Positions 1 through 64,000 of a stretch of 64,000 nucleotides of DNA are shown here, piece after piece. The stretch is taken from contig NZ_CP133597.1 in assembly GCF_031200575.1 (NCBI RefSeq), forward strand, positions 992,001 through 1,056,000. Reading direction: 5' to 3'. The position numbers were made by a program, and so were the translations under genes. The DNA comes from Ferroplasma sp. GTDB lineage: Archaea; Thermoplasmatota; Thermoplasmata; Thermoplasmatales; Thermoplasmataceae. The notes beneath the pieces are model-generated. The model saw nothing but the letters and a program-made list of their open reading frames with translations. It searched no databases and was not told the origin of the DNA. Every line of letters starts with the position of its first letter. Position 1 is the stretch's first letter.

Positions 1-1
1 A

Positions 2-208
2 TTGAAAATAATGAAAGAAAGAAAATATAAGGATATGGACATGCTGTACTTTACATTCCACAGGGAACTCGAATCCACTCATGAAGATGCCATGGAGAAC
101 GTCATCGGTGTGCATAGCAATGACCAGAAGGATAAATTTATAGAGAGTGCGAAGGGCATACTTGAACTTGAGAAGAATTTCTGGCTGGGACTCTCAGACA
201 AAAAATAA
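2..208 (+). CDS. C-terminal fragment of a TenA/PqqC-like (haem-oxygenase-fold) protein
   Basis: The reading frame is open to the window edge, so only the last 68 or so residues are visible and the true start lies outside. The fragment is helical and contains a YFTFHRELESTHEDAM stretch. Its H-x3-E-x2-H spacing resembles the last metal-binding helix of the TenA/PqqC-like di-iron or haem-oxygenase-fold families. That assignment rests on one short motif and is tentative. The gene runs convergently into hmgA, and the 26 bp between them are AT-rich. Confidence 0.45.
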   Translation: MKIMKERKYKDMDMLYFTFHRELESTHEDAMENVIGVHSNDQKDKFIESAKGILELEKNFWLGLSDKK

Positions 209-234
209 CAAAATTTAAGAATTTTTATAATTAA

Positions 235-1380
235 TTATTTCCCGGATTTCCAGGAATACTGGTAATTTTTGTCCTTTATGGATTCAGCCTTTTCTGTTGG
301 CAGCAGCCATTTATAGGATTCAACCATTATTGCGACCTCGTCAGTTTTTTCGGCACCGATGCTCTTTTCAACCACTCCTGGCTGCGGGCCGTGTATTATT
401 CCATGGACATGCATTGTAATGGATTTTTCTCCTATGCCTTTCCTGCTCATGAAATTCCCGGAAGAATAGAATATAAGCTCATCAGAATCTATGTTGTTAT
501 GGTAGTAAGGCACTGGAATCGATCTTTCATGGAAATCGAAAAGCCTGGGAAGAAATGCCCCGATCATAAAGTGATCTGATTCAAATACCGTGTGAACAGG
601 AGGTGGCATGTGGAGTTTTCCCACTATGGGGGCAAATTTATCTATGTTTATAGAAAAAGGATAAAGATAACCGTCATACCCCTCCAGGTCGAATACAGGA
701 TAATTCCTTATCAAATTAAGGTAGTACTGTCCATAATCAACCCTTACGCGGAATACGCCTCTATTATCCTCTGGCTCAACAAATTCCGGTATCTGTATAT
801 CCCTTGAATAATATGGCATTCCCTCTTTCAGCTGTCCGTATTTATTAATATAGCTCCTGGGTATGTCAATATGGTCAGTGGATATGGTAAAAAAGAAAAA
901 TGATCGTTCGTTCATGATTGCCCTGTATGTTGTACCCTTCGGTATGTAAATAAAATCACCTGCTCTAAATTTTAATATACCAAAGGGCGACTGAATTGCA
1001 CCGGAACCGGATTGTACGAAAAATACCTCATCACAAAGTGCATTCCTGAAATACTCATCAGTATTTGCATCTGTATCTATTATCCCGGTACTTGTGGAGT
1101 TATTAAAGAAGAGGATCTGCCTACCAGTGTAGAAGTTATCCAGTTTGCCGAGTTCGCCGGTACGAAGATGCCTGTGTTCCATTAAATCCACAGGAGATAG
1201 TTTTTCCCTGTATTCTACCCCGGTGCTTTCAACTTCAGCGGGATCGAATTTATGGTAAAGCAAAGAATACCTCCCATCAAATGCATTGAGCCCGAATAGC
1301 TCCTCCTTCTGAATATGATCCCTATCATCATATGTGTGCCTCTGTTCAGGCACCATACCCCTCTTTACATAATAAACCAT
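235..1380 (-). CDS. hmgA: Homogentisate 1,2-dioxygenase
   Basis: This non-haem iron enzyme opens the ring of homogentisate to maleylacetoacetate in tyrosine and phenylalanine catabolism. The 381-residue protein has two cupin halves. The iron-site region is visible near the C-terminus as PYYHNNIDSDE (His294, acidic pair 300-301) followed by MHVHGIIHGPQPG (His324, 326 and 330). This matches the H..E..H arrangement of the family. It is shorter than the roughly 430-residue bacterial and animal enzymes. It is the last gene of a three-gene operon; its start codon directly follows the stop of the fumarylacetoacetase gene. Family assignment is secure. Confidence 0.92.
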   Translation of the reverse strand: MVYYVKRGMVPEQRHTYDDRDHIQKEELFGLNAFDGRYSLLYHKFDPAEVESTGVEYREKLSPVDLMEHRHLRTGELGKLDNFYTGRQILFFNNSTSTGIIDTDANTDEYFRNALCDEVFFVQSGSGAIQSPFGILKFRAGDFIYIPKGTTYRAIMNERSFFFFTISTDHIDIPRSYINKYGQLKEGMPYYSRDIQIPEFVEPEDNRGVFRVRVDYGQYYLNLIRNYPVFDLEGYDGYLYPFSINIDKFAPIVGKLHMPPPVHTVFESDHFMIGAFLPRLFDFHERSIPVPYYHNNIDSDELIFYSSGNFMSRKGIGEKSITMHVHGIIHGPQPGVVEKSIGAEKTDEVAIMVESYKWLLPTEKAESIKDKNYQYSWKSGK

Positions 1381-2262
1381 TCATACCACCCTGTTAATAA
1401 GTGTCCCCAGCTGTGGGGATTCGAATTTTACCTCATCGCCTGGCTTCAGCCAGGGATATTTTCCAAGCTCAAGAAGGCAGCCTGTCCCGAAAGTCCCGCT
1501 GCCGATTACATCACCTGGAAGCAATGGTACAGATTCTGAGGCTCTTTCCAGCATTGAATTAAAGCTGAAATATATGTTTTTTAAATTATTGCTGGAATAC
1601 AGATTACCATTTACATATCCCCTCATCTCAATATTAATCTTTCCATTTTCGCTATCCCTGAGAATTTCATCTCTTGTGACCAGGAAGGGCCCGAATGATG
1701 TGGCATAATCCTTTCCCTTGGCAGGACCCAGCATAACCTTCATTTCCTCCTTCTGTATGTCACGGAGGCTCCAGTCATTCATCATGATAAATCCGAAAAT
1801 AGAGTCCATACAGTCCCTGTGGCAGTCCTGAACCCTGCTGCCTATAACAGCTGCAACCTCCATTTCATAATCAAAAGCCTTACTCTTCTCAGGATACTTA
1901 ATTTCCTGCCCTGATGGGTATATATTAGGCGTGCATGAAAAATAAAAGACAGGGAATTTATACCACTCAGGAATCATATCCAGTCCCTTGTTTTTTCTTG
2001 CGTTCTTGACATGATCCTCAAATGAATAGAAATCACGTACTGATCGCATTCCTGGAATAGGAATCCCATATTTTATAACTTCCGGTTTGATTTCTGATTT
2101 CTCATGTGGGACTATTCCTATGATATCACCGTACATGCTGTAAAAATTCTTTTCAAGATCCTCCTCCAGCACTCCAAGCATAGATGCTATGCTATAATAT
2201 TTCCCATTGCTATAAATGCAGTAAATATATTTACCCATGTATTCAATTAGGCAGATTTTCAT
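1381..2262 (-). CDS. Fumarylacetoacetate hydrolase family protein, probably fumarylacetoacetase
   Basis: The 293-residue protein has the FAH fold. Metal ligands are visible as DYEMEV (Glu133, Glu135) and MNDWSLRD (Asp163), and RDFYSFEDHV (about 76-85) holds the probable catalytic His. In this operon the expected reaction is hydrolysis of (maleyl- or fumaryl-)acetoacetate to fumarate and acetoacetate. No maleylacetoacetate isomerase gene is visible, so it may act on the unisomerised substrate; that is inference. Its start overlaps the hpd stop by 4 bp, indicating translational coupling. FAH-fold proteins also include 2-keto-3-deoxypentonate dehydratases, but the operon favours tyrosine catabolism. 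Confidence 0.87.
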   Translation of the reverse strand: MKICLIEYMGKYIYCIYSNGKYYSIASMLGVLEEDLEKNFYSMYGDIIGIVPHEKSEIKPEVIKYGIPIPGMRSVRDFYSFEDHVKNARKNKGLDMIPEWYKFPVFYFSCTPNIYPSGQEIKYPEKSKAFDYEMEVAAVIGSRVQDCHRDCMDSIFGFIMMNDWSLRDIQKEEMKVMLGPAKGKDYATSFGPFLVTRDEILRDSENGKINIEMRGYVNGNLYSSNNLKNIYFSFNSMLERASESVPLLPGDVIGSGTFGTGCLLELGKYPWLKPGDEVKFESPQLGTLINRVV

Positions 2263-3338
2263 AGGTTCCCTCTCTGTGCCTGTTCCCTTTCTATAGACTC
2301 AAACAGAGCCTTAAAGTTTCCCGCACCAAAAGATTTTGCACCCTTCCTTTCTATTATCTCAAAGAATACTGTCGGCCTGTCTGTCAGTGGCTTTGTGAAA
2401 ATCTGGAGTAAATATCCGTCCTCATCCCGGTCAACCAGTATATTGAGCTTTTTCAATTTTTCAATATCCTCATCGACATCCCCAACCCTTTCTGTAAGAT
2501 GGTCATAATAGGATGCCGGTGTATCCAGGAACTGTATCCCGTTGTCCTTTAGCCTTGAGACTGTATCAATAATATTGTCTGTCTTCAGTGCAATGTGCTG
2601 TACTCCCTGTGAATTGTAATAATCAAGATATTCCTCAATCTGTGATTTTTTTAAGCCCTTTGCAGGTTCATTCAGGGGGAATACTATGTTATCGTTATAC
2701 TTTACAACCTTGGACCTCAAAGCTGAATAATCCGTTCGTATCATCTTGTCATCAAATGTGATGAGCTGGCTAAAATTCATATTTTTTATGTAATAATTAA
2801 CCCACTGGTCCATCTCACCCTCGTAAACATTGCCAACAACGTGGTCAACTTTATAGATTCCGGTATCCTTTACATTTGATTCCACCTCCCTGTATCCTGG
2901 AAGGAAACCCCTGTAATCTCCCTTTTCTATAAGGGTATGTGTTGTATCTCCATAGGTCTTTGTTACTGCCTTCCTTATTTTACCATTTTCATCCCTTTCT
3001 TCTCTTATTGCAGAAACCTTCACATTCTTTGATTCAAGATGCTTTTTGGTAAAATCCAGATCATCAACCTCAAGGGAGATGTCCCGTACACCGTCTCCAT
3101 GCTCACTTACAGATTTATTTATGTCAGAGTCTGGCTTCAGTGAACTGGTAAATACAAGATTTATATCACCACGGTTCAGCAGGAATGAAGATCTTTCCCT
3201 GTTTCCTGTTTCAAGCCCAGAATATGCCTTTAAATTCAATCCAAGACCATTCTGCATGAAATATGACCACGTTTTCCCACTGCTAACATAAAACTCAATA
3301 TGGTTAATCTTCTTAAAGAGTTCATTGTCGCTGTACAT
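2259..3338 (-). CDS. hpd: 4-hydroxyphenylpyruvate dioxygenase
   Basis: This Fe(II) enzyme converts 4-hydroxyphenylpyruvate to homogentisate. The 359-residue protein has two vicinal-oxygen-chelate halves, with the iron ligands in the C-terminal one: His166 (VDHVVGNV), His248 (VQHIALKT) and Glu327 (FFEIIERKG). The family's C-terminal motif FGAGNFKALFESIE is intact. It is the first gene of the hpd-fumarylacetoacetase-hmgA operon. A TATA-like AATATAAA lies on the minus strand about 26 nt upstream of the start. The 116-bp gap is shared with the divergent acetoacetyl-CoA synthetase gene, which suggests common control. Confidence 0.93.
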   Translation of the reverse strand: MYSDNELFKKINHIEFYVSSGKTWSYFMQNGLGLNLKAYSGLETGNRERSSFLLNRGDINLVFTSSLKPDSDINKSVSEHGDGVRDISLEVDDLDFTKKHLESKNVKVSAIREERDENGKIRKAVTKTYGDTTHTLIEKGDYRGFLPGYREVESNVKDTGIYKVDHVVGNVYEGEMDQWVNYYIKNMNFSQLITFDDKMIRTDYSALRSKVVKYNDNIVFPLNEPAKGLKKSQIEEYLDYYNSQGVQHIALKTDNIIDTVSRLKDNGIQFLDTPASYYDHLTERVGDVDEDIEKLKKLNILVDRDEDGYLLQIFTKPLTDRPTVFFEIIERKGAKSFGAGNFKALFESIEREQAQRGNL

Positions 3339-3424
3339 AATAACCTATTTGCTTCTTTTTATATTAATGTTTCGTTAATTTTAAATGTATGATATTATCT
3401 AGCATAGTAAAATCCCGTGGACAA

Positions 3425-3435
3425 GATATTTATAC
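3425..3435 (+). promoter_or_regulatory. TATA box of the acetoacetyl-CoA synthetase gene
   Basis: GATATTTATAC is centred 25 nt before the ATG at 3455. This spacing implies a leaderless transcript, the usual pattern for first genes in this window. Confidence 0.6.
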
Positions 3436-3454
3436 AGAATTATGTTGAAGCATT

Positions 3455-5395
3455 ATGGATACCAGAAATAGTATTCTCTGGAGGCCAGATGAGCGATATA
3501 TAGAAGATTCAATAATGTACCGTTTCTCACAGTATATAACTGAGAAAACAGGCAAAAATTTAATGGAATACAGCAAACTCTGGGAATGGTCTGTAAACAA
3601 TATAGATAATTTCTGGGCTTTCCTGGCAGAATTTTTTGATATTAACATTGGAAAATATGATTACACACTCAGAGGTGAAAATGTAAATGCCACATGGTTT
3701 GCCGGGTCCAGATTGAATTATGCAAACTATGTTTACAGGAACAGAAATCTGAATAAAATTGCAGTTATAGGGTATAACGAGTATGGTGAGGAATTGAGGA
3801 TTACTTATAGTGAACTATGGAGAAGGGTTTCTTCACTGGCTTATTACTTTTTGGAGCATGGAATCGGTGCAGGAGACCGGATTTGTGCATACATAGGCAA
3901 TACACCGGAAGCTGTAATCTCTTTCCTGGCGTCAGCTTCCATAGGTGCTATATGGTCATCATGCTCACCAGACTTTGGTGTCAAAGGGGTCATTGAACGA
4001 TTCACTCAGATCGATCCATCTGTTTTTATTGTATCACCGGAGTATTCATACAACGGTAAAAAATATGAAAGAGGTGAAAATTCATCGGAAATCCTGAAAG
4101 CCCTTCCAGGCGTGAAACTTGCTATTTCAACAGGAAATAAAGAAATAAGCGGTTTTATAAATATGGGTGATGTACCGGATAATAGCAGGGAGTTTGTGCC
4201 TGTTCCTGTTGATTTTTCACATCCACTCTGGATACTGTATTCGTCAGGTACAACCGGGAAACCCAAGGCAATAGTACATGGGCATGGTGGTATTGTACTG
4301 GAACATTTTAAGGTTCTTGGGCTTCATATGAATATCTCCCGTGATAGCATTTTTACGTGGGCAACAACAACAGGCTGGATGATGTGGAATGTACTGGCCA
4401 GTGGCCTTCTTATGGGTTCAACAATTGTTATGTATGATGGGAGCCTCAATTATCCGGACATTTCAATACTCTGGAAAATAGCTGATAGATTTAAAATCAC
4501 CCATCTTGGTGTCAGTGCTGCATACATAGAATCTGTAATGAAGCAGGGATATTTTCCAGGCGAAAAACACCAGCTTGAAAAACTCGAATTTATAGGTTCC
4601 ACAGGAAGCCCATTATCTGAAGAGGCATTTGATTTTGTATATGCACATATAAAAAACAGAGTCTGGCTCTCCTCACTCAGTGGTGGAACAGACCTATGCT
4701 CTGCAATCTGTCTTGGGTCCCCAACGCTTCCTGTTTATTCCGGCATGATTCAGTGCAGGGGTCTGGGTGCCATGGTCGAATCACTGGATGAAAACGGAAA
4801 TCCTCTACTGTGCAGAAAGGGAGAACTGGCAATCATGAAACCCATGCCGAATATGCCTGTTTTTTTCTGGAACGACCCCGGGAAAAAGCGGTATTATGAA
4901 AGTTATTACAGTTTTTTTCCAGGTGTATGGAGGCATGGAGATTTTATCTCCATACATAAAAATGGGAATATTGTAATATATGGCAGGTCGGATGCAGTGC
5001 TGAACCGCAACGGCATAAGGATAGGAACGGGCGAAATATATTCTGCCCTTGAAAGCACGGAATGCATCAGAAATTCAATAGTAATTGGATACAGAAACAG
5101 AAAAAACGTTTACAGGATTGCCCTCTTTGTTCAGCTCAAGGACAACATGAAAATGGATAAGAAACTTGAGGAGAAAATCAGAAGACAAATCAGGGAAGAT
5201 CTCTCACCCAGGCATGTACCGGATATTATTATGGCTGTTCCTGAAATACCGGAAACGTTGAATGGAAAGAAAATAGAGGTTCCGCTTACAAGGATAATAG
5301 AGGGTGAGTCCCCAAATACTGTTATCAATAGAGAATCACTGAAAAACCCAGCATCACTGGATTATTTTGTGCAAATAAGGAAGTCCCTGGTATAG
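3455..5395 (+). CDS. Acetoacetyl-CoA synthetase (AMP-forming)
   Basis: This enzyme activates acetoacetate with ATP and CoA to acetoacetyl-CoA. The 646-residue length fits the acetoacetyl-CoA synthetase branch of the ANL superfamily. The order is an N-terminal ACS-type cap, the AMP-binding loop YSSGTTGKPKAIVHGHGG (about 258-275), TTTGWMMWN near 307, and a C-terminal swivel domain with the hinge YGRSDAVLNRNGIRIGTGE. The C-terminal lysine motif is present as LNGKKIEVP. It is divergent from the homogentisate operon, whose end product is acetoacetate, so the two probably form one functional unit. Propionyl- or other acyl-CoA synthetase activity cannot be excluded. Confidence 0.88.
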   Translation: MDTRNSILWRPDERYIEDSIMYRFSQYITEKTGKNLMEYSKLWEWSVNNIDNFWAFLAEFFDINIGKYDYTLRGENVNATWFAGSRLNYANYVYRNRNLNKIAVIGYNEYGEELRITYSELWRRVSSLAYYFLEHGIGAGDRICAYIGNTPEAVISFLASASIGAIWSSCSPDFGVKGVIERFTQIDPSVFIVSPEYSYNGKKYERGENSSEILKALPGVKLAISTGNKEISGFINMGDVPDNSREFVPVPVDFSHPLWILYSSGTTGKPKAIVHGHGGIVLEHFKVLGLHMNISRDSIFTWATTTGWMMWNVLASGLLMGSTIVMYDGSLNYPDISILWKIADRFKITHLGVSAAYIESVMKQGYFPGEKHQLEKLEFIGSTGSPLSEEAFDFVYAHIKNRVWLSSLSGGTDLCSAICLGSPTLPVYSGMIQCRGLGAMVESLDENGNPLLCRKGELAIMKPMPNMPVFFWNDPGKKRYYESYYSFFPGVWRHGDFISIHKNGNIVIYGRSDAVLNRNGIRIGTGEIYSALESTECIRNSIVIGYRNRKNVYRIALFVQLKDNMKMDKKLEEKIRRQIREDLSPRHVPDIIMAVPEIPETLNGKKIEVPLTRIIEGESPNTVINRESLKNPASLDYFVQIRKSLV

Positions 5396-5411
5396 GTACC
5401 AAACCGTCACC

Positions 5412-5420
5412 ATTTTATAC
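5412..5420 (+). promoter_or_regulatory. TATA box of the cyclase-family gene
   Basis: ATTTTATAC is centred 24 nt before the ATG at 5440, predicting a leaderless mRNA and transcription separate from the upstream synthetase gene. Confidence 0.55.
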
Positions 5421-5439
5421 ACTCCTAATATCTATAATA

Positions 5440-6372
5440 ATGAATAGAAACAGATCCGAAAATCAGGATAAAAAGCTATACAACACAGATTCTGATTTAT
5501 CCTCCAGGTTTGGGCATGATGATCAGAGGGGCAACCTTAATTATATAGATAGCCGGAAGGTGTTAGAAGCACTGAAAATCCCTCAAACTGGGAAGGTGTA
5601 CAGAATGTCACATGAGTTATTTAACGGCATGGCAGACCGGCCAACACATGGTCCTTATTTTTTTGATATTTTACTTCGCCCTTGCGATGGTGGATTCACT
5701 GAAAAATATGATAACAGGTACGGCCCATCACTTGGTAGGCTTGAAATGTCAGACCACACTGGAACACACCTTGATGCCCTTTCTCATATGGCATACGACG
5801 GCAAATTCTTCAATAATGTCCCTGTAAGGGAGGTTATTACCAATACTGGATATAAGAAGATGGGCATAGAAAATGCCGGGCCCATTGTAACAAGGGGAAT
5901 TATGATTGATGCTGCTGGATATGCAGGTACGGACCTCCTTGATGGTGGGACCCCTATAGAGGTATCTGATGTTCAGAAATTTTTGAAGGATAACAATATC
6001 AGCCCTGAACCGGGCGATGCAATGTTCTTCCACACCGGTGCATCGGTGTTATTCTCCAAACCTGAGGAATACGATAAATTCTATGATTCGGCTCCAGGAA
6101 TAGGATTCCGGCTTGCGAGATATATGGATGAAATCGGAATTTCACTTACAGGCAGCGATACCCCATCATCTGAAGTTGTTCCACCAGAGGCGAAAAATAC
6201 AAGGCTTCCGGTCCATCAGTACCTGATAGCAAAGGCAGGTATACACATAATAGATAATTTGAGCCTGCACAGATTGGCGAAAGACAGGATTTACAAGTTT
6301 ATGTTCATATGTTCACCGGTGCCATTTATGGGTGCCACTGCATCTCCTGTTTCTCCGGTCGCCATAATTTGA
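5440..6372 (+). CDS. Cyclase-family (kynurenine formamidase-like) hydrolase
   Basis: The 310-residue protein carries the cyclase/KynB signature SDHTGTHLDALSH at about residues 104-116, whose His and Asp residues bind metal. A second conserved patch, LTGSDTPSSE, lies near residue 238. Family members are metal-dependent amidohydrolases such as arylformamidase. Placement beside aromatic amino-acid catabolism makes an N-formylkynurenine-like or other cyclic-amide substrate possible, but no other tryptophan-degradation gene is visible. The gene has its own promoter and is convergent with the glycosyltransferase gene, with only a 4-bp gap. Confidence 0.78.
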   Translation: MNRNRSENQDKKLYNTDSDLSSRFGHDDQRGNLNYIDSRKVLEALKIPQTGKVYRMSHELFNGMADRPTHGPYFFDILLRPCDGGFTEKYDNRYGPSLGRLEMSDHTGTHLDALSHMAYDGKFFNNVPVREVITNTGYKKMGIENAGPIVTRGIMIDAAGYAGTDLLDGGTPIEVSDVQKFLKDNNISPEPGDAMFFHTGASVLFSKPEEYDKFYDSAPGIGFRLARYMDEIGISLTGSDTPSSEVVPPEAKNTRLPVHQYLIAKAGIHIIDNLSLHRLAKDRIYKFMFICSPVPFMGATASPVSPVAII

Positions 6373-6376
6373 AAGT

Positions 6377-7294
6377 TTAGGCAAGTTCCTTTTTCCTTAT
6401 CTCATTTTCATAAAGTTTTTTGATAGCATAATTTTTCAGCATAATTGATGAAATTACTACCTTGAATTCATATGCCCTGGATTCTGTGGTTGGTGTTATC
6501 ATAAGCCGGAAATAATCTCCGATTCCTGGGCCACGCCCACCAAAAAGTTTTATCCTTACCCTGGTGAATATTTTCCTGTGTCTTAAAATTGCAAGGGCCC
6601 TTCTGGATTTAAACATTTGTTCCATCTGCATATATGATTCCAGTATCTGGTTGAGAGATTTAATGGAAAAATCTGTAAATGTTTGAACATTGTTAAAAGA
6701 ATGGGTTACACTGTTTTCCGATACCCTGTAGTAGGTTAGGGGCCTACTTTCCATTTCTATATCCTTTCCAGATTCCAGGGCATAAAGATACATCAGGGTA
6801 TCAATGCTTTTGGAAACTTTTTTTAGCATATCCATTTTTATTATTCCTGAACTTACTGAGATTGAAGACATATTAAAATCAGGATTTGCATTTTCATAAA
6901 CTATGCCGTGACCATCCACATCAATTGCAGAAAAACCATTATGTAAATATACCAAATGTTTTCTGTTTTTAAATTTATTATATACAATCTCCAGCTTATT
7001 TTTATAGAACATATCATCATCATCCAGGAAACATATGACATTTCCTTTTGCATTTGATGTCCCCTCGTATATCTTGCCTGATAATGTGCTGTCCCTGCTC
7101 AGTATGGACCTGACACCATGTTCCAGTGCATATCTATCTATTGTTTCATCCTCAAAATTTTTGACCAGTATAATTTCATAATATTCCTGGGAAAGTGACT
7201 GATTTAGAACAGATTCCAATGCATCTATAATATATTTCCTCCTGTCATAATCTGAAACTATCACAGAGATATATACGCCATCATCATTACTCAT
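6377..7294 (-). CDS. Family 2 glycosyltransferase
   Basis: The 305-residue protein starts with a GT-A nucleotide-sugar fold (ISVIVSDYDRRKYIIDALES, residues 9-28). The metal- and sugar-nucleotide-binding acidic cluster CFLDDDDMFY lies near 88-97. The C-terminal 100 residues are basic and may touch the membrane. The acceptor and sugar cannot be read from sequence. It lies 37 bp downstream of a flippase gene on the same strand, so the pair probably makes and exports a lipid-linked glycan for cell-surface glycosylation. Confidence 0.85.
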   Translation of the reverse strand: MSNDDGVYISVIVSDYDRRKYIIDALESVLNQSLSQEYYEIILVKNFEDETIDRYALEHGVRSILSRDSTLSGKIYEGTSNAKGNVICFLDDDDMFYKNKLEIVYNKFKNRKHLVYLHNGFSAIDVDGHGIVYENANPDFNMSSISVSSGIIKMDMLKKVSKSIDTLMYLYALESGKDIEMESRPLTYYRVSENSVTHSFNNVQTFTDFSIKSLNQILESYMQMEQMFKSRRALAILRHRKIFTRVRIKLFGGRGPGIGDYFRLMITPTTESRAYEFKVVISSIMLKNYAIKKLYENEIRKKELA

Positions 7295-7331
7295 GATTAT
7301 TTACAGTAATAATTTTTACAGATAAACCTTA

Positions 7332-8903
7332 TTATTTTATAAATCTGAATAGGCGATCATATCTACCCTTATGCTCACTGTACTCCAGATTTCTCAATAT
7401 ATATTTTATGGTGCTGAACCTGTCCGGTATTACAGAAAGTATATAGTCCATTTCACTGGAACTGATTAGATGGAATGCCTTTATTTCCAGCAGATATATG
7501 CCGGCACCAAGGATAATGTAGAGGAATATATTTAGCATGCTGTATGGAAACATCCCCTGTATTATAAACACGGCACCAAACATTATCAGTGATGATAACC
7601 ATATCTTTATAATCCTTGGGACATCATAATTATTAACCCCAAATTTTCTTGCATAATGGTAAACTATGGCAAAATTCACTGCATTCATGGATGAATAGGC
7701 AATGGCAGCACCTATTATATTGAAGGCTGGAATCAAAAGTACAGAAAGCACTATATTAGATGAGAGTGATAATCCGGAAGAGTAAACAAAAATTTTAGTT
7801 TTCCTAATGCTGGAAATTCCTGAAGATAGAACAACAGTGCCTATGAAAAATGATGTTATAAACATGATAATCATAAGTGGTATATATGCAACTGTGTATG
7901 CACTACCTGCGAATTCATAGAGTATTATTCTCGAAAGGGCGGCTATACCCAGTGCCGCCGGTACATATATCAGAGAAACTATGTTTAAAAGTATCCTGAT
8001 ACTGCTCCTGAAGCCATCTTTATTATCCAGTGAAAAGAATGTTGAGAGCTTTGGGATAAGAAGATTTGATACGGGAACTACAAGAAAAGTTGCGGCTGAT
8101 GCAATAATCAGTGCAAAGTTATAGATACCGAGGTATGAAAGATTGATAAAATATGAAACAACTATTCTATCTATATATGTGGCACTTGTTCCCATAATGG
8201 ATGAGAGGAATAATGGTACAGAGTAGTAAATGAGATTGCGGTATGGCTCCCTTGGTGCATTCCGTGTAAGGTTGCCCAGCCTGCTATATGCCCGATATAC
8301 AAAAACAAAGAATGAGATTGCGCTGAGGATATTAATGGCACCCAGCCCTGCTATAAGGAATACTGATTTACCTGTCAAAAACAACATGGATAAGGGGAAG
8401 AAATATGTAAATATATTGATAAATATATAAATGATAGAATACTTCTTATACTGATTTAAGCCAAGAAGCATGGACCCGAATATATTTATCATCACAGATC
8501 CTGCAATGGCAATTCCTATAAGTTTCACTGACAGTATGTATACCGTGCTGTGGAAAAACAACGATGCAATTTCTGGTGAGGCTATGTACATGAATATAAA
8601 TGCAGATAATGCAAGTAGCACTGCAAATACAATGGTCTGTTTCATTAGTTTCATGATAGCCTGGTGGTTTTCACGCACCAGGTGGTAAGATATATAATGC
8701 TGGATTCCATTTGAAAGGCCGAACACGAATACCACGGCCATAATATTCATTATGGCGTATAACAGGGAAATAGACCCTACAATATTGACCGGTAAGAGAT
8801 GGGCAATAAAAAAATAAAAGAGACTCGATGATATAAACATGGATGCCACAGCCGAATACTGAAAACCTACCCCGGAGCTGAATGATTCAGTAATGCTACT
8901 CAA
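7332..8903 (-). CDS. Polysaccharide/oligosaccharide flippase (Wzx-like, MOP superfamily)
   Basis: The 523-residue protein has about 12-14 hydrophobic helices. Its pattern is that of lipid-linked oligosaccharide flippases, including an N-terminal FQYSAVASMFISSSLFYFF helix and a central SVPLFLSSIMGTSATYIDR segment. It probably moves a lipid-linked glycan across the membrane. It is the first gene of a two-gene unit with the glycosyltransferase. The last 50 residues are polar and cytoplasmic. Substrate is unknown. Confidence 0.85.
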   Translation of the reverse strand: MSSITESFSSGVGFQYSAVASMFISSSLFYFFIAHLLPVNIVGSISLLYAIMNIMAVVFVFGLSNGIQHYISYHLVRENHQAIMKLMKQTIVFAVLLALSAFIFMYIASPEIASLFFHSTVYILSVKLIGIAIAGSVMINIFGSMLLGLNQYKKYSIIYIFINIFTYFFPLSMLFLTGKSVFLIAGLGAINILSAISFFVFVYRAYSRLGNLTRNAPREPYRNLIYYSVPLFLSSIMGTSATYIDRIVVSYFINLSYLGIYNFALIIASAATFLVVPVSNLLIPKLSTFFSLDNKDGFRSSIRILLNIVSLIYVPAALGIAALSRIILYEFAGSAYTVAYIPLMIIMFITSFFIGTVVLSSGISSIRKTKIFVYSSGLSLSSNIVLSVLLIPAFNIIGAAIAYSSMNAVNFAIVYHYARKFGVNNYDVPRIIKIWLSSLIMFGAVFIIQGMFPYSMLNIFLYIILGAGIYLLEIKAFHLISSSEMDYILSVIPDRFSTIKYILRNLEYSEHKGRYDRLFRFIK

Positions 8904-9115
8904 TAAATGGTTATATAAATTCCCAATAAAAACTTATCCATTATCATGTAATATATCGCATATCATCTACATGATTCATTATGCGTAAAATAGGCCGGTT
9001 TACTGAATTTAGATTATAAAAATTAATCTGGATCAGATAAATAAGCTTTGTGAAGCAATATTATGAATCTAACCAATACTGTTTTAATCCCGTATATTCG
9101 CCGATACGGCAAAAT

Positions 9116-9128
9116 AAATATATAAATA
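9116..9128 (+). promoter_or_regulatory. TATA box of the DUF2079 gene
   Basis: AAATATATAAATA is centred about 23 nt before the ATG at 9145. The 8904-9144 gap between this gene and the divergent flippase gene is otherwise AT-rich with no other recognisable feature. Confidence 0.6.
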
Positions 9129-9144
9129 GATACTGACCAATTAA

Positions 9145-11151
9145 ATGCATTCCGGGAAGACATCAAATTCTATAAGCAGGCCGCCACATGGCAGATCCAC
9201 ATATAGTATCCTTATTATCATACTTTCCGGTATGTTTTCTATTCTCTTTTCCTATTATTCTATTTTGAAAGCATATACAATAAATGCCTATGGATGGGAT
9301 CTTGGATTATATTCACAGGCATTTTATTCAGCAATTCATGGAAGGTTGTTCTATACAAATCTTGCAGGTGGAAGTTTTCTGGCCGAACATTTTTCCCCCC
9401 TCATGTTTGCTATACTCCCGTTCTTTTATTTATATCCGAGCCCGTATACTCTACTCGTCCTACAATCCATATTTATCAGTTTTGCAGCGGTGCCGCTTTA
9501 TTATCTTTCGCTGGTGCTTTTTTCAAGGGCAGAAAAAATAGGAAAAATAAAAAAACCTGAGCTATATGCATTCATAATATCACTTGCATTTCTGCTCTCC
9601 CCTCTCACTGAAAGCCCTGTATATTTTGATTTTCATATCATGGTATTTCTTCCGTTTTTTTATTTCATGTCCGTATATTTCTTTCTGCAGAGGAAGCTAT
9701 TTCTTAATATTATATTTCTTGCATTGATAGCTTCTATTCATTCATCCTTCATCTTTATAGTAATAATGATGGTTATAATGGAATTTATAATGTGGTATAA
9801 GGAAAACCACAGGGAATCCCGGGATGTAAGGAGATGGGCAATATTCTCAGTATCGGGCATAGCCATACTGATTATATATTATATCATAGCGGGTATAGTC
9901 AAGGGCGATATTAACCATTCAACAACTGTTTCTCTTTTTGTTAGTGGGGAATCTGGAGCTGCATCAAGAAGCCTCGAAGGTCTGGTAATAACCCTAATTT
10001 ATAATCCCGTGAAGTTCATAAATTATGTTATCTCTAATTATGAAATTAAAATACTCTTCCTTCTTCTGGCCTTTATGGCAGTGGATTTTGCATCAATAGA
10101 TTCGCCAGCAGGTCTCCTGCCTGCAATCCCCTATCTAGCGTATGCCATGACGTCATCGTACATACCATATTATTTCATCGGTTACCAGTATTCAATGATG
10201 TTCATTCCGGTAGTATTTGTTTCCGGATCATTTGGAATAGAAAAATTAATGGAATTGAAACAAGATGGAACAGGTAGGAAACGCTTTAAATTCCGGAATA
10301 TCAGAAATACTTTTATTGCCATAACTGCATTCGCCATAGCATCATTTATAGTTGTATCACCTATATCACCCATGTCCCTGGAGCCATCTGCCATACACAG
10401 CATATACAACGATTCAAGGGGGTATATGGAACGTGAAAACCAGTTTATGTATTCACTTGCTAAGGATGTGAATATGAACGCAACCCTTGTTACCGGAAAC
10501 AGCCTTTATCCACTCTTTTACAGTGATATGAATGCCACGGCATTCCCATATGGGAACATTTCCATGGATAGTAATTATACCTATCTGATAGCCAATTTCA
10601 ACGATAGCCAGACTTATTTGAATGATGGAAACAATATATCCCTTTCAGGCCTGGCATCTGCATATATGAATAGCGGGTCATATGGGATTATTGCAGAGGG
10701 TTATGGAATTATCGCACTGGAGTATCATTATAGAGGCATTCCTCTACTGACAGGTCCATTTTCTGTCAATTATCGTGGATCACTCTTTAATGTAACAGGA
10801 AATATAATCACTGGCCCTTTTCCTGATAAAGGACTTACCAGCTTCCAGGAACTGGATCTTGAAGGATCCAATATACATGCCGGAAACAGTACCTATCTGC
10901 TGCCCGGAAATTATACATATAAACTCTCTTTCAATAATACCTCCCATAATCCTCTAAAACAGATAAACATAACAATATGCGGGGATTATGGGAAAACTAT
11001 AATTGCAAATATCTCAGGGTCCAGGGAAAACATTACCGGCAATGAACTAACCTTCAATTTAAGCACCCCCTACATTTATACTGGAGTTATTTACAGAATA
11101 GATGTATATTCGAATGATTATACTCTTTATAATATGTCAGTTTCCAGATGA
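9145..11151 (+). CDS. DUF2079 multipass membrane protein
   Basis: The 668-residue protein has an N-terminal half of about 10 hydrophobic helices and a C-terminal extracellular-type domain rich in Asn-x-Ser/Thr sequons (for example NYTYLI, NISLSG, NITICG). The early YGWDLGLYSQAFYSAIHGRL and HFSPLMFAILPFFY motifs are characteristic of DUF2079, a family related to GT-C-type membrane glycosyltransferases. A role in surface glycan assembly would fit the divergent flippase/glycosyltransferase pair, but no activity is established. The dense sequons suggest the C-terminal domain faces outward and is itself glycosylated. Confidence 0.78.
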   Translation: MHSGKTSNSISRPPHGRSTYSILIIILSGMFSILFSYYSILKAYTINAYGWDLGLYSQAFYSAIHGRLFYTNLAGGSFLAEHFSPLMFAILPFFYLYPSPYTLLVLQSIFISFAAVPLYYLSLVLFSRAEKIGKIKKPELYAFIISLAFLLSPLTESPVYFDFHIMVFLPFFYFMSVYFFLQRKLFLNIIFLALIASIHSSFIFIVIMMVIMEFIMWYKENHRESRDVRRWAIFSVSGIAILIIYYIIAGIVKGDINHSTTVSLFVSGESGAASRSLEGLVITLIYNPVKFINYVISNYEIKILFLLLAFMAVDFASIDSPAGLLPAIPYLAYAMTSSYIPYYFIGYQYSMMFIPVVFVSGSFGIEKLMELKQDGTGRKRFKFRNIRNTFIAITAFAIASFIVVSPISPMSLEPSAIHSIYNDSRGYMERENQFMYSLAKDVNMNATLVTGNSLYPLFYSDMNATAFPYGNISMDSNYTYLIANFNDSQTYLNDGNNISLSGLASAYMNSGSYGIIAEGYGIIALEYHYRGIPLLTGPFSVNYRGSLFNVTGNIITGPFPDKGLTSFQELDLEGSNIHAGNSTYLLPGNYTYKLSFNNTSHNPLKQINITICGDYGKTIIANISGSRENITGNELTFNLSTPYIYTGVIYRIDVYSNDYTLYNMSVSR

Positions 11152-11227
11152 TTTTCTTATCAGTGATTGAAGCTTTATAATAAAAATTTCATGTCTCTCT
11201 TATGATATAAAAGGGTTTCTGGCAAAA

Positions 11228-11238
11228 TATTTATATAA
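11228..11238 (+). promoter_or_regulatory. TATA box of the APC permease gene
   Basis: TATTTATATAA is centred 24 nt before the ATG at 11257, predicting a leaderless transcript. Confidence 0.6.
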
Positions 11239-11256
11239 TACCTAAATAATGTAGTC

Positions 11257-12912
11257 ATGGTTGAGGATATAAATACTCAAAGACATATTATTAAAAAGCG
11301 AAAACCACGATTAAAAAAGGATCTAACATTTAATCAAATGTTAATGATTGGACTGGTCGGGTCTTTTGGCAATGGTGCCCTTTTTGGTACGGTGGTAATG
11401 GTGGCAGGGGCAGGGCCAGAGGCCATCCTGGCATTTGTTCTGGGAGCCATAATATATTCCTCCATTGGATTTTCATATATGGAGCTTTCAAAGGTTTATC
11501 CGGAGGCTGGAGGGCCTACAAGATATACTATTTATACACATGGAAGATGGACAAACATCATTAATGCGCTGTCCGATATTATATGGTATATATTTATACC
11601 TCCAATTGAGGTAATAGCAATTATTGCAGGCCTGAACTACTTTGATCCTGTATTTCTTACCGTGACAGGAGCCCCCACATATCTCGGTGTAGGAATTGGG
11701 CTCGCACTGATGCTTGCCCTGATACCATTCAACTACTATGGTGTCAAGCAGTTCGGGCAGGCATCGCTTTACTCAGGCGTGGTTAAACTCTTCTTCTACC
11801 TTTCAATGTCCCTTGGTTTAATATTCATAGTGTTCGACTACAAGGATCTTTATGCGTACCACGGACTTTTCCCTTACGGGCCCACTGCGCTGTTTGCCAT
11901 AATGCCATATGCAATGTATGATTTCGGGGCCATTAGGGTAATACCGGATCTGGCTGAGGAAACCAACATGACCGATAAGCTTCCTAGGGCCATAGGCCTT
12001 GTAATACTCTTCGAAACACTCATATATATCAGTGTGGCATTTGCAGTTCTAATGGGAACTCACTGGAGCCTGCTGGGAATTATTCCGGGGCATTTTAACC
12101 AGCTAACGCCGGCATTCCATGGCGATAACCCATTCTTTATTCTGGGTAAACAGAGTGGAGTTCTCTATGTATTTATCGCAGCAGTTATCACAGGGGTCCT
12201 GGCACCATTTGTTACCGGGTATATTTATCTGGGAAGTGGCACCAGGGTACTTTTCTCCATGGGAAGGTCTGGTTATATAAGCAAATCCCTCAAATCAATA
12301 GATTCAAAACATAGCATACCCCTGGTATCCCTGATCATATTTGCCGCAGTGGGTACATTCCTTGTATTTGTTACCGCACCTGATCCCAGCATATATACGT
12401 TCATTGATGATGCCACAGCTGCAGGTTATATAGGACTTATAGCCACCCCTATAGCACTTATCGTGTCCCGCAGGCAGGGCATTACTAAAAAAGGTGATAT
12501 GGTGCGTGGAATGAATATCATTGCACCACTGGCAACCGGCGCAAGTGGGCTGATCGTTTTCTGGACAGGCTGGCCATCAGAACCATATGCAGTAATATTG
12601 ATAGCGGCTGGAGCAGTTATATTCGGCATCTGGTCCAAGGTAAAGATCGGTGCAAAGAATGCTCTCTGGTATGTCTTTTTCATAGGCTTTGTTACATTCA
12701 TGGTGGCAACAAGCCACGATGGTTTGACCTCGGCCGTATTCCCGCAATTCTTTGGATATCTGGAGGGGACCCTGATAACATTCCTGGTATGTACATTACT
12801 GGTATATCCATTAGGCGTACTTTCCGGTTTCAAAAAGCAATTTATACACAAGGATTTCACAGAAGAGCTTTACACCAAGAAAGGTGCAGAGGAATGGAAA
12901 GAAAGCCAGTAA
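11257..12912 (+). CDS. APC-superfamily amino acid permease
   Basis: The 551-residue protein has about 12-14 transmembrane helices. Helix 1 contains the unwound substrate-binding pattern GLVGSFGNGALFGTVVMVAG. A YPEAGGPTRYT motif and the PDLAEETNM segment are typical of archaeal amino acid-polyamine-organocation transporters. It probably imports amino acids or peptide-derived compounds, which fits a proteolytic heterotroph. The exact substrate is not predictable. It has its own promoter and is convergent with polX. Confidence 0.85.
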   Translation: MVEDINTQRHIIKKRKPRLKKDLTFNQMLMIGLVGSFGNGALFGTVVMVAGAGPEAILAFVLGAIIYSSIGFSYMELSKVYPEAGGPTRYTIYTHGRWTNIINALSDIIWYIFIPPIEVIAIIAGLNYFDPVFLTVTGAPTYLGVGIGLALMLALIPFNYYGVKQFGQASLYSGVVKLFFYLSMSLGLIFIVFDYKDLYAYHGLFPYGPTALFAIMPYAMYDFGAIRVIPDLAEETNMTDKLPRAIGLVILFETLIYISVAFAVLMGTHWSLLGIIPGHFNQLTPAFHGDNPFFILGKQSGVLYVFIAAVITGVLAPFVTGYIYLGSGTRVLFSMGRSGYISKSLKSIDSKHSIPLVSLIIFAAVGTFLVFVTAPDPSIYTFIDDATAAGYIGLIATPIALIVSRRQGITKKGDMVRGMNIIAPLATGASGLIVFWTGWPSEPYAVILIAAGAVIFGIWSKVKIGAKNALWYVFFIGFVTFMVATSHDGLTSAVFPQFFGYLEGTLITFLVCTLLVYPLGVLSGFKKQFIHKDFTEELYTKKGAEEWKESQ

Positions 12913-12926
12913 ACACCACATATACA

Positions 12927-14645
12927 TTATTTTTCTAGAAATTTTATTAAATCTTTTAAATTCATTGTGTTGATTACATTATTTTTGGTAAGCCATCCCC
13001 TTCTTGCTGTGCCCACTCCCAGTTCCATATTATCATAACCGTATATATTATGAGAATCAGTATTTATGGAGTAAGAAATCCCGTATCTGGAGGTCCTGAG
13101 AATATTTTCATCGTTCAGGTCCAGACGCTCAGGGGAGGCATTTATTTCCATTGCAGTTTTATATTTGCTGCAGTATTTTGCAACCTCATCCAGGTTAATC
13201 TGAAAAGCTTCCCTTTTGTTTATCAATTTTCCGGTGGGATGTCCTAGAACATTTACCATATTTGTTTTAACTGCATTTATTACCCTATCGGTGATATCTT
13301 CAGTGTTCATGCTGGTATCGAGATGTACAGAGGCTATAACCACGTCCATTTCTTTCAATGTATCGTCCTTAAGATCCAGACTTCCATCTTTCAATATGTC
13401 GACCTCTCCACCCTTTAAAATTTTTATATTATACTTACTGGATATCCTATCTATCTTTTTAAAATATTCTATGAACTGTTCATCATTCATTCCATGAGCA
13501 ACTCTCAGGCTTTTTGAATGATTCGTTATGGCCATGTATTCATAGTTCTTCTTCATGGCAGCTGCTATCATCTCATCTGTGGTGTTCATTCCATCGCTTT
13601 CCCTGGTATGAAGATGCAGATCACCTTTTATATCTGGCAATTCAATCAATGAAGGGATTTTATGTGATAATGCAAGGTCTATCTCTCCACGGTCTTCCCG
13701 CATTTCTGGCGGGATATAATCCATGCCCAGTTCTTCGTATATGGCTATTTCATCCTTACCTTCCACTATATTTTTATCACCGGAATATAACCCATATTCA
13801 TTCAGCTTATAATTATGGTCTATTGCAATTTTTCTTACCTTTATATTGTGATCTTTACTGCCGGTAAAGTATTGCAGTGCAGATCCAAAGCTTTCCAGTT
13901 TTATGACACGCAGGTCACAGGTTGTCCCGATGTCCAGAAGAACAGTAGTTTTTGTTTCTCCCCTTACAACAGTGGATTTAACACCTCCATACTTTATGAA
14001 TAAATCCATTACCTTCCCGGGCTGTTCGGATGTAACCAGTATATCTATGTCTCCCACGGTTTCCCTCATCCTTCTGGTTGAACCTGCAATCTCACATCTG
14101 GACACACTTTTTTGAGATAAAAGATATGTCACAATCTTTCTGGCCTCATTTAATCCAGTTCCCAGCAAAATTCTGGAACCTGTGGCAGCAACCATGGATA
14201 TATTTTTCAGGATAAGTGCCTCGCTTTTTTCTCCAAACCCGGGAATATCCCTTATTTTATGTTCCTCTGCTGCCTTTTTTAAGTCAGAAATATTCTTAAT
14301 TCCAAGTTTTTCGTATAAAATCATTGCCTTTTTGGGACCGAATCCCTCTATTCCTGAAAATTCATTGAAATCTATGGGGAATCTCTTTTTTAATTCATCA
14401 TATTTTTTTATTCTCCCGGTGGTTAGGTATTCCTCAATATGCTCCGCGAGTCCCTTTCCTATTCCGGGAATTTTCATCAGCCCATTGATCCCGCTTTTTT
14501 CATAAATTTCTGAAATGTCATCCTGCATCGATTCAATGGATCTGGCTGCCCTCTGATAGGCGAGTGCCTCAAAACGCGCCTTTTCGTCAGTGTTGAGCAT
14601 ATAATACATTTCATTGAATATAAGGGATAGTTCTATATTCTTCAT
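12927..14645 (-). CDS. polX: DNA polymerase/3'-5' exonuclease PolX
   Basis: This family-X repair polymerase acts in gap filling during base excision or end repair. The 572-residue protein has helix-hairpin-helix segments (IPGIGKGLAEHI near 59-70; IEGFGPKKA near 99-107) and a pol-beta palm with GST (188-190). Catalytic Asp199 and Asp201 lie in ETVGDIDILV. A C-terminal PHP domain begins at DLHLHTRESDG (about 341-351). The full length and both catalytic centres are present. It is a single gene, convergent with the permease gene. Confidence 0.93.
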   Translation of the reverse strand: MKNIELSLIFNEMYYMLNTDEKARFEALAYQRAARSIESMQDDISEIYEKSGINGLMKIPGIGKGLAEHIEEYLTTGRIKKYDELKKRFPIDFNEFSGIEGFGPKKAMILYEKLGIKNISDLKKAAEEHKIRDIPGFGEKSEALILKNISMVAATGSRILLGTGLNEARKIVTYLLSQKSVSRCEIAGSTRRMRETVGDIDILVTSEQPGKVMDLFIKYGGVKSTVVRGETKTTVLLDIGTTCDLRVIKLESFGSALQYFTGSKDHNIKVRKIAIDHNYKLNEYGLYSGDKNIVEGKDEIAIYEELGMDYIPPEMREDRGEIDLALSHKIPSLIELPDIKGDLHLHTRESDGMNTTDEMIAAAMKKNYEYMAITNHSKSLRVAHGMNDEQFIEYFKKIDRISSKYNIKILKGGEVDILKDGSLDLKDDTLKEMDVVIASVHLDTSMNTEDITDRVINAVKTNMVNVLGHPTGKLINKREAFQINLDEVAKYCSKYKTAMEINASPERLDLNDENILRTSRYGISYSINTDSHNIYGYDNMELGVGTARRGWLTKNNVINTMNLKDLIKFLEK

Positions 14646-14712
14646 TATTGATAAAGAGTTATAATGATAAAAAACTATTGTATAGGCTGATAGGTTTTCA
14701 GGATTTCTATAT

Positions 14713-15126
14713 TTATTGCCGAATCATGTTTAAAGTTCTTTTAATTCCCAGCATGACAGCATAATTGCTGATTATGCCTATGGACAGAAGCATTTGGATA
14801 TACGGCATAAATTCACCATATAAATCGCTGGATTTGAATATAATGAAACCGGAACCTGTTATTATGGTTATTATGATAAGAAAAATATTGACGGATGCAA
14901 GGTTCCGTAACCGCAATATTCCTTTCACTACGAGAAAAGATGCCACACCAGTAACAAGGAGGAGTATTGCTGTTAATACGTGAAAAACTAAAACCGGTGA
15001 ATTGATAGGATCAGATATCTGGGATAAATAGAATCCTGTCATTATCTGTAGAAGCGTTATTGCTGATGTCCCCCACAGGATTTTTTCAATATTGTCCAAA
15101 TAAACACCTTTGAATACTGCCCTCAC
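14713..15126 (-). CDS. Small four-helix membrane protein of unknown function
   Basis: The 137-residue protein has four predicted transmembrane helices (about 15-32, 43-64, 73-95 and 104-125) and few polar residues. Its start overlaps the S9 peptidase stop by 4 bp, so the two are translationally coupled. The layout is reminiscent of small respiratory or haem-assembly membrane proteins, but no diagnostic motif is present and I do not assign a family. Confidence 0.7.
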   Translation of the reverse strand: MRAVFKGVYLDNIEKILWGTSAITLLQIMTGFYLSQISDPINSPVLVFHVLTAILLLVTGVASFLVVKGILRLRNLASVNIFLIIITIITGSGFIIFKSSDLYGEFMPYIQMLLSIGIISNYAVMLGIKRTLNMIRQ

Positions 15127-16886
15127 CTGTAATTATTGAAGAAATCTATTGTTTCCCGGTACTGCTGTATCATATGGCTCTTTTCCCTGAAGCCATGCCC
15201 TTCCCTTGGAAAAACAAGGAACCTGACCAGTTTCCCCCTCTCCTTGAGAAATCTGTAAAACTCATAGTACTGACCAATTGGAACGTAAGGGTCCTCCACA
15301 CCATGCATCAGGAGTATTGGGGTCTTAACATCATGATCCATTCTGATGGCAGAAAACTTATCGTAAAGGTTAAACCTGTACGGGTCTTCATTCATATGTA
15401 TTCTATCCCAGTTATATAGATTTGAGACTCCGTGAAAGCTTACCCAGTCTGAAATTCCGTATAAAGATACAGAGGCCTTGAATATATCAGATTTCATGAT
15501 CGCAATTGCGGACATGTACCCCCCATATGATCCTCCAGTTATGTAAATTCTGTCGGTATTTACCAACCCTGAACTTTTTAAATATTCTATTCCAGAAATA
15601 ACATCCTCAAAATCCATTCCTCCCAGATCCCCTCTGTTAGATTCTGCATACTCCCTTCCCCTGCCTATACTTCCACGGTAATTTGGTAGAAATACAGAGA
15701 ATCCGGATCCTGCATAAAGGGTTGTTCTATCCATAAATGCAGTGTAGGAAAAGGATGTGGGTCCTCCATGTATATATACAACCAGTGGATCCCCCGGGCT
15801 CTGAGACCTGAGAAATCCGTAAATAGTTTTCCCATCAGTAGAATTCCACTCTACCTTTTTGGATGGATAGGCCTTCAATTTCTGGAGATCACTGTTTATT
15901 GATGACCTTATAATCCTATTTTTATTTACCAGTATTACCTCTGCGATCTCATTCTCATTTGAGTATGAAAATGCTGTAAGATCACCTCTCATGGCAAATG
16001 ATGGTGAAAATACAGGGTAAACTATTCCAGATCCCTCCCATACAGTACTGTCATTTTCCAGTGACCTTATTCTGAATCTACCCATTTTATTTTCGAGAAT
16101 ATACATTTTTCCTTTCTGGAATATGATATGCGAAATAGTGGAATCATAATTAGCGGTTAGGTTTTGGGCCTTTCCATTTTCAATAAGGATGACATCACCT
16201 GATATTACCCCTCTATCGCTCATAATTGATTCAAGAATGGCAACCTTACCACCGGAAACTGCTATTTTACCTATCTGCCTAAATTCAGGATCATAGACGG
16301 TTTCTATCTGCCCTTCCAGATTTATTCTGGATAGTTTCGCAGTATACCAGCAGCTTTCCATTGGCTTTTCTGACGTTACAGCATATATGGAGGTACCATC
16401 AGTGTTGAATTCCCATATGTGAATATCTGTGGTTATTTTTTTTATTCCTGTTGTGAAATCGATTATATAAAGTTCATTTAACGGTTCATTTTCTTCGAAG
16501 AAATAGGCATCATCCTCTTTCTTCTCTTTCCTAACTTTTCCTGAGAAAATAATTTTTTCGCCACTCCAGAGGGCCTGGTCAATATCTCCATTGAATTTTA
16601 TTTTCAGTCCGGTTCCATCATTGTTATATATCTGAATCATTCCATCCGCTGCATATAATAACCTTCCATCATGAGAAAAATCTATACAGGTTATTCCTGG
16701 CTCTTCTATTTTGTGTTGAAGTTTTAGGCCAGAATCGTAAATATAAATTGATTTATTTGCATACTTTTTTTTATAAGGTTTGAAATTATCTGAAACCAGA
16801 ACAGCTATGGTTGTTCCGTCGCTGCTTATAGCCACATTCTCTATATTCTTAAATTTTAAAAAATCTTCAATGGTATGATCTTCCAT
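15123..16886 (-). CDS. S9-family serine peptidase (acylaminoacyl-peptidase/prolyl oligopeptidase type)
   Basis: The 587-residue protein has an N-terminal beta-propeller of roughly 330 residues and a C-terminal alpha/beta-hydrolase domain. The nucleophile elbow GGSYGGYMSA puts the active Ser near 449. The Asp lies in HGVEDPYVP (about 531) and the His in REGHGF (about 563). There is no signal peptide, so it is likely cytoplasmic and trims imported or internal peptides. It is the first gene of a two-gene unit with the small membrane protein. Exact cleavage specificity is unknown. Confidence 0.9.
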   Translation of the reverse strand: MEDHTIEDFLKFKNIENVAISSDGTTIAVLVSDNFKPYKKKYANKSIYIYDSGLKLQHKIEEPGITCIDFSHDGRLLYAADGMIQIYNNDGTGLKIKFNGDIDQALWSGEKIIFSGKVRKEKKEDDAYFFEENEPLNELYIIDFTTGIKKITTDIHIWEFNTDGTSIYAVTSEKPMESCWYTAKLSRINLEGQIETVYDPEFRQIGKIAVSGGKVAILESIMSDRGVISGDVILIENGKAQNLTANYDSTISHIIFQKGKMYILENKMGRFRIRSLENDSTVWEGSGIVYPVFSPSFAMRGDLTAFSYSNENEIAEVILVNKNRIIRSSINSDLQKLKAYPSKKVEWNSTDGKTIYGFLRSQSPGDPLVVYIHGGPTSFSYTAFMDRTTLYAGSGFSVFLPNYRGSIGRGREYAESNRGDLGGMDFEDVISGIEYLKSSGLVNTDRIYITGGSYGGYMSAIAIMKSDIFKASVSLYGISDWVSFHGVSNLYNWDRIHMNEDPYRFNLYDKFSAIRMDHDVKTPILLMHGVEDPYVPIGQYYEFYRFLKERGKLVRFLVFPREGHGFREKSHMIQQYRETIDFFNNYR

Positions 16887-16991
16887 TATATGATAATGGA
16901 TTTTATTATTTAATTTTTGATATTTTTGCTTCCGGGTACCAATTATAGGCAGATATTATGATATCTATATAAATATATAAAAATATGATAT

Positions 16992-17693
16992 TTATTCTAC
17001 CAGAAGGTTAAGTATGTTCTCTGAAATAGTTTTCTCCTTTGCAGTAATCTCTTCGGCCTTAAGGCTTTCGCCTGTTATCAGGTTGCCATATGCCAGATGC
17101 ACTGAAAGTGCACTTGCACCCTTTATTTTTGCAATAAAGTAAAGGCCGGCGCCCTCAAGTTCCACAGCAAGATGTCCATCGCGCCCCAGTTTCTCTGCGA
17201 ATTCCTTATTATGGGTCATCAGGGCATCACTGGTGAATACATTTCCCACCATTGTCTCCATGCCAGCACTTTTAAGCCTTTCCTCAGCGCCTCTCAGCAT
17301 GGAATAATCTGGAGTGAGTGCAATAGAGTAATCGTCTTTCAGATACTGCCTGAATACACCTCCAGGATAATATGAATACCCTATGGGAAGCACCGCTGTA
17401 CCGGGTTTCACCTTTTCAGATACGGCAAATGATGATCCGAATCTCACAATCTTTCTGGCACCCATTGAAATCAGGTCGTCTACAATCAAGGCCATGGATG
17501 GTATTCCGATTCCGTGGAAAACGGTAGTTATTTTTTCTCCTTTATATTCTCCTGTGTATGCATGGTAACCAGCAAATTCAGAAATCTTTTCTGCATTTTT
17601 CAGGTATGAATTTATGGTTTTCTGTCTGTCAAGATTTCCGAGAATAACAACTTTATCACTTATTTTTTTATTATCTGCTTTTATTATTGCCAT
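16992..17693 (-). CDS. Nucleoside phosphorylase (PNP/uridine phosphorylase family)
   Basis: This enzyme cleaves nucleosides with phosphate to a free base and (deoxy)ribose-1-phosphate. The 233-residue protein matches the hexameric NP-I class. Visible landmarks are the phosphate-site GNLDRQ near the N-terminus, RFGSSFAVSEKVKPGTAVLP in the middle, and the ribose-site VELEGAGLY (about 177-185). Whether uridine or purine nucleosides are preferred cannot be decided from these motifs. It is a single gene; the large upstream gap separates it from the divergent XdhC gene. Confidence 0.85.
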   Translation of the reverse strand: MAIIKADNKKISDKVVILGNLDRQKTINSYLKNAEKISEFAGYHAYTGEYKGEKITTVFHGIGIPSMALIVDDLISMGARKIVRFGSSFAVSEKVKPGTAVLPIGYSYYPGGVFRQYLKDDYSIALTPDYSMLRGAEERLKSAGMETMVGNVFTSDALMTHNKEFAEKLGRDGHLAVELEGAGLYFIAKIKGASALSVHLAYGNLITGESLKAEEITAKEKTISENILNLLVE

Positions 17694-18051
17694 ATATGTT
17701 AATTACAGCATTCCGTATATCTATTGCGTAGTTCTAATCATAACGGCAAAATTTAATATAATATTAAGATATTTACCTATTAATAGGATAAAAATTGTTA
17801 AATTGTATATATTTTCTACATTATCACAGAAAATGCACAATTTATATTCATTGGCCATACTCCCTGGAATTCTTAGGAAATATTCAGGATACTGATTTGT
17901 GATGTTCAGGGTCCAAATATATAATCAGTGAGGCAGGAAGGCTATATTCTGCCACGGGCTGGCAAACTGGAAGGATATCCGGGACGTTTAAAGAGATGCC
18001 AGAATTTCATTATTGTGAAAAAAGTTTTAAACAATTAGGTGTTTAAACATT
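17694..18051. other. 358-bp intergenic region with a GC-rich, possibly structured segment
   Basis: The left part is AT-rich and contains a perfect 12-bp palindrome, CCTATTAATAGG, at 17776-17787. The segment 17900-18001 is clearly GC-richer. It can pair GGCAG (17932-17936) with CTGCC (17949-17953), and TGGCA (17960-17964) with TGCCA (17997-18001). No open reading frame with a credible start or family is seen, and it folds into no tRNA. A small non-coding RNA or a long control region are both possible. Confidence 0.4.
18024..18048 (+). promoter_or_regulatory. Promoter and inverted repeat before the XdhC-family gene
   Basis: A TTTTAAAC TATA-like element is centred about 24 nt before the ATG at 18052. 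It forms one arm of an inverted repeat, TTTAAAC (18026-18032) and GTTTAAA (18041-18047), with an 8-nt spacer. The repeat would overlap the TATA box and the start of transcription, a position suited to repression. The regulator is unknown. Confidence 0.4.
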
Positions 18052-18798
18052 ATGTACGATGATATACTTTCTCTCCAGGCAGATTTGCAAAAAAGTAAAA
18101 GCGATTATGCTGTTGCCACTGTTATAAGGACATCTGGTTCGTCAATAGCAAAACCCGGATTCAAAATACTGGCAGTTCATGGGCAGGTACTGAAGGGAAC
18201 TCTCGGAAGTCCCTCCCTGGATAACATTGTTCTAAAGGAAGCCGAGGGCACCATAGAAAAAAATGAAACCAAATACCTCAGGATAGCCCTGGACAAAGAC
18301 AATAAAACCTCCGACTATGCAATGAATACCACATGCGGTGGAATGATAGAGCTTTTTATTGAGCCTTATGTGCACCGAAGGAGCCTGGTAATACTTGTTG
18401 AATCGTTTAATGATAAGCTTCTTGAGGCATTGAAGACACTTATACCATATACAGGGCTTATGCCAGAAGTCTATAATATCAACGATAAAAATGATTCGAA
18501 GCACCTCATGGAGTATGACTTCAGGGATGATTTTGTGCTTCTAATTACAAAAACTGAAAATGAAATACCATATATAGCACATTTCCTAATGGAAAAACCC
18601 AGATATCTCGCCATGGTTTCAAGCAGGAACAGATTCAATCGCGATATGGAATCTGTGCTTAAAGATCATCCGGATGCCGACAGAAATGGTATAAAATGCC
18701 CGGCAGGATTATCCATAAATGCTATTACAGTTAATGAAATCGCAGTGAGTATCATCGCGGAAATTATAATGGAAAAAAATAATAAAAATTTAAAATAA
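18052..18798 (+). CDS. XdhC/CoxI-family protein
   Basis: The 248-residue protein has the N-terminal XdhC_CoxI pattern (VIRTSGSSIAKPG near 24-36; TTCGGMIELFIEPY near 96-109) and a C-terminal Rossmann-like half ending in INEIAVSI-type residues. Family members help load molybdenum cofactor into xanthine or CO dehydrogenase-type hydroxylases. No molybdenum hydroxylase gene lies in the window, so the partner is elsewhere or the role has changed. The stop codon is 1 bp from the convergent queD stop. Confidence 0.82.
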   Translation: MYDDILSLQADLQKSKSDYAVATVIRTSGSSIAKPGFKILAVHGQVLKGTLGSPSLDNIVLKEAEGTIEKNETKYLRIALDKDNKTSDYAMNTTCGGMIELFIEPYVHRRSLVILVESFNDKLLEALKTLIPYTGLMPEVYNINDKNDSKHLMEYDFRDDFVLLITKTENEIPYIAHFLMEKPRYLAMVSSRNRFNRDMESVLKDHPDADRNGIKCPAGLSINAITVNEIAVSIIAEIIMEKNNKNLK

Positions 18799-18799
18799 A

Positions 18800-19279
18800 T
18801 TATTCTGTATAGGATGCCATATTGCCCGGCCCTTCATGTATAATTATCTTCATCTTTAAATTCCCCATCATTCCCTGAATTTTTTTATGAATCTCTTTAT
18901 AGCAGTATTCTGCAATGTACTCGGCAGTATCTACAGGATATGGGAAAATGAAAACATCGCCTTCAGGCATACTTCCCCTGTATATTCCCCTGACCACTAT
19001 ATCAATCATGCCATTAACAGTGCTGTTTCTGATATCCATTTCGGGCACAATGAATTTATGGTCCATTCTTTCTATTACCGGTTTTACCGCCTTTTTGACC
19101 AGAGTGAAATCCATCAACATCCCGGAAGATTGAACTCCCCCGGAATCAATAAGAATGTCAATGGAATAATCATGCCCATGGAATTTCTTGCATTTATCAT
19201 TATCAGGAACATAATGTCCAGCACTCCAGGTCAACCCTTTAAGCCTTCCAGTAATTTCTATGCCATACATTTTATTCAC
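18800..19279 (-). CDS. queD: 6-carboxytetrahydropterin synthase (QueD/PTPS family)
   Basis: This enzyme converts dihydroneopterin triphosphate to 6-carboxytetrahydropterin, the second step towards preQ0 and archaeosine. The 159-residue protein shows the zinc site as SAGHYV and FHGHDYS, the catalytic Cys in DKCKKFHGH, LMDFTLVKKAV, and MDHKF. Its first 8 bp overlap the end of folE. The last gene of the run, it sits with folE and queE, which supports QueD over a tetrahydrobiopterin enzyme. Confidence 0.88.
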   Translation of the reverse strand: MNKMYGIEITGRLKGLTWSAGHYVPDNDKCKKFHGHDYSIDILIDSGGVQSSGMLMDFTLVKKAVKPVIERMDHKFIVPEMDIRNSTVNGMIDIVVRGIYRGSMPEGDVFIFPYPVDTAEYIAEYCYKEIHKKIQGMMGNLKMKIIIHEGPGNMASYTE

Positions 19280-19847
19280 CCATCATTTTTAAAGCCTCTG
19301 ATTTCAATGATTCCAGCTCTTTTTTAACTATATCGCTGTATTTGACAGAGGATGTAACCATTGTTGCACCTTCCTGCTTTACCCCACGCATCATCATGCA
19401 CATGTGCTGTCCTTTTGCAGTAACCATTACGAAAAGTGGGTTGAGATTTTCATACAGCAATTCAACTATTTCAGATGTCATATTTTCCTGAAGCTGTGGC
19501 TTACTTGCAATTTTGTTAACTGCCCTGACAAGCTTGCTAACTCCGGCTATATATCCACCAGGCCTTGGAAGATATGCTATATTTATTGTCCCGAAAAATG
19601 GGAGCAGGTGATGGGAACACATTGAATAAAATGAAATATTCTTCATTATTACCATGCTCTCCTGGCCGGAAACCCTGAATTTTGTGAATGTAAAATTCCT
19701 GGTACCGTACCATTCCCTGTAAAAATTTTCTATTCTTCCAGGCGTGTTTTTCAATTCTTCCTCATTGAACCAACCGTATTCTTCATGCAAATTATATACT
19801 AGCTGCCTGATACTGTCCCGTAATATTTTTTCGTTCTTCTGTTCCAT
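19272..19847 (-). CDS. folE: GTP cyclohydrolase I (FolE type)
   Basis: This enzyme converts GTP to dihydroneopterin triphosphate. The 191-residue protein carries the canonical type-IA signatures: SMCSHHLLPFFG with a zinc Cys and His pair, GVSKLVRAV, QLQENMTSEI, and HMCMMMRGVKQEG with the second zinc Cys. Many archaea use the unrelated type-IB enzyme MptA instead, so the bacterial-type FolE is notable. The gene abuts queE with no spacer and overlaps queD, forming one operon. Confidence 0.92.
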   Translation of the reverse strand: MEQKNEKILRDSIRQLVYNLHEEYGWFNEEELKNTPGRIENFYREWYGTRNFTFTKFRVSGQESMVIMKNISFYSMCSHHLLPFFGTINIAYLPRPGGYIAGVSKLVRAVNKIASKPQLQENMTSEIVELLYENLNPLFVMVTAKGQHMCMMMRGVKQEGATMVTSSVKYSDIVKKELESLKSEALKMMGE

Positions 19848-20489
19848 CTAAACCCCTCTTATATCACCATATATATATTTGTGCTCCTGCAGCATAAGCC
19901 TTGCATTGCCAGGAGCCTTTTCCAGGAATTCCTCAGCGAGCCATTTGATTTCTGTTCCATAAACTGGCTGTATAACAATTCCTGTGCCTTTATCCATGGA
20001 TTTCATTTCCTGTAACGCCACGGAAAAATCATACTTGTCATTTACAACGAATTTTATATAATCATTCTCATCCATATACTCTAAATTGAGGTCGTTGAAT
20101 TTACGGTACATCCCGGAGGATGGAAGCTTGAAATCAATATCCTTCCTTACGGAAGCATAATCAGGTAAGAAACGTTTTATATCAAGGCTTCCTGATGTTT
20201 CCAGCAGTATGCTGTATTTCTCAGATAATTTTCTAACCAGCTGGCTGACATCCCTCTGAAGCAGTGGCTCCCCGCCGGTAAGGCACACCCAGCTGACCCC
20301 ATTTCCTGCAATGCTATTGACAGTATCAACTATTTCTGTCACTGACATATCTCTTCCTTCATTAAAAGAATACTTTGTATCACACCATGAACACCTGAGA
20401 TTACAGTATTCAGTCCTGACAAAAACCATCTTTTTGCCTGTATAATACCCCTCCCCCTGGATGCTCAAAAAAATTTCATTAATATTCAT
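19848..20489 (-). CDS. queE: 7-carboxy-7-deazaguanine synthase (radical SAM)
   Basis: This radical SAM enzyme rearranges 6-carboxytetrahydropterin to 7-carboxy-7-deazaguanine. The 213-residue protein begins with the family's EIFLSIQGEG motif and has the cluster-binding CNLRCSWCDTKYSF (CxxxCxxC-type with Trp-Cys-Asp). The SAM-binding TGGEPLLQ lies near 92-99. QueC, the next enzyme, is not in the window. It is positioned between the PPC-domain gene (15 bp upstream) and folE. Confidence 0.92.
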   Translation of the reverse strand: MNINEIFLSIQGEGYYTGKKMVFVRTEYCNLRCSWCDTKYSFNEGRDMSVTEIVDTVNSIAGNGVSWVCLTGGEPLLQRDVSQLVRKLSEKYSILLETSGSLDIKRFLPDYASVRKDIDFKLPSSGMYRKFNDLNLEYMDENDYIKFVVNDKYDFSVALQEMKSMDKGTGIVIQPVYGTEIKWLAEEFLEKAPGNARLMLQEHKYIYGDIRGV

Positions 20490-20504
20490 AAAAGGTCATA
20501 TAAA

Positions 20505-20936
20505 TTATCTTATCTCAAGCTCATTCAGTGTGGATTTTTCATTATACCTTCTGGTAAATGTAATTGCATCAAATTTAGTGATCTTGACCTCCATGAGTGG
20601 ATCAGCCACCCCACTGAAGAAATGCCCGCCATAAAGCTGATGATCCTTTCTTGCCACACCGATATGTATATGGAAACGGTTTTTATCATCGGCTATGGAC
20701 CCGTGAAATGCAACAAGCTCGCACCTCTCTTCTATATATAGCTCATCGTATTTGTTAACATTCCAGTACCCAATTTTAAGATTTTTTACCATTCCTATAC
20801 CCATTTCAATAAAGCCTGATGTTATACTGTACTTCCTAACAAGATTGTTCAAGTTTTCTATAACATCCTCACCGGCTTCAAATTTTGCCGCCACCAGGTT
20901 ACCTTCCATTTTATCCTGCATGGAATGCAATTTCAT
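20505..20936 (-). CDS. PPC-domain (DUF296) protein
   Basis: The 143-residue protein consists of one PPC/DUF296 domain. The conserved GGH-type signature is HIHIGVARKDHQLYGGHFFSG's core HQLYGGHF (about 106-113), and three nearby His residues could bind metal. In plants this domain accompanies AT-hooks in DNA-binding proteins, while stand-alone prokaryotic members have no settled function. Here it lies in the archaeosine-precursor operon, 15 bp before queE. A role linked to pterin metabolism is possible but unproven. Confidence 0.8.
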   Translation of the reverse strand: MKLHSMQDKMEGNLVAAKFEAGEDVIENLNNLVRKYSITSGFIEMGIGMVKNLKIGYWNVNKYDELYIEERCELVAFHGSIADDKNRFHIHIGVARKDHQLYGGHFFSGVADPLMEVKITKFDAITFTRRYNEKSTLNELEIR

Positions 20937-20943
20937 GACTGTA

Positions 20944-21144
20944 TTAAGCCTTTGTTATTCCAATTACCCATAAAAACATGGTAACTGCAAAGGACATGCC
21001 AAGGATTATTGCAATTGTATCTATTAAGAGAACATTGGATAGATAAAGTTTAAAATCTGAAATTATAAATGAGACAAATATAACAGTTATAACCCCAATT
21101 GTAATATTCAGCTTAATAAGATTCCTAACAGTGCGATTTTCCAT
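20944..21144 (-). CDS. Small two-helix membrane protein
   Basis: The 66-residue protein has two hydrophobic helices (about 12-29 and 37-62) and a short basic N-terminus (ENRTVRNLIK). It ends 7 bp before the PPC-domain gene and is probably the first gene of the operon running to queD. I do not recognise a family. The ATG and operon spacing support it being real. Confidence 0.55.
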   Translation of the reverse strand: MENRTVRNLIKLNITIGVITVIFVSFIISDFKLYLSNVLLIDTIAIILGMSFAVTMFLWVIGITKA

Positions 21145-21217
21145 AACTGTACATTATAAAATCATATAATTAACTTTTTAAATATTTCTAATGTATATTA
21201 TCTGGGTCCATGCCAAG

Positions 21218-21802
21218 TTATTCCATTTCAACAGTTCTAACCATTGATATGAAATATTCATGGATTTTGCTATCTCCGGTAAGTTCTGGATGAAATGTCA
21301 TTGCCAGTATATTATTTTCCCTTACCATAACAGGGCTGCCGTCGAGGCGGGACATTACCTCGCAATTTCCTGTGGATTCTATACCCGGTGCCCTTATGAA
21401 GACAGCCTGGAATTTTCCTATTTCTTTAATATCAACAGTTTTTATGAATGAATTAATCTGTCTCCCATACGCATTTCTTTTTATGGTTATACCTATAAGG
21501 CCCATTCCGGTTACCCTAATATCCCCAGTGTCAGATGAAAGCAGTATGGCACCAGCACAGGTACCCATTACAGGCATTCCAGATTTTGCCATTTCAATAA
21601 TTCTATCATTCATACCTGATTTTTTCAGGATTTTATATATAACAGTGCTTTCCCCGCCAGGTATGATTAATCCTGAAATACCCTGCAAGTCCCCCAATTC
21701 CTTTACGTTTACCGGATATACATCATATTTTTGATGCAGATGCCTTACCATCTGGAAATGCTCTGATACATCTCCCTGAACATTCAGTATTCCTATTTTC
21801 AT
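21218..21802 (-). CDS. pdxT: Pyridoxal 5'-phosphate synthase glutaminase subunit
   Basis: The glutaminase subunit feeds ammonia to PdxS. The 194-residue protein has GILNVQGDVSEH at the N-terminus, the oxyanion strip IIPGGESTVIYK (about 46-57), the nucleophile VMGTCAGAILLS with Cys near 79, and the catalytic HPELTGD near the C-terminus. The complete triad is visible. It lies 14 bp downstream of pdxS. Confidence 0.94.
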   Translation of the reverse strand: MKIGILNVQGDVSEHFQMVRHLHQKYDVYPVNVKELGDLQGISGLIIPGGESTVIYKILKKSGMNDRIIEMAKSGMPVMGTCAGAILLSSDTGDIRVTGMGLIGITIKRNAYGRQINSFIKTVDIKEIGKFQAVFIRAPGIESTGNCEVMSRLDGSPVMVRENNILAMTFHPELTGDSKIHEYFISMVRTVEME

Positions 21803-21816
21803 AGTCTCATCATTCT

Positions 21817-22809
21817 TTACCTGTTCTGGAGTTTCTCAATTTCAGCAATATCGAGGCCATGCATTCCTTCAAGGCCTGATGATACATCACCCAGTAATTT
21901 GTAATCCTCATAATTTTCGGTGGCATCAACTATGGCCTCGGCCATTCTCTGCGGGTCTTTTGACTTAAATATTCCACTGCCAACAAATACACCGTCCATG
22001 CCCATCTTCATCATTAATGCAGCATCGGCAGGCGTTGCAATCCCTCCAGCAGCAAAGTTTACCAGTGGAAGCCTTTTAAGATGCTTTATTTCCTTCAATA
22101 CCTTGAATATTTCATTGGATATCTCCCTGAAGTCCATACCGTAGTATACATTGTTGTATGGCATCTTTTCACTTTCCCCGTAAAGGTCTTCTGATGTTAA
22201 ATCCCTGAGATTTGTGTAGCTTTTAGAGATATTTTCGGCTACTTTGAACATTTCATCGTTTGTCAGTGAATTAAGTATGTATATCCCATCGCTTACAGTT
22301 CTTATGTGCCTGACTGCCTCTATTATATTGCCTGTTCCAGCCTCTCCCTTTGTCCTGATCATTGCTGCACCCTCGAATATTCTCCTGACGGCCTCAGGAA
22401 ATGTCCTTGCGCCACACACCACCGGTACTTTATAGAGTCTTTTGTTTATATGGTAAAAGGGATCGGCCGGGGTCAGAACCTCACTTTCATCCAGCATGTC
22501 AACACCCAGAGATTCCAGTATTGATGCCTCGCTGAGGTGCCCTATCCTGACCTTTGCCATGACAGGTATTGAAACAGATTCCAGTATCTCCTTGACCTTT
22601 AGGGGGTCGGACATTCTTGCCACGCCACCCTGCGCCCTTATATCGGATGGAACTCTTTCAAGGGCCATTACAGAAACGGCTCCGGCCTTTTCAGCTATTT
22701 TCGCCTGTTCAGCATTGGTGACATCCATAACGACGCCACCCTTGGTCATTTTAGCAAAACCACGTTTTAACAACTCATCACCGAACTTCATGCTTTTCAG
22801 ATCTACCAT
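21817..22809 (-). CDS. pdxS: Pyridoxal 5'-phosphate synthase lyase subunit
   Basis: PdxS makes pyridoxal 5'-phosphate from a pentose phosphate, a triose phosphate and ammonia. The 330-residue protein shows a (beta/alpha)8 barrel with [20 protein letters not shown] (25-44), the catalytic-lysine segment [11 protein letters not shown] (about 77-87), [10 protein letters not shown] near 153, and the phosphate-binding [20 protein letters not shown]. It is the first gene of the pdxST operon, divergent from the malate dehydrogenase gene. Confidence 0.95.
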
Positions 22810-22887
22810 AATAAATCATTATAATGATTCCGTATATACACTTTATGAGGCATTCTGAAAATCTTGAATACTTTCGGGTTAATACAA

Positions 22888-22899
22888 AAATATTTAATT
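22888..22899 (+). promoter_or_regulatory. TATA box of the malate dehydrogenase gene
   Basis: AAATATTTAATT is centred 25 nt before the ATG at 22919, predicting a leaderless transcript. Confidence 0.55.
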
Positions 22900-22918
22900 T
22901 TAATGACTATACCATATC

Positions 22919-23887
22919 ATGGACAAAAAGATTTCTATTATCGGCGCAGGAGCAGTAGGCGCAAGTGTGGCACAGGTTCTGGCTATTAAGGACATTGCAG
23001 ATATCAAAATATTTGATATTGTGGATGGTGTTGCACAGGGGAAAGCCCTTGATATACAGGAGGGTGCACCACATTTCGGTTTCGATTGCAAACTGGAGGG
23101 ATTCTGCACACAGAACCCTGAAGAATATAAGAATTTAAAGGGATCTGATGTTATAGTTGTTACTGCTGGACTTGCAAGGAAGCCTGGTATGAGCAGGGAT
23201 GACCTTCTTGTGAAAAATATAGGAATAATGAAGGATATTGGTGAGCAGATAAAGAAGTACTCACCGGATTCAATAATCATAGCAGTAACAAATCCTGCCG
23301 ATATAATGGCGTATGCCCTTGAAAAGGCATCAGGCATTAGCCCTGAAAGGATAATAGGTCTCGGAGGGTCTCTTGACAGTTCCAGATTCAGGACATTTCT
23401 TGCAGAGGCCCTTAATGTATCTGTCAGGGATGTCAATGCATTCGTTATAGGAGGTCACGGCGATGACATGGTACCATTCATACATTATTCCAGTGTATCT
23501 GGAATACCAATTTCCAGCCTCCTGAGCAAGGAGAAAATTGATGAAATCATAAAGAGGACCAGATTCGGTGGCGGTGAAATACTTAACTACTATAAAACAG
23601 GTACAGCATTCTACGCCCCCTCGATATCCATATCAGTCATGGTGGAATCTGTAATCAATGATGAGCACAGGGTAATACCCTGCGCTGCATATCTTACCGG
23701 CAAGCACGCTGAAAACTATAAAATAAGCAATAAATTCATCGGTGTCCCGATTAAAATCGGCAAAAACGGTGTAGAAGAAATATATGACCTGAAATTCAGT
23801 GAAGAGGATGCAAAGGAATGGATGAAAAGCGTTGAGTCAGTGAACAAGAACTGCAAGCTTGCTGATGACTACTTTGCATCTCACTGA
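22919..23887 (+). CDS. mdh: Malate dehydrogenase
   Basis: This enzyme interconverts malate and oxaloacetate. The 322-residue protein has a Rossmann GAGAVGASVA (8-17) and an Asp after beta-2 (FDIVDG) that points to NAD. The substrate loop ARKPGMSRDDLL marks malate rather than lactate specificity, and GGHGDDMVP holds the catalytic His. It has its own promoter and stands 76 bp before the succinate dehydrogenase operon, placing two successive TCA steps side by side. Confidence 0.94.
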   Translation: MDKKISIIGAGAVGASVAQVLAIKDIADIKIFDIVDGVAQGKALDIQEGAPHFGFDCKLEGFCTQNPEEYKNLKGSDVIVVTAGLARKPGMSRDDLLVKNIGIMKDIGEQIKKYSPDSIIIAVTNPADIMAYALEKASGISPERIIGLGGSLDSSRFRTFLAEALNVSVRDVNAFVIGGHGDDMVPFIHYSSVSGIPISSLLSKEKIDEIIKRTRFGGGEILNYYKTGTAFYAPSISISVMVESVINDEHRVIPCAAYLTGKHAENYKISNKFIGVPIKIGKNGVEEIYDLKFSEEDAKEWMKSVESVNKNCKLADDYFASH

Positions 23888-23963
23888 AAACAGTGTCAAT
23901 CAAAAATTTTATATTTTATTTCATTATAGCATAACGTAAAAAATATATACTGGTGGTAATTTC

Positions 23964-25658
23964 ATGGAAAAAAAAGAATATGATGCAGTTATTTTAGGAG
24001 GAGGTCTGGCAGGGCTGATGGCTGCCAATATAGTTGCGGCGGCAGGATTTTCGGTGGCTGTTGTTTCAAAGGTGTTTCCCACAAGGTCACACTCTGCTGC
24101 TGCAGAGGGGGGAATAGCAGCATATATGATGGGAAATTCTGATCCAAACGACGATCCGGATTTCATGTCTTATGATGAGGTAAAGGGTGGAGACTATCTT
24201 GTTGATCAGGACGCGGCCGAATTGTTGTCTAAAAAATCAGGGGAGATTGTGAGCCTTCTAGATGCATGGGGTGCTCCCTTCAACAGACAGCCGGATGGTA
24301 GAATAGCATTAAGGTACTTTGGCGGACAGACATATCCAAGAACAAGGTTCATTGCAGATAAAACCGGCATGGCACTCCTGCATACACTTTTTGAGCATTC
24401 AACCGGGTTCAAGAATATAGAGTATTACAATGAATACTATGTTCTTGACATAGTAAAAGAGGGAAACAATGTTAATGGCCTTGTGGCCATGGAAATGAAA
24501 ACCCTGAATCCCATATATCTCAAATCCAGGGCACTGCTTATAGCCTCCGGTGGAATAGGTATGATGTACAAGCACACCACAAACAGTTACATAAATACGG
24601 GAGACGGGCAGGGTATAGCATTACGTTCAGGAGTTGCATTGAAGGACCCTGAATTTGTGCAGTTCCATCCCACAGGCCTGTATCCCTCAGATATACTCAT
24701 AAGTGAAGCTGCAAGGGCAGAAGGCGCTATATTAAAGAATAACAAGGGCGAGAGGTTTATGGCAAAATACGCTCCCCATAAATTTGACCTTGCTCCCAGG
24801 GATATAGTTTCCAGATCCATGACCATAGAAATAAGAGAGGGCAGGGGTTTTGAAGGTGGTTACCTCGGACTTGATCTCAGGCATCTGGGTAAAAAGTACA
24901 TAATGGAAAGGCTGGCACTGGCATATGATGCGGCAAAGAACTTCTCAGGCGTTGATGCCTCGGAGGAAATGATACCTGTAAGGCCTGCACAGCATTATTT
25001 CATGGGAGGAATAGATGTAGATACAACTGGAACCAACCATGACCTGAATGGTATCTTCTCGGCCGGTGAATCAGCCTGTGTATCTGTACATGGCGCAAAC
25101 AGATTAGGTTCCAATTCTCTCCTGGAAACGGTGGTATATGGGAGGGAAACAGGAAACACAATGGTAGAATTTCTGAAGACACATAAAAACGTTGAGACAA
25201 ACAGCAACGTGGAGCCCATTATAGACGCTGCCTATGCTTATATCAAGAGGGAAACAGGGGAACACTTCGGTGTCCTGACAGAGGAACTTAGGGATATAAT
25301 GTGGGATAATGTAGGTATATTCAGGGACAATGACAAACTGGCAGAGGCTGTTTCAAAAATAAAAGATTTAAGGGTAAGGGCAAAATCCATGTATGTAACA
25401 GACAAAACATCTAACTATAATACTGAATTATTCAATGCACTGGAGACCAGAAATATGCTCGATGTGGCGTATACCATGGCCACAGCAGCCCTGAACAGAA
25501 AGGAAACAAGGGGGGCCCATTTCAGGGATGACTTCCCGGAGAGGGACGATAAAAACTGGATGAAGCACACTATAACATATCTTGCAGGAGATGAAGTTAA
25601 AATATCATATAAGCCTGTAACATATACAAGGTGGAAGCCAGAAGTGAGGGTGTATTAA
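23964..25658 (+). CDS. sdhA: Succinate dehydrogenase flavoprotein subunit
   Basis: The 564-residue FAD subunit oxidises succinate to fumarate. Visible motifs are the dinucleotide-binding [12 protein letters not shown] (about 13-24), the covalent-FAD region [14 protein letters not shown] (His near 47), the active-site [33 protein letters not shown], and the C-terminal [23 protein letters not shown], a good ribosome site, lies 8 nt before the ATG. It is the first gene of a tight four-gene operon. Confidence 0.95.
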
Positions 25659-26600
25659 ATGGAAGAAAAGGAAATAACCGTGAATATAAAGAAATACAAC
25701 GATAAAGACGGTGCATTCTGGAAGTCCTACAAACTTAAGGCAGATAAATATACACAGATGACAGAGGTCCTGAGGCGAATAAAATCTGAGCAGGATCCAT
25801 CCCTGGCATACCGTGCATCCTGCCATATGGCGGTTTGTGGAAGCTGTTCAATGAAGATCAATGGTATCCCTTCACTTGCATGCAGAACCATAGCCCTGCA
25901 GGCAGTGGATGAAAAGAATGAGATAAACGTTGAAAGTATGGATTATTATCCCGGTGTCAGGGACCTTATTACAGATATAGATGTTTTCTACGATAAAATG
26001 TACAAGGTAATGCCCAGGCTAATTGCAGACGAATCTGTGCTTATGGGAGAAAATGAACAGCGCATGACCCCTGAAAACCAGACAGAGGTATGGAAATTTC
26101 AGGAATGCATATATTGCGGGTTGTGTGTGTCGGCCTGTCCATCAGTAAAGGAGGATGAACAGTTCCTAGGCCCGGCAGCCCATGCCAAGGGATTCAGATT
26201 TGTTGACGATGTTAGGGATACAAAGAGATCGGAGCGTCTTGATCTGTTAATGGATAGCGCATACAGGTGTACATCATGTTATATGTGCTATGAAGTGTGC
26301 CCCCAGGACGTACAGCCTGTAATAGCAATCAAGAAAACAAAGAACTATCTTGACCAGTACAAGGGAAATACACCGATCACTATAATGGCCAGGAAGCATG
26401 ACGATACAGTGGAAAACCTCATAGAAACAACCGGGAAAATAAAAGAATCAACTCTTTTCCTGAAAACATTCGGGTTCGGTGAGGCTATGAGAGACGCCAT
26501 AGATATGCTGAAATCTGGTAAATTTAAATACGCATTTGAGAAAGATAGCAATGTTAAAAATATGAATGAGATCAAAGGTATGATGGGTGAAAAGAAATGA
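25659..26600 (+). CDS. sdhB: Succinate dehydrogenase iron-sulfur subunit
   Basis: The 313-residue protein carries electrons from FAD through three clusters. The [2Fe-2S] site is [15 protein letters not shown] plus SLACRT (about 49-78). The two ferredoxin-like sites are [13 protein letters not shown] (about 148-160) and [13 protein letters not shown] (about 205-217). It is longer than the classical 230-260 residues and has a C-terminal extension of about 70 residues. The start codon directly follows the sdhA stop codon. Confidence 0.94.
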
Positions 26601-27472
26601 AAGTAGCATATTATCCGGGATGTGCTTCCCATGGAATAGCAAAGGATGTGGATATAGCAACGCAATTGATAGCAAAAGACCTTGATTTAGAGCTTATGGA
26701 GGTCGATGACTGGAACTGCTGTGGCGGTGGCTTTATGGATGATAAGAATGAAGCCGTCCACGCATCCCTTAATCTGAGAAATCTTGAAAAAGTAGAGAAG
26801 ATGGGATACGATAAGATGGCAACCCCATGCAGTGTATGCCTCAACTCACACAAAGTGGCTGCGGACAAATATGAAAACGATCCTGTACTGAAGGAAGATG
26901 TTGATCAGAGGCTAAAGGATGCCAATATGGAGGAATATGATAACGGTGTGGAATCAGAGCATTTCATATGGGTACTTATCAGGGATGTTGGTATTGAGAA
27001 TATAAGGAAACATGTTAAAAGGCCGCTTTCAGGACTAAAGGTTGGAACATATTATGGGTGCCAGCTTCTCAGGCCATCAAATGTAATGGGTTTTGAATCT
27101 GCATTCAATCCGCACAGTGTAATGGACCTTGTTGCCGCCACGGGTGCCACCCCTGTAGCCTTCCCAATGAAGACAGCATGCTGCGGCTTTCCACTGATGG
27201 GTTCGAATCCCACGGTTGCTCTGAAAATGGCAAATAATATACTATCAAGTGCAAGGAATGAGGGTTCTGAAATGCTGGTCCATCCATGCTCGCTTTGCCA
27301 TCTGCAGCTAGATGTCACCCAGGACAAGATCCAGAGGCAGTTTAAACAGAACTGGAGGCTTCCTGCACTGTATATAACACAGCTAATAGGGCTATCATTC
27401 GGGTACACACCAAAGCAACTTGGAATGTCAAGGGGATCCATAGAATATCTGAGGTCAAGGGGGATATCATGA
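26597..27472 (+). CDS. CCG-domain subunit of succinate dehydrogenase (SdhE/HdrB-like)
   Basis: The 291-residue protein has two cysteine-rich CCG domains resembling heterodisulfide reductase subunit [10 protein letters not shown] plus [10 protein letters not shown] in the first half, and [10 protein letters not shown] plus [10 protein letters not shown] in the second. Such subunits replace the haem-containing membrane anchor in the non-classical (type E) succinate dehydrogenases of Sulfolobus and Thermoplasma relatives. Overlap with sdhB is 4 bp, as expected for a stable complex. It probably binds an unusual Fe-S cluster and contacts the membrane. Confidence 0.88.
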
Positions 27473-27816
27473 ACTATGCAGACCTTTTGAAGGGGACTGA
27501 AGTTACCGGACAGTCAGAAATACCGCCAAGACCCGGTGATAAACCCTTTGCCACTGAGGTTTACTATAAGAAAGATGATCTATTCTACGGAAAGTTACAT
27601 GTAAGAAAATCCAACAGTGCAATGTATTTATCTGTAATTTCAAAAATTCCATTCAACTGGAAACAGCTTGTTGGAGACATGAAGTTTGCAGGCACGGTGG
27701 TGGATTCTGCTGGAGGCCTTCTATGGCTTAAGGAAAATGAAAACACCATAGGAAATGACCTTGCATATCTGGAAAAGTACCTCACGGATATGAAAAACAA
27801 GGAAAATAAAAATTAA
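27469..27816 (+). CDS. Small fourth subunit of the succinate dehydrogenase operon
   Basis: The 115-residue protein has no clear transmembrane helix and no cysteine cluster. It overlaps the CCG-domain gene by 4 bp and ends the operon. Position and size match the small SdhD/SdhF-type subunit seen in archaeal type-E complexes; the sequence itself shows no motif that proves this. It may help the complex associate with the membrane. Confidence 0.7.
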
Positions 27817-27854
27817 TTTTTTGAAAAATTTTTTAAAGATTAAAATAATAAAAA
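27817..27854. terminator. Bidirectional T-rich termination region
   Basis: The 38 bp between two convergent operons contain runs of T on both strands (ATTTTTTG and ATTTTTTAAAG on plus; AATTTTTATTATTTTAATC on minus). Oligo-T tracts are the usual archaeal termination signal. Confidence 0.5.
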
Positions 27855-28808
27855 TTATTCAATATCTTTCTCTTCAAAGGTTTTAATCGGGTCTACTATT
27901 GTGTACCCATCCTTGTCGGATACATCCTGCAGTGCGGGAGGATATTTCAGATAGTCCGGAACTATGCCTGCAAGCCTGTTTGTGTAACTGGGAATTGTAT
28001 TGTTTTCATAGAATATGCCAATCGGTATATGATCTCCCCATTCCAGTGATTTTCTGTATCCCGTGTCGAACTTTTCCTCATCCTCTTCTTTCTTATTTAC
28101 CACAGGGTCCCATGATTTGTCATCCTCAAGCTTGTAAACACGCTGCCTGTACCAATCCAGAGTATTCACATCGTTATAGGTGGGGCATGGCTGAAGTACT
28201 TCTATTACTGCTGAACCCTCGTGCTTTATTGCCCTTTCTATTATGGAAGAAAGCTGCTTGATTTCAGATGAGAAAGCTCTGGCCACAAATGAATATCCTG
28301 ATGCCATTGCAAGTGTTATGGGATTTATCTTTCCCATTATATTGGGCCTGGCAAGGCTCTTAACCTTCTCACCCAGTGGAAGTGTTGGTGCCGCCTGTCC
28401 CTTCGTAAGTCCGTAAACCGAATTATTGTAAAGTATTACCTTTACACCGGAGTTTCTTCTTCCCTCACCCACAAAATGACCGGCTCCAATGCTGAGAAGA
28501 TCTCCATCTCCTCCCATTACCAGTACATTAAGATTGGGATTTGAGAGTTTGACTCCCACTGCATAGGGTATTGCCCTTCCATGAAGTGTATGCACTCCTG
28601 CTATGTTTAAATAATGTGGGGTTTTACCTGAACAACCTATACCTGATACTGCAACCACATCGTCAGGATCCATATTCATATTGGAAAGTGCCTGTGTGAC
28701 TGCGCTCACTATACCGAAGTCACCACATCCGGGGCACCAGTCAATTGTTATATTGTTCCTGAAATTGTATTTGCCCTTATTTTCTACTCCTTTTTGCATT
28801 TTTATCAC
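27855..28808 (-). CDS. 2-oxoacid:ferredoxin oxidoreductase, beta subunit
   Basis: The beta subunit binds thiamine diphosphate and a [4Fe-4S] cluster and decarboxylates 2-oxoacids to acyl-CoA with ferredoxin. The 317-residue protein has [10 protein letters not shown] (about 24-33) for the cluster and [10 protein letters not shown] with [11 protein letters not shown] for thiamine diphosphate. Its start is 1 bp after the alpha-subunit stop. Placement beside succinyl-CoA ligase favours 2-oxoglutarate as the main physiological substrate, but archaeal enzymes of this type are often broad. Confidence 0.9.
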
Positions 28809-28809
28809 C

Positions 28810-30708
28810 TTATGACCCTTCCTGGAGCACTTCCAGGGCGGTCTTCTTTTCCATTATATTCTTTGTGGATCTCAAAACCTCATCTAATGTTATATGCCTT
28901 CCATTGTATTTAAGGATGAAGTTTTCTATATTAACACCTGTATTCATTCTTATTACCTTAGCTGCCTGTCCGGTCATATTGCTTTCAACGTCTATTATCA
29001 GATGTGAGTTTTTCAGAACCTTTGCTACATATTCAGATGGGAATGGCTCAAACATTCTGAGATACAGAAGATTTGCAGATATTCCCTGTTTTTTCAGTTC
29101 ACTTATTGTATCAAGAAGCAGGCTCTTCTGGCTTCCCCATGTAACATATGTTATATCTGCATTTTCATCTCCGTATAGTACAGCCTTGTCCTCTAAGGGT
29201 ATTTCCTTATCCGCCGTTACAAGTTTCTGCATTCTTTTCTCCATCATTTTATCTCTCATGGCAGAGTCTTCAGTTACGTGCCCAAGCTCATCATGCTCGT
29301 CACCGGTCATCCAGAATATATCCTTTCCGAATACTCCGTATGGGGAAATTCCATTTTCTGTATCCAGTGAGTACCTTTTGAAGTTTTCATGATTGGTATT
29401 TTCGTTGTATTTCACTATCTTGACCTTTTTCACATCGATTTCAGGAACAAGATCCATGGTATTTGCCAGGGTCTTATCTATTAGATGTATTACAGGCATC
29501 TGGTATCTCTGTGCGTAATTAAGTGACTTCATTCCGTCGTATATGCATTCCTCCATATCTCCGGATGATATTACCATCTTCGGAAATTCACCATGGCCCG
29601 TGTTTAATGCGAATAGCAGATCGGCCTGGCCGTTTCTGGTTGGAAGGCCGGTGGATGGGCCGCCTCTCTGGTAGAACGTGATTACAACAGGTATCTCTGT
29701 CATGCCTGCATAACCGATTCCCTCAGCCATTAATGAAAATCCGGGTCCTGATGTAGCTGTTGCGCTTCTTGTTCCCGTAAGTGCCGCTCCGTTCGCCATG
29801 TTTATTGCAGATAGTTCATCCTCGCACTGTACCACCACAAGTCCTGCTTTCTTTACTACATCATCTGCATTTTTCAGGAATTTCATCTCTTCATGGCTTT
29901 CCAGAAGAGTGCTCTCATCGCTTGCCGGTGTGATGGGATAGTATGTCTGGAATCTAAGGCCACCCATAAGCTTTCCAAGGGCAGTAGCATCATTTCCTGT
30001 TAAAAGCATTCTCGGAGTAGCTGGATATGTCGGAAGTGTAGCAACCTTGATAGGTGATGTTTTAACATAGTCATATGCTGCCTTTATAACCTTTATATTG
30101 GATTCTATAACCTTGGGTTTCTTTTTGAATGCGAATTTAATTCCATCATCGGCATGATCCTCGTCAAGCCCCAGAAGTGCCAGTGTCGTTCCTGCTCCCA
30201 GTGTATTGTAATACCGGTTTGCCGGGCCATCGTGCACATTTTCATTTATAAGCTTATCAAATGGTATGGCTATTACATCGATTCCTGCACTCTTGAAGTA
30301 ATCCAGAACACCCTTAACATCAAATGTAAGGTTTCTCTCTGCAAGTTCATCCTGGATCCTGGTCATGGTATCTGATGTTATCATCCTTGCATTCTTCAGA
30401 TTGAATGTGTTGAAAGCCGAATCATATACAACCTTGGATCCCTGTGCCACATCGAACATATGTTCGAAAAGTGTGTCAGGGTCCAAAGCCACCATTATAT
30501 CCACCGGATATTTCAATGATTTTGGCCTCTCATGCATTATTCTAAAATGTATATAGCTATGTCTTCCCTTAATATTGGAATGGAATTCCCTTATTCCGTA
30601 AATATTATAGCCGGCCAGTGAAAACGCCATGCTAATCATATTTGCAGCACTATCTATTCCTCCGCCCTGTGGACCTCCCACAAGTAGATTGATATCAGTT
30701 TCCTGCAT
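28810..30708 (-). CDS. 2-oxoacid:ferredoxin oxidoreductase, fused gamma-alpha subunit
   Basis: The 632-residue protein joins an N-terminal gamma domain ([19 protein letters not shown], CoA-linked) of about 190 residues to the alpha domain. The [11 protein letters not shown] motif near residue 256 is the YPITP signature of archaeal two-subunit enzymes. The Arg in GFS-containing [19 protein letters not shown] region and downstream residues line the substrate site. It forms an alpha-beta enzyme with the next gene. Together they supply the oxidative 2-oxoglutarate step of the TCA cycle, with reduced ferredoxin as product. Confidence 0.9.
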
Positions 30709-30831
30709 TGTTACCGTATGATAAGCCTATTTTAATTTAAAAACTTTACCATCGGATTATAAGTATGAAATTTTAAATACATGAATTTTTATGTGCAAAA
30801 ATCTGTAATACATATGTAAAAATTGAATATT

Positions 30832-31116
30832 TTATATATATTTTAGCCATTCCATGACAGGATCGTCATCGCCTATGTTTATTTCCGTCTTGCCCAATGC
30901 GGATGTTGTTACGAATTTAGTAAAATACGCCACACCATTGCTGATGTATCCGTACATGACATGCTCAACACTTTCTCCATCAGGGAAATGTGCCTCCGCC
31001 TCAGGCGTATTGGGAATGAAGTGCAGGTCAAATTCATTGCCATGTACATATAGCCGGTATGATGAATTTTCCACCACATAGTTCTGTAATTTTTCAAGAC
31101 TTATATTAGGTTTCAT
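30832..31116 (-). CDS. Hypothetical small soluble protein
   Basis: The 94-residue acidic protein is not one I recognise. It is predicted to be mainly beta-strand, with no cysteine, membrane helix or DNA-binding motif. The stretch HFIPNTPEAEAHFPDGE lies in the middle. It stands alone between two TCA operons on the same strand, with its own AT-rich upstream region. The ordered composition and ATG start make it a likely real gene. Confidence 0.6.
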   Translation of the reverse strand: MKPNISLEKLQNYVVENSSYRLYVHGNEFDLHFIPNTPEAEAHFPDGESVEHVMYGYISNGVAYFTKFVTTSALGKTEINIGDDDPVMEWLKYI

Positions 31117-31161
31117 AAGATGAAATTAAAGCAAAATATATAAATATAACATATTATAAAA

Positions 31162-32016
31162 TTATTTTCTGAGAAGTGCAGGAATATCATCAGGATAACT
31201 GGCAACCTTTATTCCTGCATCCTCGAATGCCTTTATCTTGGATTCTGCTGTTCCTGTCCCCTTTTCTATAATTGCTCCTGCATGCCCCATCTTCTTTCCC
31301 GGTGGTGCACTTATTCCCGTGATGTAACCTGTGACAGGTTTTTTGACATGCTCCTTGATATATTTCGCAGCCTTCTCCTCCTCATTTCCACCGATTTCTC
31401 CCACAAGCACTATCTGTTTTGTCTGAGGATCATCGTTGAATATTTTAATTATATCAGAAAACGTTGTTCCAACTATGGGGTCTCCTCCCAACCCTATGAC
31501 GGTGCTTTCACCGAATCCTGCATCTGTGACTGCCTTTACTATTTCATATGTAAGGGTACCACTTCTGGAGGCCACAGCCACATCTCCAACACGGAATATG
31601 TTGTTGGGCATTATTCCTATCTTTGCCTGTCCGGGAACTGTTATTCCTGGACTGTTAGGGCCTATCATAAAAACTCCCTTTCTCCTTGCCTCGTGATAAA
31701 GTTCCATGGTATCATGGACAGGGACGTGCTCTGTAAGTATATATATAAGTTTTATCCCATTTTCCATTGCCTCCAGGGCAGCATCCCTTACGAATGGGGC
31801 AGGGACAGATATCATGGAAGCATCAGGTTTGAGAGGCAGTGTATCTATAACATTGTTGTACACATCCACGCCGTTTACCTTTGTGCCTGCCTTGCCTGGA
31901 GAGACCCCAGCTACCACATTTGTACCGAACTTTATCATTTCTCCTGAATGGAAGGTACCCTGGTGCCCTGTCATTCCCTGGACTATTACCCTTGTTTCCT
32001 TGCTAATTATAACCAT
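31162..32016 (-). CDS. sucD: Succinate-CoA ligase, alpha subunit
   Basis: This subunit binds CoA and carries the phosphohistidine. The 284-residue protein has VQGMTGHQGTFHS (about 13-25), the CoA-binding GVSPGKAGTKVNGV, NSPGITVPG, and the active His in KKMGHAGAIIEKGTGT (His near 247). It converts succinyl-CoA to succinate with substrate-level phosphorylation. It follows sucC after 1 bp. Confidence 0.94.
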   Translation of the reverse strand: MVIISKETRVIVQGMTGHQGTFHSGEMIKFGTNVVAGVSPGKAGTKVNGVDVYNNVIDTLPLKPDASMISVPAPFVRDAALEAMENGIKLIYILTEHVPVHDTMELYHEARRKGVFMIGPNSPGITVPGQAKIGIMPNNIFRVGDVAVASRSGTLTYEIVKAVTDAGFGESTVIGLGGDPIVGTTFSDIIKIFNDDPQTKQIVLVGEIGGNEEEKAAKYIKEHVKKPVTGYITGISAPPGKKMGHAGAIIEKGTGTAESKIKAFEDAGIKVASYPDDIPALLRK

Positions 32017-32017
32017 C

Positions 32018-33118
32018 TTATTCTACCCCCTGTATTTTTGATAATTCCTTCACGGCATCTGTCATGTTGTTGAATGCCTTTATGCCACTTTCCAGCAGTA
32101 TCTTCTGGCCTTCCTCCTCATGTACGCCGCTGAGCCTGACCACAATCTGCTGTTTTATGTCAAACTTCTTTTTTGATGATACTATTCCGTTGGCAACAGT
32201 ATCCGCCTTTGTAACCCCGCCGAATATGTTTACAAATATAAGTTTTGGCCTGGCCCTCATAACGAATGAAAATGCATCCTCCACAATTTCTATGTTATCT
32301 GTACCACCAAGGTCGAGGAAATTTCTTGGTTTCAATTTATGAAGTGTCAGGGCATCCATGGTTGCCATGGTCAATCCTGCTCCGTTTGCTATTACCCCGA
32401 TATCCCCATCCATTTCTATGAATGTAAAACTCTTTGTTGCTGCCTCGTTTTCCAGTTCCGTCTTATCCGGATCGGTTATCATATAATCCTTATGCCTGTA
32501 AAGTGCATTGTCGTCAATTATCACCTTTGAATCCCCGGCTATAATATTGTTTTCACCATCTATAACCAGTGGGTTAATCTCTGTGAGAAGTGCATCCTCT
32601 CCAACAAAGGCTTTGTATAGGGATTCAAGCAGGCTGCTGAACTGTTTCCTGTTTTCAATGGGAAGGTATGATAAGGCCTCCCTGGCTATATAATCTGAAT
32701 ATCCCACCATAGGGTCTATGTATATCTTGTGTATATTTTCTTCAGGAACGCTCTCTATTTCCATTCCACCGTCAGCTGACAGTATTATAACTGGCTGTTT
32801 TGTTGCCCTGTCCAGCGTTATGCTGAGATAAAGTTCCTTTTTAATGTTTAGCATCCTCTCTATCAGTAATTTCTTGACAGTAAGATTGTTAATTGTAGAG
32901 TTCAAAAGCTGTTCAGAATAGGTCTTAAGATCCTCAGCGTTCTTTGCAAATTTTATTCCTCCAGCCTTTCCGCGCTTTCCTGACAAAATCTGTGACTTGA
33001 TAGCCACAGGGTATTCAAATTTCTTCAGCTCTCCAACATTTTCTATAACATATCCATCAGGGACAGGAATCCCGTACTTCCTGAATATTTCCTTCCCCAT
33101 GTATTCATAAAGGTTCAT
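32018..33118 (-). CDS. sucC: Succinate-CoA ligase, beta subunit
   Basis: The 366-residue protein starts with MNLYEYMGKEIFRKYGIPVP and has an ATP-grasp fold with KSQILSGKRGKAGGIKFA near 43-60. Metal and phosphate-site residues are visible in LTEINPLV and in IANGAGLTMATMD. The VNIFGGVTKADTVANG loop contacts the alpha subunit. Full length for the family. First gene of the sucCD operon, close to the 2-oxoacid:ferredoxin oxidoreductase that supplies its substrate. Confidence 0.94.
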   Translation of the reverse strand: MNLYEYMGKEIFRKYGIPVPDGYVIENVGELKKFEYPVAIKSQILSGKRGKAGGIKFAKNAEDLKTYSEQLLNSTINNLTVKKLLIERMLNIKKELYLSITLDRATKQPVIILSADGGMEIESVPEENIHKIYIDPMVGYSDYIAREALSYLPIENRKQFSSLLESLYKAFVGEDALLTEINPLVIDGENNIIAGDSKVIIDDNALYRHKDYMITDPDKTELENEAATKSFTFIEMDGDIGVIANGAGLTMATMDALTLHKLKPRNFLDLGGTDNIEIVEDAFSFVMRARPKLIFVNIFGGVTKADTVANGIVSSKKKFDIKQQIVVRLSGVHEEEGQKILLESGIKAFNNMTDAVKELSKIQGVE

Positions 33119-33316
33119 TGCAATCCCTGATATATTAATAAAGCATATTTAATATTATTTTTTAGGGAATAAGTTTTGGATTTGAATTTCCCCTGCGGAT
33201 TTGTGTATCGGGTAAATAGTAAGTCTCACGGTTTCCAGTTAAAAATTTAAAGCATTGTGGCCAAACTTACTGGCATAATAATTAAATGATCGAAACAATA
33301 AAAAATATAAATTAGA

Positions 33317-33775
33317 TTAATTTATTTTACCGAGGTTACCTATGATATTTTTTATTTTTGCCTTTTCAGCATCAGTGAGTTTCTCAAGGTTATCAAGTAA
33401 ATACTGTGAATAGTTCTCCATCTGGGCTATGATATTATCAAGGTCATTTTTTTTGCCAGATATTTCATCCCATGGAAAGTACGAATCATCCAGCAATTTC
33501 TTTCCAGCCTCAGTAGTTTTATAGTATTTCTTGTTATTTTTCTCAGTGAGCTCTAGATAATTTTCACTGTATAATGCTGTTAAAGTGGGATATATTATTC
33601 CAGGTGATGGTACCCAGTTTCCCTTTGTTATTTCACCAATCCTGTTAGCTATATCTGCTCCAGTAACTTCATTTTCAGAGGCTATCCCCAGTATCCAGTA
33701 TTTAAGCCCGAATCCACGCATGCCCTGCATATGATGCATTCCACCATGCATGTATCTACCCTTTGGTCCAAACAT
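33317..33775 (-). CDS. PadR-family transcriptional regulator
   Basis: I place the start at the ATG at 33775, because GGTGAT (33780-33785) is a well-spaced ribosome site; a GTG at 33784 would lie inside that site. The 152-residue protein has a Met/His/Gly-rich start (MHGGMHHMQGM). A PadR winged helix follows, with LKYWILGIASENEVTGADIANR, the recognition-helix pattern SPGIIYPTLTALYSENYL, and the wing KYYKTTEAG. A C-terminal dimerisation helix completes it. The His/Met tail could sense a metal. It is co-transcribed with the His/Cys-rich gene and probably autoregulated through the palindrome at 34030-34050. Confidence 0.87.
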   Translation of the reverse strand: MFGPKGRYMHGGMHHMQGMRGFGLKYWILGIASENEVTGADIANRIGEITKGNWVPSPGIIYPTLTALYSENYLELTEKNNKKYYKTTEAGKKLLDDSYFPWDEISGKKNDLDNIIAQMENYSQYLLDNLEKLTDAEKAKIKNIIGNLGKIN

Positions 33776-33779
33776 GTTA

Positions 33780-33785
33780 ATCACC
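33780..33785 (-). promoter_or_regulatory. GGTGAT ribosome binding site that fixes the PadR start
   Basis: The Shine-Dalgarno hexamer overlaps the stop codon of the upstream small gene and lies 4 nt before the ATG at 33775. The same GGTGATTAA arrangement precedes the small gene itself at 34006. Confidence 0.65.
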
Positions 33786-34006
33786 TAATAGCCACCATGG
33801 CATCCATGGTGCTGTTCATGCCTGAAGCGATGTTCTTCATTATGACATCCATAGTGTCCATGCATATGATCATGGGAACCATGATATCTATCCATACCCA
33901 TGCAACCTCTTCTGGATTCCATGTCTCCATATTCCCTTCCTCTCTGGCAGCCTCTTCTATCTCTCTCACTATATTCATTACTTTCTGAATACCTTCTTCC
34001 ATACAT
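33785..34006 (-). CDS. His/Cys-rich small protein, possible metal-binding peptide
   Basis: The 73-residue reading frame starts at an ATG preceded by GGTGATT at ideal spacing. It holds 11 His and 4 Cys, clustered in the C-terminal half (HDHMHGHYGCHNEEH, HHGCHGGY), and an Arg/Glu-rich N-terminal half. That composition suggests binding of copper, nickel, zinc or another soft metal. I know no family for it. An overlapping frame starting at 34002 (Met/Ile-rich) is also open. I prefer this frame for its ribosome site and codon use. It precedes the PadR gene, whose own N-terminus is His/Met-rich. Confidence 0.6.
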   Translation of the reverse strand: MYGRRYSESNEYSERDRRGCQRGREYGDMESRRGCMGMDRYHGSHDHMHGHYGCHNEEHRFRHEQHHGCHGGY

Positions 34007-34029
34007 TTTAATCACCAGATATCCCTTAT

Positions 34030-34050
34030 TGATATCTAATATAGATATCA
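34030..34050. promoter_or_regulatory. Palindromic operator of the PadR operon
   Basis: TGATATCTA and TAGATATCA form a perfect 9-bp inverted repeat with an ATA spacer. A TATA-like TTTAAATATC on the minus strand (34056-34066) predicts a transcription start near 34037, inside the palindrome. This is the expected position for PadR autorepression. An extra GATATC half-site follows at 34017-34022. Confidence 0.6.
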
Positions 34051-34145
34051 CTTTATGATATTTAAACTTTATTCTTCATCGGATTTATCCAGGGCTATGT
34101 TATAAAACACAATCTATATAAGTGTAATTCAATATTAGGAATGTA

Positions 34146-34982
34146 ATGATTTACAGGGAGTTCGGTAACACTTCGTTCAAAACATCGTGTATCGGTATGG
34201 GAACATATTATGATATGAGGTGGGTTTTTAAAACATATCTCGGGATATATGCTGGCAAAGAACAGAAAGAAGACGCGATAAAATCCGGTATTGATTCTGG
34301 AATTAATCTCATAGATACTGCAGAACTTTACAGGACTGAAAAAATTATTGCCTCAGCAATCAAGGGGTCTAGGCGCGACGAACTATTTATAGCAACAAAG
34401 GTTTTCCCCACCCATCTGTCCCCAAAATCTCTTGAGAAGTCGCTTAACAGAAGCCTGAAGAATCTTGAAACAGATTATATTGATCTATATCAAATCCATT
34501 TTCTCAATCCCACTATAGATCTTAAAAAAACTCTGAGGGCCATGGAAAGAATGGTAAATGAGGGCAAAATGAGGTATATAGGGGTTAGCAATTTTTCACT
34601 TAACCTCTTAAAAAGGGCGCAGGGAATTCTATCGAAGCACGAAATAACATCTATACAGATAAATTACAATATATTCCATAGAAAGAGCCAGAATGACCTG
34701 ATTAAATACTGCGAACAAAATCATATAGCAGTAATGGCATATTTCCCACTGGGCCATGGCAAGGTCACACAGAAACAGTACAATGAGTATTTTGACCACG
34801 TCAGAAAAACAGTGGGGGACGTACCCAATGCAAATATAGCCCTGGCCTATCTAATCAGCAAAAATCAGAATGTATTCCCGATACCCAGAGCTTCCAACAG
34901 GGCTCACGTTACCCAGAATGCTAAATATGCTGACATTATATTGAAAGAAGAGGATATAAAATATCTTGAGGAAAAGTTATAA
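34146..34982 (+). CDS. Aldo/keto reductase
   Basis: The 278-residue protein has the (beta/alpha)8 aldo-keto reductase pattern. The catalytic tetrad is visible as Asp and Tyr in IDTAELYRTE, Lys in FIATKVFP, and His in LYQIHFLNP. GKMRYIGVSNFS follows. The C-terminal NADP-binding region is FPIPRASNRAHV. It probably reduces a sugar or aldehyde with NADPH. It has its own promoter (CTATATAAG near 34113-34121) and no operon partner. Confidence 0.9.
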   Translation: MIYREFGNTSFKTSCIGMGTYYDMRWVFKTYLGIYAGKEQKEDAIKSGIDSGINLIDTAELYRTEKIIASAIKGSRRDELFIATKVFPTHLSPKSLEKSLNRSLKNLETDYIDLYQIHFLNPTIDLKKTLRAMERMVNEGKMRYIGVSNFSLNLLKRAQGILSKHEITSIQINYNIFHRKSQNDLIKYCEQNHIAVMAYFPLGHGKVTQKQYNEYFDHVRKTVGDVPNANIALAYLISKNQNVFPIPRASNRAHVTQNAKYADIILKEEDIKYLEEKL

Positions 34983-35173
34983 AATTATGTTTTCTGTTAA
35001 TCATGTTAACACACATCCTTAGAAGTTACCATCTCGTTGATACTTAAGCTTCCTGGATACAGCCTGATATCCTATTCCGTTTACAGAGCTTTGTGGTCTT
35101 GAAGCAATAGCAAATATACACAAAATTATAAAATAAATATAAATAACAGGGTTTGATATTACAATAGAGAGAA

Positions 35174-35488
35174 ATGATAATAGCATTGGTATCATTTATT
35201 GGAGGAAGACTAACAGAGGCCAGCAACGATTCTTCCATGGATATGGATGATATGAAAAAAACACTTGCATATGCATTCCTGTATGATTTTCCAGTAAATG
35301 TATATACCGGGAATGAAGAATACAGGACCCTTTCCTTACTTTCAATTAAATACAACGCTCGTGGTAATCTCTTCTTCTCCGGCACATATTATTCCAATAA
35401 CTCCAGAATCAAGAAAAATTTTTCATGGAGAGAGGTGAAAAGAATAGAAATTAATATAGAAAAGGAACCTGATAAATCAGTTTATTAA
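35174..35488 (+). CDS. Hypothetical protein
   Basis: The 104-residue protein is not one I recognise. It has a short hydrophobic start (MIIALVSFIGG), an acidic Met/Asp stretch (DSSMDMDDMKK), then an alternating beta-strand part ending in a charged tail. A TATA-like AAATAAATATAAATAA lies about 35 nt upstream. It converges on the DEAD helicase gene. A competing 113-residue frame on the other strand has less natural composition, so I favour this one. Confidence 0.5.
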   Translation: MIIALVSFIGGRLTEASNDSSMDMDDMKKTLAYAFLYDFPVNVYTGNEEYRTLSLLSIKYNARGNLFFSGTYYSNNSRIKKNFSWREVKRIEINIEKEPDKSVY

Positions 35489-35508
35489 AATTGTTTATAG
35501 AAATAAGA

Positions 35509-36822
35509 TTAATATTCTCTTCTATGGAAATTTCTTCCGTTTCTTGGAGGCCTGCTTCTATTCCTGTTTTGTGGGCCAGACCCCCTATTTTTATTGTAAG
35601 ATGGCCTTGAATTCCTATGAAAGACTGAATCCCCCGCATTATCTTCACTGTCCCTGAACTGTGAAATAAGATTTCCGTAATTTATATCCGTGTATTCTGT
35701 TTCAAGGTTAACATCTATCTTTTCCATTTTTATTTTATTTCTTCTCTGTATACTCTGGATCAATCCACGCTGGTCGGCATCGAATATTGTCATTGCCCTG
35801 CCGTCCTTTCCCATTCTTCCTGATCTTCCAACCCTATGGGCGTATGTCTCTGTACTGTCAGGGGCATCAAAGTTTATGATATCTGTTATATTCGGTATAT
35901 CAAGTCCACGTGCTGCCACGTTTGTTGCTACAAGTATTCCAGAATCCATATGCCTGAAATCATTTATAGATCTCTCCCTGGCATGCTGCTTCATTCCCCC
36001 ATGTATCAGTATATTGTTGAACCCTGACCTTGACAATATAAGATTCAGCAGGTCTCCAGATCTCTGGGTTTTGACAAATACTATGGCCTTCCTGGAGCCA
36101 TAGTTATGGATATATGACATCAACGTTGAAAATTTATCAAACTTTTCCGATATAGTGTACAGATGCTTGATAGAATCCGGTATTGTCTCCTCCCCTCCGG
36201 CACTTACAAATTCAGGAGACTTCATGAAATTCTTTGCTATGGTTTTCACCTCTGATGGTAGAGTTGCTGATAAGAGTATGGTCTGGTGTTCATCTGAAAC
36301 AAAGGATATGATTTTCTTTATATCATCTATGAACCCCATGTCCAGCATCAGGTCGGCCTCATCGAGAACCAGGTATTTTACATGGCCCAGTTTAAGGTAA
36401 CCCTGATTATGCAGGTCAAGTATCCTTCCTGGTGTACCGACAACTATATCAGATCCCGGCAACTGCTCCACCTGCCTGGATATTGAGGCACCTCCATAAA
36501 CTGTTGTGGACTTTATCCCGGATATCTTTCCGAGCCTTGTAGCGACCCTGTATGTCTGCAGGGCAAGCTCTCTTGTAGGTAAAACTATGAGGGCTTTAAC
36601 ATTTCTTCCCTTCATTGATTCAATGGAATTTAATACTGGCAGGAGATATGCTGCTGTTTTCCCTGAACCTGTTTTAGAACGTATAATCACATCTTTTCCG
36701 CTTATTACAACGGGTATTGATTTGTCCTGTATTTCTGTTGGCTCAGTAAATTTCATTAAACTTAATGATTTTTTCAGATTGGCTGATATATTCATATTCT
36801 CAAAACTAGACAATTTAAACAC
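35509..36822 (-). CDS. DEAD-box RNA helicase
   Basis: The 437-residue protein has every core helicase motif in order: Q-motif region FTEPTEIQ, motif I SKTGSGKTAAY (about 49-59), PTRELALQ, TPGRILDL, motif II VLDEADLMLD (about 151-160), SAT, and motif VI HRVGRSGRMG. The C-terminal tail is Arg/Asn/Gly-rich and basic (NRNRSRPPRNGRNFHRRE), typical of RNA-chaperone helicases. It probably remodels RNA in ribosome assembly or mRNA decay. Single gene. Confidence 0.93.
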   Translation of the reverse strand: MFKLSSFENMNISANLKKSLSLMKFTEPTEIQDKSIPVVISGKDVIIRSKTGSGKTAAYLLPVLNSIESMKGRNVKALIVLPTRELALQTYRVATRLGKISGIKSTTVYGGASISRQVEQLPGSDIVVGTPGRILDLHNQGYLKLGHVKYLVLDEADLMLDMGFIDDIKKIISFVSDEHQTILLSATLPSEVKTIAKNFMKSPEFVSAGGEETIPDSIKHLYTISEKFDKFSTLMSYIHNYGSRKAIVFVKTQRSGDLLNLILSRSGFNNILIHGGMKQHARERSINDFRHMDSGILVATNVAARGLDIPNITDIINFDAPDSTETYAHRVGRSGRMGKDGRAMTIFDADQRGLIQSIQRRNKIKMEKIDVNLETEYTDINYGNLISQFRDSEDNAGDSVFHRNSRPSYNKNRGSGPQNRNRSRPPRNGRNFHRREY

Positions 36823-36881
36823 TGATAGTATATATTATATTAAGATATATACTTAATTATACTGATTTTTTATGTTAGATT

Positions 36882-37772
36882 TCATATGTAGTCCTTTCTA
36901 TTGACAACATTTTTTGGCTTACCGTTTAAATATGCTGATACATTCTGGAAAGCTTTCTTCAGTGGTACAGTCATATAATCTTTCGACAGTCCAGCGACAT
37001 GTGGTGTGACTATCACGTTATCCGGTATCTTTCCCTCAATTTTCGGTTCTCCCCACCACACATCTGTCAGGAACCATTTGTCAGGATTTTTAGAGAGGTA
37101 ATCCAGCATATCATCCCTCCTGACAACCTCAGCCCTTCCAACATTCAAAATTATATTACCCCGGAATTTTTTCAGCAGTTCATAATCGATAAATCCATTT
37201 GTATACCTGTTAAGTGGAAGTGTTATTGCCATTATATCTGCATTTTCCGGTATGTATAGTTTGTCAGTGGTAAAGATGTCTAGATTATTATCTGAGGGCT
37301 CTGTTCTCCCGAATCCAACTGATTTCATTCCGAAAACACTGGCTATTCTGGCCATTTCCCTGCCTATACCGCCATAACCCATAATTCCAAGGGTCTTGCC
37401 GTAAAGGGACTCTGAAAGTTCCCTTTCATACTGGCCGTTTCTAATCAATGAGTTTGATTTGCAGATATTTTTGTATTTGGATAAAAGAAGGGCAAAGGCA
37501 TGCTCCGCTACGGGAATTGACCATGCATCTGCATTGCTGCATACAGTAACGTTTTCCGGTATATCTTTAAAATTTACATGGTTAACACCGGCAGACACAC
37601 TCTGCATGAATACTGTGTTTCTCCCCACTTCAGGCTTTCCTGCGAAAACCACTATTTCAGCATCATCTGAGAACCCTTTGGTGATTTCACATCCTGTTTC
37701 CTTTTCAAGTTCTTTTATAAGGGAATCCGGCACTGACATGGAGGAAAAGTTAACTTGCAAGCTTATTTTCAT
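36882..37772 (-). CDS. D-2-hydroxyacid dehydrogenase
   Basis: The 296-residue protein has the NAD(P)-binding LGIMGYGGIGREMARIA (GxGxxG, about 129-145). Arg lies in ILNVGRAEVV, an acidic residue in TDVWWGEP, and the catalytic His in VTPHVAGLS. It belongs with glyoxylate/hydroxypyruvate-type and related dehydrogenases; the substrate cannot be named. An AACATGTT box upstream at the regulon spacing suggests shared control with the sugar-acid cluster, where glycolaldehyde, glycolate or glyoxylate could arise. That link is inference. Confidence 0.85.
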   Translation of the reverse strand: MKISLQVNFSSMSVPDSLIKELEKETGCEITKGFSDDAEIVVFAGKPEVGRNTVFMQSVSAGVNHVNFKDIPENVTVCSNADAWSIPVAEHAFALLLSKYKNICKSNSLIRNGQYERELSESLYGKTLGIMGYGGIGREMARIASVFGMKSVGFGRTEPSDNNLDIFTTDKLYIPENADIMAITLPLNRYTNGFIDYELLKKFRGNIILNVGRAEVVRRDDMLDYLSKNPDKWFLTDVWWGEPKIEGKIPDNVIVTPHVAGLSKDYMTVPLKKAFQNVSAYLNGKPKNVVNRKDYI

Positions 37773-37801
37773 ATCAGTTGAATATTAAAATCCTATTAAA
37801 A

Positions 37802-37830
37802 GATTTTTTATGGGCAGGCATAAACATGTT
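37802..37830 (-). promoter_or_regulatory. AACATGTT box and TATA box of the hydroxyacid dehydrogenase gene
   Basis: AACATGTT (37823-37830) is centred about 18 bp upstream of the TATA-like CCATAAAAAATC on the minus strand (37802-37813). The spacing equals that in the sugar-acid cluster. The predicted start of transcription is about 11 nt before the ATG at 37772. The remaining intergenic stretch to 38067 holds nothing else I can assign except the GAAAGCCCCCA repeat. Confidence 0.45.
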
Positions 37831-37919
37831 CTAGCTGTTATTTGTTATACAATTGTTCCTGGCCCCATTAATGCAAAACTTCAATGATGCACCATTAATA
37901 TTATAAGGTGCTCTTAATA

Positions 37920-37930
37920 GAAAGCCCCCA
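37920..37930 (+). repeat. GAAAGCCCCCA repeat, copy 1
   Basis: This 11-mer recurs in opposite orientation at 42496-42506. Both copies are intergenic and both have AATAATGG a short way downstream in the same sense. The two flank the malic enzyme-GNAT-aconitase block. Function unknown. Confidence 0.35.
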
Positions 37931-38067
37931 ACCAATAATGGCAGTACATAACAGGGCTCTGCTGAAGCGTAACAGTAGTATTATTTATGATCCGCATATC
38001 GGCGATTGCAGTAATGCATATTCAAATTAATACGTAAAGTTTTAATAATAAACTTCTATATAATTTT

Positions 38068-39375
38068 ATGATAATGAAAGATTCTGAGAGAACAGAATAC
38101 TTCGACAGAAACGCAATAGAAATCTCAAAAAAATACAAGGGCAAGATACTGACACTTCCAAAGGTTCCTATTACTGGACTTGAGGATTTTTCATCACTTT
38201 ACACTCCCGGCATTGCTGCAGTTTCAAAGAAAATAGAGGCTGACAAGGAACTTGCTTATGAACTAACAGGCAAATGGAACTCAGTTGCAATTTTAACCGA
38301 CGGTACAAGGGTTCTTGGCATAGGAAATGTTGGTCCTGAGGCTGCCATACCTGTAATGGAAGGAAAGGCCCTTCTATTTAATTATCTTGGGGGCGTAAAT
38401 GCAATTCCCATGCCGCTGGTTGTAAAAAATAATGATGAATTCATAGCCACTGCAAAGGCAATACAGCCCTATTTTGGTGGATACAATCTGGAGGATATAC
38501 AGTCGCCAAGGTGTTTTTTTCTTCTGGAAAGCCTGCAGAAATCTATGGAAATACCTGTATGGCATGATGATCAGCTTGGCACCGCTTCTATAATACTTGC
38601 AGGTGCCATTAATGCACTGAAGCTTGTAAATAAGAAAAAAGAAGATGCAAAAATCGTCTTCAACGGCGCTGGCGCGGCTAACATAGCAGCCATATACCTG
38701 TTCGAGGCTGCAGGCTTCAGAAAGGAAAACATTATTGCAATAGATTCAAAGGGCATAATAGAGCCGGAAAGGGCGGATATCGATGCCTTAATGTTCAAGA
38801 ACCCATGGAAATATAAGATTGCACTGGAAACCAACGGAGAGCGTGTTCAGGGAGAACCAGCAAATGCGTTCAAGGGGGCGGACCTTGTTGTATCTGCCTC
38901 AATTTCAATCCCCGGGACCATCAAAAATGAATGGGTAGAATCAATGAACAGGGATGCCATAATTTTTGCACTTGCAAACCCATTACCAGAGATATGGCCT
39001 GGAGAAGCCAAAAATTCAGGGGCGAAAATTGTTGCAACTGGAAGGGGAGATTTCCCGAATCAGATCAATAATAGCATGGTTTTTCCCGGAGTTTTTAGAG
39101 GAGTACTGGATGCAAGATCAAAGGGTGTGAATTTCCAGATCATGGTTGCTGCCTCTCAGGCAATTGCAGATTTTGTTGAAAACCCTACTGAGGACCATAT
39201 AGTCCCATCCATGGAGGACTTTGACCTCTTCCCCCGGGTTGCATCTGTTGTTGCAAGGAAATGCGTAGAATCTGGCCTGGCAAGAAAATCTGATTCCACC
39301 GAGGGATTCTATAGAACAGCATCGGATATTATAACAAAGAATAGAAATATTTACAACAAATTATTTGACATGTAG
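38068..39375 (+). CDS. Malic enzyme (NAD(P)-dependent malate dehydrogenase, decarboxylating)
   Basis: The enzyme oxidatively decarboxylates malate to pyruvate. The 435-residue protein has YTPGIAAVSKKI with the conserved catalytic-region Tyr, metal-site residues in VWHDDQLGTASIILAGA, and a Rossmann VFNGAGAANIAAIY near 197-210. No phosphotransacetylase domain is attached. An alternative ATG lies two codons downstream. It links the TCA intermediates made by neighbouring genes to pyruvate. Confidence 0.92.
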   Translation: MIMKDSERTEYFDRNAIEISKKYKGKILTLPKVPITGLEDFSSLYTPGIAAVSKKIEADKELAYELTGKWNSVAILTDGTRVLGIGNVGPEAAIPVMEGKALLFNYLGGVNAIPMPLVVKNNDEFIATAKAIQPYFGGYNLEDIQSPRCFFLLESLQKSMEIPVWHDDQLGTASIILAGAINALKLVNKKKEDAKIVFNGAGAANIAAIYLFEAAGFRKENIIAIDSKGIIEPERADIDALMFKNPWKYKIALETNGERVQGEPANAFKGADLVVSASISIPGTIKNEWVESMNRDAIIFALANPLPEIWPGEAKNSGAKIVATGRGDFPNQINNSMVFPGVFRGVLDARSKGVNFQIMVAASQAIADFVENPTEDHIVPSMEDFDLFPRVASVVARKCVESGLARKSDSTEGFYRTASDIITKNRNIYNKLFDM

Positions 39376-39384
39376 GTGATCGGC

Positions 39385-39852
39385 TTGGTTAACATAAGAT
39401 TAATGGAAAAAAAGGATATAGACGGTGTAATGGAACAGCTATTGAGATTAAAACATTTAAATGAGGAATTTGACCCACTTTTAAAGGTGTCTATTGGAAA
39501 TGAGAAGGAAATTTCAGAAAAGCTTGGAAGGATTATTGATGATAGGGAGAATCATATTGGCCTCGTAGCAGAGGACGGAAAGCGCCTGGTGGGAATGATC
39601 ATGTCAGATGTTATTTTCAGGATATATTATGATCCAAAATATGAGGCGAGGATAAGGGAATTCTATGTCATACCAGAATACCGTGGGAAGGGTGTCGGAA
39701 TGAAGCTCCTGGAAAAGTTGAGAGAACTTGCTTCAGAAAGGAATATTAAAATGATAACGGCAGAATTCCCGTCACTGAACCTCCTTGCCTCAAAATTCTA
39801 TGAGAGCATTGATTTCAAGGAATTAATAAAAATTTATTCTAAAATCAACTAA
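39385..39852 (+). CDS. GNAT-family acetyltransferase
   Basis: I choose the TTG at 39385, because GGTGAT (39375-39380) is a good ribosome site 4 nt before it. A GTG at 39376 lies inside that site. The roughly 155-residue protein has the GNAT core REFYVIPEYRGKGVGMKLLEKL with the acetyl-CoA-binding R/Q-x-x-G-x-G/A loop. The target amine is unknown. The gene follows malic enzyme after 9 bp and is probably co-transcribed. Confidence 0.82.
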   Translation: MVNIRLMEKKDIDGVMEQLLRLKHLNEEFDPLLKVSIGNEKEISEKLGRIIDDRENHIGLVAEDGKRLVGMIMSDVIFRIYYDPKYEARIREFYVIPEYRGKGVGMKLLEKLRELASERNIKMITAEFPSLNLLASKFYESIDFKELIKIYSKIN

Positions 39853-39858
39853 AAAATT

Positions 39859-42387
39859 TTATTTTTTATCCGATAGGGCTATGTATTTCAGGATATTTCC
39901 TGTTTTAACATAGTTAAGCTCTGCATTTGTATTTATCAGGGCCTTTCCCTTTATGGATTTGCCGTTTATATTTATGTTAAGAACCTTTCCTATGGATATA
40001 TCACTAATTCCTTCTATGTTTACTGTTTCATCTCCTTTCAGTGGTGGAAGGCTGTCCACCTGAATCGGAATTATGCCCATATCCACAAGGTTGCTCCTGT
40101 GAATCCTCTCAAAGCTTTCTGCTATTACGGCCTTGACTCCCAGAAGTGATGTGACCTTTGCTGCCCAGTCCCTGGAACTTCCTGAACCGTACTGTTTCCC
40201 TGCAAATATGACAAGAGGTACATTATTTTCCTTGTATTTCATGGCAGCATCGTAGAAACTCATTACCGTACCATCAGGATAGTATACAGTGTCTCCACCG
40301 GTGTGGTCAACCATTAGGTTTCTTATCTTGGGATTGGAGAATCCTCCACGGAGCATGACTTCATGGTTACCACGGCGGGCGCCGAATGTATTCAGTTCAG
40401 TGACACCCAGCGAGGTGAGGTATTTCCCTGCTACCGAATCTTTTGCTATGGGGCCTGCAGGCGATATATGATCTGTTGTAATTTTATCACCGAAAATTGC
40501 CAGTATTCTTCCATTTTTCACGTCTTTTACAGGATCCATATACATCCATGGGGGCATTTTTATGTAGGAGGAATCATCCTTGAAATCAAATATGGTCCCA
40601 CCTGTGGATTTCATGGATTCCCAGTTCGAATCACCTCTGAATACATCGCTGTACTCCTTCCTGTATGTATCCGGGTCCATAGCCAGATGGAAATATTCCT
40701 TGATTTCCTCAGTGCTGGGCCATATATCCTTTAGGTATACCGGCCTATTTTTATCCATGCCTATTGGGTCTCTGGACAGGTCAATATCAAGTGTACCTGC
40801 CAGTGCAAAGGCCACCACTAGCATGGGTGATGCGAGGAATGCACCTGCAATGTATGGATTTATCCTGCCCTCGAAATTCCTGTTTCCACTAAGCACGGCG
40901 AATGTTCTTACACCGTATTTCAGTATATCGTCCTGAACCTCAGGTATTAGTGGACCGGCATTCCCTATGCATGTGGTGCATCCATAGCCTACCAGTTCAA
41001 AACCAATCTTATTGAGGTATTTCATCAGGCCTGCCTTTTCAAGATATTCTGTTACCACCTTAGATCCAGGTGCAAGGCTTGTTTTTATTGTCTGTGCCGG
41101 TACGATGTTATGTTCAACGGCCTTCTTGGCCATTAGGCCTGCTCCCAGAAGCACAAATGGATCAGAGGTATTTGTACAGCTTGTTATGGCGGCCATAACA
41201 ACAGATCCATTCTTTACCAGCTTTCCGTTACTTCCACCATTTATAAGTTCGTCTATTCTACCCTTTAAATCCTCTATGTTAACCAGTTCATCTGGATTTT
41301 TCGGGCCAGCCACTGCACTCTTGATTTCAGAGAGATCTATATCAACAGTTTCACTGTATTTCTTCGGGCCATTATAGAATAATCCCTGTTCCTTAAAGTA
41401 TTTCTCAACAGACTCTGGATCCCTAGCTGTTCCTTTCAGGTACTTCAGTGTCTCACTGTCTACAGGGAAATATCCAATAGTTGCCCCATATTCCGGCGCC
41501 ATGTTGGAAATGGTTGCACGGTCCTGGGCAGTCAATTCTGAGAGGTTCCCGTAAAATTCAACGAACTTCCCAACAACGTTCCTGGCACGGAGTGTTTTTG
41601 TAATATACAGTACAACGTCAGTTGGGGTTACTCCTGTGGGAATTTTTCCCTTAAGGTTTACTCCTATGACTTCCGGAACGGTCATGAAATATGGCTCATT
41701 AAGCATAGAAGCTTCTGCCTCAAGACCACCAACTCCCCAGCCCAGTACTCCTATGCCGCCTATCATGGTTGTATGTGAATCAGCTCCTATAAGGCTCTCA
41801 GGGAATATCTCACCATTGTCTACTACTGCAACAGATGATAAATATTCTAGATTAATCTGGTGAACTATCCCATGTCCAGGGGGAACTATCCTAACATTTT
41901 TGAAGGATTGCTGTGACCATTTCAGGAAATCGTATCTCTCCACGTTTCTTGAGAACTCATCCTTCATGTTGATAATAATCGGCTCATCGCCACGGAACGA
42001 ATCAACTATGATGGAGTGGTCAATGACCAGGTCAGACTTTGTAGCGGGGTTCACATCCTCAGGATTCCTCTTCATTTTCAGGTAATACTCCCTCATGGCT
42101 GCAAGGTCCACAAGAATGGGAACCCCTGTATAATCCTGGAAAACAACCCTTGATGGTTTGAATGCCATTTCTGAACCGGCTTTCATTTTTGCAATGTTAT
42201 CTATTGATCTTTCATCAATATCAACCCCATCATAATTCCTTAAAACATTTTCCAGTAAAATTTTAAAAGAATAGGGCATATTGTCAATGTCGTACTTATC
42301 AGCAAGCTGGGATAGTGGATAATACTTGAGTTTCCGGCCATTTATTTCAATGGTGCTGTTCTTTACATTCATAATTTGTAAAGCCAA
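39859..42387 (-). CDS. acnA: Aconitate hydratase (AcnA type)
   Basis: This TCA enzyme isomerises citrate and isocitrate using a [4Fe-4S] cluster. The 842-residue protein has the cluster cysteines in AAITSCTNTSDP (about 395-406) and GYGCTTCIGNAGP (about 467-479). The substrate-site motif GADSHTTMIGGIGVLGWGVG and a C-terminal swivel domain with AGKQYGSGSSRDWAAK follow the AcnA/IRP layout. It is slightly shorter than the usual 880-900 residues. It converges with the malic enzyme unit after 6 bp. Confidence 0.94.
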   Translation of the reverse strand: MALQIMNVKNSTIEINGRKLKYYPLSQLADKYDIDNMPYSFKILLENVLRNYDGVDIDERSIDNIAKMKAGSEMAFKPSRVVFQDYTGVPILVDLAAMREYYLKMKRNPEDVNPATKSDLVIDHSIIVDSFRGDEPIIINMKDEFSRNVERYDFLKWSQQSFKNVRIVPPGHGIVHQINLEYLSSVAVVDNGEIFPESLIGADSHTTMIGGIGVLGWGVGGLEAEASMLNEPYFMTVPEVIGVNLKGKIPTGVTPTDVVLYITKTLRARNVVGKFVEFYGNLSELTAQDRATISNMAPEYGATIGYFPVDSETLKYLKGTARDPESVEKYFKEQGLFYNGPKKYSETVDIDLSEIKSAVAGPKNPDELVNIEDLKGRIDELINGGSNGKLVKNGSVVMAAITSCTNTSDPFVLLGAGLMAKKAVEHNIVPAQTIKTSLAPGSKVVTEYLEKAGLMKYLNKIGFELVGYGCTTCIGNAGPLIPEVQDDILKYGVRTFAVLSGNRNFEGRINPYIAGAFLASPMLVVAFALAGTLDIDLSRDPIGMDKNRPVYLKDIWPSTEEIKEYFHLAMDPDTYRKEYSDVFRGDSNWESMKSTGGTIFDFKDDSSYIKMPPWMYMDPVKDVKNGRILAIFGDKITTDHISPAGPIAKDSVAGKYLTSLGVTELNTFGARRGNHEVMLRGGFSNPKIRNLMVDHTGGDTVYYPDGTVMSFYDAAMKYKENNVPLVIFAGKQYGSGSSRDWAAKVTSLLGVKAVIAESFERIHRSNLVDMGIIPIQVDSLPPLKGDETVNIEGISDISIGKVLNININGKSIKGKALINTNAELNYVKTGNILKYIALSDKK

Positions 42388-42495
42388 GATAATATTTTAA
42401 CATTATTATATAGAAATATTTGACAGGCAGTTGACATGCCTATGCACGCCTTTGAGCTTCCCGGGACCCATTATTAACTTCGGCTTCCGTTCGAA

Positions 42496-42506
42496 TGGGG
42501 GCTTTC
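42496..42506 (-). repeat. GAAAGCCCCCA repeat, copy 2 (inverted)
   Basis: On the plus strand it reads TGGGGGCTTTC. Just to its left CCCATT (42477-42482) can pair with AATGGG (42494-42499), giving a short hairpin. It lies immediately upstream of the aldolase promoter. Confidence 0.35.
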
Positions 42507-42519
42507 AATTATATAATTA

Positions 42520-42547
42520 AACGTGTCCGGTACAAAACTTAAATATA
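42520..42547 (+). promoter_or_regulatory. AACRTGTY box and TATA box of the KDG aldolase gene
   Basis: AACGTGTC (42520-42527) is centred about 19 bp upstream of the TATA-like CTTAAATATAG (42538-42547... centre near 42543). The box centre is 43.5 nt before the ATG at 42567. The mRNA is predicted to be leaderless. Confidence 0.6.
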
Positions 42548-42566
42548 GATTAATATTTACTTAATA

Positions 42567-43439
42567 ATGAAACAGCTTGAATCTATAATTCCATTGATTA
42601 CCCCGTTTACAAATAACAGGGTTGATAAACAGCTTGCAGTTGACCATGGAAACGATGTTCTGAAGGGAGGGATGAAATATCTATTCCTTGCCGGAACTAC
42701 AGGTGTAGGTCCATCACTTTCCACCCAGGAAAAGCTTGACCTCCTTGATGCGTTTTCGAATATTCCGGACAGTATTATGTTACAGGTAGGTTCACTAAAC
42801 CTGGAAGATTCTGTGGAAATGGCAAGGGCAGCAAAAAAGAAGAAGATACACGCTGTCGCTGCACTTCCTCCGTACTATTTTACAGGATTTAAAAGGGAGT
42901 GGCTTGTAAAATACTATGTGAAGATATCCTCCGAGTACCCAACCATCATATACAATTATCCCGATACAACAGGTTATAATATTACATATGATATTATTAA
43001 TGATATAAAGAAAGCCGGCGGAAATGTCATCGGAATCAAGGAAACAACCTTTGACATGAATGATATCCTGAATACAAAAATGTACGTGGATAATTTCAAG
43101 GTATACACAGGTCCAGATCAGTACATTCTATCAGGTTTCAGGCTTAACCTGGATGGATATGTTTCAGGTGCAGGAAACTACGGTTATAAAATTATAAAGG
43201 GCATAGAGGAAAACTATGATAACGAAAGGGGTGACAGGTACCAGTTCCTCCTCAATGAATTATCGGGGCTATCGAGAAAATACGGAACAATATCTTCTAT
43301 ATATGATATGGTTGAAATTATAACCGGCGTGGATGCAGGATGCCCCAGGGAGCCTTTCTTTAAAATGTCTGAAGGCGACAGGCTACAGCTGAAAAATGAA
43401 ATAAATACCCTAATGGAAAAATACAATTTCAAATTATAA
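42567..43439 (+). CDS. kdgA: 2-keto-3-deoxy-(phospho)gluconate aldolase, DapA superfamily
   Basis: The 290-residue (beta/alpha)8 aldolase cleaves 2-keto-3-deoxy sugar acids to pyruvate and an aldehyde. Landmarks are IIPLITPFTNNRVD at the start, FLAGTTGVGPSLS (about 38-50), the Tyr in IYNYPDTTGYN near 130, and the Schiff-base Lys in IGIKETTFD near 156. It resembles archaeal KDG aldolases of the non-phosphorylative Entner-Doudoroff pathway. It carries the cluster's AACRTGTY promoter box and is the natural last step for both dehydratases downstream. Confidence 0.87.
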   Translation: MKQLESIIPLITPFTNNRVDKQLAVDHGNDVLKGGMKYLFLAGTTGVGPSLSTQEKLDLLDAFSNIPDSIMLQVGSLNLEDSVEMARAAKKKKIHAVAALPPYYFTGFKREWLVKYYVKISSEYPTIIYNYPDTTGYNITYDIINDIKKAGGNVIGIKETTFDMNDILNTKMYVDNFKVYTGPDQYILSGFRLNLDGYVSGAGNYGYKIIKGIEENYDNERGDRYQFLLNELSGLSRKYGTISSIYDMVEIITGVDAGCPREPFFKMSEGDRLQLKNEINTLMEKYNFKL

Positions 43440-43495
43440 AAATACATTTATCTTGATAGGAATATTTAAATATTTTTAATTATATGTTATAATTT

Positions 43496-44185
43496 ATGTT
43501 TATCCGCATAGTATTGAACCATAAAAAATGCTGGTCTCAGGTTCTTGCAAAAAGTACTAATATTTACGGTTTTCTTCTTGGCCAAAAAACTCACGGTGAT
43601 GAAATCACAGGGACTGTTGCATTCTATCCACTTGGAAAACATACCAACTGGGAGGAGTTTTTTAATCGAATGAAGGAAGAAACTGCCGTTAAAAAAATAG
43701 AGCACATAGAATCCTATGGCAAATCCAGGGTATTTATTGTTAAATTTGTAAATAATCTAACAAACTCTGTTACCGCTCTTATTGAAAAATATGATGTGCC
43801 CTTCTACAGAGAAGTATTTTACCGGGGGCTTGAAATCTGGGATATATTTTCATGGCATGAAAATGATGGTGATTTAACCAGGAATCTGGAGCAGATAGCA
43901 GATGTTGTATATTTTAAGGAGCTGGAAAATATAAATTTCCCCGATCCATTCATTGATGGAGATCTCATATCAAATGTGCATCTACTCACCTATGCAATTG
44001 AGAATGGATATTATTCAAATAATAAGGACATCAATCTTGGAGAACTGGCCAGAATATTTGGAACCTCAAAATCCAACCTTTCAAGAAAATTTAAGAGATT
44101 TGAAACTTACACACTTAACTATTACCTTGCAAACCACCTCCAGTATATGGATATAGACAGGTTCGCTGCAAAGGAAAAATTGTGA
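43496..44185 (+). CDS. Bat-type (HTH_10) transcriptional regulator
   Basis: The 229-residue protein has an N-terminal alpha/beta sensor region of about 150 residues and a C-terminal helix-turn-helix of the bacterio-opsin-activator type. In it, LLTYAIENGYYSNNKDINLG leads into ELARIFGTSKSNLSRKFKRF (about 187-206). The usual Bat spacing between the tyrosine-rich helix and the recognition helix is kept. It lies inside the sugar-acid cluster but its own promoter (TATTTAAATA at 43463-43472) lacks the AACRTGTY box. It is the best local candidate for the protein that binds that box; this is inference. Confidence 0.8.
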   Translation: MFIRIVLNHKKCWSQVLAKSTNIYGFLLGQKTHGDEITGTVAFYPLGKHTNWEEFFNRMKEETAVKKIEHIESYGKSRVFIVKFVNNLTNSVTALIEKYDVPFYREVFYRGLEIWDIFSWHENDGDLTRNLEQIADVVYFKELENINFPDPFIDGDLISNVHLLTYAIENGYYSNNKDINLGELARIFGTSKSNLSRKFKRFETYTLNYYLANHLQYMDIDRFAAKEKL

Positions 44186-44215
44186 ATACTGTTTAAAAAT
44201 GGACAATGATCCGTA

Positions 44216-44246
44216 AACATGTTGCATGATACTGTTATATATAACC
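44216..44246 (+). promoter_or_regulatory. AACATGTT box and TATA box of dehydratase gene 1
   Basis: A perfect AACATGTT (44216-44223) is followed by GTTATATATAACC (44234-44246). The box centre is 42.5 nt before the ATG at 44262, and about 19 bp from the TATA centre. Confidence 0.65.
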
Positions 44247-44261
44247 AATTTATAATATATT

Positions 44262-45365
44262 ATGAAAATAACTGAAGCTGAAACATTTTTGCTGAATATA
44301 CCGGTTAGTAGAATAAACGACTCACAGTACACAGTGGACTCTATAAATCTACTGGTGCTAAGGATTTCCACAGATGCAGGAATAGATGGCTATGGCTATA
44401 ACTGGCATACCTCTGATGGCCTTGACATTGTACAGAAGATGTTTGATGAATATGTCGGGCCTCGATTAAAAGGTATGGACCCACTGATGCGCATGAAGGT
44501 TGAAAACTCACTAATGGAAACCCATAATTTTGGCTGGGACCCAAGATTGGGGTATAATGGCATCGGTGTTTATATAACCTCACTTGTTGACATTGCACTC
44601 TGGGATATTATGTGCAAGATAAAGGATATGCCACTGTATAAAGTGCTGGGTGCCGGAAGCGATAGGGTAGAGGCATACAATACAGATGGGGGATGGCTTT
44701 CATGGTCAAAAGAAGATCTCGTGAAGAATGCAGTCAGGCTAAAAAACAGTGGATACAAATCAATCAAATTAAAGGTAGGCAGCAGGGACCCTATGGACGA
44801 TTATGAACGGGTAAAAAGTGTTAGGGAGGCTATCGGTTATGATATAAAATTAATGATAGACGCAAATACTAAATGGGATCTTGAAACTGCAGTATACATG
44901 TCCAGAAAGCTGGAAAAATTCGATATTTACTGGCTGGAGGAGCCATTGAATCCTGACGATATAAGGGGACATGCTGAACTCAGAAGCAGAACCACTATCC
45001 CTATCGCCCTTGGGGAATCCATTACGAACCTTTATTCATTCCGGGATTACATGGTAGCTAGGGCAGTAGACATAATCCAGGTTGATGTTACCAAGGTCGG
45101 GGGTATTACAGAATGGTTAAAGGTCGCCAGCCTTTCTGAAGCCTTTGGCCTGAATCTTTATCCACATACCAACATACAGCAACCCCTGCATGGGCAGCTT
45201 GTGGCCTCTGTTCCAAATGGTAAAATAGTGGAGCACGTTGACTGGCTATCTGACGTGTGGAGGTATCCTGTCACACCTGAAAACGGGTATTTCCACCTAA
45301 ATAAGATAAAAGGCGCCGGTTCAGAGGTCACAGAGAAGGCCATAGAAAAATTCCTGGTTAAATAG
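44262..45365 (+). CDS. Enolase-superfamily sugar-acid dehydratase (mandelate racemase type), copy 1
   Basis: The 367-residue protein has an enolase-type cap and a (beta/alpha)7beta barrel. Catalytic Lys residues sit in SIKLKVG (about 167-173). Metal ligands lie in IDANTKW (Asp near 200), WLEEPL (Glu near 226) and LGESI (Glu near 252). The His-Asp dyad is in VDVTKVGG and LYPHTN (His near 303). This is the mandelate-racemase subgroup that dehydrates aldonic acids to 2-keto-3-deoxy acids. The exact sugar acid (gluconate, galactonate, xylonate, arabinonate or others) cannot be read. It carries the regulon box. Confidence 0.85.
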   Translation: MKITEAETFLLNIPVSRINDSQYTVDSINLLVLRISTDAGIDGYGYNWHTSDGLDIVQKMFDEYVGPRLKGMDPLMRMKVENSLMETHNFGWDPRLGYNGIGVYITSLVDIALWDIMCKIKDMPLYKVLGAGSDRVEAYNTDGGWLSWSKEDLVKNAVRLKNSGYKSIKLKVGSRDPMDDYERVKSVREAIGYDIKLMIDANTKWDLETAVYMSRKLEKFDIYWLEEPLNPDDIRGHAELRSRTTIPIALGESITNLYSFRDYMVARAVDIIQVDVTKVGGITEWLKVASLSEAFGLNLYPHTNIQQPLHGQLVASVPNGKIVEHVDWLSDVWRYPVTPENGYFHLNKIKGAGSEVTEKAIEKFLVK

Positions 45366-45383
45366 GGAAATATTCTGGGTTCA

Positions 45384-45415
45384 AACGTGTTGACATAAAT
45401 AATTATATATAAATA
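45384..45415 (+). promoter_or_regulatory. AACGTGTT box and TATA box of the CoA-transferase gene
   Basis: AACGTGTT (45384-45391) precedes AATTATATATAAAT (45401-45414) by the cluster's usual spacing. The box centre is 43.5 nt before the ATG at 45431. Confidence 0.6.
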
Positions 45416-45430
45416 TAACTTTTATTTTAG

Positions 45431-46612
45431 ATGGAAACATCTGCTCTGGACGGAATACGCGTAATAGAATGTTCTTTTCACCTCAATGGCCCATTTGCAG
45501 GAAGGCTTCTTGCAGAGCTCGGTGCAGAGGTCATAAAGGTAGAGCCACCTGAGGGGGAGCCGAACAGGCACAATTCAACCACCATAAAAGGAGAATCAAC
45601 ATTTTTCATGAACTATAATGCCAATAAAAAATTTATAACATTGAACCTCAAATCAACAAGAGGAAAGGAAATTTTTCTTGATTTAATAAAAAATAGCGAT
45701 GTTTTTCTGGATAACTTCAGGCCGGGTGTTATGGACAGGCTGGGGCTTGGCTATGAAGTCCAGAAGAAATACAATCCCTCTTTAATATATGCTTCCAGTA
45801 CCGGCTTTGGATATACAGGGCCCTATACTAACGATGCGGCATATGACACAACGATACAGGCGATGTCAGGCATGATGGATCTAACCGGTTTTCCCGGTGA
45901 TCCTCCAATAAGGGCAGCCCCGGCAATAATGGATATTTCGGCGGGCACCTACACCGCACTTTCCATACTTGCGGCGCTTCATTACAGGGATATGACCGGA
46001 AATGGACAGAGAATAGATATTGCAATGTTTGATGTTGCGGTTAATTACATGATAGGGCTTTACAGCCAGATGCAGGTTGGGAACGTTGTAAAACAGGGGA
46101 ATGCAATACCTGTACTGGCACCCTACAACGTGTACAGGACTAAGGACGGCTGGGTGGTTATAGTTATTGGCGATGATGACAAGTGGAAGCATTTTCTTGA
46201 AAAGATTGGAGAATCGGATTATCTGGAGGATAAAAGATTAATGCATCTTCCGGAGAGGACAAAAAATTCCGGGATTGTGGATAAAATTATCTCATCGTGG
46301 AGCATTAAAAATACATCAGAATATGCTGTTAATCTGGTAGTAGAATGTGGTGGGGCAGCATGTAAGGTTAGAAAACTGGAGGAACTCCCTGATGACCCCC
46401 AGGTGAGAGCAAGAAATATGATTGTTGATACAGTGCATCCGATTGTGGGGAATTTCAGAACTATCGGGTCAGCATTGAAAATGTCTGAGACTCCTGGAAG
46501 GGTGGTAACACCCGGTCTTCCCCTGGGATATAATAACATAGAGATATATAGAAAAATACTGAACCTTTCTGAGAACCAAATATCTGACCTGAGAAAGAGT
46601 GGAGTTATATAA
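45431..46612 (+). CDS. CaiB/BaiF-type (class III) CoA-transferase
   Basis: The 393-residue protein has the family's interlocked-ring fold signatures: ECSFHLNGPFAGRLLAELGAEVIKVEPP (start region), FLDNFRPGVMDRLGLGY, and YASSTGFGYTGPY. The catalytic Asp lies in PAIMDISAGTYTALSIL (about 173 onward). It transfers CoA between carboxylic acids, but donor and acceptor are unknown. It carries the AACRTGTY box, so a CoA-thioester step seems to be induced together with sugar-acid catabolism. It ends against the convergent MaoC gene without a spacer. Confidence 0.87.
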   Translation: METSALDGIRVIECSFHLNGPFAGRLLAELGAEVIKVEPPEGEPNRHNSTTIKGESTFFMNYNANKKFITLNLKSTRGKEIFLDLIKNSDVFLDNFRPGVMDRLGLGYEVQKKYNPSLIYASSTGFGYTGPYTNDAAYDTTIQAMSGMMDLTGFPGDPPIRAAPAIMDISAGTYTALSILAALHYRDMTGNGQRIDIAMFDVAVNYMIGLYSQMQVGNVVKQGNAIPVLAPYNVYRTKDGWVVIVIGDDDKWKHFLEKIGESDYLEDKRLMHLPERTKNSGIVDKIISSWSIKNTSEYAVNLVVECGGAACKVRKLEELPDDPQVRARNMIVDTVHPIVGNFRTIGSALKMSETPGRVVTPGLPLGYNNIEIYRKILNLSENQISDLRKSGVI

Positions 46613-47038
46613 TCATAACCTGGCAATTATGGGGTGATTGTACTGGCACACTATAGTGCCATCCTGTTTCAATACCTTTACATTGAATACCATAATTTTC
46701 ATTCCCCGGTGTGTTTTGCTTTCTCTTTCTGATTCCAGTGTCAGCTCAGAATGTATTGTATCCCCTATATAGGTAGGGTTTGGAAACCTAACATCCTCAA
46801 AACCAAGGGTCATTAGTGGTACATTTTCCCAGTCAAAATAGTTTGTCCTGAAAAACAGGCCTTCAGATATGCTTAGTATAAGGAGGCCATGGGCAACCCT
46901 TCTTCCGGATATAGATTTTCTGGCTGCATATAACTCATTTGTATGTGCCGGATGGTAATCCCCGCTTAATCCAGCAAATTCCACTATCTCAGATTCTGTA
47001 ACAGTTCTACCAGGAGTTATGATGGTCTTGGATTCCAT
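46613..47038 (-). CDS. MaoC-like hot-dog dehydratase/hydratase
   Basis: The 141-residue single hot-dog protein has the MaoC hydratase core FAGLSGDYHPAHTNELYA, containing the Asp/His pair typical of R-specific enoyl-CoA hydratases, and VAHGLLILSISEGL. It probably hydrates or dehydrates a CoA-thioester. It is convergent with the class III CoA-transferase; MaoC hydratases and such transferases often act on the same metabolites. No AACRTGTY box is seen before it. Confidence 0.83.
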   Translation of the reverse strand: MESKTIITPGRTVTESEIVEFAGLSGDYHPAHTNELYAARKSISGRRVAHGLLILSISEGLFFRTNYFDWENVPLMTLGFEDVRFPNPTYIGDTIHSELTLESERESKTHRGMKIMVFNVKVLKQDGTIVCQYNHPIIARL

Positions 47039-47116
47039 AAAATAATATATATATTTATTATTAAATATTTTCTTCCAGGAATATTAGGTAAAATAGAAAA
47101 ATAGTGACATGGGCAC

Positions 47117-47144
47117 AACATGTACATACAAAATTTTTTATAAG
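47117..47144 (+). promoter_or_regulatory. AACATGTA box and TATA box of alcohol dehydrogenase gene 1
   Basis: AACATGTA (47117-47124) is followed by TTTTTTATAAG (47134-47144). The box centre is 42.5 nt before the ATG at 47163. The promoter lies inside a longer open frame that begins at 47109, which argues against that earlier start. Confidence 0.6.
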
Positions 47145-47162
47145 TTTTGTACCTGTTATATT

Positions 47163-48173
47163 ATGAAAGCAATGGTTTTGAATGACACCGGAAAGGTGGA
47201 GGATAATATCCTGAAATATAAAGATGTTGAAATTAGGGAACCCGGGGGCTATGAGATACTGCTAGATAATATATCATGCGGCGTTTGCCACTCCAACCTT
47301 CATATGATAGAGGGGGACTGGATATCCCACGGACTACCAGGGAAAAAACCAATAATCCCGGGGCATGAAATTATTGGAAGGGTCCACTCTCTGGGTGAAC
47401 TTGTGGAAGGCATAAAGAAGGGTGATGTTGTAGGTGTCCAGCCGCTTTTCCAGGCATGTGGTAAATGTGATTACTGCACAACAGGAAGGGAGTATCTGTG
47501 TCCATATGGAAAGTGGACCGGTGAAACTGTAGATGGTGGATACTCACAGCAGATGATTGCAGATTCCAGATACGTTAATAAGGTCCCCTCAAATATAGAC
47601 TATATTAAAGATTCTCCATTGTTCTGTCCTGGAATAACAGCATATTGTGCTACTGAAAAGGCAGAGCTCGCACCGGATAAAACAGTCTACGTTGTGGGCA
47701 TTGGTGGGGTTGGGCATCTGGTACTACAGTTTGCAAAGCTTTACGGGAGCAGAGTTGTTGCAGTATCCACATCGAAGGCCCATGAGGAACTTGCATATAA
47801 AATGGGAGCCGATGATGTCCTGTTAATGGACAGAGATTTTTCAAACGCAGATAAATACAGAAAAACTGCGGACTCCCTTATACTCTTCGCTCCATATGAT
47901 AAAGCAATAATGAATTCTATGAAGATGATAAAGGATAGTGGTGTAATGGTTCAGGGCGTATTTGGAAAAATTGACTATGATTTTACCACTGAAATCAGGT
48001 TAAAAGGCACAAAGATCGGAGGCAGGCATGACATGGACCAGGTACTCAAGATAGCATCTCAGAACAGGATAAAGATAGAGTCAAAAGAATACCGCCTTGA
48101 GGATGCAAATCTCGCATTGCAGGATCTGAAGCAGGGAAAGATAAATGGACGGGCAGTGTTAAAATTGAACTGA
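47163..48173 (+). CDS. Zinc-dependent alcohol/sugar dehydrogenase, copy 1
   Basis: I start the gene at the ATG at 47163 (MKAMVLNDTG), because box and TATA lie in the preceding 46 nt; the frame is open back to 47109. The 336-residue medium-chain dehydrogenase has catalytic-zinc residues in SCGVCHSN and PGHEIIGRV. Structural-zinc cysteines are in CGKCDYCTTGREYLC, and the NAD(P) motif is VGIGGVGHLVLQFAK. In the regulon it may oxidise an aldose to its lactone or handle an aldehyde product. Confidence 0.87.
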   Translation: MKAMVLNDTGKVEDNILKYKDVEIREPGGYEILLDNISCGVCHSNLHMIEGDWISHGLPGKKPIIPGHEIIGRVHSLGELVEGIKKGDVVGVQPLFQACGKCDYCTTGREYLCPYGKWTGETVDGGYSQQMIADSRYVNKVPSNIDYIKDSPLFCPGITAYCATEKAELAPDKTVYVVGIGGVGHLVLQFAKLYGSRVVAVSTSKAHEELAYKMGADDVLLMDRDFSNADKYRKTADSLILFAPYDKAIMNSMKMIKDSGVMVQGVFGKIDYDFTTEIRLKGTKIGGRHDMDQVLKIASQNRIKIESKEYRLEDANLALQDLKQGKINGRAVLKLN

Positions 48174-48302
48174 AATCCTGCAATCAGATCATATATTGTA
48201 TAATTGTATATCATTTATTTTTTGTTTAACCTATAATGTTTTTAGTATATAATGACCTGAAAGACATGTTTTATAAAACTATTTGGGAATTATTATATAA
48301 GC

Positions 48303-48328
48303 AACATGTTGATTATAATATTTAAATA
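48303..48328 (+). promoter_or_regulatory. AACATGTT box and TATA box of the MFS transporter gene
   Basis: A perfect AACATGTT inside CAACATGTTG (48302-48311) precedes ATATTTAAATA (48318-48328). The box is 50.5 nt from the ATG at 48357 because a short leader with GGTG lies before the start. A second partial site, ACATGTT, lies at 48264-48270. Confidence 0.6.
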
Positions 48329-48356
48329 CTGATTGTAGTTATAAATTTGATGGTGT

Positions 48357-49775
48357 ATGACCGAACATATAAATAATAATGGTACATATAAGTACAAGCT
48401 CGATGAAATTTTGCGCAGACTTGATGATGCTAAACTTAGAAATATGTACTGGGCATTTGTGGCGCTTGCTACCATAGGAGGTTTTCTTTTTGGATATGAC
48501 CAGTCAAATATTGGCCTTGTTATCCCGTTTTTCCCATATACATCACACATACCGGTACTTCTTGGACTTGAGGCCTCATCAGAGTTCCTTGGAGGTGCTG
48601 TAGGGGCCCTTATTGTGACTTTTGTTGCGGATAAAAGTGGAAGAAAAGCTTTCCTTCTTGCTGATATGGGAATTTATATTGTAGGGGCCCTGGTTTCAGG
48701 ATCTGCTACCTCTTATCTGGTTCTTTTGATTGGCAGGCTAATTATCGGTGTTGGAATAGGTGCCGACTCAGCCATTGCTACAGCATTCATCTCGGAATTT
48801 GCTCCTGCAAAGGACCGTGGAAGGCTTACAGGTTTTCAGCAGATGATGATCAATATGGCCATTCTGGGGGCCTACCTTATTGGTATCCTTGTTTACGGAG
48901 TAGACCCGGCCGGTGTTGCCACAGTTGGATGGAGGATACTATTTTATGTGGCTGCAGTTCCTGCAGTTATTGGTCTGGTGTTTAGGTACAAAATACCTGA
49001 ATCTCCCAGGTGGCTAATCATTCATAAAAATATAGATAAAGCCAAAAAGGTTCTTGAAACCTTCGGAATATCGGCCACCGTGGAAGAGTTAACAGAGGCT
49101 TCAAATGAATGGAATGAAAAAATCAAGTCATATAAAATACCGAGGTCTATATGGAAAGGTGTTGGAGTTATAGTTGGTTTTGCGTTCTTTGATATGTTCT
49201 GCGGAATAGACATACCATTTATATTCGGTCCGGAGATACTCAGTACAATACATCTTTTCCCAACAGTTGTAAATCCGGTTACCTCAGAAATATACGATAT
49301 GGCAGCTCTGGTTCCCATAGGGATTGCCCTTACTGTTGGCGGTTTCTACGGATGGTCGCATATTGATACATGGGGCAGAAAGAAAATTTCAGAAATAGCA
49401 TGGACCGGGATGATCATATCAGGGTTTATAGCCGCCATACTGTGGGCATTCAAGCTATATCTCATAGTCCTTATATTCCTTTACATATATACTTTTGTAT
49501 ATTCTGTATCCATAGGCATGACTGCCTGGGTACTCCAGGGAGAAAGTTCTACAAGTGAATCCAGGGGATTTATAGCAGGAATCATAGCCATAGCAATCTG
49601 GGTTATGGATTTTGCAAACGTTACCATATATCCTATCATGTCCAGCAGAATTGGATTCACAGGCGCATGGATTGTCTACTCACTTCTATCAGTGGGTGCA
49701 TTAATATGGACAATATTCATGCTGAAAGAAACCAAGGATGTACCAGTTGAGGAAATGGATAAACTCTATGCCTGA
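48357..49775 (+). CDS. MFS sugar transporter (sugar porter family)
   Basis: The 472-residue protein has 12 predicted transmembrane helices. Sugar-porter motifs are present: GGFLFGYDQSNIGLV in helix 1, ADKSGRKAF after helix 2, PESPRWLI before the central loop, WGRKKI after helix 8, and KETKDVPVEEMD at the C-terminus. It probably imports a sugar or sugar acid by proton symport, fitting the acidic habitat. The regulon box supports co-induction with the dehydratases and aldolase. Confidence 0.88.
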   Translation: MTEHINNNGTYKYKLDEILRRLDDAKLRNMYWAFVALATIGGFLFGYDQSNIGLVIPFFPYTSHIPVLLGLEASSEFLGGAVGALIVTFVADKSGRKAFLLADMGIYIVGALVSGSATSYLVLLIGRLIIGVGIGADSAIATAFISEFAPAKDRGRLTGFQQMMINMAILGAYLIGILVYGVDPAGVATVGWRILFYVAAVPAVIGLVFRYKIPESPRWLIIHKNIDKAKKVLETFGISATVEELTEASNEWNEKIKSYKIPRSIWKGVGVIVGFAFFDMFCGIDIPFIFGPEILSTIHLFPTVVNPVTSEIYDMAALVPIGIALTVGGFYGWSHIDTWGRKKISEIAWTGMIISGFIAAILWAFKLYLIVLIFLYIYTFVYSVSIGMTAWVLQGESSTSESRGFIAGIIAIAIWVMDFANVTIYPIMSSRIGFTGAWIVYSLLSVGALIWTIFMLKETKDVPVEEMDKLYA

Positions 49776-49953
49776 TTTTTTCGGTTAAATTTTTTATATT
49801 TTTCTCATACTTACTTTTTAAAATATTATAAAATTAATTTGCAAATATTATAAAATCAGGCTAAAAATAGAGTATATATGAAACAGGGTCTGTGGGAGAA
49901 ATTATGGAATTAACATATGGCTTATGGGAAAATAATCAAAACAACCTCTTCAT

Positions 49954-51042
49954 TTAAATATATTCAGCATTGTACTCTTCTAATGCCTTTCTGCTGAACT
50001 TTACGCCTGTTCCCGGTTTCATAGAGGGATATATCATCCCACTTTCTATTTTCGGTTTTTCGGAAAACAGTTTTTCCATCCATGGAATATACTCCACATA
50101 GATGCCTTCAGGGATAGATGATACCAGTGGTGCATGAAGCTGCATAATAAAATGGGGTGCTATATTAACATTATTCGCCATACACAGGGAGGAGATTTGG
50201 ATCCATTCAGTTATTCCTCCGGTTCTGCAGACGTCTGGCTGTGCTATGGATATGCCAGCGCCAATATACCTCATAAATTCATATTTTGTGAAAATTGTTT
50301 CACCTGCAGCCACCGGAATTCCTGAGTTTATGGACAGTTTTTGATATGCTCCAATGTCATCCGCCGGAAAAGGCTCTTCGATCCAGGCAATCCCGATATT
50401 CTCCATCATCCGTGATCTCCTGAGCCCCTCTGGATACTGCCATGCCTGGTTTGCATCTGCCATTACAGAAATTTTTCCATCAACGGCATCCACTACCGCT
50501 TTAAGTCTCTGCATATCCTCTTCAATGGACTTTCCTACCTTAATTTTGAATCCATAAAATCCAGATTTCATTACATGTTTGGCTGATTCAACCAGTTCCT
50601 CCTGAGTATAATGCAGCCACCCGGAGTTGGTCTCGTAAAGCTTTACCGGCCTGCCATTACCACCAAGCATCCAGAATAATGGCTTCCCTGCCTCAAGGCA
50701 TTTGATGTCCCATAGAGCAATATCAACGGCAGCAATAGCATGCTCTGTTATTCCACCTCTTCCAACAGGCTGTGACATCCACCATATTTTATTCCAGATA
50801 CCATTGATATCGCCACTATCCTCACCTATTATAACTTTCTTAACATAACAATCAAGAAATGCCTTGATGGATGCTCCACCGTTACCTATGGTATAGGTAA
50901 AGCCTGTCCCCTCAATTCCATCCACAGTGATTATCCTGCATATTATTATTTCAACAGATTCTGTTGAATGAATGGAATCGCTAATATGCTTATCGGTGGG
51001 TACCTTCAAAAGCTGAGAATCCATATCCACAATTTTTGACAT
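49954..51042 (-). CDS. Enolase-superfamily sugar-acid dehydratase (mandelate racemase type), copy 2
   Basis: The 362-residue protein has catalytic Lys residues in FKIKVGKS (about 159-166). Metal ligands are in MADANQAW, WIEEPF and AAGETIF, with a Asp/His pair in QPDVCRTGG and IAPHF. It keeps all active-site positions of copy 1 but is clearly diverged, so the two probably act on different sugar acids. It is divergent from the GH88-like gene. Its promoter has only a weak version of the regulon box. Confidence 0.84.
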   Translation of the reverse strand: MSKIVDMDSQLLKVPTDKHISDSIHSTESVEIIICRIITVDGIEGTGFTYTIGNGGASIKAFLDCYVKKVIIGEDSGDINGIWNKIWWMSQPVGRGGITEHAIAAVDIALWDIKCLEAGKPLFWMLGGNGRPVKLYETNSGWLHYTQEELVESAKHVMKSGFYGFKIKVGKSIEEDMQRLKAVVDAVDGKISVMADANQAWQYPEGLRRSRMMENIGIAWIEEPFPADDIGAYQKLSINSGIPVAAGETIFTKYEFMRYIGAGISIAQPDVCRTGGITEWIQISSLCMANNVNIAPHFIMQLHAPLVSSIPEGIYVEYIPWMEKLFSEKPKIESGMIYPSMKPGTGVKFSRKALEEYNAEYI

Positions 51043-51070
51043 TTTATATCCATAAATAATTCAGGTTCAG

Positions 51071-51097
51071 GTATAAAATTCTTGAGGTTGATAGGTT
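51071..51097 (-). promoter_or_regulatory. Weak AACRTGTY-like box and TATA box of dehydratase gene 2
   Basis: On the minus strand AACCTATC (51090-51097) matches six of eight consensus positions. It lies about 17.5 bp before the TATA-like AATTTTATAC (51071-51080). The stronger CACATGTT of the divergent gene lies 12 bp further and might serve both. Confidence 0.3.
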
Positions 51098-51105
51098 GTA
51101 TATGT

Positions 51106-51134
51106 CACATGTTGATAACAATATCTTTATATGG
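51106..51134 (+). promoter_or_regulatory. CACATGTT box and TATA box of the GH88-like gene
   Basis: CACATGTT (51106-51113) differs from AACATGTT at one position and is followed by ATCTTTATATGG (51123-51134). The box centre is 42.5 nt before the ATG at 51152. Confidence 0.55.
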
Positions 51135-51151
51135 TTATGAGCTGATAAATT

Positions 51152-52279
51152 ATGGACTACAAGGACCCGAGGCATATTTACAGTACCATGGAAACAATAG
51201 CGGAAAAGGTTAATAAAATTTCTGAAGAATGCATAAATAGGTTTCCCTATTACAGGGATGAGTTCTCTGGTAGACTTGTCTGCACTGATACATGCAACTG
51301 GAGTGGTGGCCATTGGATTTCACTGCAGTTAAATTCATATATAATTTCCCCAGAAACCGGCATAATAAACAACATTAAGTCCTTGAAGGACAGAATAAGT
51401 TGCAGGTCGAAGGACAGGGATATATTCCTGGGTTTTATTTTCTATTACTCATTTGCACGAATGTATGACATGTTCGGCTCAGAATACGATCTTAATACCG
51501 CACTGTCGGCAGCCGATACCCTCATTTCCATGTTCAACCCAGTGGCTAAGCTGATTCCACTGGGAAGTGAATGCCAGGTTCTGGGAACTGATATACAGGG
51601 TGATAACATTGCTGCGGTTGACGGTTCCATCATAGCAAATATACTTCTGTACTGGGCATACGATCATACAGGAAGGCAGGATTATCTGGAGACGGCCATA
51701 AGCAATCTGGACAGCACTATAAAAATATTCATGAGAGGTAATTTTTCTGTAATACATATGGTTAAATTCGATCCTGATTCTGGAAATATTCTGACAAAAT
51801 GGAATAATCTTGGTTACAGTAATAACACAACCTGGTCCCGTGGACAGGCATGGTTTCTTCTGGCTCTTGCCTATGGATATAAATATACTGAAAACAAAAA
51901 ATACATCGAAATTTACAGGAAGGCGCTGAAATTTTATATCGGTCGTTGCAGGCTAACTAGTCTTCTACCCTTATATGACCTTCAGGCACCAGAAGAACCT
52001 GGAACCCCTGTTGATGCTTCTTCACTGGCTATTCTTGCCAAATCATATATAACTATGCTGGAACTTGGACTGGATGATGATGGTACACTGAATTCCATAC
52101 TAGATACCATACTTTCAATTATTGATGTCACTCCCAGCAGCTTTATAACCCACCATGTATGTTTTGATTATCCCCACAGGTTTGCAATAGACTCTGACAT
52201 GGTTTTTGCAGATTACTATATCCTCGATTTCCTGATAAATCTGAATGAATATATCCAGAGAAGAAATAAAATTATTTAA
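51152..52279 (+). CDS. GH88/GH105-like unsaturated glucuronyl hydrolase family protein
   Basis: The 375-residue protein has the (alpha/alpha)6 barrel pattern of GH88: NWSGGHWISLQL (about 49-60), AVDGSIIANILLYWAYDHTG with the family Asp (near 154), TWSRGQAWFLLALAYGYKYT (about 227-246), and GTPVDASSLAILAKSY. GH88 and GH105 enzymes hydrolyse unsaturated uronic acid from glycan fragments, giving material for the KDG route. No signal peptide is present, so it acts inside the cell on imported short saccharides. Precise substrate is unknown. Confidence 0.75.
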   Translation: MDYKDPRHIYSTMETIAEKVNKISEECINRFPYYRDEFSGRLVCTDTCNWSGGHWISLQLNSYIISPETGIINNIKSLKDRISCRSKDRDIFLGFIFYYSFARMYDMFGSEYDLNTALSAADTLISMFNPVAKLIPLGSECQVLGTDIQGDNIAAVDGSIIANILLYWAYDHTGRQDYLETAISNLDSTIKIFMRGNFSVIHMVKFDPDSGNILTKWNNLGYSNNTTWSRGQAWFLLALAYGYKYTENKKYIEIYRKALKFYIGRCRLTSLLPLYDLQAPEEPGTPVDASSLAILAKSYITMLELGLDDDGTLNSILDTILSIIDVTPSSFITHHVCFDYPHRFAIDSDMVFADYYILDFLINLNEYIQRRNKII

Positions 52280-52328
52280 CATATAAAGGAAATAAGGATA
52301 TGCCTACAATTATAAAAGCATTGCTGAG

Positions 52329-52349
52329 TGCTGTATTTCAGGAACAGCA
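52329..52349. terminator. Hairpin between convergent genes
   Basis: TGCTGT (52329-52334) and ACAGCA (52344-52349) form a 6-bp stem with a 9-nt loop directly at the end of two convergent genes. It may help termination; archaeal terminators do not usually need hairpins. Confidence 0.3.
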
Positions 52350-53126
52350 TTATACAATAATGCCATTCCGGTATTTTTCCATCAGTGTTGATTCCAGCAT
52401 GGGGACAATAATGTCACAGTTTCTTTCTGCTATTTTCATAGAACTTATGGACTCTTCAAGGCTAACACCAACGCCTATGGGTATATGTTCCTGCAGATTC
52501 CTGTATGTAAAGAATGAATCCGTGAGTCCAACCCTGCCAATTTCTGTGTTAACTATTATTAGCAATGAGCTGAAATGGTGTCCGCCAGTACGGATAACTT
52601 CTATGCCATTCTCTATAACATCATGGTCCTCCAGTAGATATACCCGGTCCCACCAGTCAGTTACAAGATGGCTCATTATTTTATCAGGAAAGTTAATTTC
52701 CCGTTCAGGCATCTGTTCCACTGGATTCTTGTTCATTAACTGCACCCATCCTGTTTTGGAAAAGAAAATTTTGGCATTAGTATATAAATCGAGATTTCCA
52801 GTTGCATAGGATACTAAGGGTGACAGGATCACACTGCTCACTGACTGAGGTGCAAATCCCAACTGTGAAAGATAAGTTGGGTCATTGAACTCAGATGCTT
52901 TTTCAGCCTTAATTCCGGGGTCCGTATTATACCAGTGCTGCATCAGGGGTTTCATATCAACCGGCATACCGGTGTTGAGTATAATTTTTTTATTGCCTGA
53001 CCTGATTAAAGCCATATGAAATACCAGCCTTTCGTATCTGTCAAAATCCTTCATAAAATAGGCAAGGGGTGAAGGCACTGTATGCTCACCTGACCTTACC
53101 AGCCTTATACTCCATTTTTCAACCAT
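52350..53126 (-). CDS. Metallo-beta-lactamase-fold protein (lactonase-like) with degenerate metal site
   Basis: The 258-residue protein follows the quorum-lactonase-like MBL layout, but the HxHxDH metal motif is replaced by SPLVSYATGN (about 102-111). The usual DTG is NTG, the second His motif is TGGHHFSS and the later Asp is TDSFF. The final His region reads PMLES. The fold and order of elements are kept while almost all metal ligands are gone. Position after a sugar dehydrogenase suggests descent from a sugar-lactone hydrolase. It may now be a metal-independent lactonase, a binding protein or inactive. GGTGAT precedes the ATG, so it is translated in the operon. Confidence 0.7.
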   Translation of the reverse strand: MVEKWSIRLVRSGEHTVPSPLAYFMKDFDRYERLVFHMALIRSGNKKIILNTGMPVDMKPLMQHWYNTDPGIKAEKASEFNDPTYLSQLGFAPQSVSSVILSPLVSYATGNLDLYTNAKIFFSKTGWVQLMNKNPVEQMPEREINFPDKIMSHLVTDWWDRVYLLEDHDVIENGIEVIRTGGHHFSSLLIIVNTEIGRVGLTDSFFTYRNLQEHIPIGVGVSLEESISSMKIAERNCDIIVPMLESTLMEKYRNGIIV

Positions 53127-53140
53127 TTATATCACCATTA

Positions 53141-54175
53141 TCAATCTGGCACTATTACCTGCCTTCCCAGGACGGTACCAGAGCTTATGGCTTCAAGACC
53201 GACGTTTGCATCTTCAAGTTTTCTTTCCACAACATAACTTTTTATCCGTTTCATTGAATACATCTTAATCACATCTATCATATCCTGATAGGTCCCGTAA
53301 TTGCTACCGCTTATGGAATGCTGGTATACCATTGTTGTGAAAACATCTATATTGCTGGTTTTTCCGTATGCACCAACGAGGACAAGTTTTCCATTTACAC
53401 TTAGTACACTGTTCAGCATCTGGACAGTATCACTGCTGGAAACAAGATCGATCGCCCCCTGTGCTCCCTCTCCATCTGTAACCATGCCTACGGTTTCCTT
53501 CAGCTGGGATGGCTTTACAACTATGTCAGCACCCAATTTTTTGGCAAATTCAAGATGCTCATCTTTCCTAGATACAGCTATGACATTTACTGTTGGCATA
53601 ACTGTTTTCATTATTTGAACCGTATAAGTGGCCAGGCCCCCAATACCATTGATTATAATAGTTGATACTGGAGATACAGAGGAAACTATCTTTTTTACTG
53701 CACCAAGTGATGTGGTTCCTGCATCCACCAGTGGAGCAACATGGATAGGATCAAGAGACCCTATTCCATATAGCCATCTGTAATCAGGAACAAGCATATA
53801 CTCAGCATAGCCACCGTTGTATCCAGTCTGTCCGGGAGTTGTTTGGTAAGGGCACAAATTTGGGAACCCTCCGCGGCACCATCTACATTTGCCACATCCC
53901 CATGCTGGATATACAGCAACCCTATCACCGATATTATAATCCTGAACCGAATCCCCGATACTAACTATCTCCCCCACATTCTCGTGTCCAAGTATCATGG
54001 GGAGCTGAAATCCTGGTTTTAACTCTATACCCCTTGAAATGCCCAGATCAGTGCCACACATTCCTGCAGCGAGTATTTTTATTATAACCTCATTGCCCTG
54101 TGGGTTATCAAGATGAATTTTATCCCTGATTAATGGTTTATTGAAGTCTGATAGCACCATTGCATAGAATTCCAT
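53141..54175 (-). CDS. Zinc-dependent alcohol/sugar dehydrogenase, copy 2
   Basis: The 344-residue medium-chain dehydrogenase has catalytic-zinc residues in AAGMCGTDLGI and LGHENVGEIV, structural-zinc cysteines in CGKCRWCRGGFPNLC, and the nucleotide-binding NGIGGLATYTVQIMK. It probably oxidises an aldose to its lactone, the first step before lactone opening and dehydration. It is the first gene of a two-gene operon with the MBL-fold protein (14-bp gap) and carries the regulon box in a variant form. Confidence 0.87.
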   Translation of the reverse strand: MEFYAMVLSDFNKPLIRDKIHLDNPQGNEVIIKILAAGMCGTDLGISRGIELKPGFQLPMILGHENVGEIVSIGDSVQDYNIGDRVAVYPAWGCGKCRWCRGGFPNLCPYQTTPGQTGYNGGYAEYMLVPDYRWLYGIGSLDPIHVAPLVDAGTTSLGAVKKIVSSVSPVSTIIINGIGGLATYTVQIMKTVMPTVNVIAVSRKDEHLEFAKKLGADIVVKPSQLKETVGMVTDGEGAQGAIDLVSSSDTVQMLNSVLSVNGKLVLVGAYGKTSNIDVFTTMVYQHSISGSNYGTYQDMIDVIKMYSMKRIKSYVVERKLEDANVGLEAISSGTVLGRQVIVPD

Positions 54176-54192
54176 GAATATAACATGTATAC

Positions 54193-54223
54193 GGCTATAT
54201 TTTAATTTTTATATGGATATGTT
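54193..54223 (-). promoter_or_regulatory. AACATATC box and TATA box of alcohol dehydrogenase gene 2
   Basis: On the minus strand AACATATC (54216-54223) is followed by ATTAAAATATAGCC (54193-54206). The box centre is 44.5 nt before the ATG at 54175. A further ACATGT lies near the start of transcription at 54184-54189. Confidence 0.5.
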
Positions 54224-54240
54224 GCATATTAGATGATCAG

Positions 54241-55156
54241 GTCAGTTGCACAATTCATTTTACCATAAATTTTGATTTAATGTAAATCCCCTGTACGGTT
54301 AAATACGGAATTGATTTGTTTTTTATGACACCAAAACCAGTCACTTTTGGATCAAACAGGGATATAAGAAGATATGGATAATACAAGCTACAGGAAGGGT
54401 TATTCAGAAAGGTATGTAACTGCCATGAATGATTTTATGGATAATAGCCCATTAAATAGACGGAGGGAACTATTAGATGAAAACAATTACAACAGGAGGG
54501 GGGCCATTTAAGGTGCCGGGAATAGTAATAATGTACCTAGATAGTTTAAGGGAGTTAAGGGGAATGCCATTCAGGCAGCTGGAGTCAGAACTCCATAACT
54601 TATCAAGAATATTCAGATTCCCTGAAATATCATTTACATCAATATACAGGAGGATAAGAAAAATAATTCCGGAAATAGGGAGTGATAATAATGGTGCATT
54701 GGCAGCAATAGACTCCTCAGGATTCAAGGTAACATTAAGGGGAGACTACCCAGGCAATAAATGGCATAAGATAAGAAGGGGATGGATTAAGCTGCATGCT
54801 GCTATAGACATTAATAATTTTGAGATAATAGATTACTCCATTACAGATGAACATGCAAATGATGCTAAGGAGGGAATAAAATCATAAGGAGAGTTAAGAA
54901 TAAAATAAGAAGATTATACGGTGACAAGAGATATGATTCTAAATTAATTTACAATGAATTAGAGGGCAGGGCTGCAATACCCCCAGGGAGGAATGCATCA
55001 ACACTTTCTAGAGTCTCCTCCTAAAGGGCAAAGATTACAGGATTCATTAAAAAATTTAGTGAAAGAACATGGAAGGTTAACAATAATTATGGCTTAAGAT
55101 GGAAATTTCTACAATGAGTACAGTAAACTAAGGTGGGAACTAATTACGCAACTGAC
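54241..55156. mobile_element. Degenerate IS5-like insertion sequence
   Basis: Imperfect terminal inverted repeats begin GTCAGTTGC at 54241 and end GCAACTGAC at 55156; inside, AATT and TT positions also match. The roughly 916-bp element holds a broken transposase. No target duplication could be seen at its flanks, consistent with an old insertion. Confidence 0.55.
54374..55110 (+). pseudogene. IS5-like DDE transposase pseudogene
   Basis: The frame starts MDNTSYRKGYSERYVTAMND at 54374. It shifts near 54495 in a run of G (AGGAGGGGGGCC) into the frame that reads PFKVPGIVIMYLDSLRELRG. The first catalytic Asp is in AIDSSGFKVT. A stop appears at 54885, after which another frame continues as RRVKNKIRRLYGDKRYDSKL with the second acidic region. 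It stops again near 55021. The final Glu region is unrecognisable. Several lesions make it inactive. Confidence 0.75.
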
Positions 55157-55885
55157 TTTTATTTATCTAAAAATTAAAATATACAATGGGGTGCATTTTC
55201 ACATGTATAAATTAGCAAAGTGATTCCCTGAATTTCCTATTCTATGTTACTGTCTATACAGAAATTATCTAAGGACTATAATCATTGACATTCATTTTTG
55301 GGGATTGGCCATGCTGTAAGATATAATGGGGCTCTGGAAATAAGCCCTCAAATCAGTATAAAGTTCCTGCATGCCTTATATTGCAGCAGGAAGGGTTATG
55401 CAATATCTGAATATAATTCAGGAAATCCAATCTACTTTCCAGAGACAATTTATACATATATACCAACCGGTAGAATACCGAAGAGCATTTTCAAATGTTT
55501 CATATATATTACAGGAGTGTACGTGTTAATAGTACAGCTCTATCTTCATCTGAATTCATTAATTCTATGACGAAACGTAAATTATCGTTATAGAACGGAA
55601 GGACTGTTCCCTGGTGAGAATGCGAGGGAAATGCTGAAAATCAGGACGAATCAGATTAGGCACTTGTTTTTGGTCAATCAGCTAAAACTGGCGTTAACCA
55701 GTAATTACAGACGACTATACTCAGGATAATTTTATCGAAAGTCTTGTTATGCCTTACATGCAGATCTTCTCCCAACCTTAAGACATTAAGATACTAGGGA
55801 TATTATTTTTTGGGAAGTTTAAGCACAGAAATGTATTAGAAAATTAAACAATATGTACTTTCTTCGGAGCCTACTGTTCGTTTAC
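55157..55885. other. 729-bp gap with no recognisable gene
   Basis: This stretch between the IS5-like remnant and the MNT gene has stops in every frame apart from a 90-codon frame (55298-55570) with unnatural composition. A short piece near 55590-55700 reads like old coding sequence but matches nothing I know. I regard it as decayed sequence. No promoter, repeat or RNA signal is convincing. Confidence 0.5.
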
Positions 55886-56275
55886 TCAGGAATTACTATA
55901 ATACAATTTCCTAATATTTTCCATTATGGACTGTTTTCCGGATAGGATTATGCCATTTTGAATTATTTCCAGGATTATTTTTTTCTTTTCGATACTTAAA
56001 GCATATACTTCATCTAAAGTATACACTCTAGGTTCCACATCAACGGGGAAACTGGGCTCCATAAAGTCAATAACATTTTTTTTCCCCTCAGTTATTATTA
56101 TGACATCGGCATCCGAAAATGGTGAATAATTTCCCTTGGCCAGGGATCCAATTAGTATGGCCAACACTGCACCTTTGTTCGTGCAACGATTTCCATATTC
56201 CTCGAGTTTCTTGATTATTAATTTATAATCAAGTTCGTATATTTTTGGAGCAGAATTCAAATATTTCCTTTGCAT
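55886..56275 (-). CDS. MNT-type nucleotidyltransferase domain protein
   Basis: The 129-residue protein has the minimal nucleotidyltransferase signature GSLAKGNYSPFSDAD (about 43-57), with the GS and both Asp residues intact, and DVEPRVY later for the third acidic position. Such proteins pair with HEPN proteins in toxin-antitoxin or stress modules, where the MNT partner acts as antitoxin or adenylylates the toxin. It overlaps the HEPN gene by 47 bp, an unusually long overlap that points to coupled translation. Confidence 0.8.
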   Translation of the reverse strand: MQRKYLNSAPKIYELDYKLIIKKLEEYGNRCTNKGAVLAILIGSLAKGNYSPFSDADVIIITEGKKNVIDFMEPSFPVDVEPRVYTLDEVYALSIEKKKIILEIIQNGIILSGKQSIMENIRKLYYSNS

Positions 56276-56618
56276 AATTTATACACCTGCGGGCATCTTC
56301 AATTGAATAATATTCATAAGGGGAACCTTCAGTATAATAATCAGGGTATCTCGAACCCGTATACACTCTATCAAGTTCTTTTGACCTTTCTATTATCTGT
56401 TTATCTACTTTAAATTCAGGAAGTTGAGATAGCATTCTAGAGATGGAATGGCTCCATATTTCCTTATTTAAGGCATTATAAAGACCCTTGACAGCCTTTT
56501 CCGCACTTTGCTGGGCGGCGAAGCAAGCCCATTCATATTTTCCGTGTCCCATAGAATCTTCTGCTTCTTCCAGATCTCTCTTAGATTGATTTAACCAGTC
56601 CAATGGTCTCGACGGCAT
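56229..56618 (-). CDS. HEPN-domain protein
   Basis: The 129-residue all-helical protein has the HEPN pattern SKRDLEEAEDSM, CFAAQQSAEKAVKGLY and SHSISRML, followed by the SRYPDYYTEG loop typical of the Y-x-x-RYPD subgroup. I see no RX4-6H ribonuclease motif, so it may not be an RNA-cutting toxin. It is the first gene of the HEPN-MNT pair, which sits between two insertion-sequence remnants and may have arrived with them. Confidence 0.8.
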   Translation of the reverse strand: MPSRPLDWLNQSKRDLEEAEDSMGHGKYEWACFAAQQSAEKAVKGLYNALNKEIWSHSISRMLSQLPEFKVDKQIIERSKELDRVYTGSRYPDYYTEGSPYEYYSIEDARRCINYAKEIFEFCSKNIRT

Positions 56619-56672
56619 TTTATAGAACTATGATTAATGTGTTAATAATGATTTCTATGTAGGAACGAGTTT

Positions 56673-57379
56673 ATGTTATCACGAATTGAGTTCCTATTTG
56701 AAGACCACTTAAATATAGATAGAAATGCTCAACCCAGGGTGAAGTTAAACAATAAGAAATTAAAATACATAATAAATCAGAAAAAGAAAGGAGTATCATC
56801 TGCTGAATTAGCAGCAATATACAGGGTAAGTACAGGATATATCAATAAGATCTATTACAATTACATCAACTACGGTAAAACAGAGTTATACAGTCATGGA
56901 AGGAAGATAAAGTTAATAGATGAATATACTGAGGAACTCATAATAGGTATAAGAAATACCCATCCACTGTCAGGGCCTATGGCAATAGATAACTACCTTA
57001 TGGAATCAGGAGTTAAAGTATCCCAATATTATATACAGGGTATTGTTGAAATATAATATGGTAGACCAGAGCATGAAGGAGAAAAAGCAGAGGAAGTATG
57101 TAAAGCATGAGAGGAAGCACAGCAATACACTGTGGCATATTGACTGGTCTAATTACAGTGATAAAGAGAAGTTAATCATCATAGAGGATGATGCTTCAAG
57201 GTTCATAGTGGGATTTGGAGTGCCATTGAAGCCATACTTCTCCACATAGGAGGAGGTAATATATTACTATAATTATAGGAGAAGGCATATGTCATTATCC
57301 ATAGATGGAAGGCGGGTTGTAACACCTGCCATGGCATATGAAGAAAAGGGAGGTAAGTTAAATGTTAAGGAACAATAGA
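56673..57379 (+). pseudogene. IS481-like transposase pseudogene with internal deletion
   Basis: The N-terminal helix-turn-helix part (56673-57056) reads KLKYIINQKKKGVSSAELAA and ends after a frameshift near 57050. The integrase core continues as NTLWHIDWSNYSDKEKLIII, with EDDASRFIVGFG holding the second acidic patch, and stops at 57247. After that only the extreme C-terminus remains (YYNYRRRHMSLSIDGRRV, to the stop at 57379). The middle of the core, including the third catalytic residue, is deleted. The element is inactive. Confidence 0.75.
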
Positions 57380-57385
57380 TATATA

Positions 57386-57399
57386 TGGGAACTAATTAC
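57386..57399. repeat. TGGGAACTAATTAC, also at 55134-55147
   Basis: This 14-mer occurs once inside the right end of the IS5-like element and again just past the IS481-like remnant, where the sugar-kinase pseudogene is cut. It may be a leftover insertion-sequence end that marks the deletion junction. Confidence 0.4.
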
Positions 57400-57405
57400 A
57401 GGATA

Positions 57406-58575
57406 TCATAGACTATTGCCCTTCATAGCAATTAAACATGCTCCCAGTGTAGTAGGCTCTATCCCGGTTATTTCATATCTCAGGTTTGTTAGTGCAACAA
57501 CAATTGAACCTATATTTACTTTAGACATTCCTCCACCTGCAATTATACCATTGAAGTGGTGTGCTTCCTGATTTGATTTCATTATATTTTCTATCATATC
57601 AACACTTAAATATGCCATGCTATGTAAAATTGCAGCGATCATATAATCATTTGTTGACCATTTGTCAATGCCATAAAAGCCTGCCCTGATCTCTGTGTTA
57701 AAAATTGGACATCTCTCCCCTTCCAGATATGGAAGAAATGTAATTGCTCTTGGATTCATATCAATACGGTTCACATCTATTCTTCTCTTGTAATTTCTTT
57801 CAGCCCATTCAAGAATCGTTGAATACTGAGAATTGCATCCATTTATCAGATATCTTCCTTCGAAATAAAGATCATTATATGGTGTGCTACTTCTTATAGG
57901 TGTTCTGGAGACATATCCAGCGCAGAGTGTGATCAATTGGTTATAAAGAATTTATTGGGATCGAGGCTGATAGACCCCATGGCTGAAACTATTGTATCTA
58001 CTGTACCTATACTTACAGCCATATTCCGGTATTCACAGGAATATTCGGGTTGGACCAGCTCAGGAAGTCTGGTTTCTATTTCCAGTTCCTGTACGGTCTG
58101 AAGTTCCCATTCCATGGTCTTTGAGTTCAACAATCCCCATTCAAGTGCAGTATTGATATCCTGCACCGGTTGATGTGGTGAATTTTTTAGCTTTGTAAAT
58201 AAAAAACCGTTGAGTTCTACTATCCATCTTGTTGCCGAGAAAATATTTGCAGCATTTTTTTTAATCCATTTAATTTTCTAATAAAAAACTGCAAATTAGG
58301 TATATTCAGAATTATATTACAGATGACATCTTTATCCAAATCTGAAAGGAATTCTACTCCCAGTAAGGAGTTTTACGGAATTCCGGTCAAGGCAATTTTT
58401 TCTGAATTCATGCAAATGAGTATCGGCGCCATTGTAGACATATTTACATATAATACACCCATCGTATCAAGCATATCCAGGATTTTGACAGTTCCATACT
58501 CTCCAGATTATATGCTTCCCACTTAATTGAGAATGAACCGACATCTACACCAGCTATCAGTTTATTTTTAACCAT
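57406..58575 (-). pseudogene. FGGY-family carbohydrate kinase pseudogene
   Basis: The N-terminus starts at an ATG at 58575 with IAGVDVGSFSIKWEAYN, the FGGY phosphate-1 motif, but the frame breaks soon after. Sequence resumes near 58250 as ATRWIVELNGFLFTKLKN, then reads on to a stop at 57933. It shifts again into ITLCAGYVSRTP and the C-terminal FGGY motif FNGIIAGGGMSKVNIGSIV, and ends abruptly at GACLIAMKGNSL beside the insertion-sequence remnant. Total length is well short of the usual 490-500 codons. It was probably a gluconate-, xylulose- or KDG-type kinase. Confidence 0.75.
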
Positions 58576-58669
58576 AATTATAATGATAGATCAGAATCTA
58601 TTAATACAGTAATTACTTTAAAATCAGTATCTAAGATAAATACTTATAGGTCATTAGAATAGTATAAAT

Positions 58670-59026
58670 ATGGGAAGCGAAGACTATTTAATTACACTAA
58701 TAAGCGGGAATGATAGCACGAGAGTGGACGAAGCAACAATTGTCGCTACAGGGCTGGCTGAAAAAATGGGTGCAACAAGCGTTACTCTATTATTTATAGG
58801 CAGTTCAATAGAGACATTAAACAAATACGACCCGCGTTCATTGATTATCAGCACTAAAATTGAAGAACTTAAAAAGGCAAAAATAAAAATAATGGCATGC
58901 CCCGTTGCAATGGAATATTATCATATAACTGAAAGCGATTTGCTATACTATGACTGCGATAAAATACCAGGGGGGAAGGTCATTGCAGATGCAAATAAGG
59001 CAGGGCACACTATACTTACATTTTAA
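58670..59026 (+). CDS. DsrE-like sulfur-carrier family protein, copy 1
   Basis: The 118-residue protein has the DsrE/DsrF fold pattern: DYLITLISGNDSTRVDEATI, GATSVTLLFIGSSIETL, KKAKIKIMACPVAMEYY and the C-terminal HTILTF. The Cys in IMACPVAM (near 79) is at the position of the sulfur-binding Cys in some family members. It probably handles persulfide sulfur or thiosulfate-derived sulfur. It is near a YeeE/YedE transporter and a second DsrE-like protein. A TATA-like AAATACTTATAGG lies about 24 nt upstream. Confidence 0.78.
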   Translation: MGSEDYLITLISGNDSTRVDEATIVATGLAEKMGATSVTLLFIGSSIETLNKYDPRSLIISTKIEELKKAKIKIMACPVAMEYYHITESDLLYYDCDKIPGGKVIADANKAGHTILTF

Positions 59027-59106
59027 AACGACTTTATAAAATAATATTTAATTTTTAAGCGGGCAGTCTATTGCGATAGCTAGGGTAGGATGTTACTGTT
59101 TCAAAC

Positions 59107-59733
59107 TCAACCGAGTAAAAGTCTCCCGAATTCGTTCAATGAGTGTTCATAGGGATAATTCCTGCTACCTGCTCCACTTCTAGTTATTATGCCCAGTGCC
59201 AGAAGATTTTTTAAACGCCTTGAAACTGCTGATTTTGTAATATTCAATGAAACTGATAATTGTTCTATACTTTGCGGTTTAGCCGATATTTCTCTCATAA
59301 GCCGAATGTATCTCTTATTGTATATATCTATTTTTTTCAATTTTTTTACGTTTATTACGACGGTTGAGTTCAGATACTTGTCATAAACTACCATGAGTAT
59401 ATCCTGGTTATATGCATGTATGGTTAATGCAGATACTCCAATTCCAGAACCACAGGATATATTAACCCACGTCGGATCGTTTTTAGACTTGCATATTTTC
59501 TGCAAAACAAGGAAAATCTGGAAAAAATTTCCCACATCCTTTATTTCAATGAATTCAGGCTTTATATTCTTCAGTTTAAGAAAATCAATTATTCTCTGTT
59601 TTGCATTTCCATATTCTGTCTTGGCATCACATATTATAATCAGTTTTGAGACTTTTGGAATATCGGAAAAGAATGGCTTTACTATGTAATCGCCTTCCTG
59701 GTCCAGAATTGCAATACCATACTCTTCTATCAT
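59107..59733 (-). CDS. Regulator with CARF-like sensor and winged helix
   Basis: The 208-residue protein has an N-terminal Rossmann-like domain of about 130 residues with SKLIIICDAKTEYGNAKQR, a conserved-type strand and loop VNISCGSGIGVSALTI (about 91-106), and VVYDKY. This order resembles the CARF-type domains of Csa3 and HFX_2341-like (DUF6293) regulators. The C-terminus is a winged helix, SIEQLSVSLNITKSAVSRRL (about 155-174). It is divergent from the YeeE/YedE gene across a 117-bp gap and is the likely local regulator. No CRISPR or cas gene is in the window, so its ligand is unknown. Confidence 0.65.
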   Translation of the reverse strand: MIEEYGIAILDQEGDYIVKPFFSDIPKVSKLIIICDAKTEYGNAKQRIIDFLKLKNIKPEFIEIKDVGNFFQIFLVLQKICKSKNDPTWVNISCGSGIGVSALTIHAYNQDILMVVYDKYLNSTVVINVKKLKKIDIYNKRYIRLMREISAKPQSIEQLSVSLNITKSAVSRRLKNLLALGIITRSGAGSRNYPYEHSLNEFGRLLLG

Positions 59734-59850
59734 TTATATTCATGTTACGTAAATTTATAAATTTTGCGCAACGATTCCATAAATAATGATATATTGATAT
59801 TATAATAATTATATTTAAATATAAATCATCACTATTAACTTCAGAGTAAA
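59734..59850. promoter_or_regulatory. Divergent promoter region of the regulator and transporter genes
   Basis: TTGCGCAA (59764-59771), a perfect 8-bp palindrome, sits directly upstream of a minus-strand TATA element AAATTTATAAATTT. A plus-strand TATA, ATATTTAAATATAAA, lies near 59812-59826. ATTGATAT (59793-59800) is a half-site of the palindrome before the second DsrE gene. Either motif could be an operator. Confidence 0.4.
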
Positions 59851-61071
59851 ATGATAGCAGTAACAGCATGGGAATGGATAGGCCTGTTTATTGGAATGAT
59901 AGTAGGTGGCCTTGCAGAAGCCTGGGGTATTTCAAATCCAGAAATATTGATAAGGCTCGGAAAATTTCAGGACAGGTTATTTATAGGTTGTATAGCAATT
60001 GCTATAGGAGCAGGTGCGCTGGCTTTATATGGACTGGCAGCACTGGGTGTATCATTCCACTGGGGAGTTAAGCCAGATTATGTATGGGGAGTTGCCTTGG
60101 GTGCGGCTATCTTCGGAACAGGAATAGCAATTTCAGGGTATGTCCCTGGAACAATATGGATGGCTCTGGGTGAAGGTAGGAGAGATGCTGTCTATGCTGT
60201 TTTCGGTGGGTTGCTCGGTGCAGCATCATGGACTTTAATTTATCAAACACCTTTCGGTCACTGGTTAGTAACCTACGATAATTTCGGCGAAATATATTTC
60301 GGTGGAAAGGTAGATACAGATCTCTATGTGGGATTCGGAATAGCTTTTATATGGGCGATTCTGATGTTCGGAATAGCATATATGCTTCCCAGGTATAAGG
60401 GTGGTAAAAGCTGTTTCTATCAGTCATCCCATAAAAACTATAAACCTACAACGGCAGAAGAGGAACAGAATATAGAGTCAGCAGAGGTATTGCAGGAAGG
60501 CTCATCCATGCCAATGGGTAATGGAACTACTGCTGAACAGTTTAATTATCATTACACTGTATCATCTGATTTATTTGGAAAAGTAATGTTAACCGTGGGT
60601 ATAATTATAGGATTTACTGTTGTGCTTGAAATGTTCTTACATCAGATACTGGGAGAATCAACAACATTTTCATGGATAGCAGCCGAACTCTGGCTACCGG
60701 CTTCATACTGGAAATACAGTGAAATAGTGGTTACAACAATAGGCTGGGAACCATTCAGTGATATCGGAACACTATTCGGTGCCTTCCTATTCTCCGTGTT
60801 TGTAACAAGGAGATTTCAGGCATTCAACAAGGTATTGCCCCCCTCATGGGTATCCAGATTCGGCAATAGTGAAATTAAAAGAGCAGGAGGGGCATTCGGT
60901 GGTTCATTTATGATGTTACTGGGTGCAAGAATGGCCGATGGATGCGCTTCCGGGCATATATTGAGTGGAGATTTGCAGATGGCAGTAAGCAGTCTGGAAT
61001 TTTTCGTAATAGTGATCATATTCCTGTTAATCGCCGTACACCTCATCTATAAAACTAAAAGGAGTGAGTAA
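59851..61071 (+). CDS. YeeE/YedE-family sulfur transporter
   Basis: The 406-residue membrane protein has the two-fold repeat of YeeE/YedE proteins, which import thiosulfate or related sulfur compounds. The second half keeps the motif GARMADGCASGHILSG with the conserved Cys near 364. In the first half the equivalent position reads ISGYVPGTIWMALGEG, with Val where Cys is usual. A further Cys is in the loop GGKSCFYQS near 190. The mixture suggests a modified transport path or different substrate. It overlaps the ribosome site of the next gene. Confidence 0.83.
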   Translation: MIAVTAWEWIGLFIGMIVGGLAEAWGISNPEILIRLGKFQDRLFIGCIAIAIGAGALALYGLAALGVSFHWGVKPDYVWGVALGAAIFGTGIAISGYVPGTIWMALGEGRRDAVYAVFGGLLGAASWTLIYQTPFGHWLVTYDNFGEIYFGGKVDTDLYVGFGIAFIWAILMFGIAYMLPRYKGGKSCFYQSSHKNYKPTTAEEEQNIESAEVLQEGSSMPMGNGTTAEQFNYHYTVSSDLFGKVMLTVGIIIGFTVVLEMFLHQILGESTTFSWIAAELWLPASYWKYSEIVVTTIGWEPFSDIGTLFGAFLFSVFVTRRFQAFNKVLPPSWVSRFGNSEIKRAGGAFGGSFMMLLGARMADGCASGHILSGDLQMAVSSLEFFVIVIIFLLIAVHLIYKTKRSE

Positions 61072-61072
61072 A

Positions 61073-61423
61073 ATGGAAGATAAAAAAGTATACGATAAAA
61101 CATATGACAAAGCATACGATGAAGTAGAAAAAGCAGTAGAGCTTGAAAGATCTGAAGAACCGAAGCAAAAGAATGAAACCGGCATAAGAATTTTTATAAT
61201 AATCATGACCGGCATAATGATACTTGCTGCGGCCCTGACTGAAGGCACATATAATGGATATGATCCTGATCCCAACGATGTGGCGATCACCGGATTTTTT
61301 GCCATAGTGACCATCCTGATGACAGCAGTATGGTACAGATCTAAGTATAATAATTTTTCATATAAGCCGGAAGAGTTCAGAAGGCATTATAAGAAAATGA
61401 AAAAAGACAGGGCAAAGAAATAA
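61073..61423 (+). CDS. Small membrane protein following the sulfur transporter
   Basis: I use the ATG at 61073, with GGAG at 61061-61064 as ribosome site. A GTG at 61064 is also in frame. The 116-residue protein has a highly charged N-terminal part (KVYDKTYDKAYDEVEKAVEL, likely helical), two transmembrane helices (about 42-61 and 73-92) and a basic C-terminus. I do not recognise the family. The start lies 1 bp after the transporter stop, so it may be an accessory subunit. Confidence 0.65.
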   Translation: MEDKKVYDKTYDKAYDEVEKAVELERSEEPKQKNETGIRIFIIIMTGIMILAAALTEGTYNGYDPDPNDVAITGFFAIVTILMTAVWYRSKYNNFSYKPEEFRRHYKKMKKDRAKK

Positions 61424-61463
61424 TAAATTATTTTTTATATATATTATAATTAAACAATTGTTA

Positions 61464-61471
61464 GAGATTTG
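61464..61471. repeat. Target-site duplication GAGATTTG, left copy
   Basis: The identical 8-mer lies at 62734-62741 on the other side of the IS256-family element. An 8-9 bp duplication is characteristic of that family. Confidence 0.85.
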
Positions 61472-62733
61472 GATAATGTAATATGGTTACTGTAAATTCA
61501 AATGACCCTTTACCATTATCCTTAATCTACCTCCATATTTATGTATTTCCTTAACAGCCATTCTTCATTGATGTCCATTGCTATTGAAACAACCAATCTC
61601 ATCAATGAATCACTATTGGGAAATGCACCTATCTTCCTTGTCCTTCTCTTCAACTCCTTATTGAATCTCTCTGTCACATTGTTAGTATGCAGCTTCCTGC
61701 TATGTTCTCCAGGGAATGATATGTATGAATATAATGAATCATACCATTTATAGAACATGTCAATGGACTTGTCAAGCTTCATTTCCTCCATCCTGTCTAT
61801 TGCTATCTTGAACAGTGATTCATCCATTAGAGCCTCTGACACTATCTTTGATATATCCTTCCACTGTTCCTTTCCCATGGTCTTTCTTAAATTCTTAAGG
61901 AAATGGAAATGGCAGTACTGCCACAGTGAACCGGGGAATGATTCTGTTACTGCCTTCCTTATTCCTGCATGGCCATCTGATATTACCAATTGTACTCCTG
62001 TTAATCCCCTTTCCTGAAGCTTGAAGAAGAAGTTATTCCAGTCCATCTCATCCTCTGAATTGTATATGTCCATTGATAGGAGCTGCCTTATTCCATTGCT
62101 GTTTACACCTATTGATGTGTATAATGCCATTGACCTGTATTTACTATTTTCCCTGACTTTAAAGTATGTTGCATCTATGTACAGGTATCTTATCTGTTCC
62201 TCTATCCTTGTTTCTAAGAACTCTTTAACCTTGGCATCAAGGTCCTTATTCAAGGATGATACATACTCAGGAGATACATTTACTCCTAGATTATTTATTA
62301 TATTGTTTACTGACCTGGTTGATACCCCGTTAATATATGACTCAACTATTACAGAGTCTAAAGCCTTTTCTACAGTTGAATACTTGTCAAATACAGTGGT
62401 TGTGAATGAACCTGACCTTATATCAGGCTTATCCAGGATCAGCTCACCATCCACAGTCTTTAATTTCCTCTTCTTGGTTCCATTCCTGTATCCTGTCCTT
62501 TTATTGTTCCTTTCATATTTATCAGCATTCAGCTGTTCAATGGCCTCCTGATCCATTACATTGTTTAAAAACCATGTAATCAATTCCTTCTTTCCCTCTT
62601 TTCTATCATTTATGAAAAGCTTTATTAATTCCTGTATACTTATTAATTGACTCTTTGCATTTGTCATTTTGTTTACCTCATTATGATATTGCAAAGAGTC
62701 ATTTTAAATTTACAGCAAGATAATTACATTATC
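61472..62733. mobile_element. Intact IS256-family insertion sequence (1262 bp)
   Basis: Terminal inverted repeats start GATAATGTAAT at 61472 and end ATTACATTATC at 62733. They continue imperfectly inward for about 36 bp (CTGTAAATT and AAATGAC parts match). The element is bounded by a perfect 8-bp direct repeat. Its transposase is uninterrupted, so the insertion is recent and may still be mobile. Confidence 0.9.
61522..62667 (-). CDS. IS256-family transposase (DDE, Mutator type)
   Basis: I prefer the ATG at 62667 (MTNAKSQ), preceded by GAGGT. A TTG at 62694 is also in frame and would add 9 residues. The roughly 381-residue protein has the catalytic residues in YLYIDATYFKVRE (Asp), VISDGHAGIRKAV (Asp) and NNVTERFNKELKRR (Glu), and the family's CHFHFLKNLR motif. 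All three acidic residues are present and the frame is intact, so it is probably active. Confidence 0.92.
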   Translation of the reverse strand: MTNAKSQLISIQELIKLFINDRKEGKKELITWFLNNVMDQEAIEQLNADKYERNNKRTGYRNGTKKRKLKTVDGELILDKPDIRSGSFTTTVFDKYSTVEKALDSVIVESYINGVSTRSVNNIINNLGVNVSPEYVSSLNKDLDAKVKEFLETRIEEQIRYLYIDATYFKVRENSKYRSMALYTSIGVNSNGIRQLLSMDIYNSEDEMDWNNFFFKLQERGLTGVQLVISDGHAGIRKAVTESFPGSLWQYCHFHFLKNLRKTMGKEQWKDISKIVSEALMDESLFKIAIDRMEEMKLDKSIDMFYKWYDSLYSYISFPGEHSRKLHTNNVTERFNKELKRRTRKIGAFPNSDSLMRLVVSIAMDINEEWLLRKYINMEVD

Positions 62734-62741
62734 GAGATTTG
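62734..62741. repeat. Target-site duplication GAGATTTG, right copy
   Basis: Partner of the copy at 61464-61471. Removing one copy and the element rejoins the small membrane protein gene with the second DsrE gene as neighbours. Confidence 0.85.
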
Positions 62742-62748
62742 ATAATGA

Positions 62749-62768
62749 AAATTGATATATATCAATTT
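62749..62768. promoter_or_regulatory. Perfect 20-bp palindrome before the second DsrE-like gene
   Basis: AAATTGATATATATCAATTT equals its own reverse complement. It is centred 33 nt before the ATG at 62792 and contains a TATA-like core, so a protein bound there would block the promoter. A half-site, ATTGATAT, recurs before the transporter gene. Confidence 0.55.
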
Positions 62769-62791
62769 ACAATAAAAGATAGTGATGTAAA

Positions 62792-63139
62792 ATGGCAAAA
62801 ATATTTGTAATTCTGACTAAAGGAAAAGATGATTTGAATATGGTTAATGTGGCAGCTAATTTTGCAACCAGCACTGTTAAGAATGCAGGGGCAACCGTTA
62901 ATTTCATGTTTCTGGGAAGGGGCGTTGAAAATCTGTTAAAAGATTCAAACGGAATAAAGCCCGTTGCAGATTTAGTCAGTCAGATGAAAGCAGCTGGCAT
63001 AGAAGTAACTTACTGCAAGGTATCCGCTAAAGGTATAGGCCTTATGGAAAGCCAGTTGCTGGACGGAATTGAACCGGTTATGGGCGGTGTACAGACTGCC
63101 AAGGAAGTAGATGCCGGATTTTCCGTGGTTACTTTTTAA
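62792..63139 (+). CDS. DsrE-like sulfur-carrier family protein, copy 2
   Basis: The 115-residue protein follows the DsrE pattern: KIFVILTKGKDDLNMVNVAA, GATVNFMFLGRGVENLL, GIEVTYCKVSAKGIGL (Cys near 71) and the C-terminal FSVVTF. It is diverged from copy 1. GTGATG lies 4-9 nt before the ATG as a ribosome site. It seems to have been downstream of the transporter unit before the IS256-family element inserted, but keeps its own promoter. Confidence 0.8.
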   Translation: MAKIFVILTKGKDDLNMVNVAANFATSTVKNAGATVNFMFLGRGVENLLKDSNGIKPVADLVSQMKAAGIEVTYCKVSAKGIGLMESQLLDGIEPVMGGVQTAKEVDAGFSVVTF

Positions 63140-63186
63140 AATTTTTAATAATTTTTTGGGAACATCATTAAACAGTATTCCGGACA

Positions 63187-63996
63187 TTACGTTCTAGCCC
63201 TCCTTTTTCGTTTTGAAACCAGATATCCAATTCCAATTACCCATATAACAGCTAACACCGGTATATAATTTTCAACATATCTTGAATAGTTAATATCCGT
63301 AATTTTAACATTGGTTGCTATAAGCGACATTACAAAATAAGATGTTTTAATTCCGATATTACCCATTATCATTGCAGCCACACTGGAATTCCCTGGAATT
63401 GATATACTTTTAATCATTGCATACCTATCTGACTGAAGATAGGTTGAAAAGTAAAACAGGCTATAATTGTAGTGCTGATAAACATCCCGTACATTGGAAA
63501 CAACTCCATTATAAGGTATGTAGTATATAGAATGTTGCCCATCGTTTAGTTTATAACTGGAAGGAGGACAGATTGTAGTCATATTCTCTATATTTACAAT
63601 ATTATTACCGAATGGCAATTGTTCTCCACGGTGCAGTGAATTTCCCTCTGGAAAAAGTGATGTGAATATAGTTGAATTTATGGGATATAGTCTGGATAGG
63701 GATTTTATAACTTTTCCAGACTCATTGAAAACAATACTGGTTATATTGGCGCCCTGTGCCGAAACATTTACAAATAAATCGCCCCTAATATAGGTATCTC
63801 CATTTTTCAGTGTTTCATTATAATATCTAGAATTGTTGTTCTGAAAGCTCTTATAATATAAACTCGATGTGAATCTGTATTCCGATGATGCACCAGTTTT
63901 AGCAGGGGAATATATGTCATTTTGGGTATCACTATGAACATCTAGTATAATTACTCCAGGTATAACGACTGTTATAATGACTAGAATCGAGATCAC
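63187..63996 (-). CDS. Membrane-anchored extracytoplasmic protein of unknown function, possibly partial
   Basis: The frame begins with a GTG 4 bp from the window end and could extend beyond it. The visible 269 residues have an N-terminal hydrophobic segment (ISILVIITVVIPGVIIL) and an outward beta-rich domain with many Asn-x-Ser/Thr sequons. A C-terminal helix, YIPVLAVIWVIGIGYLV, is followed by a KRKRRART stop-transfer tail. It is a typical single-anchor surface protein. No family recognised. Confidence 0.6.
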   Translation of the reverse strand: MISILVIITVVIPGVIILDVHSDTQNDIYSPAKTGASSEYRFTSSLYYKSFQNNNSRYYNETLKNGDTYIRGDLFVNVSAQGANITSIVFNESGKVIKSLSRLYPINSTIFTSLFPEGNSLHRGEQLPFGNNIVNIENMTTICPPSSYKLNDGQHSIYYIPYNGVVSNVRDVYQHYNYSLFYFSTYLQSDRYAMIKSISIPGNSSVAAMIMGNIGIKTSYFVMSLIATNVKITDINYSRYVENYIPVLAVIWVIGIGYLVSKRKRRART

Positions 63997-64000
63997 TATC

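Follow-up and report, generated by a model that had tools for sequence, protein, structure and literature searches.

A cluster of sugar-acid genes in the stretch of Ferroplasma sp. DNA analyzed here (64,000 nucleotides; the window) carries a short palindromic box, AACRTGTY, before most of its promoters, and a gene for an HTH_10 protein, REG, lies inside the cluster. Are these boxes the operators of one regulon, which protein would read them, and are box and regulator shared with the pentose-inducible promoters of Sulfolobus, as a first-pass annotation proposed? From sequence comparison, we consider it likely that eight boxes are operators of a sugar-acid catabolic regulon with REG as its activator. 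The substrate is probably a uronate, an aldonate, or a deoxy-sugar acid.

Box sites and their spacing

The seven sites named in the first-pass annotation are all present (Table 1), four as exact AACRTGTY and three with one mismatch. The DHT2 site, which it had called weak, is a real eighth site, backed by both relatives (G067 and G064). Two of the eight boxes are exactly AACATGTT, and the remaining six differ from it by one or two changes. In every case exactly 11 bases (N11) separate the box from a TATA-like octamer downstream. The spacing between box and TATA centers, first put at about 17 to 19 bp, is indeed fixed and can be sharpened to 19 bp (8+11+8 register). The distance from box center to start codon is 42.5 to 44.5 nt at six of the seven originally named sites, as claimed; the exception is the MFS gene, at 50.5 nt. 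Leaderless or almost leaderless transcripts are probable and would account for the set distance of about 43 nt from box to start codon.

Table 1. Predicted operators of the sugar-acid cluster and the candidate regulator (window coordinates)
Feature	Position	Strand	Gene	TATA or TATA-like octamer	G067	G064
Box AACGTGTC	42520-42527	+	ald, KD(P)G-type aldolase, 42567-43439	42539-42546	AACGTGTT, same place	
REG	43496-44185	+	putative box-reading HTH_10 regulator (229 aa); PF04967 29.9 bits (cutoff 23.1)			
Box AACATGTT	44216-44223	+	DHT1, enolase-superfamily sugar-acid dehydratase, 44262-45365	44235-44242	AACATGTT	AACATGTT
Box AACGTGTT	45384-45391	+	CaiB-type CoA transferase, 45431-46612	45403-45410	GACGTGTT	AACCTGTC
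Box AACATGTA (weaker score)	47117-47124	+	ADH1, zinc alcohol dehydrogenase, 47163-48173	47136-47143 (TATA-like)	identical	
Box AACATGTT	48303-48310	+	Sugar-porter MFS gene, 48357-49775	48322-48329	AACATGTT	AACATGTT
Box AACCTATC	51090-51097	-	DHT2, second enolase-superfamily dehydratase, 49954-51042	51078-51071 (TATA-like, TTTTATAC)	AACATATT, same place	AACATATC, same place
Box CACATGTT (weakest of eight)	51106-51113	+	GH88-like unsaturated glucuronyl hydrolase, 51152-52279	51125-51132 (TATA-like)	CACAGGTT	half-site only
Box AACATATC	54216-54223	-	ADH2, 53141-54175; gene 52350-53126 directly downstream	54204-54197	identical	AACGTATA, same place

Three further sites were rejected. The site at 37823 before the hydroxyacid dehydrogenase gene, initially thought a good one, has the wrong spacing (ATG 58 nt off) and is missing from the 91% identical G067 ortholog, and 287 of the 367 background genes reach or exceed its score where a box should be. 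A minus-strand match at 48270 has N10 spacing and only a 51-amino-acid open reading frame downstream. Another, at 43488 on the minus strand, lies between the TATA box and the start of REG and is not conserved in G064. We took both as chance.

Motif statistics and conservation

As background, we used a 574-kb set of stretches from the same genome together with pattern searches of the whole genome. With up to one mismatch, AACRTGTY occurs 167 times in the window (shuffles, 167.9 ± 16). Since the motif by itself is found at the shuffle frequency, the signal lies in its position. A spacing-limited pattern search of the whole genome gave 12 matches to AACRTRTY-N11-HWWWATA, five of them inside the 11.7-kb cluster, which is 0.6% of the genome (Poisson P of about 2e-8); the genome-wide total equals that of a reversed-pattern control. 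At this spacing the motif was not found to be equally common before unrelated genes. Among 313 background genes there were 4 hits at 44 to 50 nt, with 3.4 expected, and this lack of enrichment at the box position indicates that the box is not a general promoter element.

We also built a cross-species matrix, trained solely on the orthologous cluster of G064, a diverged congener whose proteins are 62 to 80% identical. Over 1.15 million positions this matrix, whose sites were chosen by eye with the window motif already in mind, placed five window promoters at ranks 1, 2, 4, 5, and 7, the MFS box at 48303 being first. The promoters of ald, DHT1, CaiB, MFS, and ADH2 outscored all 367 background genes. 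The ADH1 and DHT2 scores were each reached by 2 of these genes and the GH88 score by 8. Rank 3, a possible further site, was an APC permease promoter (C1:836400, minus strand); its 97% identical G067 ortholog has AATATGTT, and the whole region is conserved.

Outside the genome of the window, G067 and G064 were the only places where we found the full cluster with REG. In G064 the gene order differs, the boxes are retained, and REG is still inside the cluster. The MaoC promoter has no box in the window, where the start of the gene faces the ADH1 box, and has AACATATT-N11-TTAAATAT in G064. Taken together, the conservation of these sites in a diverged congener supports the proposal that the genes form a local regulon whose sites, directly before BRE/TATA, are of the activator type. 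Three points count against it: ADH1 and GH88 have weak boxes, that of GH88 is poorly conserved in G064, and MaoC in the window is without a box of its own.

The candidate regulator and rival explanations

The C-terminal HTH_10 domain of REG (PF04967, bacterio-opsin-activator type) scores above the curated cutoff. Over its full length REG is homologous to the inferred XylR protein of Sulfolobus acidocaldarius (E 7e-9, 21% identity), which carries HTH_10 too (68.6 bits). The low identity counts against our preferred reading, as do the recognition helices, which are dissimilar (SKSNLSRKFKR in REG, TKVALDRHIRN in XylR). Orthology of the two was not supported: the trees do not join the REG clade and XylR as sisters with support. 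The closest relatives of REG belong to Thermoplasmatales, and a second family (G028) is represented among them. The predicted REG structure (mean pLDDT, 73) had no significant match in the PDB (best E 0.013, Ta1207). The promoter of REG has no box at the standard place, and its score with the G064 matrix falls in the background range.

The palindromic boxes are consistent with binding of AACRTGTY by a REG dimer. The mechanism we infer is the one put forward for the Ara-box factor. The palindrome, whose edge and the TATA box are 11 bp apart, would be bound by a REG dimer; once an inducer occupied the N-terminal domain, the dimer would recruit or stabilize TFB/TBP on a weak BRE and so activate the gene.

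Could the motif instead be chance or a generic feature of AT-rich leaderless promoters? Its chance frequency in the window and the equality of genome-wide matches with the reversed-pattern control would fit this. However, the matches concentrate in the cluster, the box is kept in orthologous promoters, and the background genes show no excess at its position, so that this reading is very improbable; it is refuted for the whole set and could still be true for the GH88 box by itself. REG might also be a repressor at the boxes, with an inducer relieving repression; a dimer next to the BRE could equally block TFB. Against this, the box lies upstream of BRE/TATA without overlap, which is the place of archaeal activators (PMC5512572), and its family member XylR activates transcription (PMC7264815). 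We regard repression as quite unlikely.

The boxes may be operators of the regulon and yet be read by another protein, for instance a different HTH_10 protein. The genome encodes seven of these, REG included, and of the remaining six at least REG2 (at 442 kb) has related-core boxes at the same place. But REG remains inside the cluster in both relatives despite the gene-order changes, the full cluster was found solely in genomes having REG, and in G064 the box flavor tracks the adjacent regulator; we consider another reader unlikely. A further possibility concerns origin, namely that regulator and box were transferred horizontally as a unit from Sulfolobales and that the common AACATGTT reflects recent descent. 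Homologs of CaiB (44 to 45%) and MaoC (50%) do occur in Sulfolobales, in clusters that have an HTH_10 gene of their own and boxes of the ACATGT type. We give transfer a small probability, however, because the nearest REG relatives are in Thermoplasmatales, XylR is not supported as a sister of REG, and the regulators of the Sulfolobales CaiB and SDR clusters (L149 and L150) are closer to REG3 than to REG. We retain activation by REG as the preferred reading.

Flanking bases and comparison with known systems

ACATGT-core palindromes occur at the same place near other HTH_10 genes of Thermoplasmatales and Sulfolobales, with flanks that vary (AACATGTT, TTACATGTAA, TAAYATRTTA, GGACATGTCC). Within G064, boxes of the AACATGTT type accompany the REG cluster, while a different HTH_10 gene stands next to the cluster of a DHT1 paralog (68% identical to DHT1), where the boxes are TTACATGTAA or TTATATGTAA, again at the same place. 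In G042 a REG relative (36%) adjoins AACACGTT-N11-TTTTATAG. The same two box types are also found with regulators that are not sisters, and tree comparison did not support the idea that box type cleanly marks the regulator clades. The varied flanks around one core suggest that the whole family has a common operator geometry and that the flanks act as a code. It is quite possible, if short of probable, that HTH_10 regulators with an HxxCW[ST] N terminus constitute a family of archaeal activators sharing a single operator geometry (ACATGT-type palindromic core, 11 bp, TATA, 45 to 50 nt before the start codon), in which the base pairs immediately flanking the core are the address that separates paralogs (AACATGTT, TTACATGTAA, TAAYATRTTA, GGACATGTCC, TTWACATATWAA). 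The Ara-box would then be one dialect of a code common to Thermoplasmatota, Thermoproteota, and perhaps haloarchaea.

Archaeal activators with a known site and regulon are few, and the Ara-box has been described as a Sulfolobales feature; our literature search, with most subscription journals outside it, found no Ara-box in Thermoplasmatales. If true, the present reading provides a predicted regulator-site-regulon set for Thermoplasmatales. It would also offer a simple way to assign operators to further uncharacterized HTH_10 proteins, namely to look near their genes for a palindrome followed by N11 and TATA. The flank differences between paralogs within G064 make a recognition code directly testable.

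XylR is an activator that requires the Ara-box, AACATGTT (PMC7264815), and the core named in the first-pass annotation equals this published sequence. As in the pentose regulon of Sulfolobales, for which D-xylose and L-/D-arabinose are the inducers, the box lies directly upstream of BRE/TATA with N11, a spacing also seen in the inferred Saci_2122 promoter. The regulators share a C-terminal HTH_10 and the HxxCW[ST] N-terminal motif, and their genes are close to the targets; REG has no box of its own, and xylR is reported not to be regulated transcriptionally (PMC7264815). Unlike in that regulon, the box is relaxed to AACRTGTY, the phylum is different, and the targets are sugar-acid dehydratases, a KD(P)G-type aldolase, CaiB, MaoC, alcohol dehydrogenases, an MFS porter, and a GH88-like gene. 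The window cluster has no CUT2 or any other ABC transporter and is not an Ara-box regulon in the sense of pentose uptake and oxidation genes. REG is not demonstrably a XylR ortholog, it lacks an adjacent CUT2 transporter, and the two box types also occur with non-sister regulators, so the earlier claim that box and regulator are shared among distant archaea stands for the HTH_10 family, the ACATGT core, and the spacing by N11 and is not supported for a single regulator. The same kind of switch in two archaeal phyla thus appears to hold at the regulator-family level only.

The CUT2 and HTH_10 clusters of other Sulfolobales (L149, L150, and L151) resemble the window cluster in their CaiB and (L151) MaoC enzymes (41 to 50% identical) and in palindromic boxes N11 from TATA, mostly 47 to 51 nt before the ATG; the N11 spacing was seen in the L149 and L150 promoters. 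They differ in their transporter, in regulators that fall outside the REG clade, and in boxes that are TTACATGTAA-like, AACATGT-like, or TTWACATATWAA-like. The Haloferax mediterranei denitrification motif is CGAAYATDKTYG, and its binding protein is left open (PMC11218638). This motif admits CGAACATGTTCG, which contains AACATGTT, and haloarchaeal NarO and DmsR are bacterioopsin-activator-like as well; the control there is exerted by respiration mode and not by a sugar acid (PMC11218638). TFB-RF1 (PF1088) of Pyrococcus offers a purely mechanistic parallel, with an activator site that adjoins a weak BRE and a model of TFB recruitment (PMC5512572).

Boxes in the sugar-acid cluster

The window covers C1:992001-1056000 in a complete genome of 1.86 Mb. 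Its cluster encodes a KD(P)G-type aldolase, the HTH_10 regulator REG, two enolase-superfamily sugar-acid dehydratases (DHT1 and DHT2), a CaiB-type CoA transferase, a MaoC hydratase, two zinc alcohol dehydrogenases (ADH1 and ADH2), a sugar-porter MFS protein, a GH88-like protein most akin to unsaturated glucuronyl hydrolases, and a protein weakly resembling metallo-beta-lactamase lactonases. Because of this enzyme set, the cluster fits the catabolism of some sugar acid, possibly one released from an unsaturated uronide.

We found all seven AACRTGTY-like boxes that the first-pass annotation had placed before promoters, and in each the 8-bp box is followed, after 11 bases (N11), by a TATA-like octamer, which puts the two centers 19 bp apart. 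As also claimed, the box center lies 42.5 to 44.5 nt from the start codon in six of the seven (MFS, 50.5 nt). Without the spacing, the motif occurs in the window at chance level (167 matches versus 167.9 expected). The pattern AACRTRTY-N11-HWWWATA has 12 matches genome-wide, 5 of them inside the 11.7-kb cluster (P about 2e-8). Because this genome-wide total showed no excess over a reversed-pattern control, the evidence is the clustering and register of the boxes, not their number. We have high confidence that the cluster regulon is real.

Features discussed in the text (G000 is the window's own genome)
Feature	Location	Box or remark
Sugar-acid cluster	window 42.5-54.3 kb	
Transposase gene remnants, including a DDE-type fragment	window 54477-57300	immediately past cluster
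FGGY-type carbohydrate kinase, C-terminal fragment	window 57406-57936 (-)	adjoins transposase remnants
DHT1 promoter	G064, equivalent position	AACATGTT
CaiB promoter	G064, equivalent position	AACCTGTC
MFS promoter	G064, equivalent position	AACATGTT
DHT2 promoter	G064, equivalent position	AACATATC
ADH2 promoter	G064, equivalent position	AACGTATA, weak
APC-type permease (L078/L231)	G000:C1:836400-	AACATGTT-N11-TATA, ATG at +46
REG2 locus (L094)	G000:C1:432001-452000	
L094 MFS	439705-	AACATATT-N11-TATA, ATG at +46
L094 CaiB-like	440881-	
L094 HMGL-like	441915-	AACATATT-N11-TATA, ATG at +46
L094 HTH_10 gene (REG2)	442047+	
REG3 locus (L098)	G000:C1:1697946-1703926	
DHT1 paralogue locus L041	G064:C49	
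DHT1 paralogue locus L042	G066:C26	
DHT1 paralogue locus L043	G041:C244	
Regulator inferred to be XylR	L147:1818-2510 (-)	

Conservation in congeners and matrix scores

Among 117 genomes searched in the order, the cluster was present in two congeners, G067 and G064. G067 is about 91% identical and uninformative taken alone. Most G064 orthologues are 62 to 80% identical (GH88, 50%), with a different gene order, and boxes were kept in the promoters of DHT1, CaiB, MFS, DHT2, and, weakly, ADH2. MaoC has AACATATT at the box position in G064; its own box is absent in the window.

We built a matrix from six G064 sites only and scanned it across 574 kb of the window's genome. Of 1.15 million positions, MFS ranked 1, DHT1 2, ADH2 4, aldolase 5, and CaiB 7, and none of 367 background genes scored as high at the proper place. 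The G064 sites were selected visually and with prior knowledge of the window motif, which slightly weakens the test; such selection cannot yield these ranks by chance. Two background genes matched the ADH1 or DHT2 score and eight that of GH88. With its G064 counterpart, the weak DHT2 site was accepted. Scores were ordinary for REG (reached by 29 background genes), MaoC (177), aconitase (66), and malic enzyme (106). The proposed site before the hydroxyacid dehydrogenase (37823) also scored ordinarily, being reached by 287 of the 367, and was dropped from the regulon. The APC-type permease, rank 3 in the genome sample, is a possible distant member.

HTH_10 regulators and neighboring boxes

L094 is an apparent second HTH_10 regulon. 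Its HMGL-like site reads AAYATRTTATAT in G062, G065, G066, and G068 and AACAGATT in G067 (AAYATRTT form in most), and five congeners (G060, G061, G065, G067, and G068) carry its MFS box without any change. At L098, the HTH_10 gene REG3 has an enolase-superfamily dehydratase nearby, with AACATATC in the dehydratase promoter at N10, not N11. Another neighbor there is a protein of 256 aa that begins much like window 52350-53126.

In G064 and G066, TTACATGTAA or TTATATGTAA precedes a DHT1 paralogue (67 to 68% identity; 66 to 68% across L041 to L043) and most of its neighbors, beside a different HTH_10 gene. The G041 paralogue is preceded by a box of the same type, and the TTACATGTAA boxes of the three loci, perfect or near-perfect, lie 47 to 49 nt ahead of starts. 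G042, with a REG relative (36%), has AACACGTT-N11-TTTTATAG, and G028, from another family, has GGACATGTCC at N11.

Sulfolobales genomes were found with a Sac7d query and a CUT2 permease search. L147 (G138) has AACATGTT in the promoter of a binding-protein gene, with permease and ATPase genes and a regulator gene downstream, as in the arrangement that PMC7264815 describes; we infer that this regulator is XylR. HTH_10 scores 68.6 bits in it and 29.9 bits at the C-terminal end of REG. The two align over 224 residues, of which 21% are identical (pairwise E 7e-9), and have in common an N-terminal HxxCW[ST] motif; they are demonstrably homologous. In a 50-protein tree, REG fell inside a well-supported Thermoplasmatales clade whose members include a protein of a different family in that order, and the inferred XylR fell elsewhere, in a weakly supported half. 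A second tree agreed, and neither supported orthology. Of the earlier suggestion that box and regulator are shared across distant acidophiles, what held was a shared regulator family and operator geometry; one conserved regulator was not supported.

Operator geometry and comparison with known systems

In the neighborhoods described here, ACATGT-type hexamers peak 45 to 49 nt before ATG. At 44 to 50 nt, we counted 15 in Thermoplasmatales (3.6 expected) and 11 in Sulfolobales (1.8 expected), at loci picked by regulator, transporter, or dehydratase rather than box, few and some near-duplicates. Evenly spaced stretches of the window's own genome gave 4 versus 3.4 expected. A plausible step past the finding, and one open to testing, is an operator geometry common to the whole HTH_10 family, with a flank code.

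Three Sulfolobales clusters (L149, L150, and L151) combine a CUT2 ABC transporter and an HTH_10 gene with CaiB homologues 41 to 45% identical to the window's; L151 also has a MaoC homologue (50%). The boxes of L149 and L150 are of the ACATGT type, their flanks being TTACATGTA-like or AACATGT-like; those of L151 are TTWACATATWAA-like. These clusters and the window's apparently have a CoA-linked step in sugar catabolism in common.

The role proposed for the Ara-box factor in Sulfolobus is recruitment of TFB where the BRE is weak (PMC5512572), and induction requires XylR plus an intact Ara-box (PMC7264815). Because the box has an equal place relative to TATA and the regulator is homologous, Ara-box-type recruitment is the best model by analogy for the window's cluster: REG would bind the boxes, contact TFB, and activate the promoters in response to an inducer. 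In Haloferax mediterranei, a bacterioopsin-activator-like reader is suspected for the denitrification motif CGAAYATDKTYG (PMC11218638), which admits the AACATGTT core.
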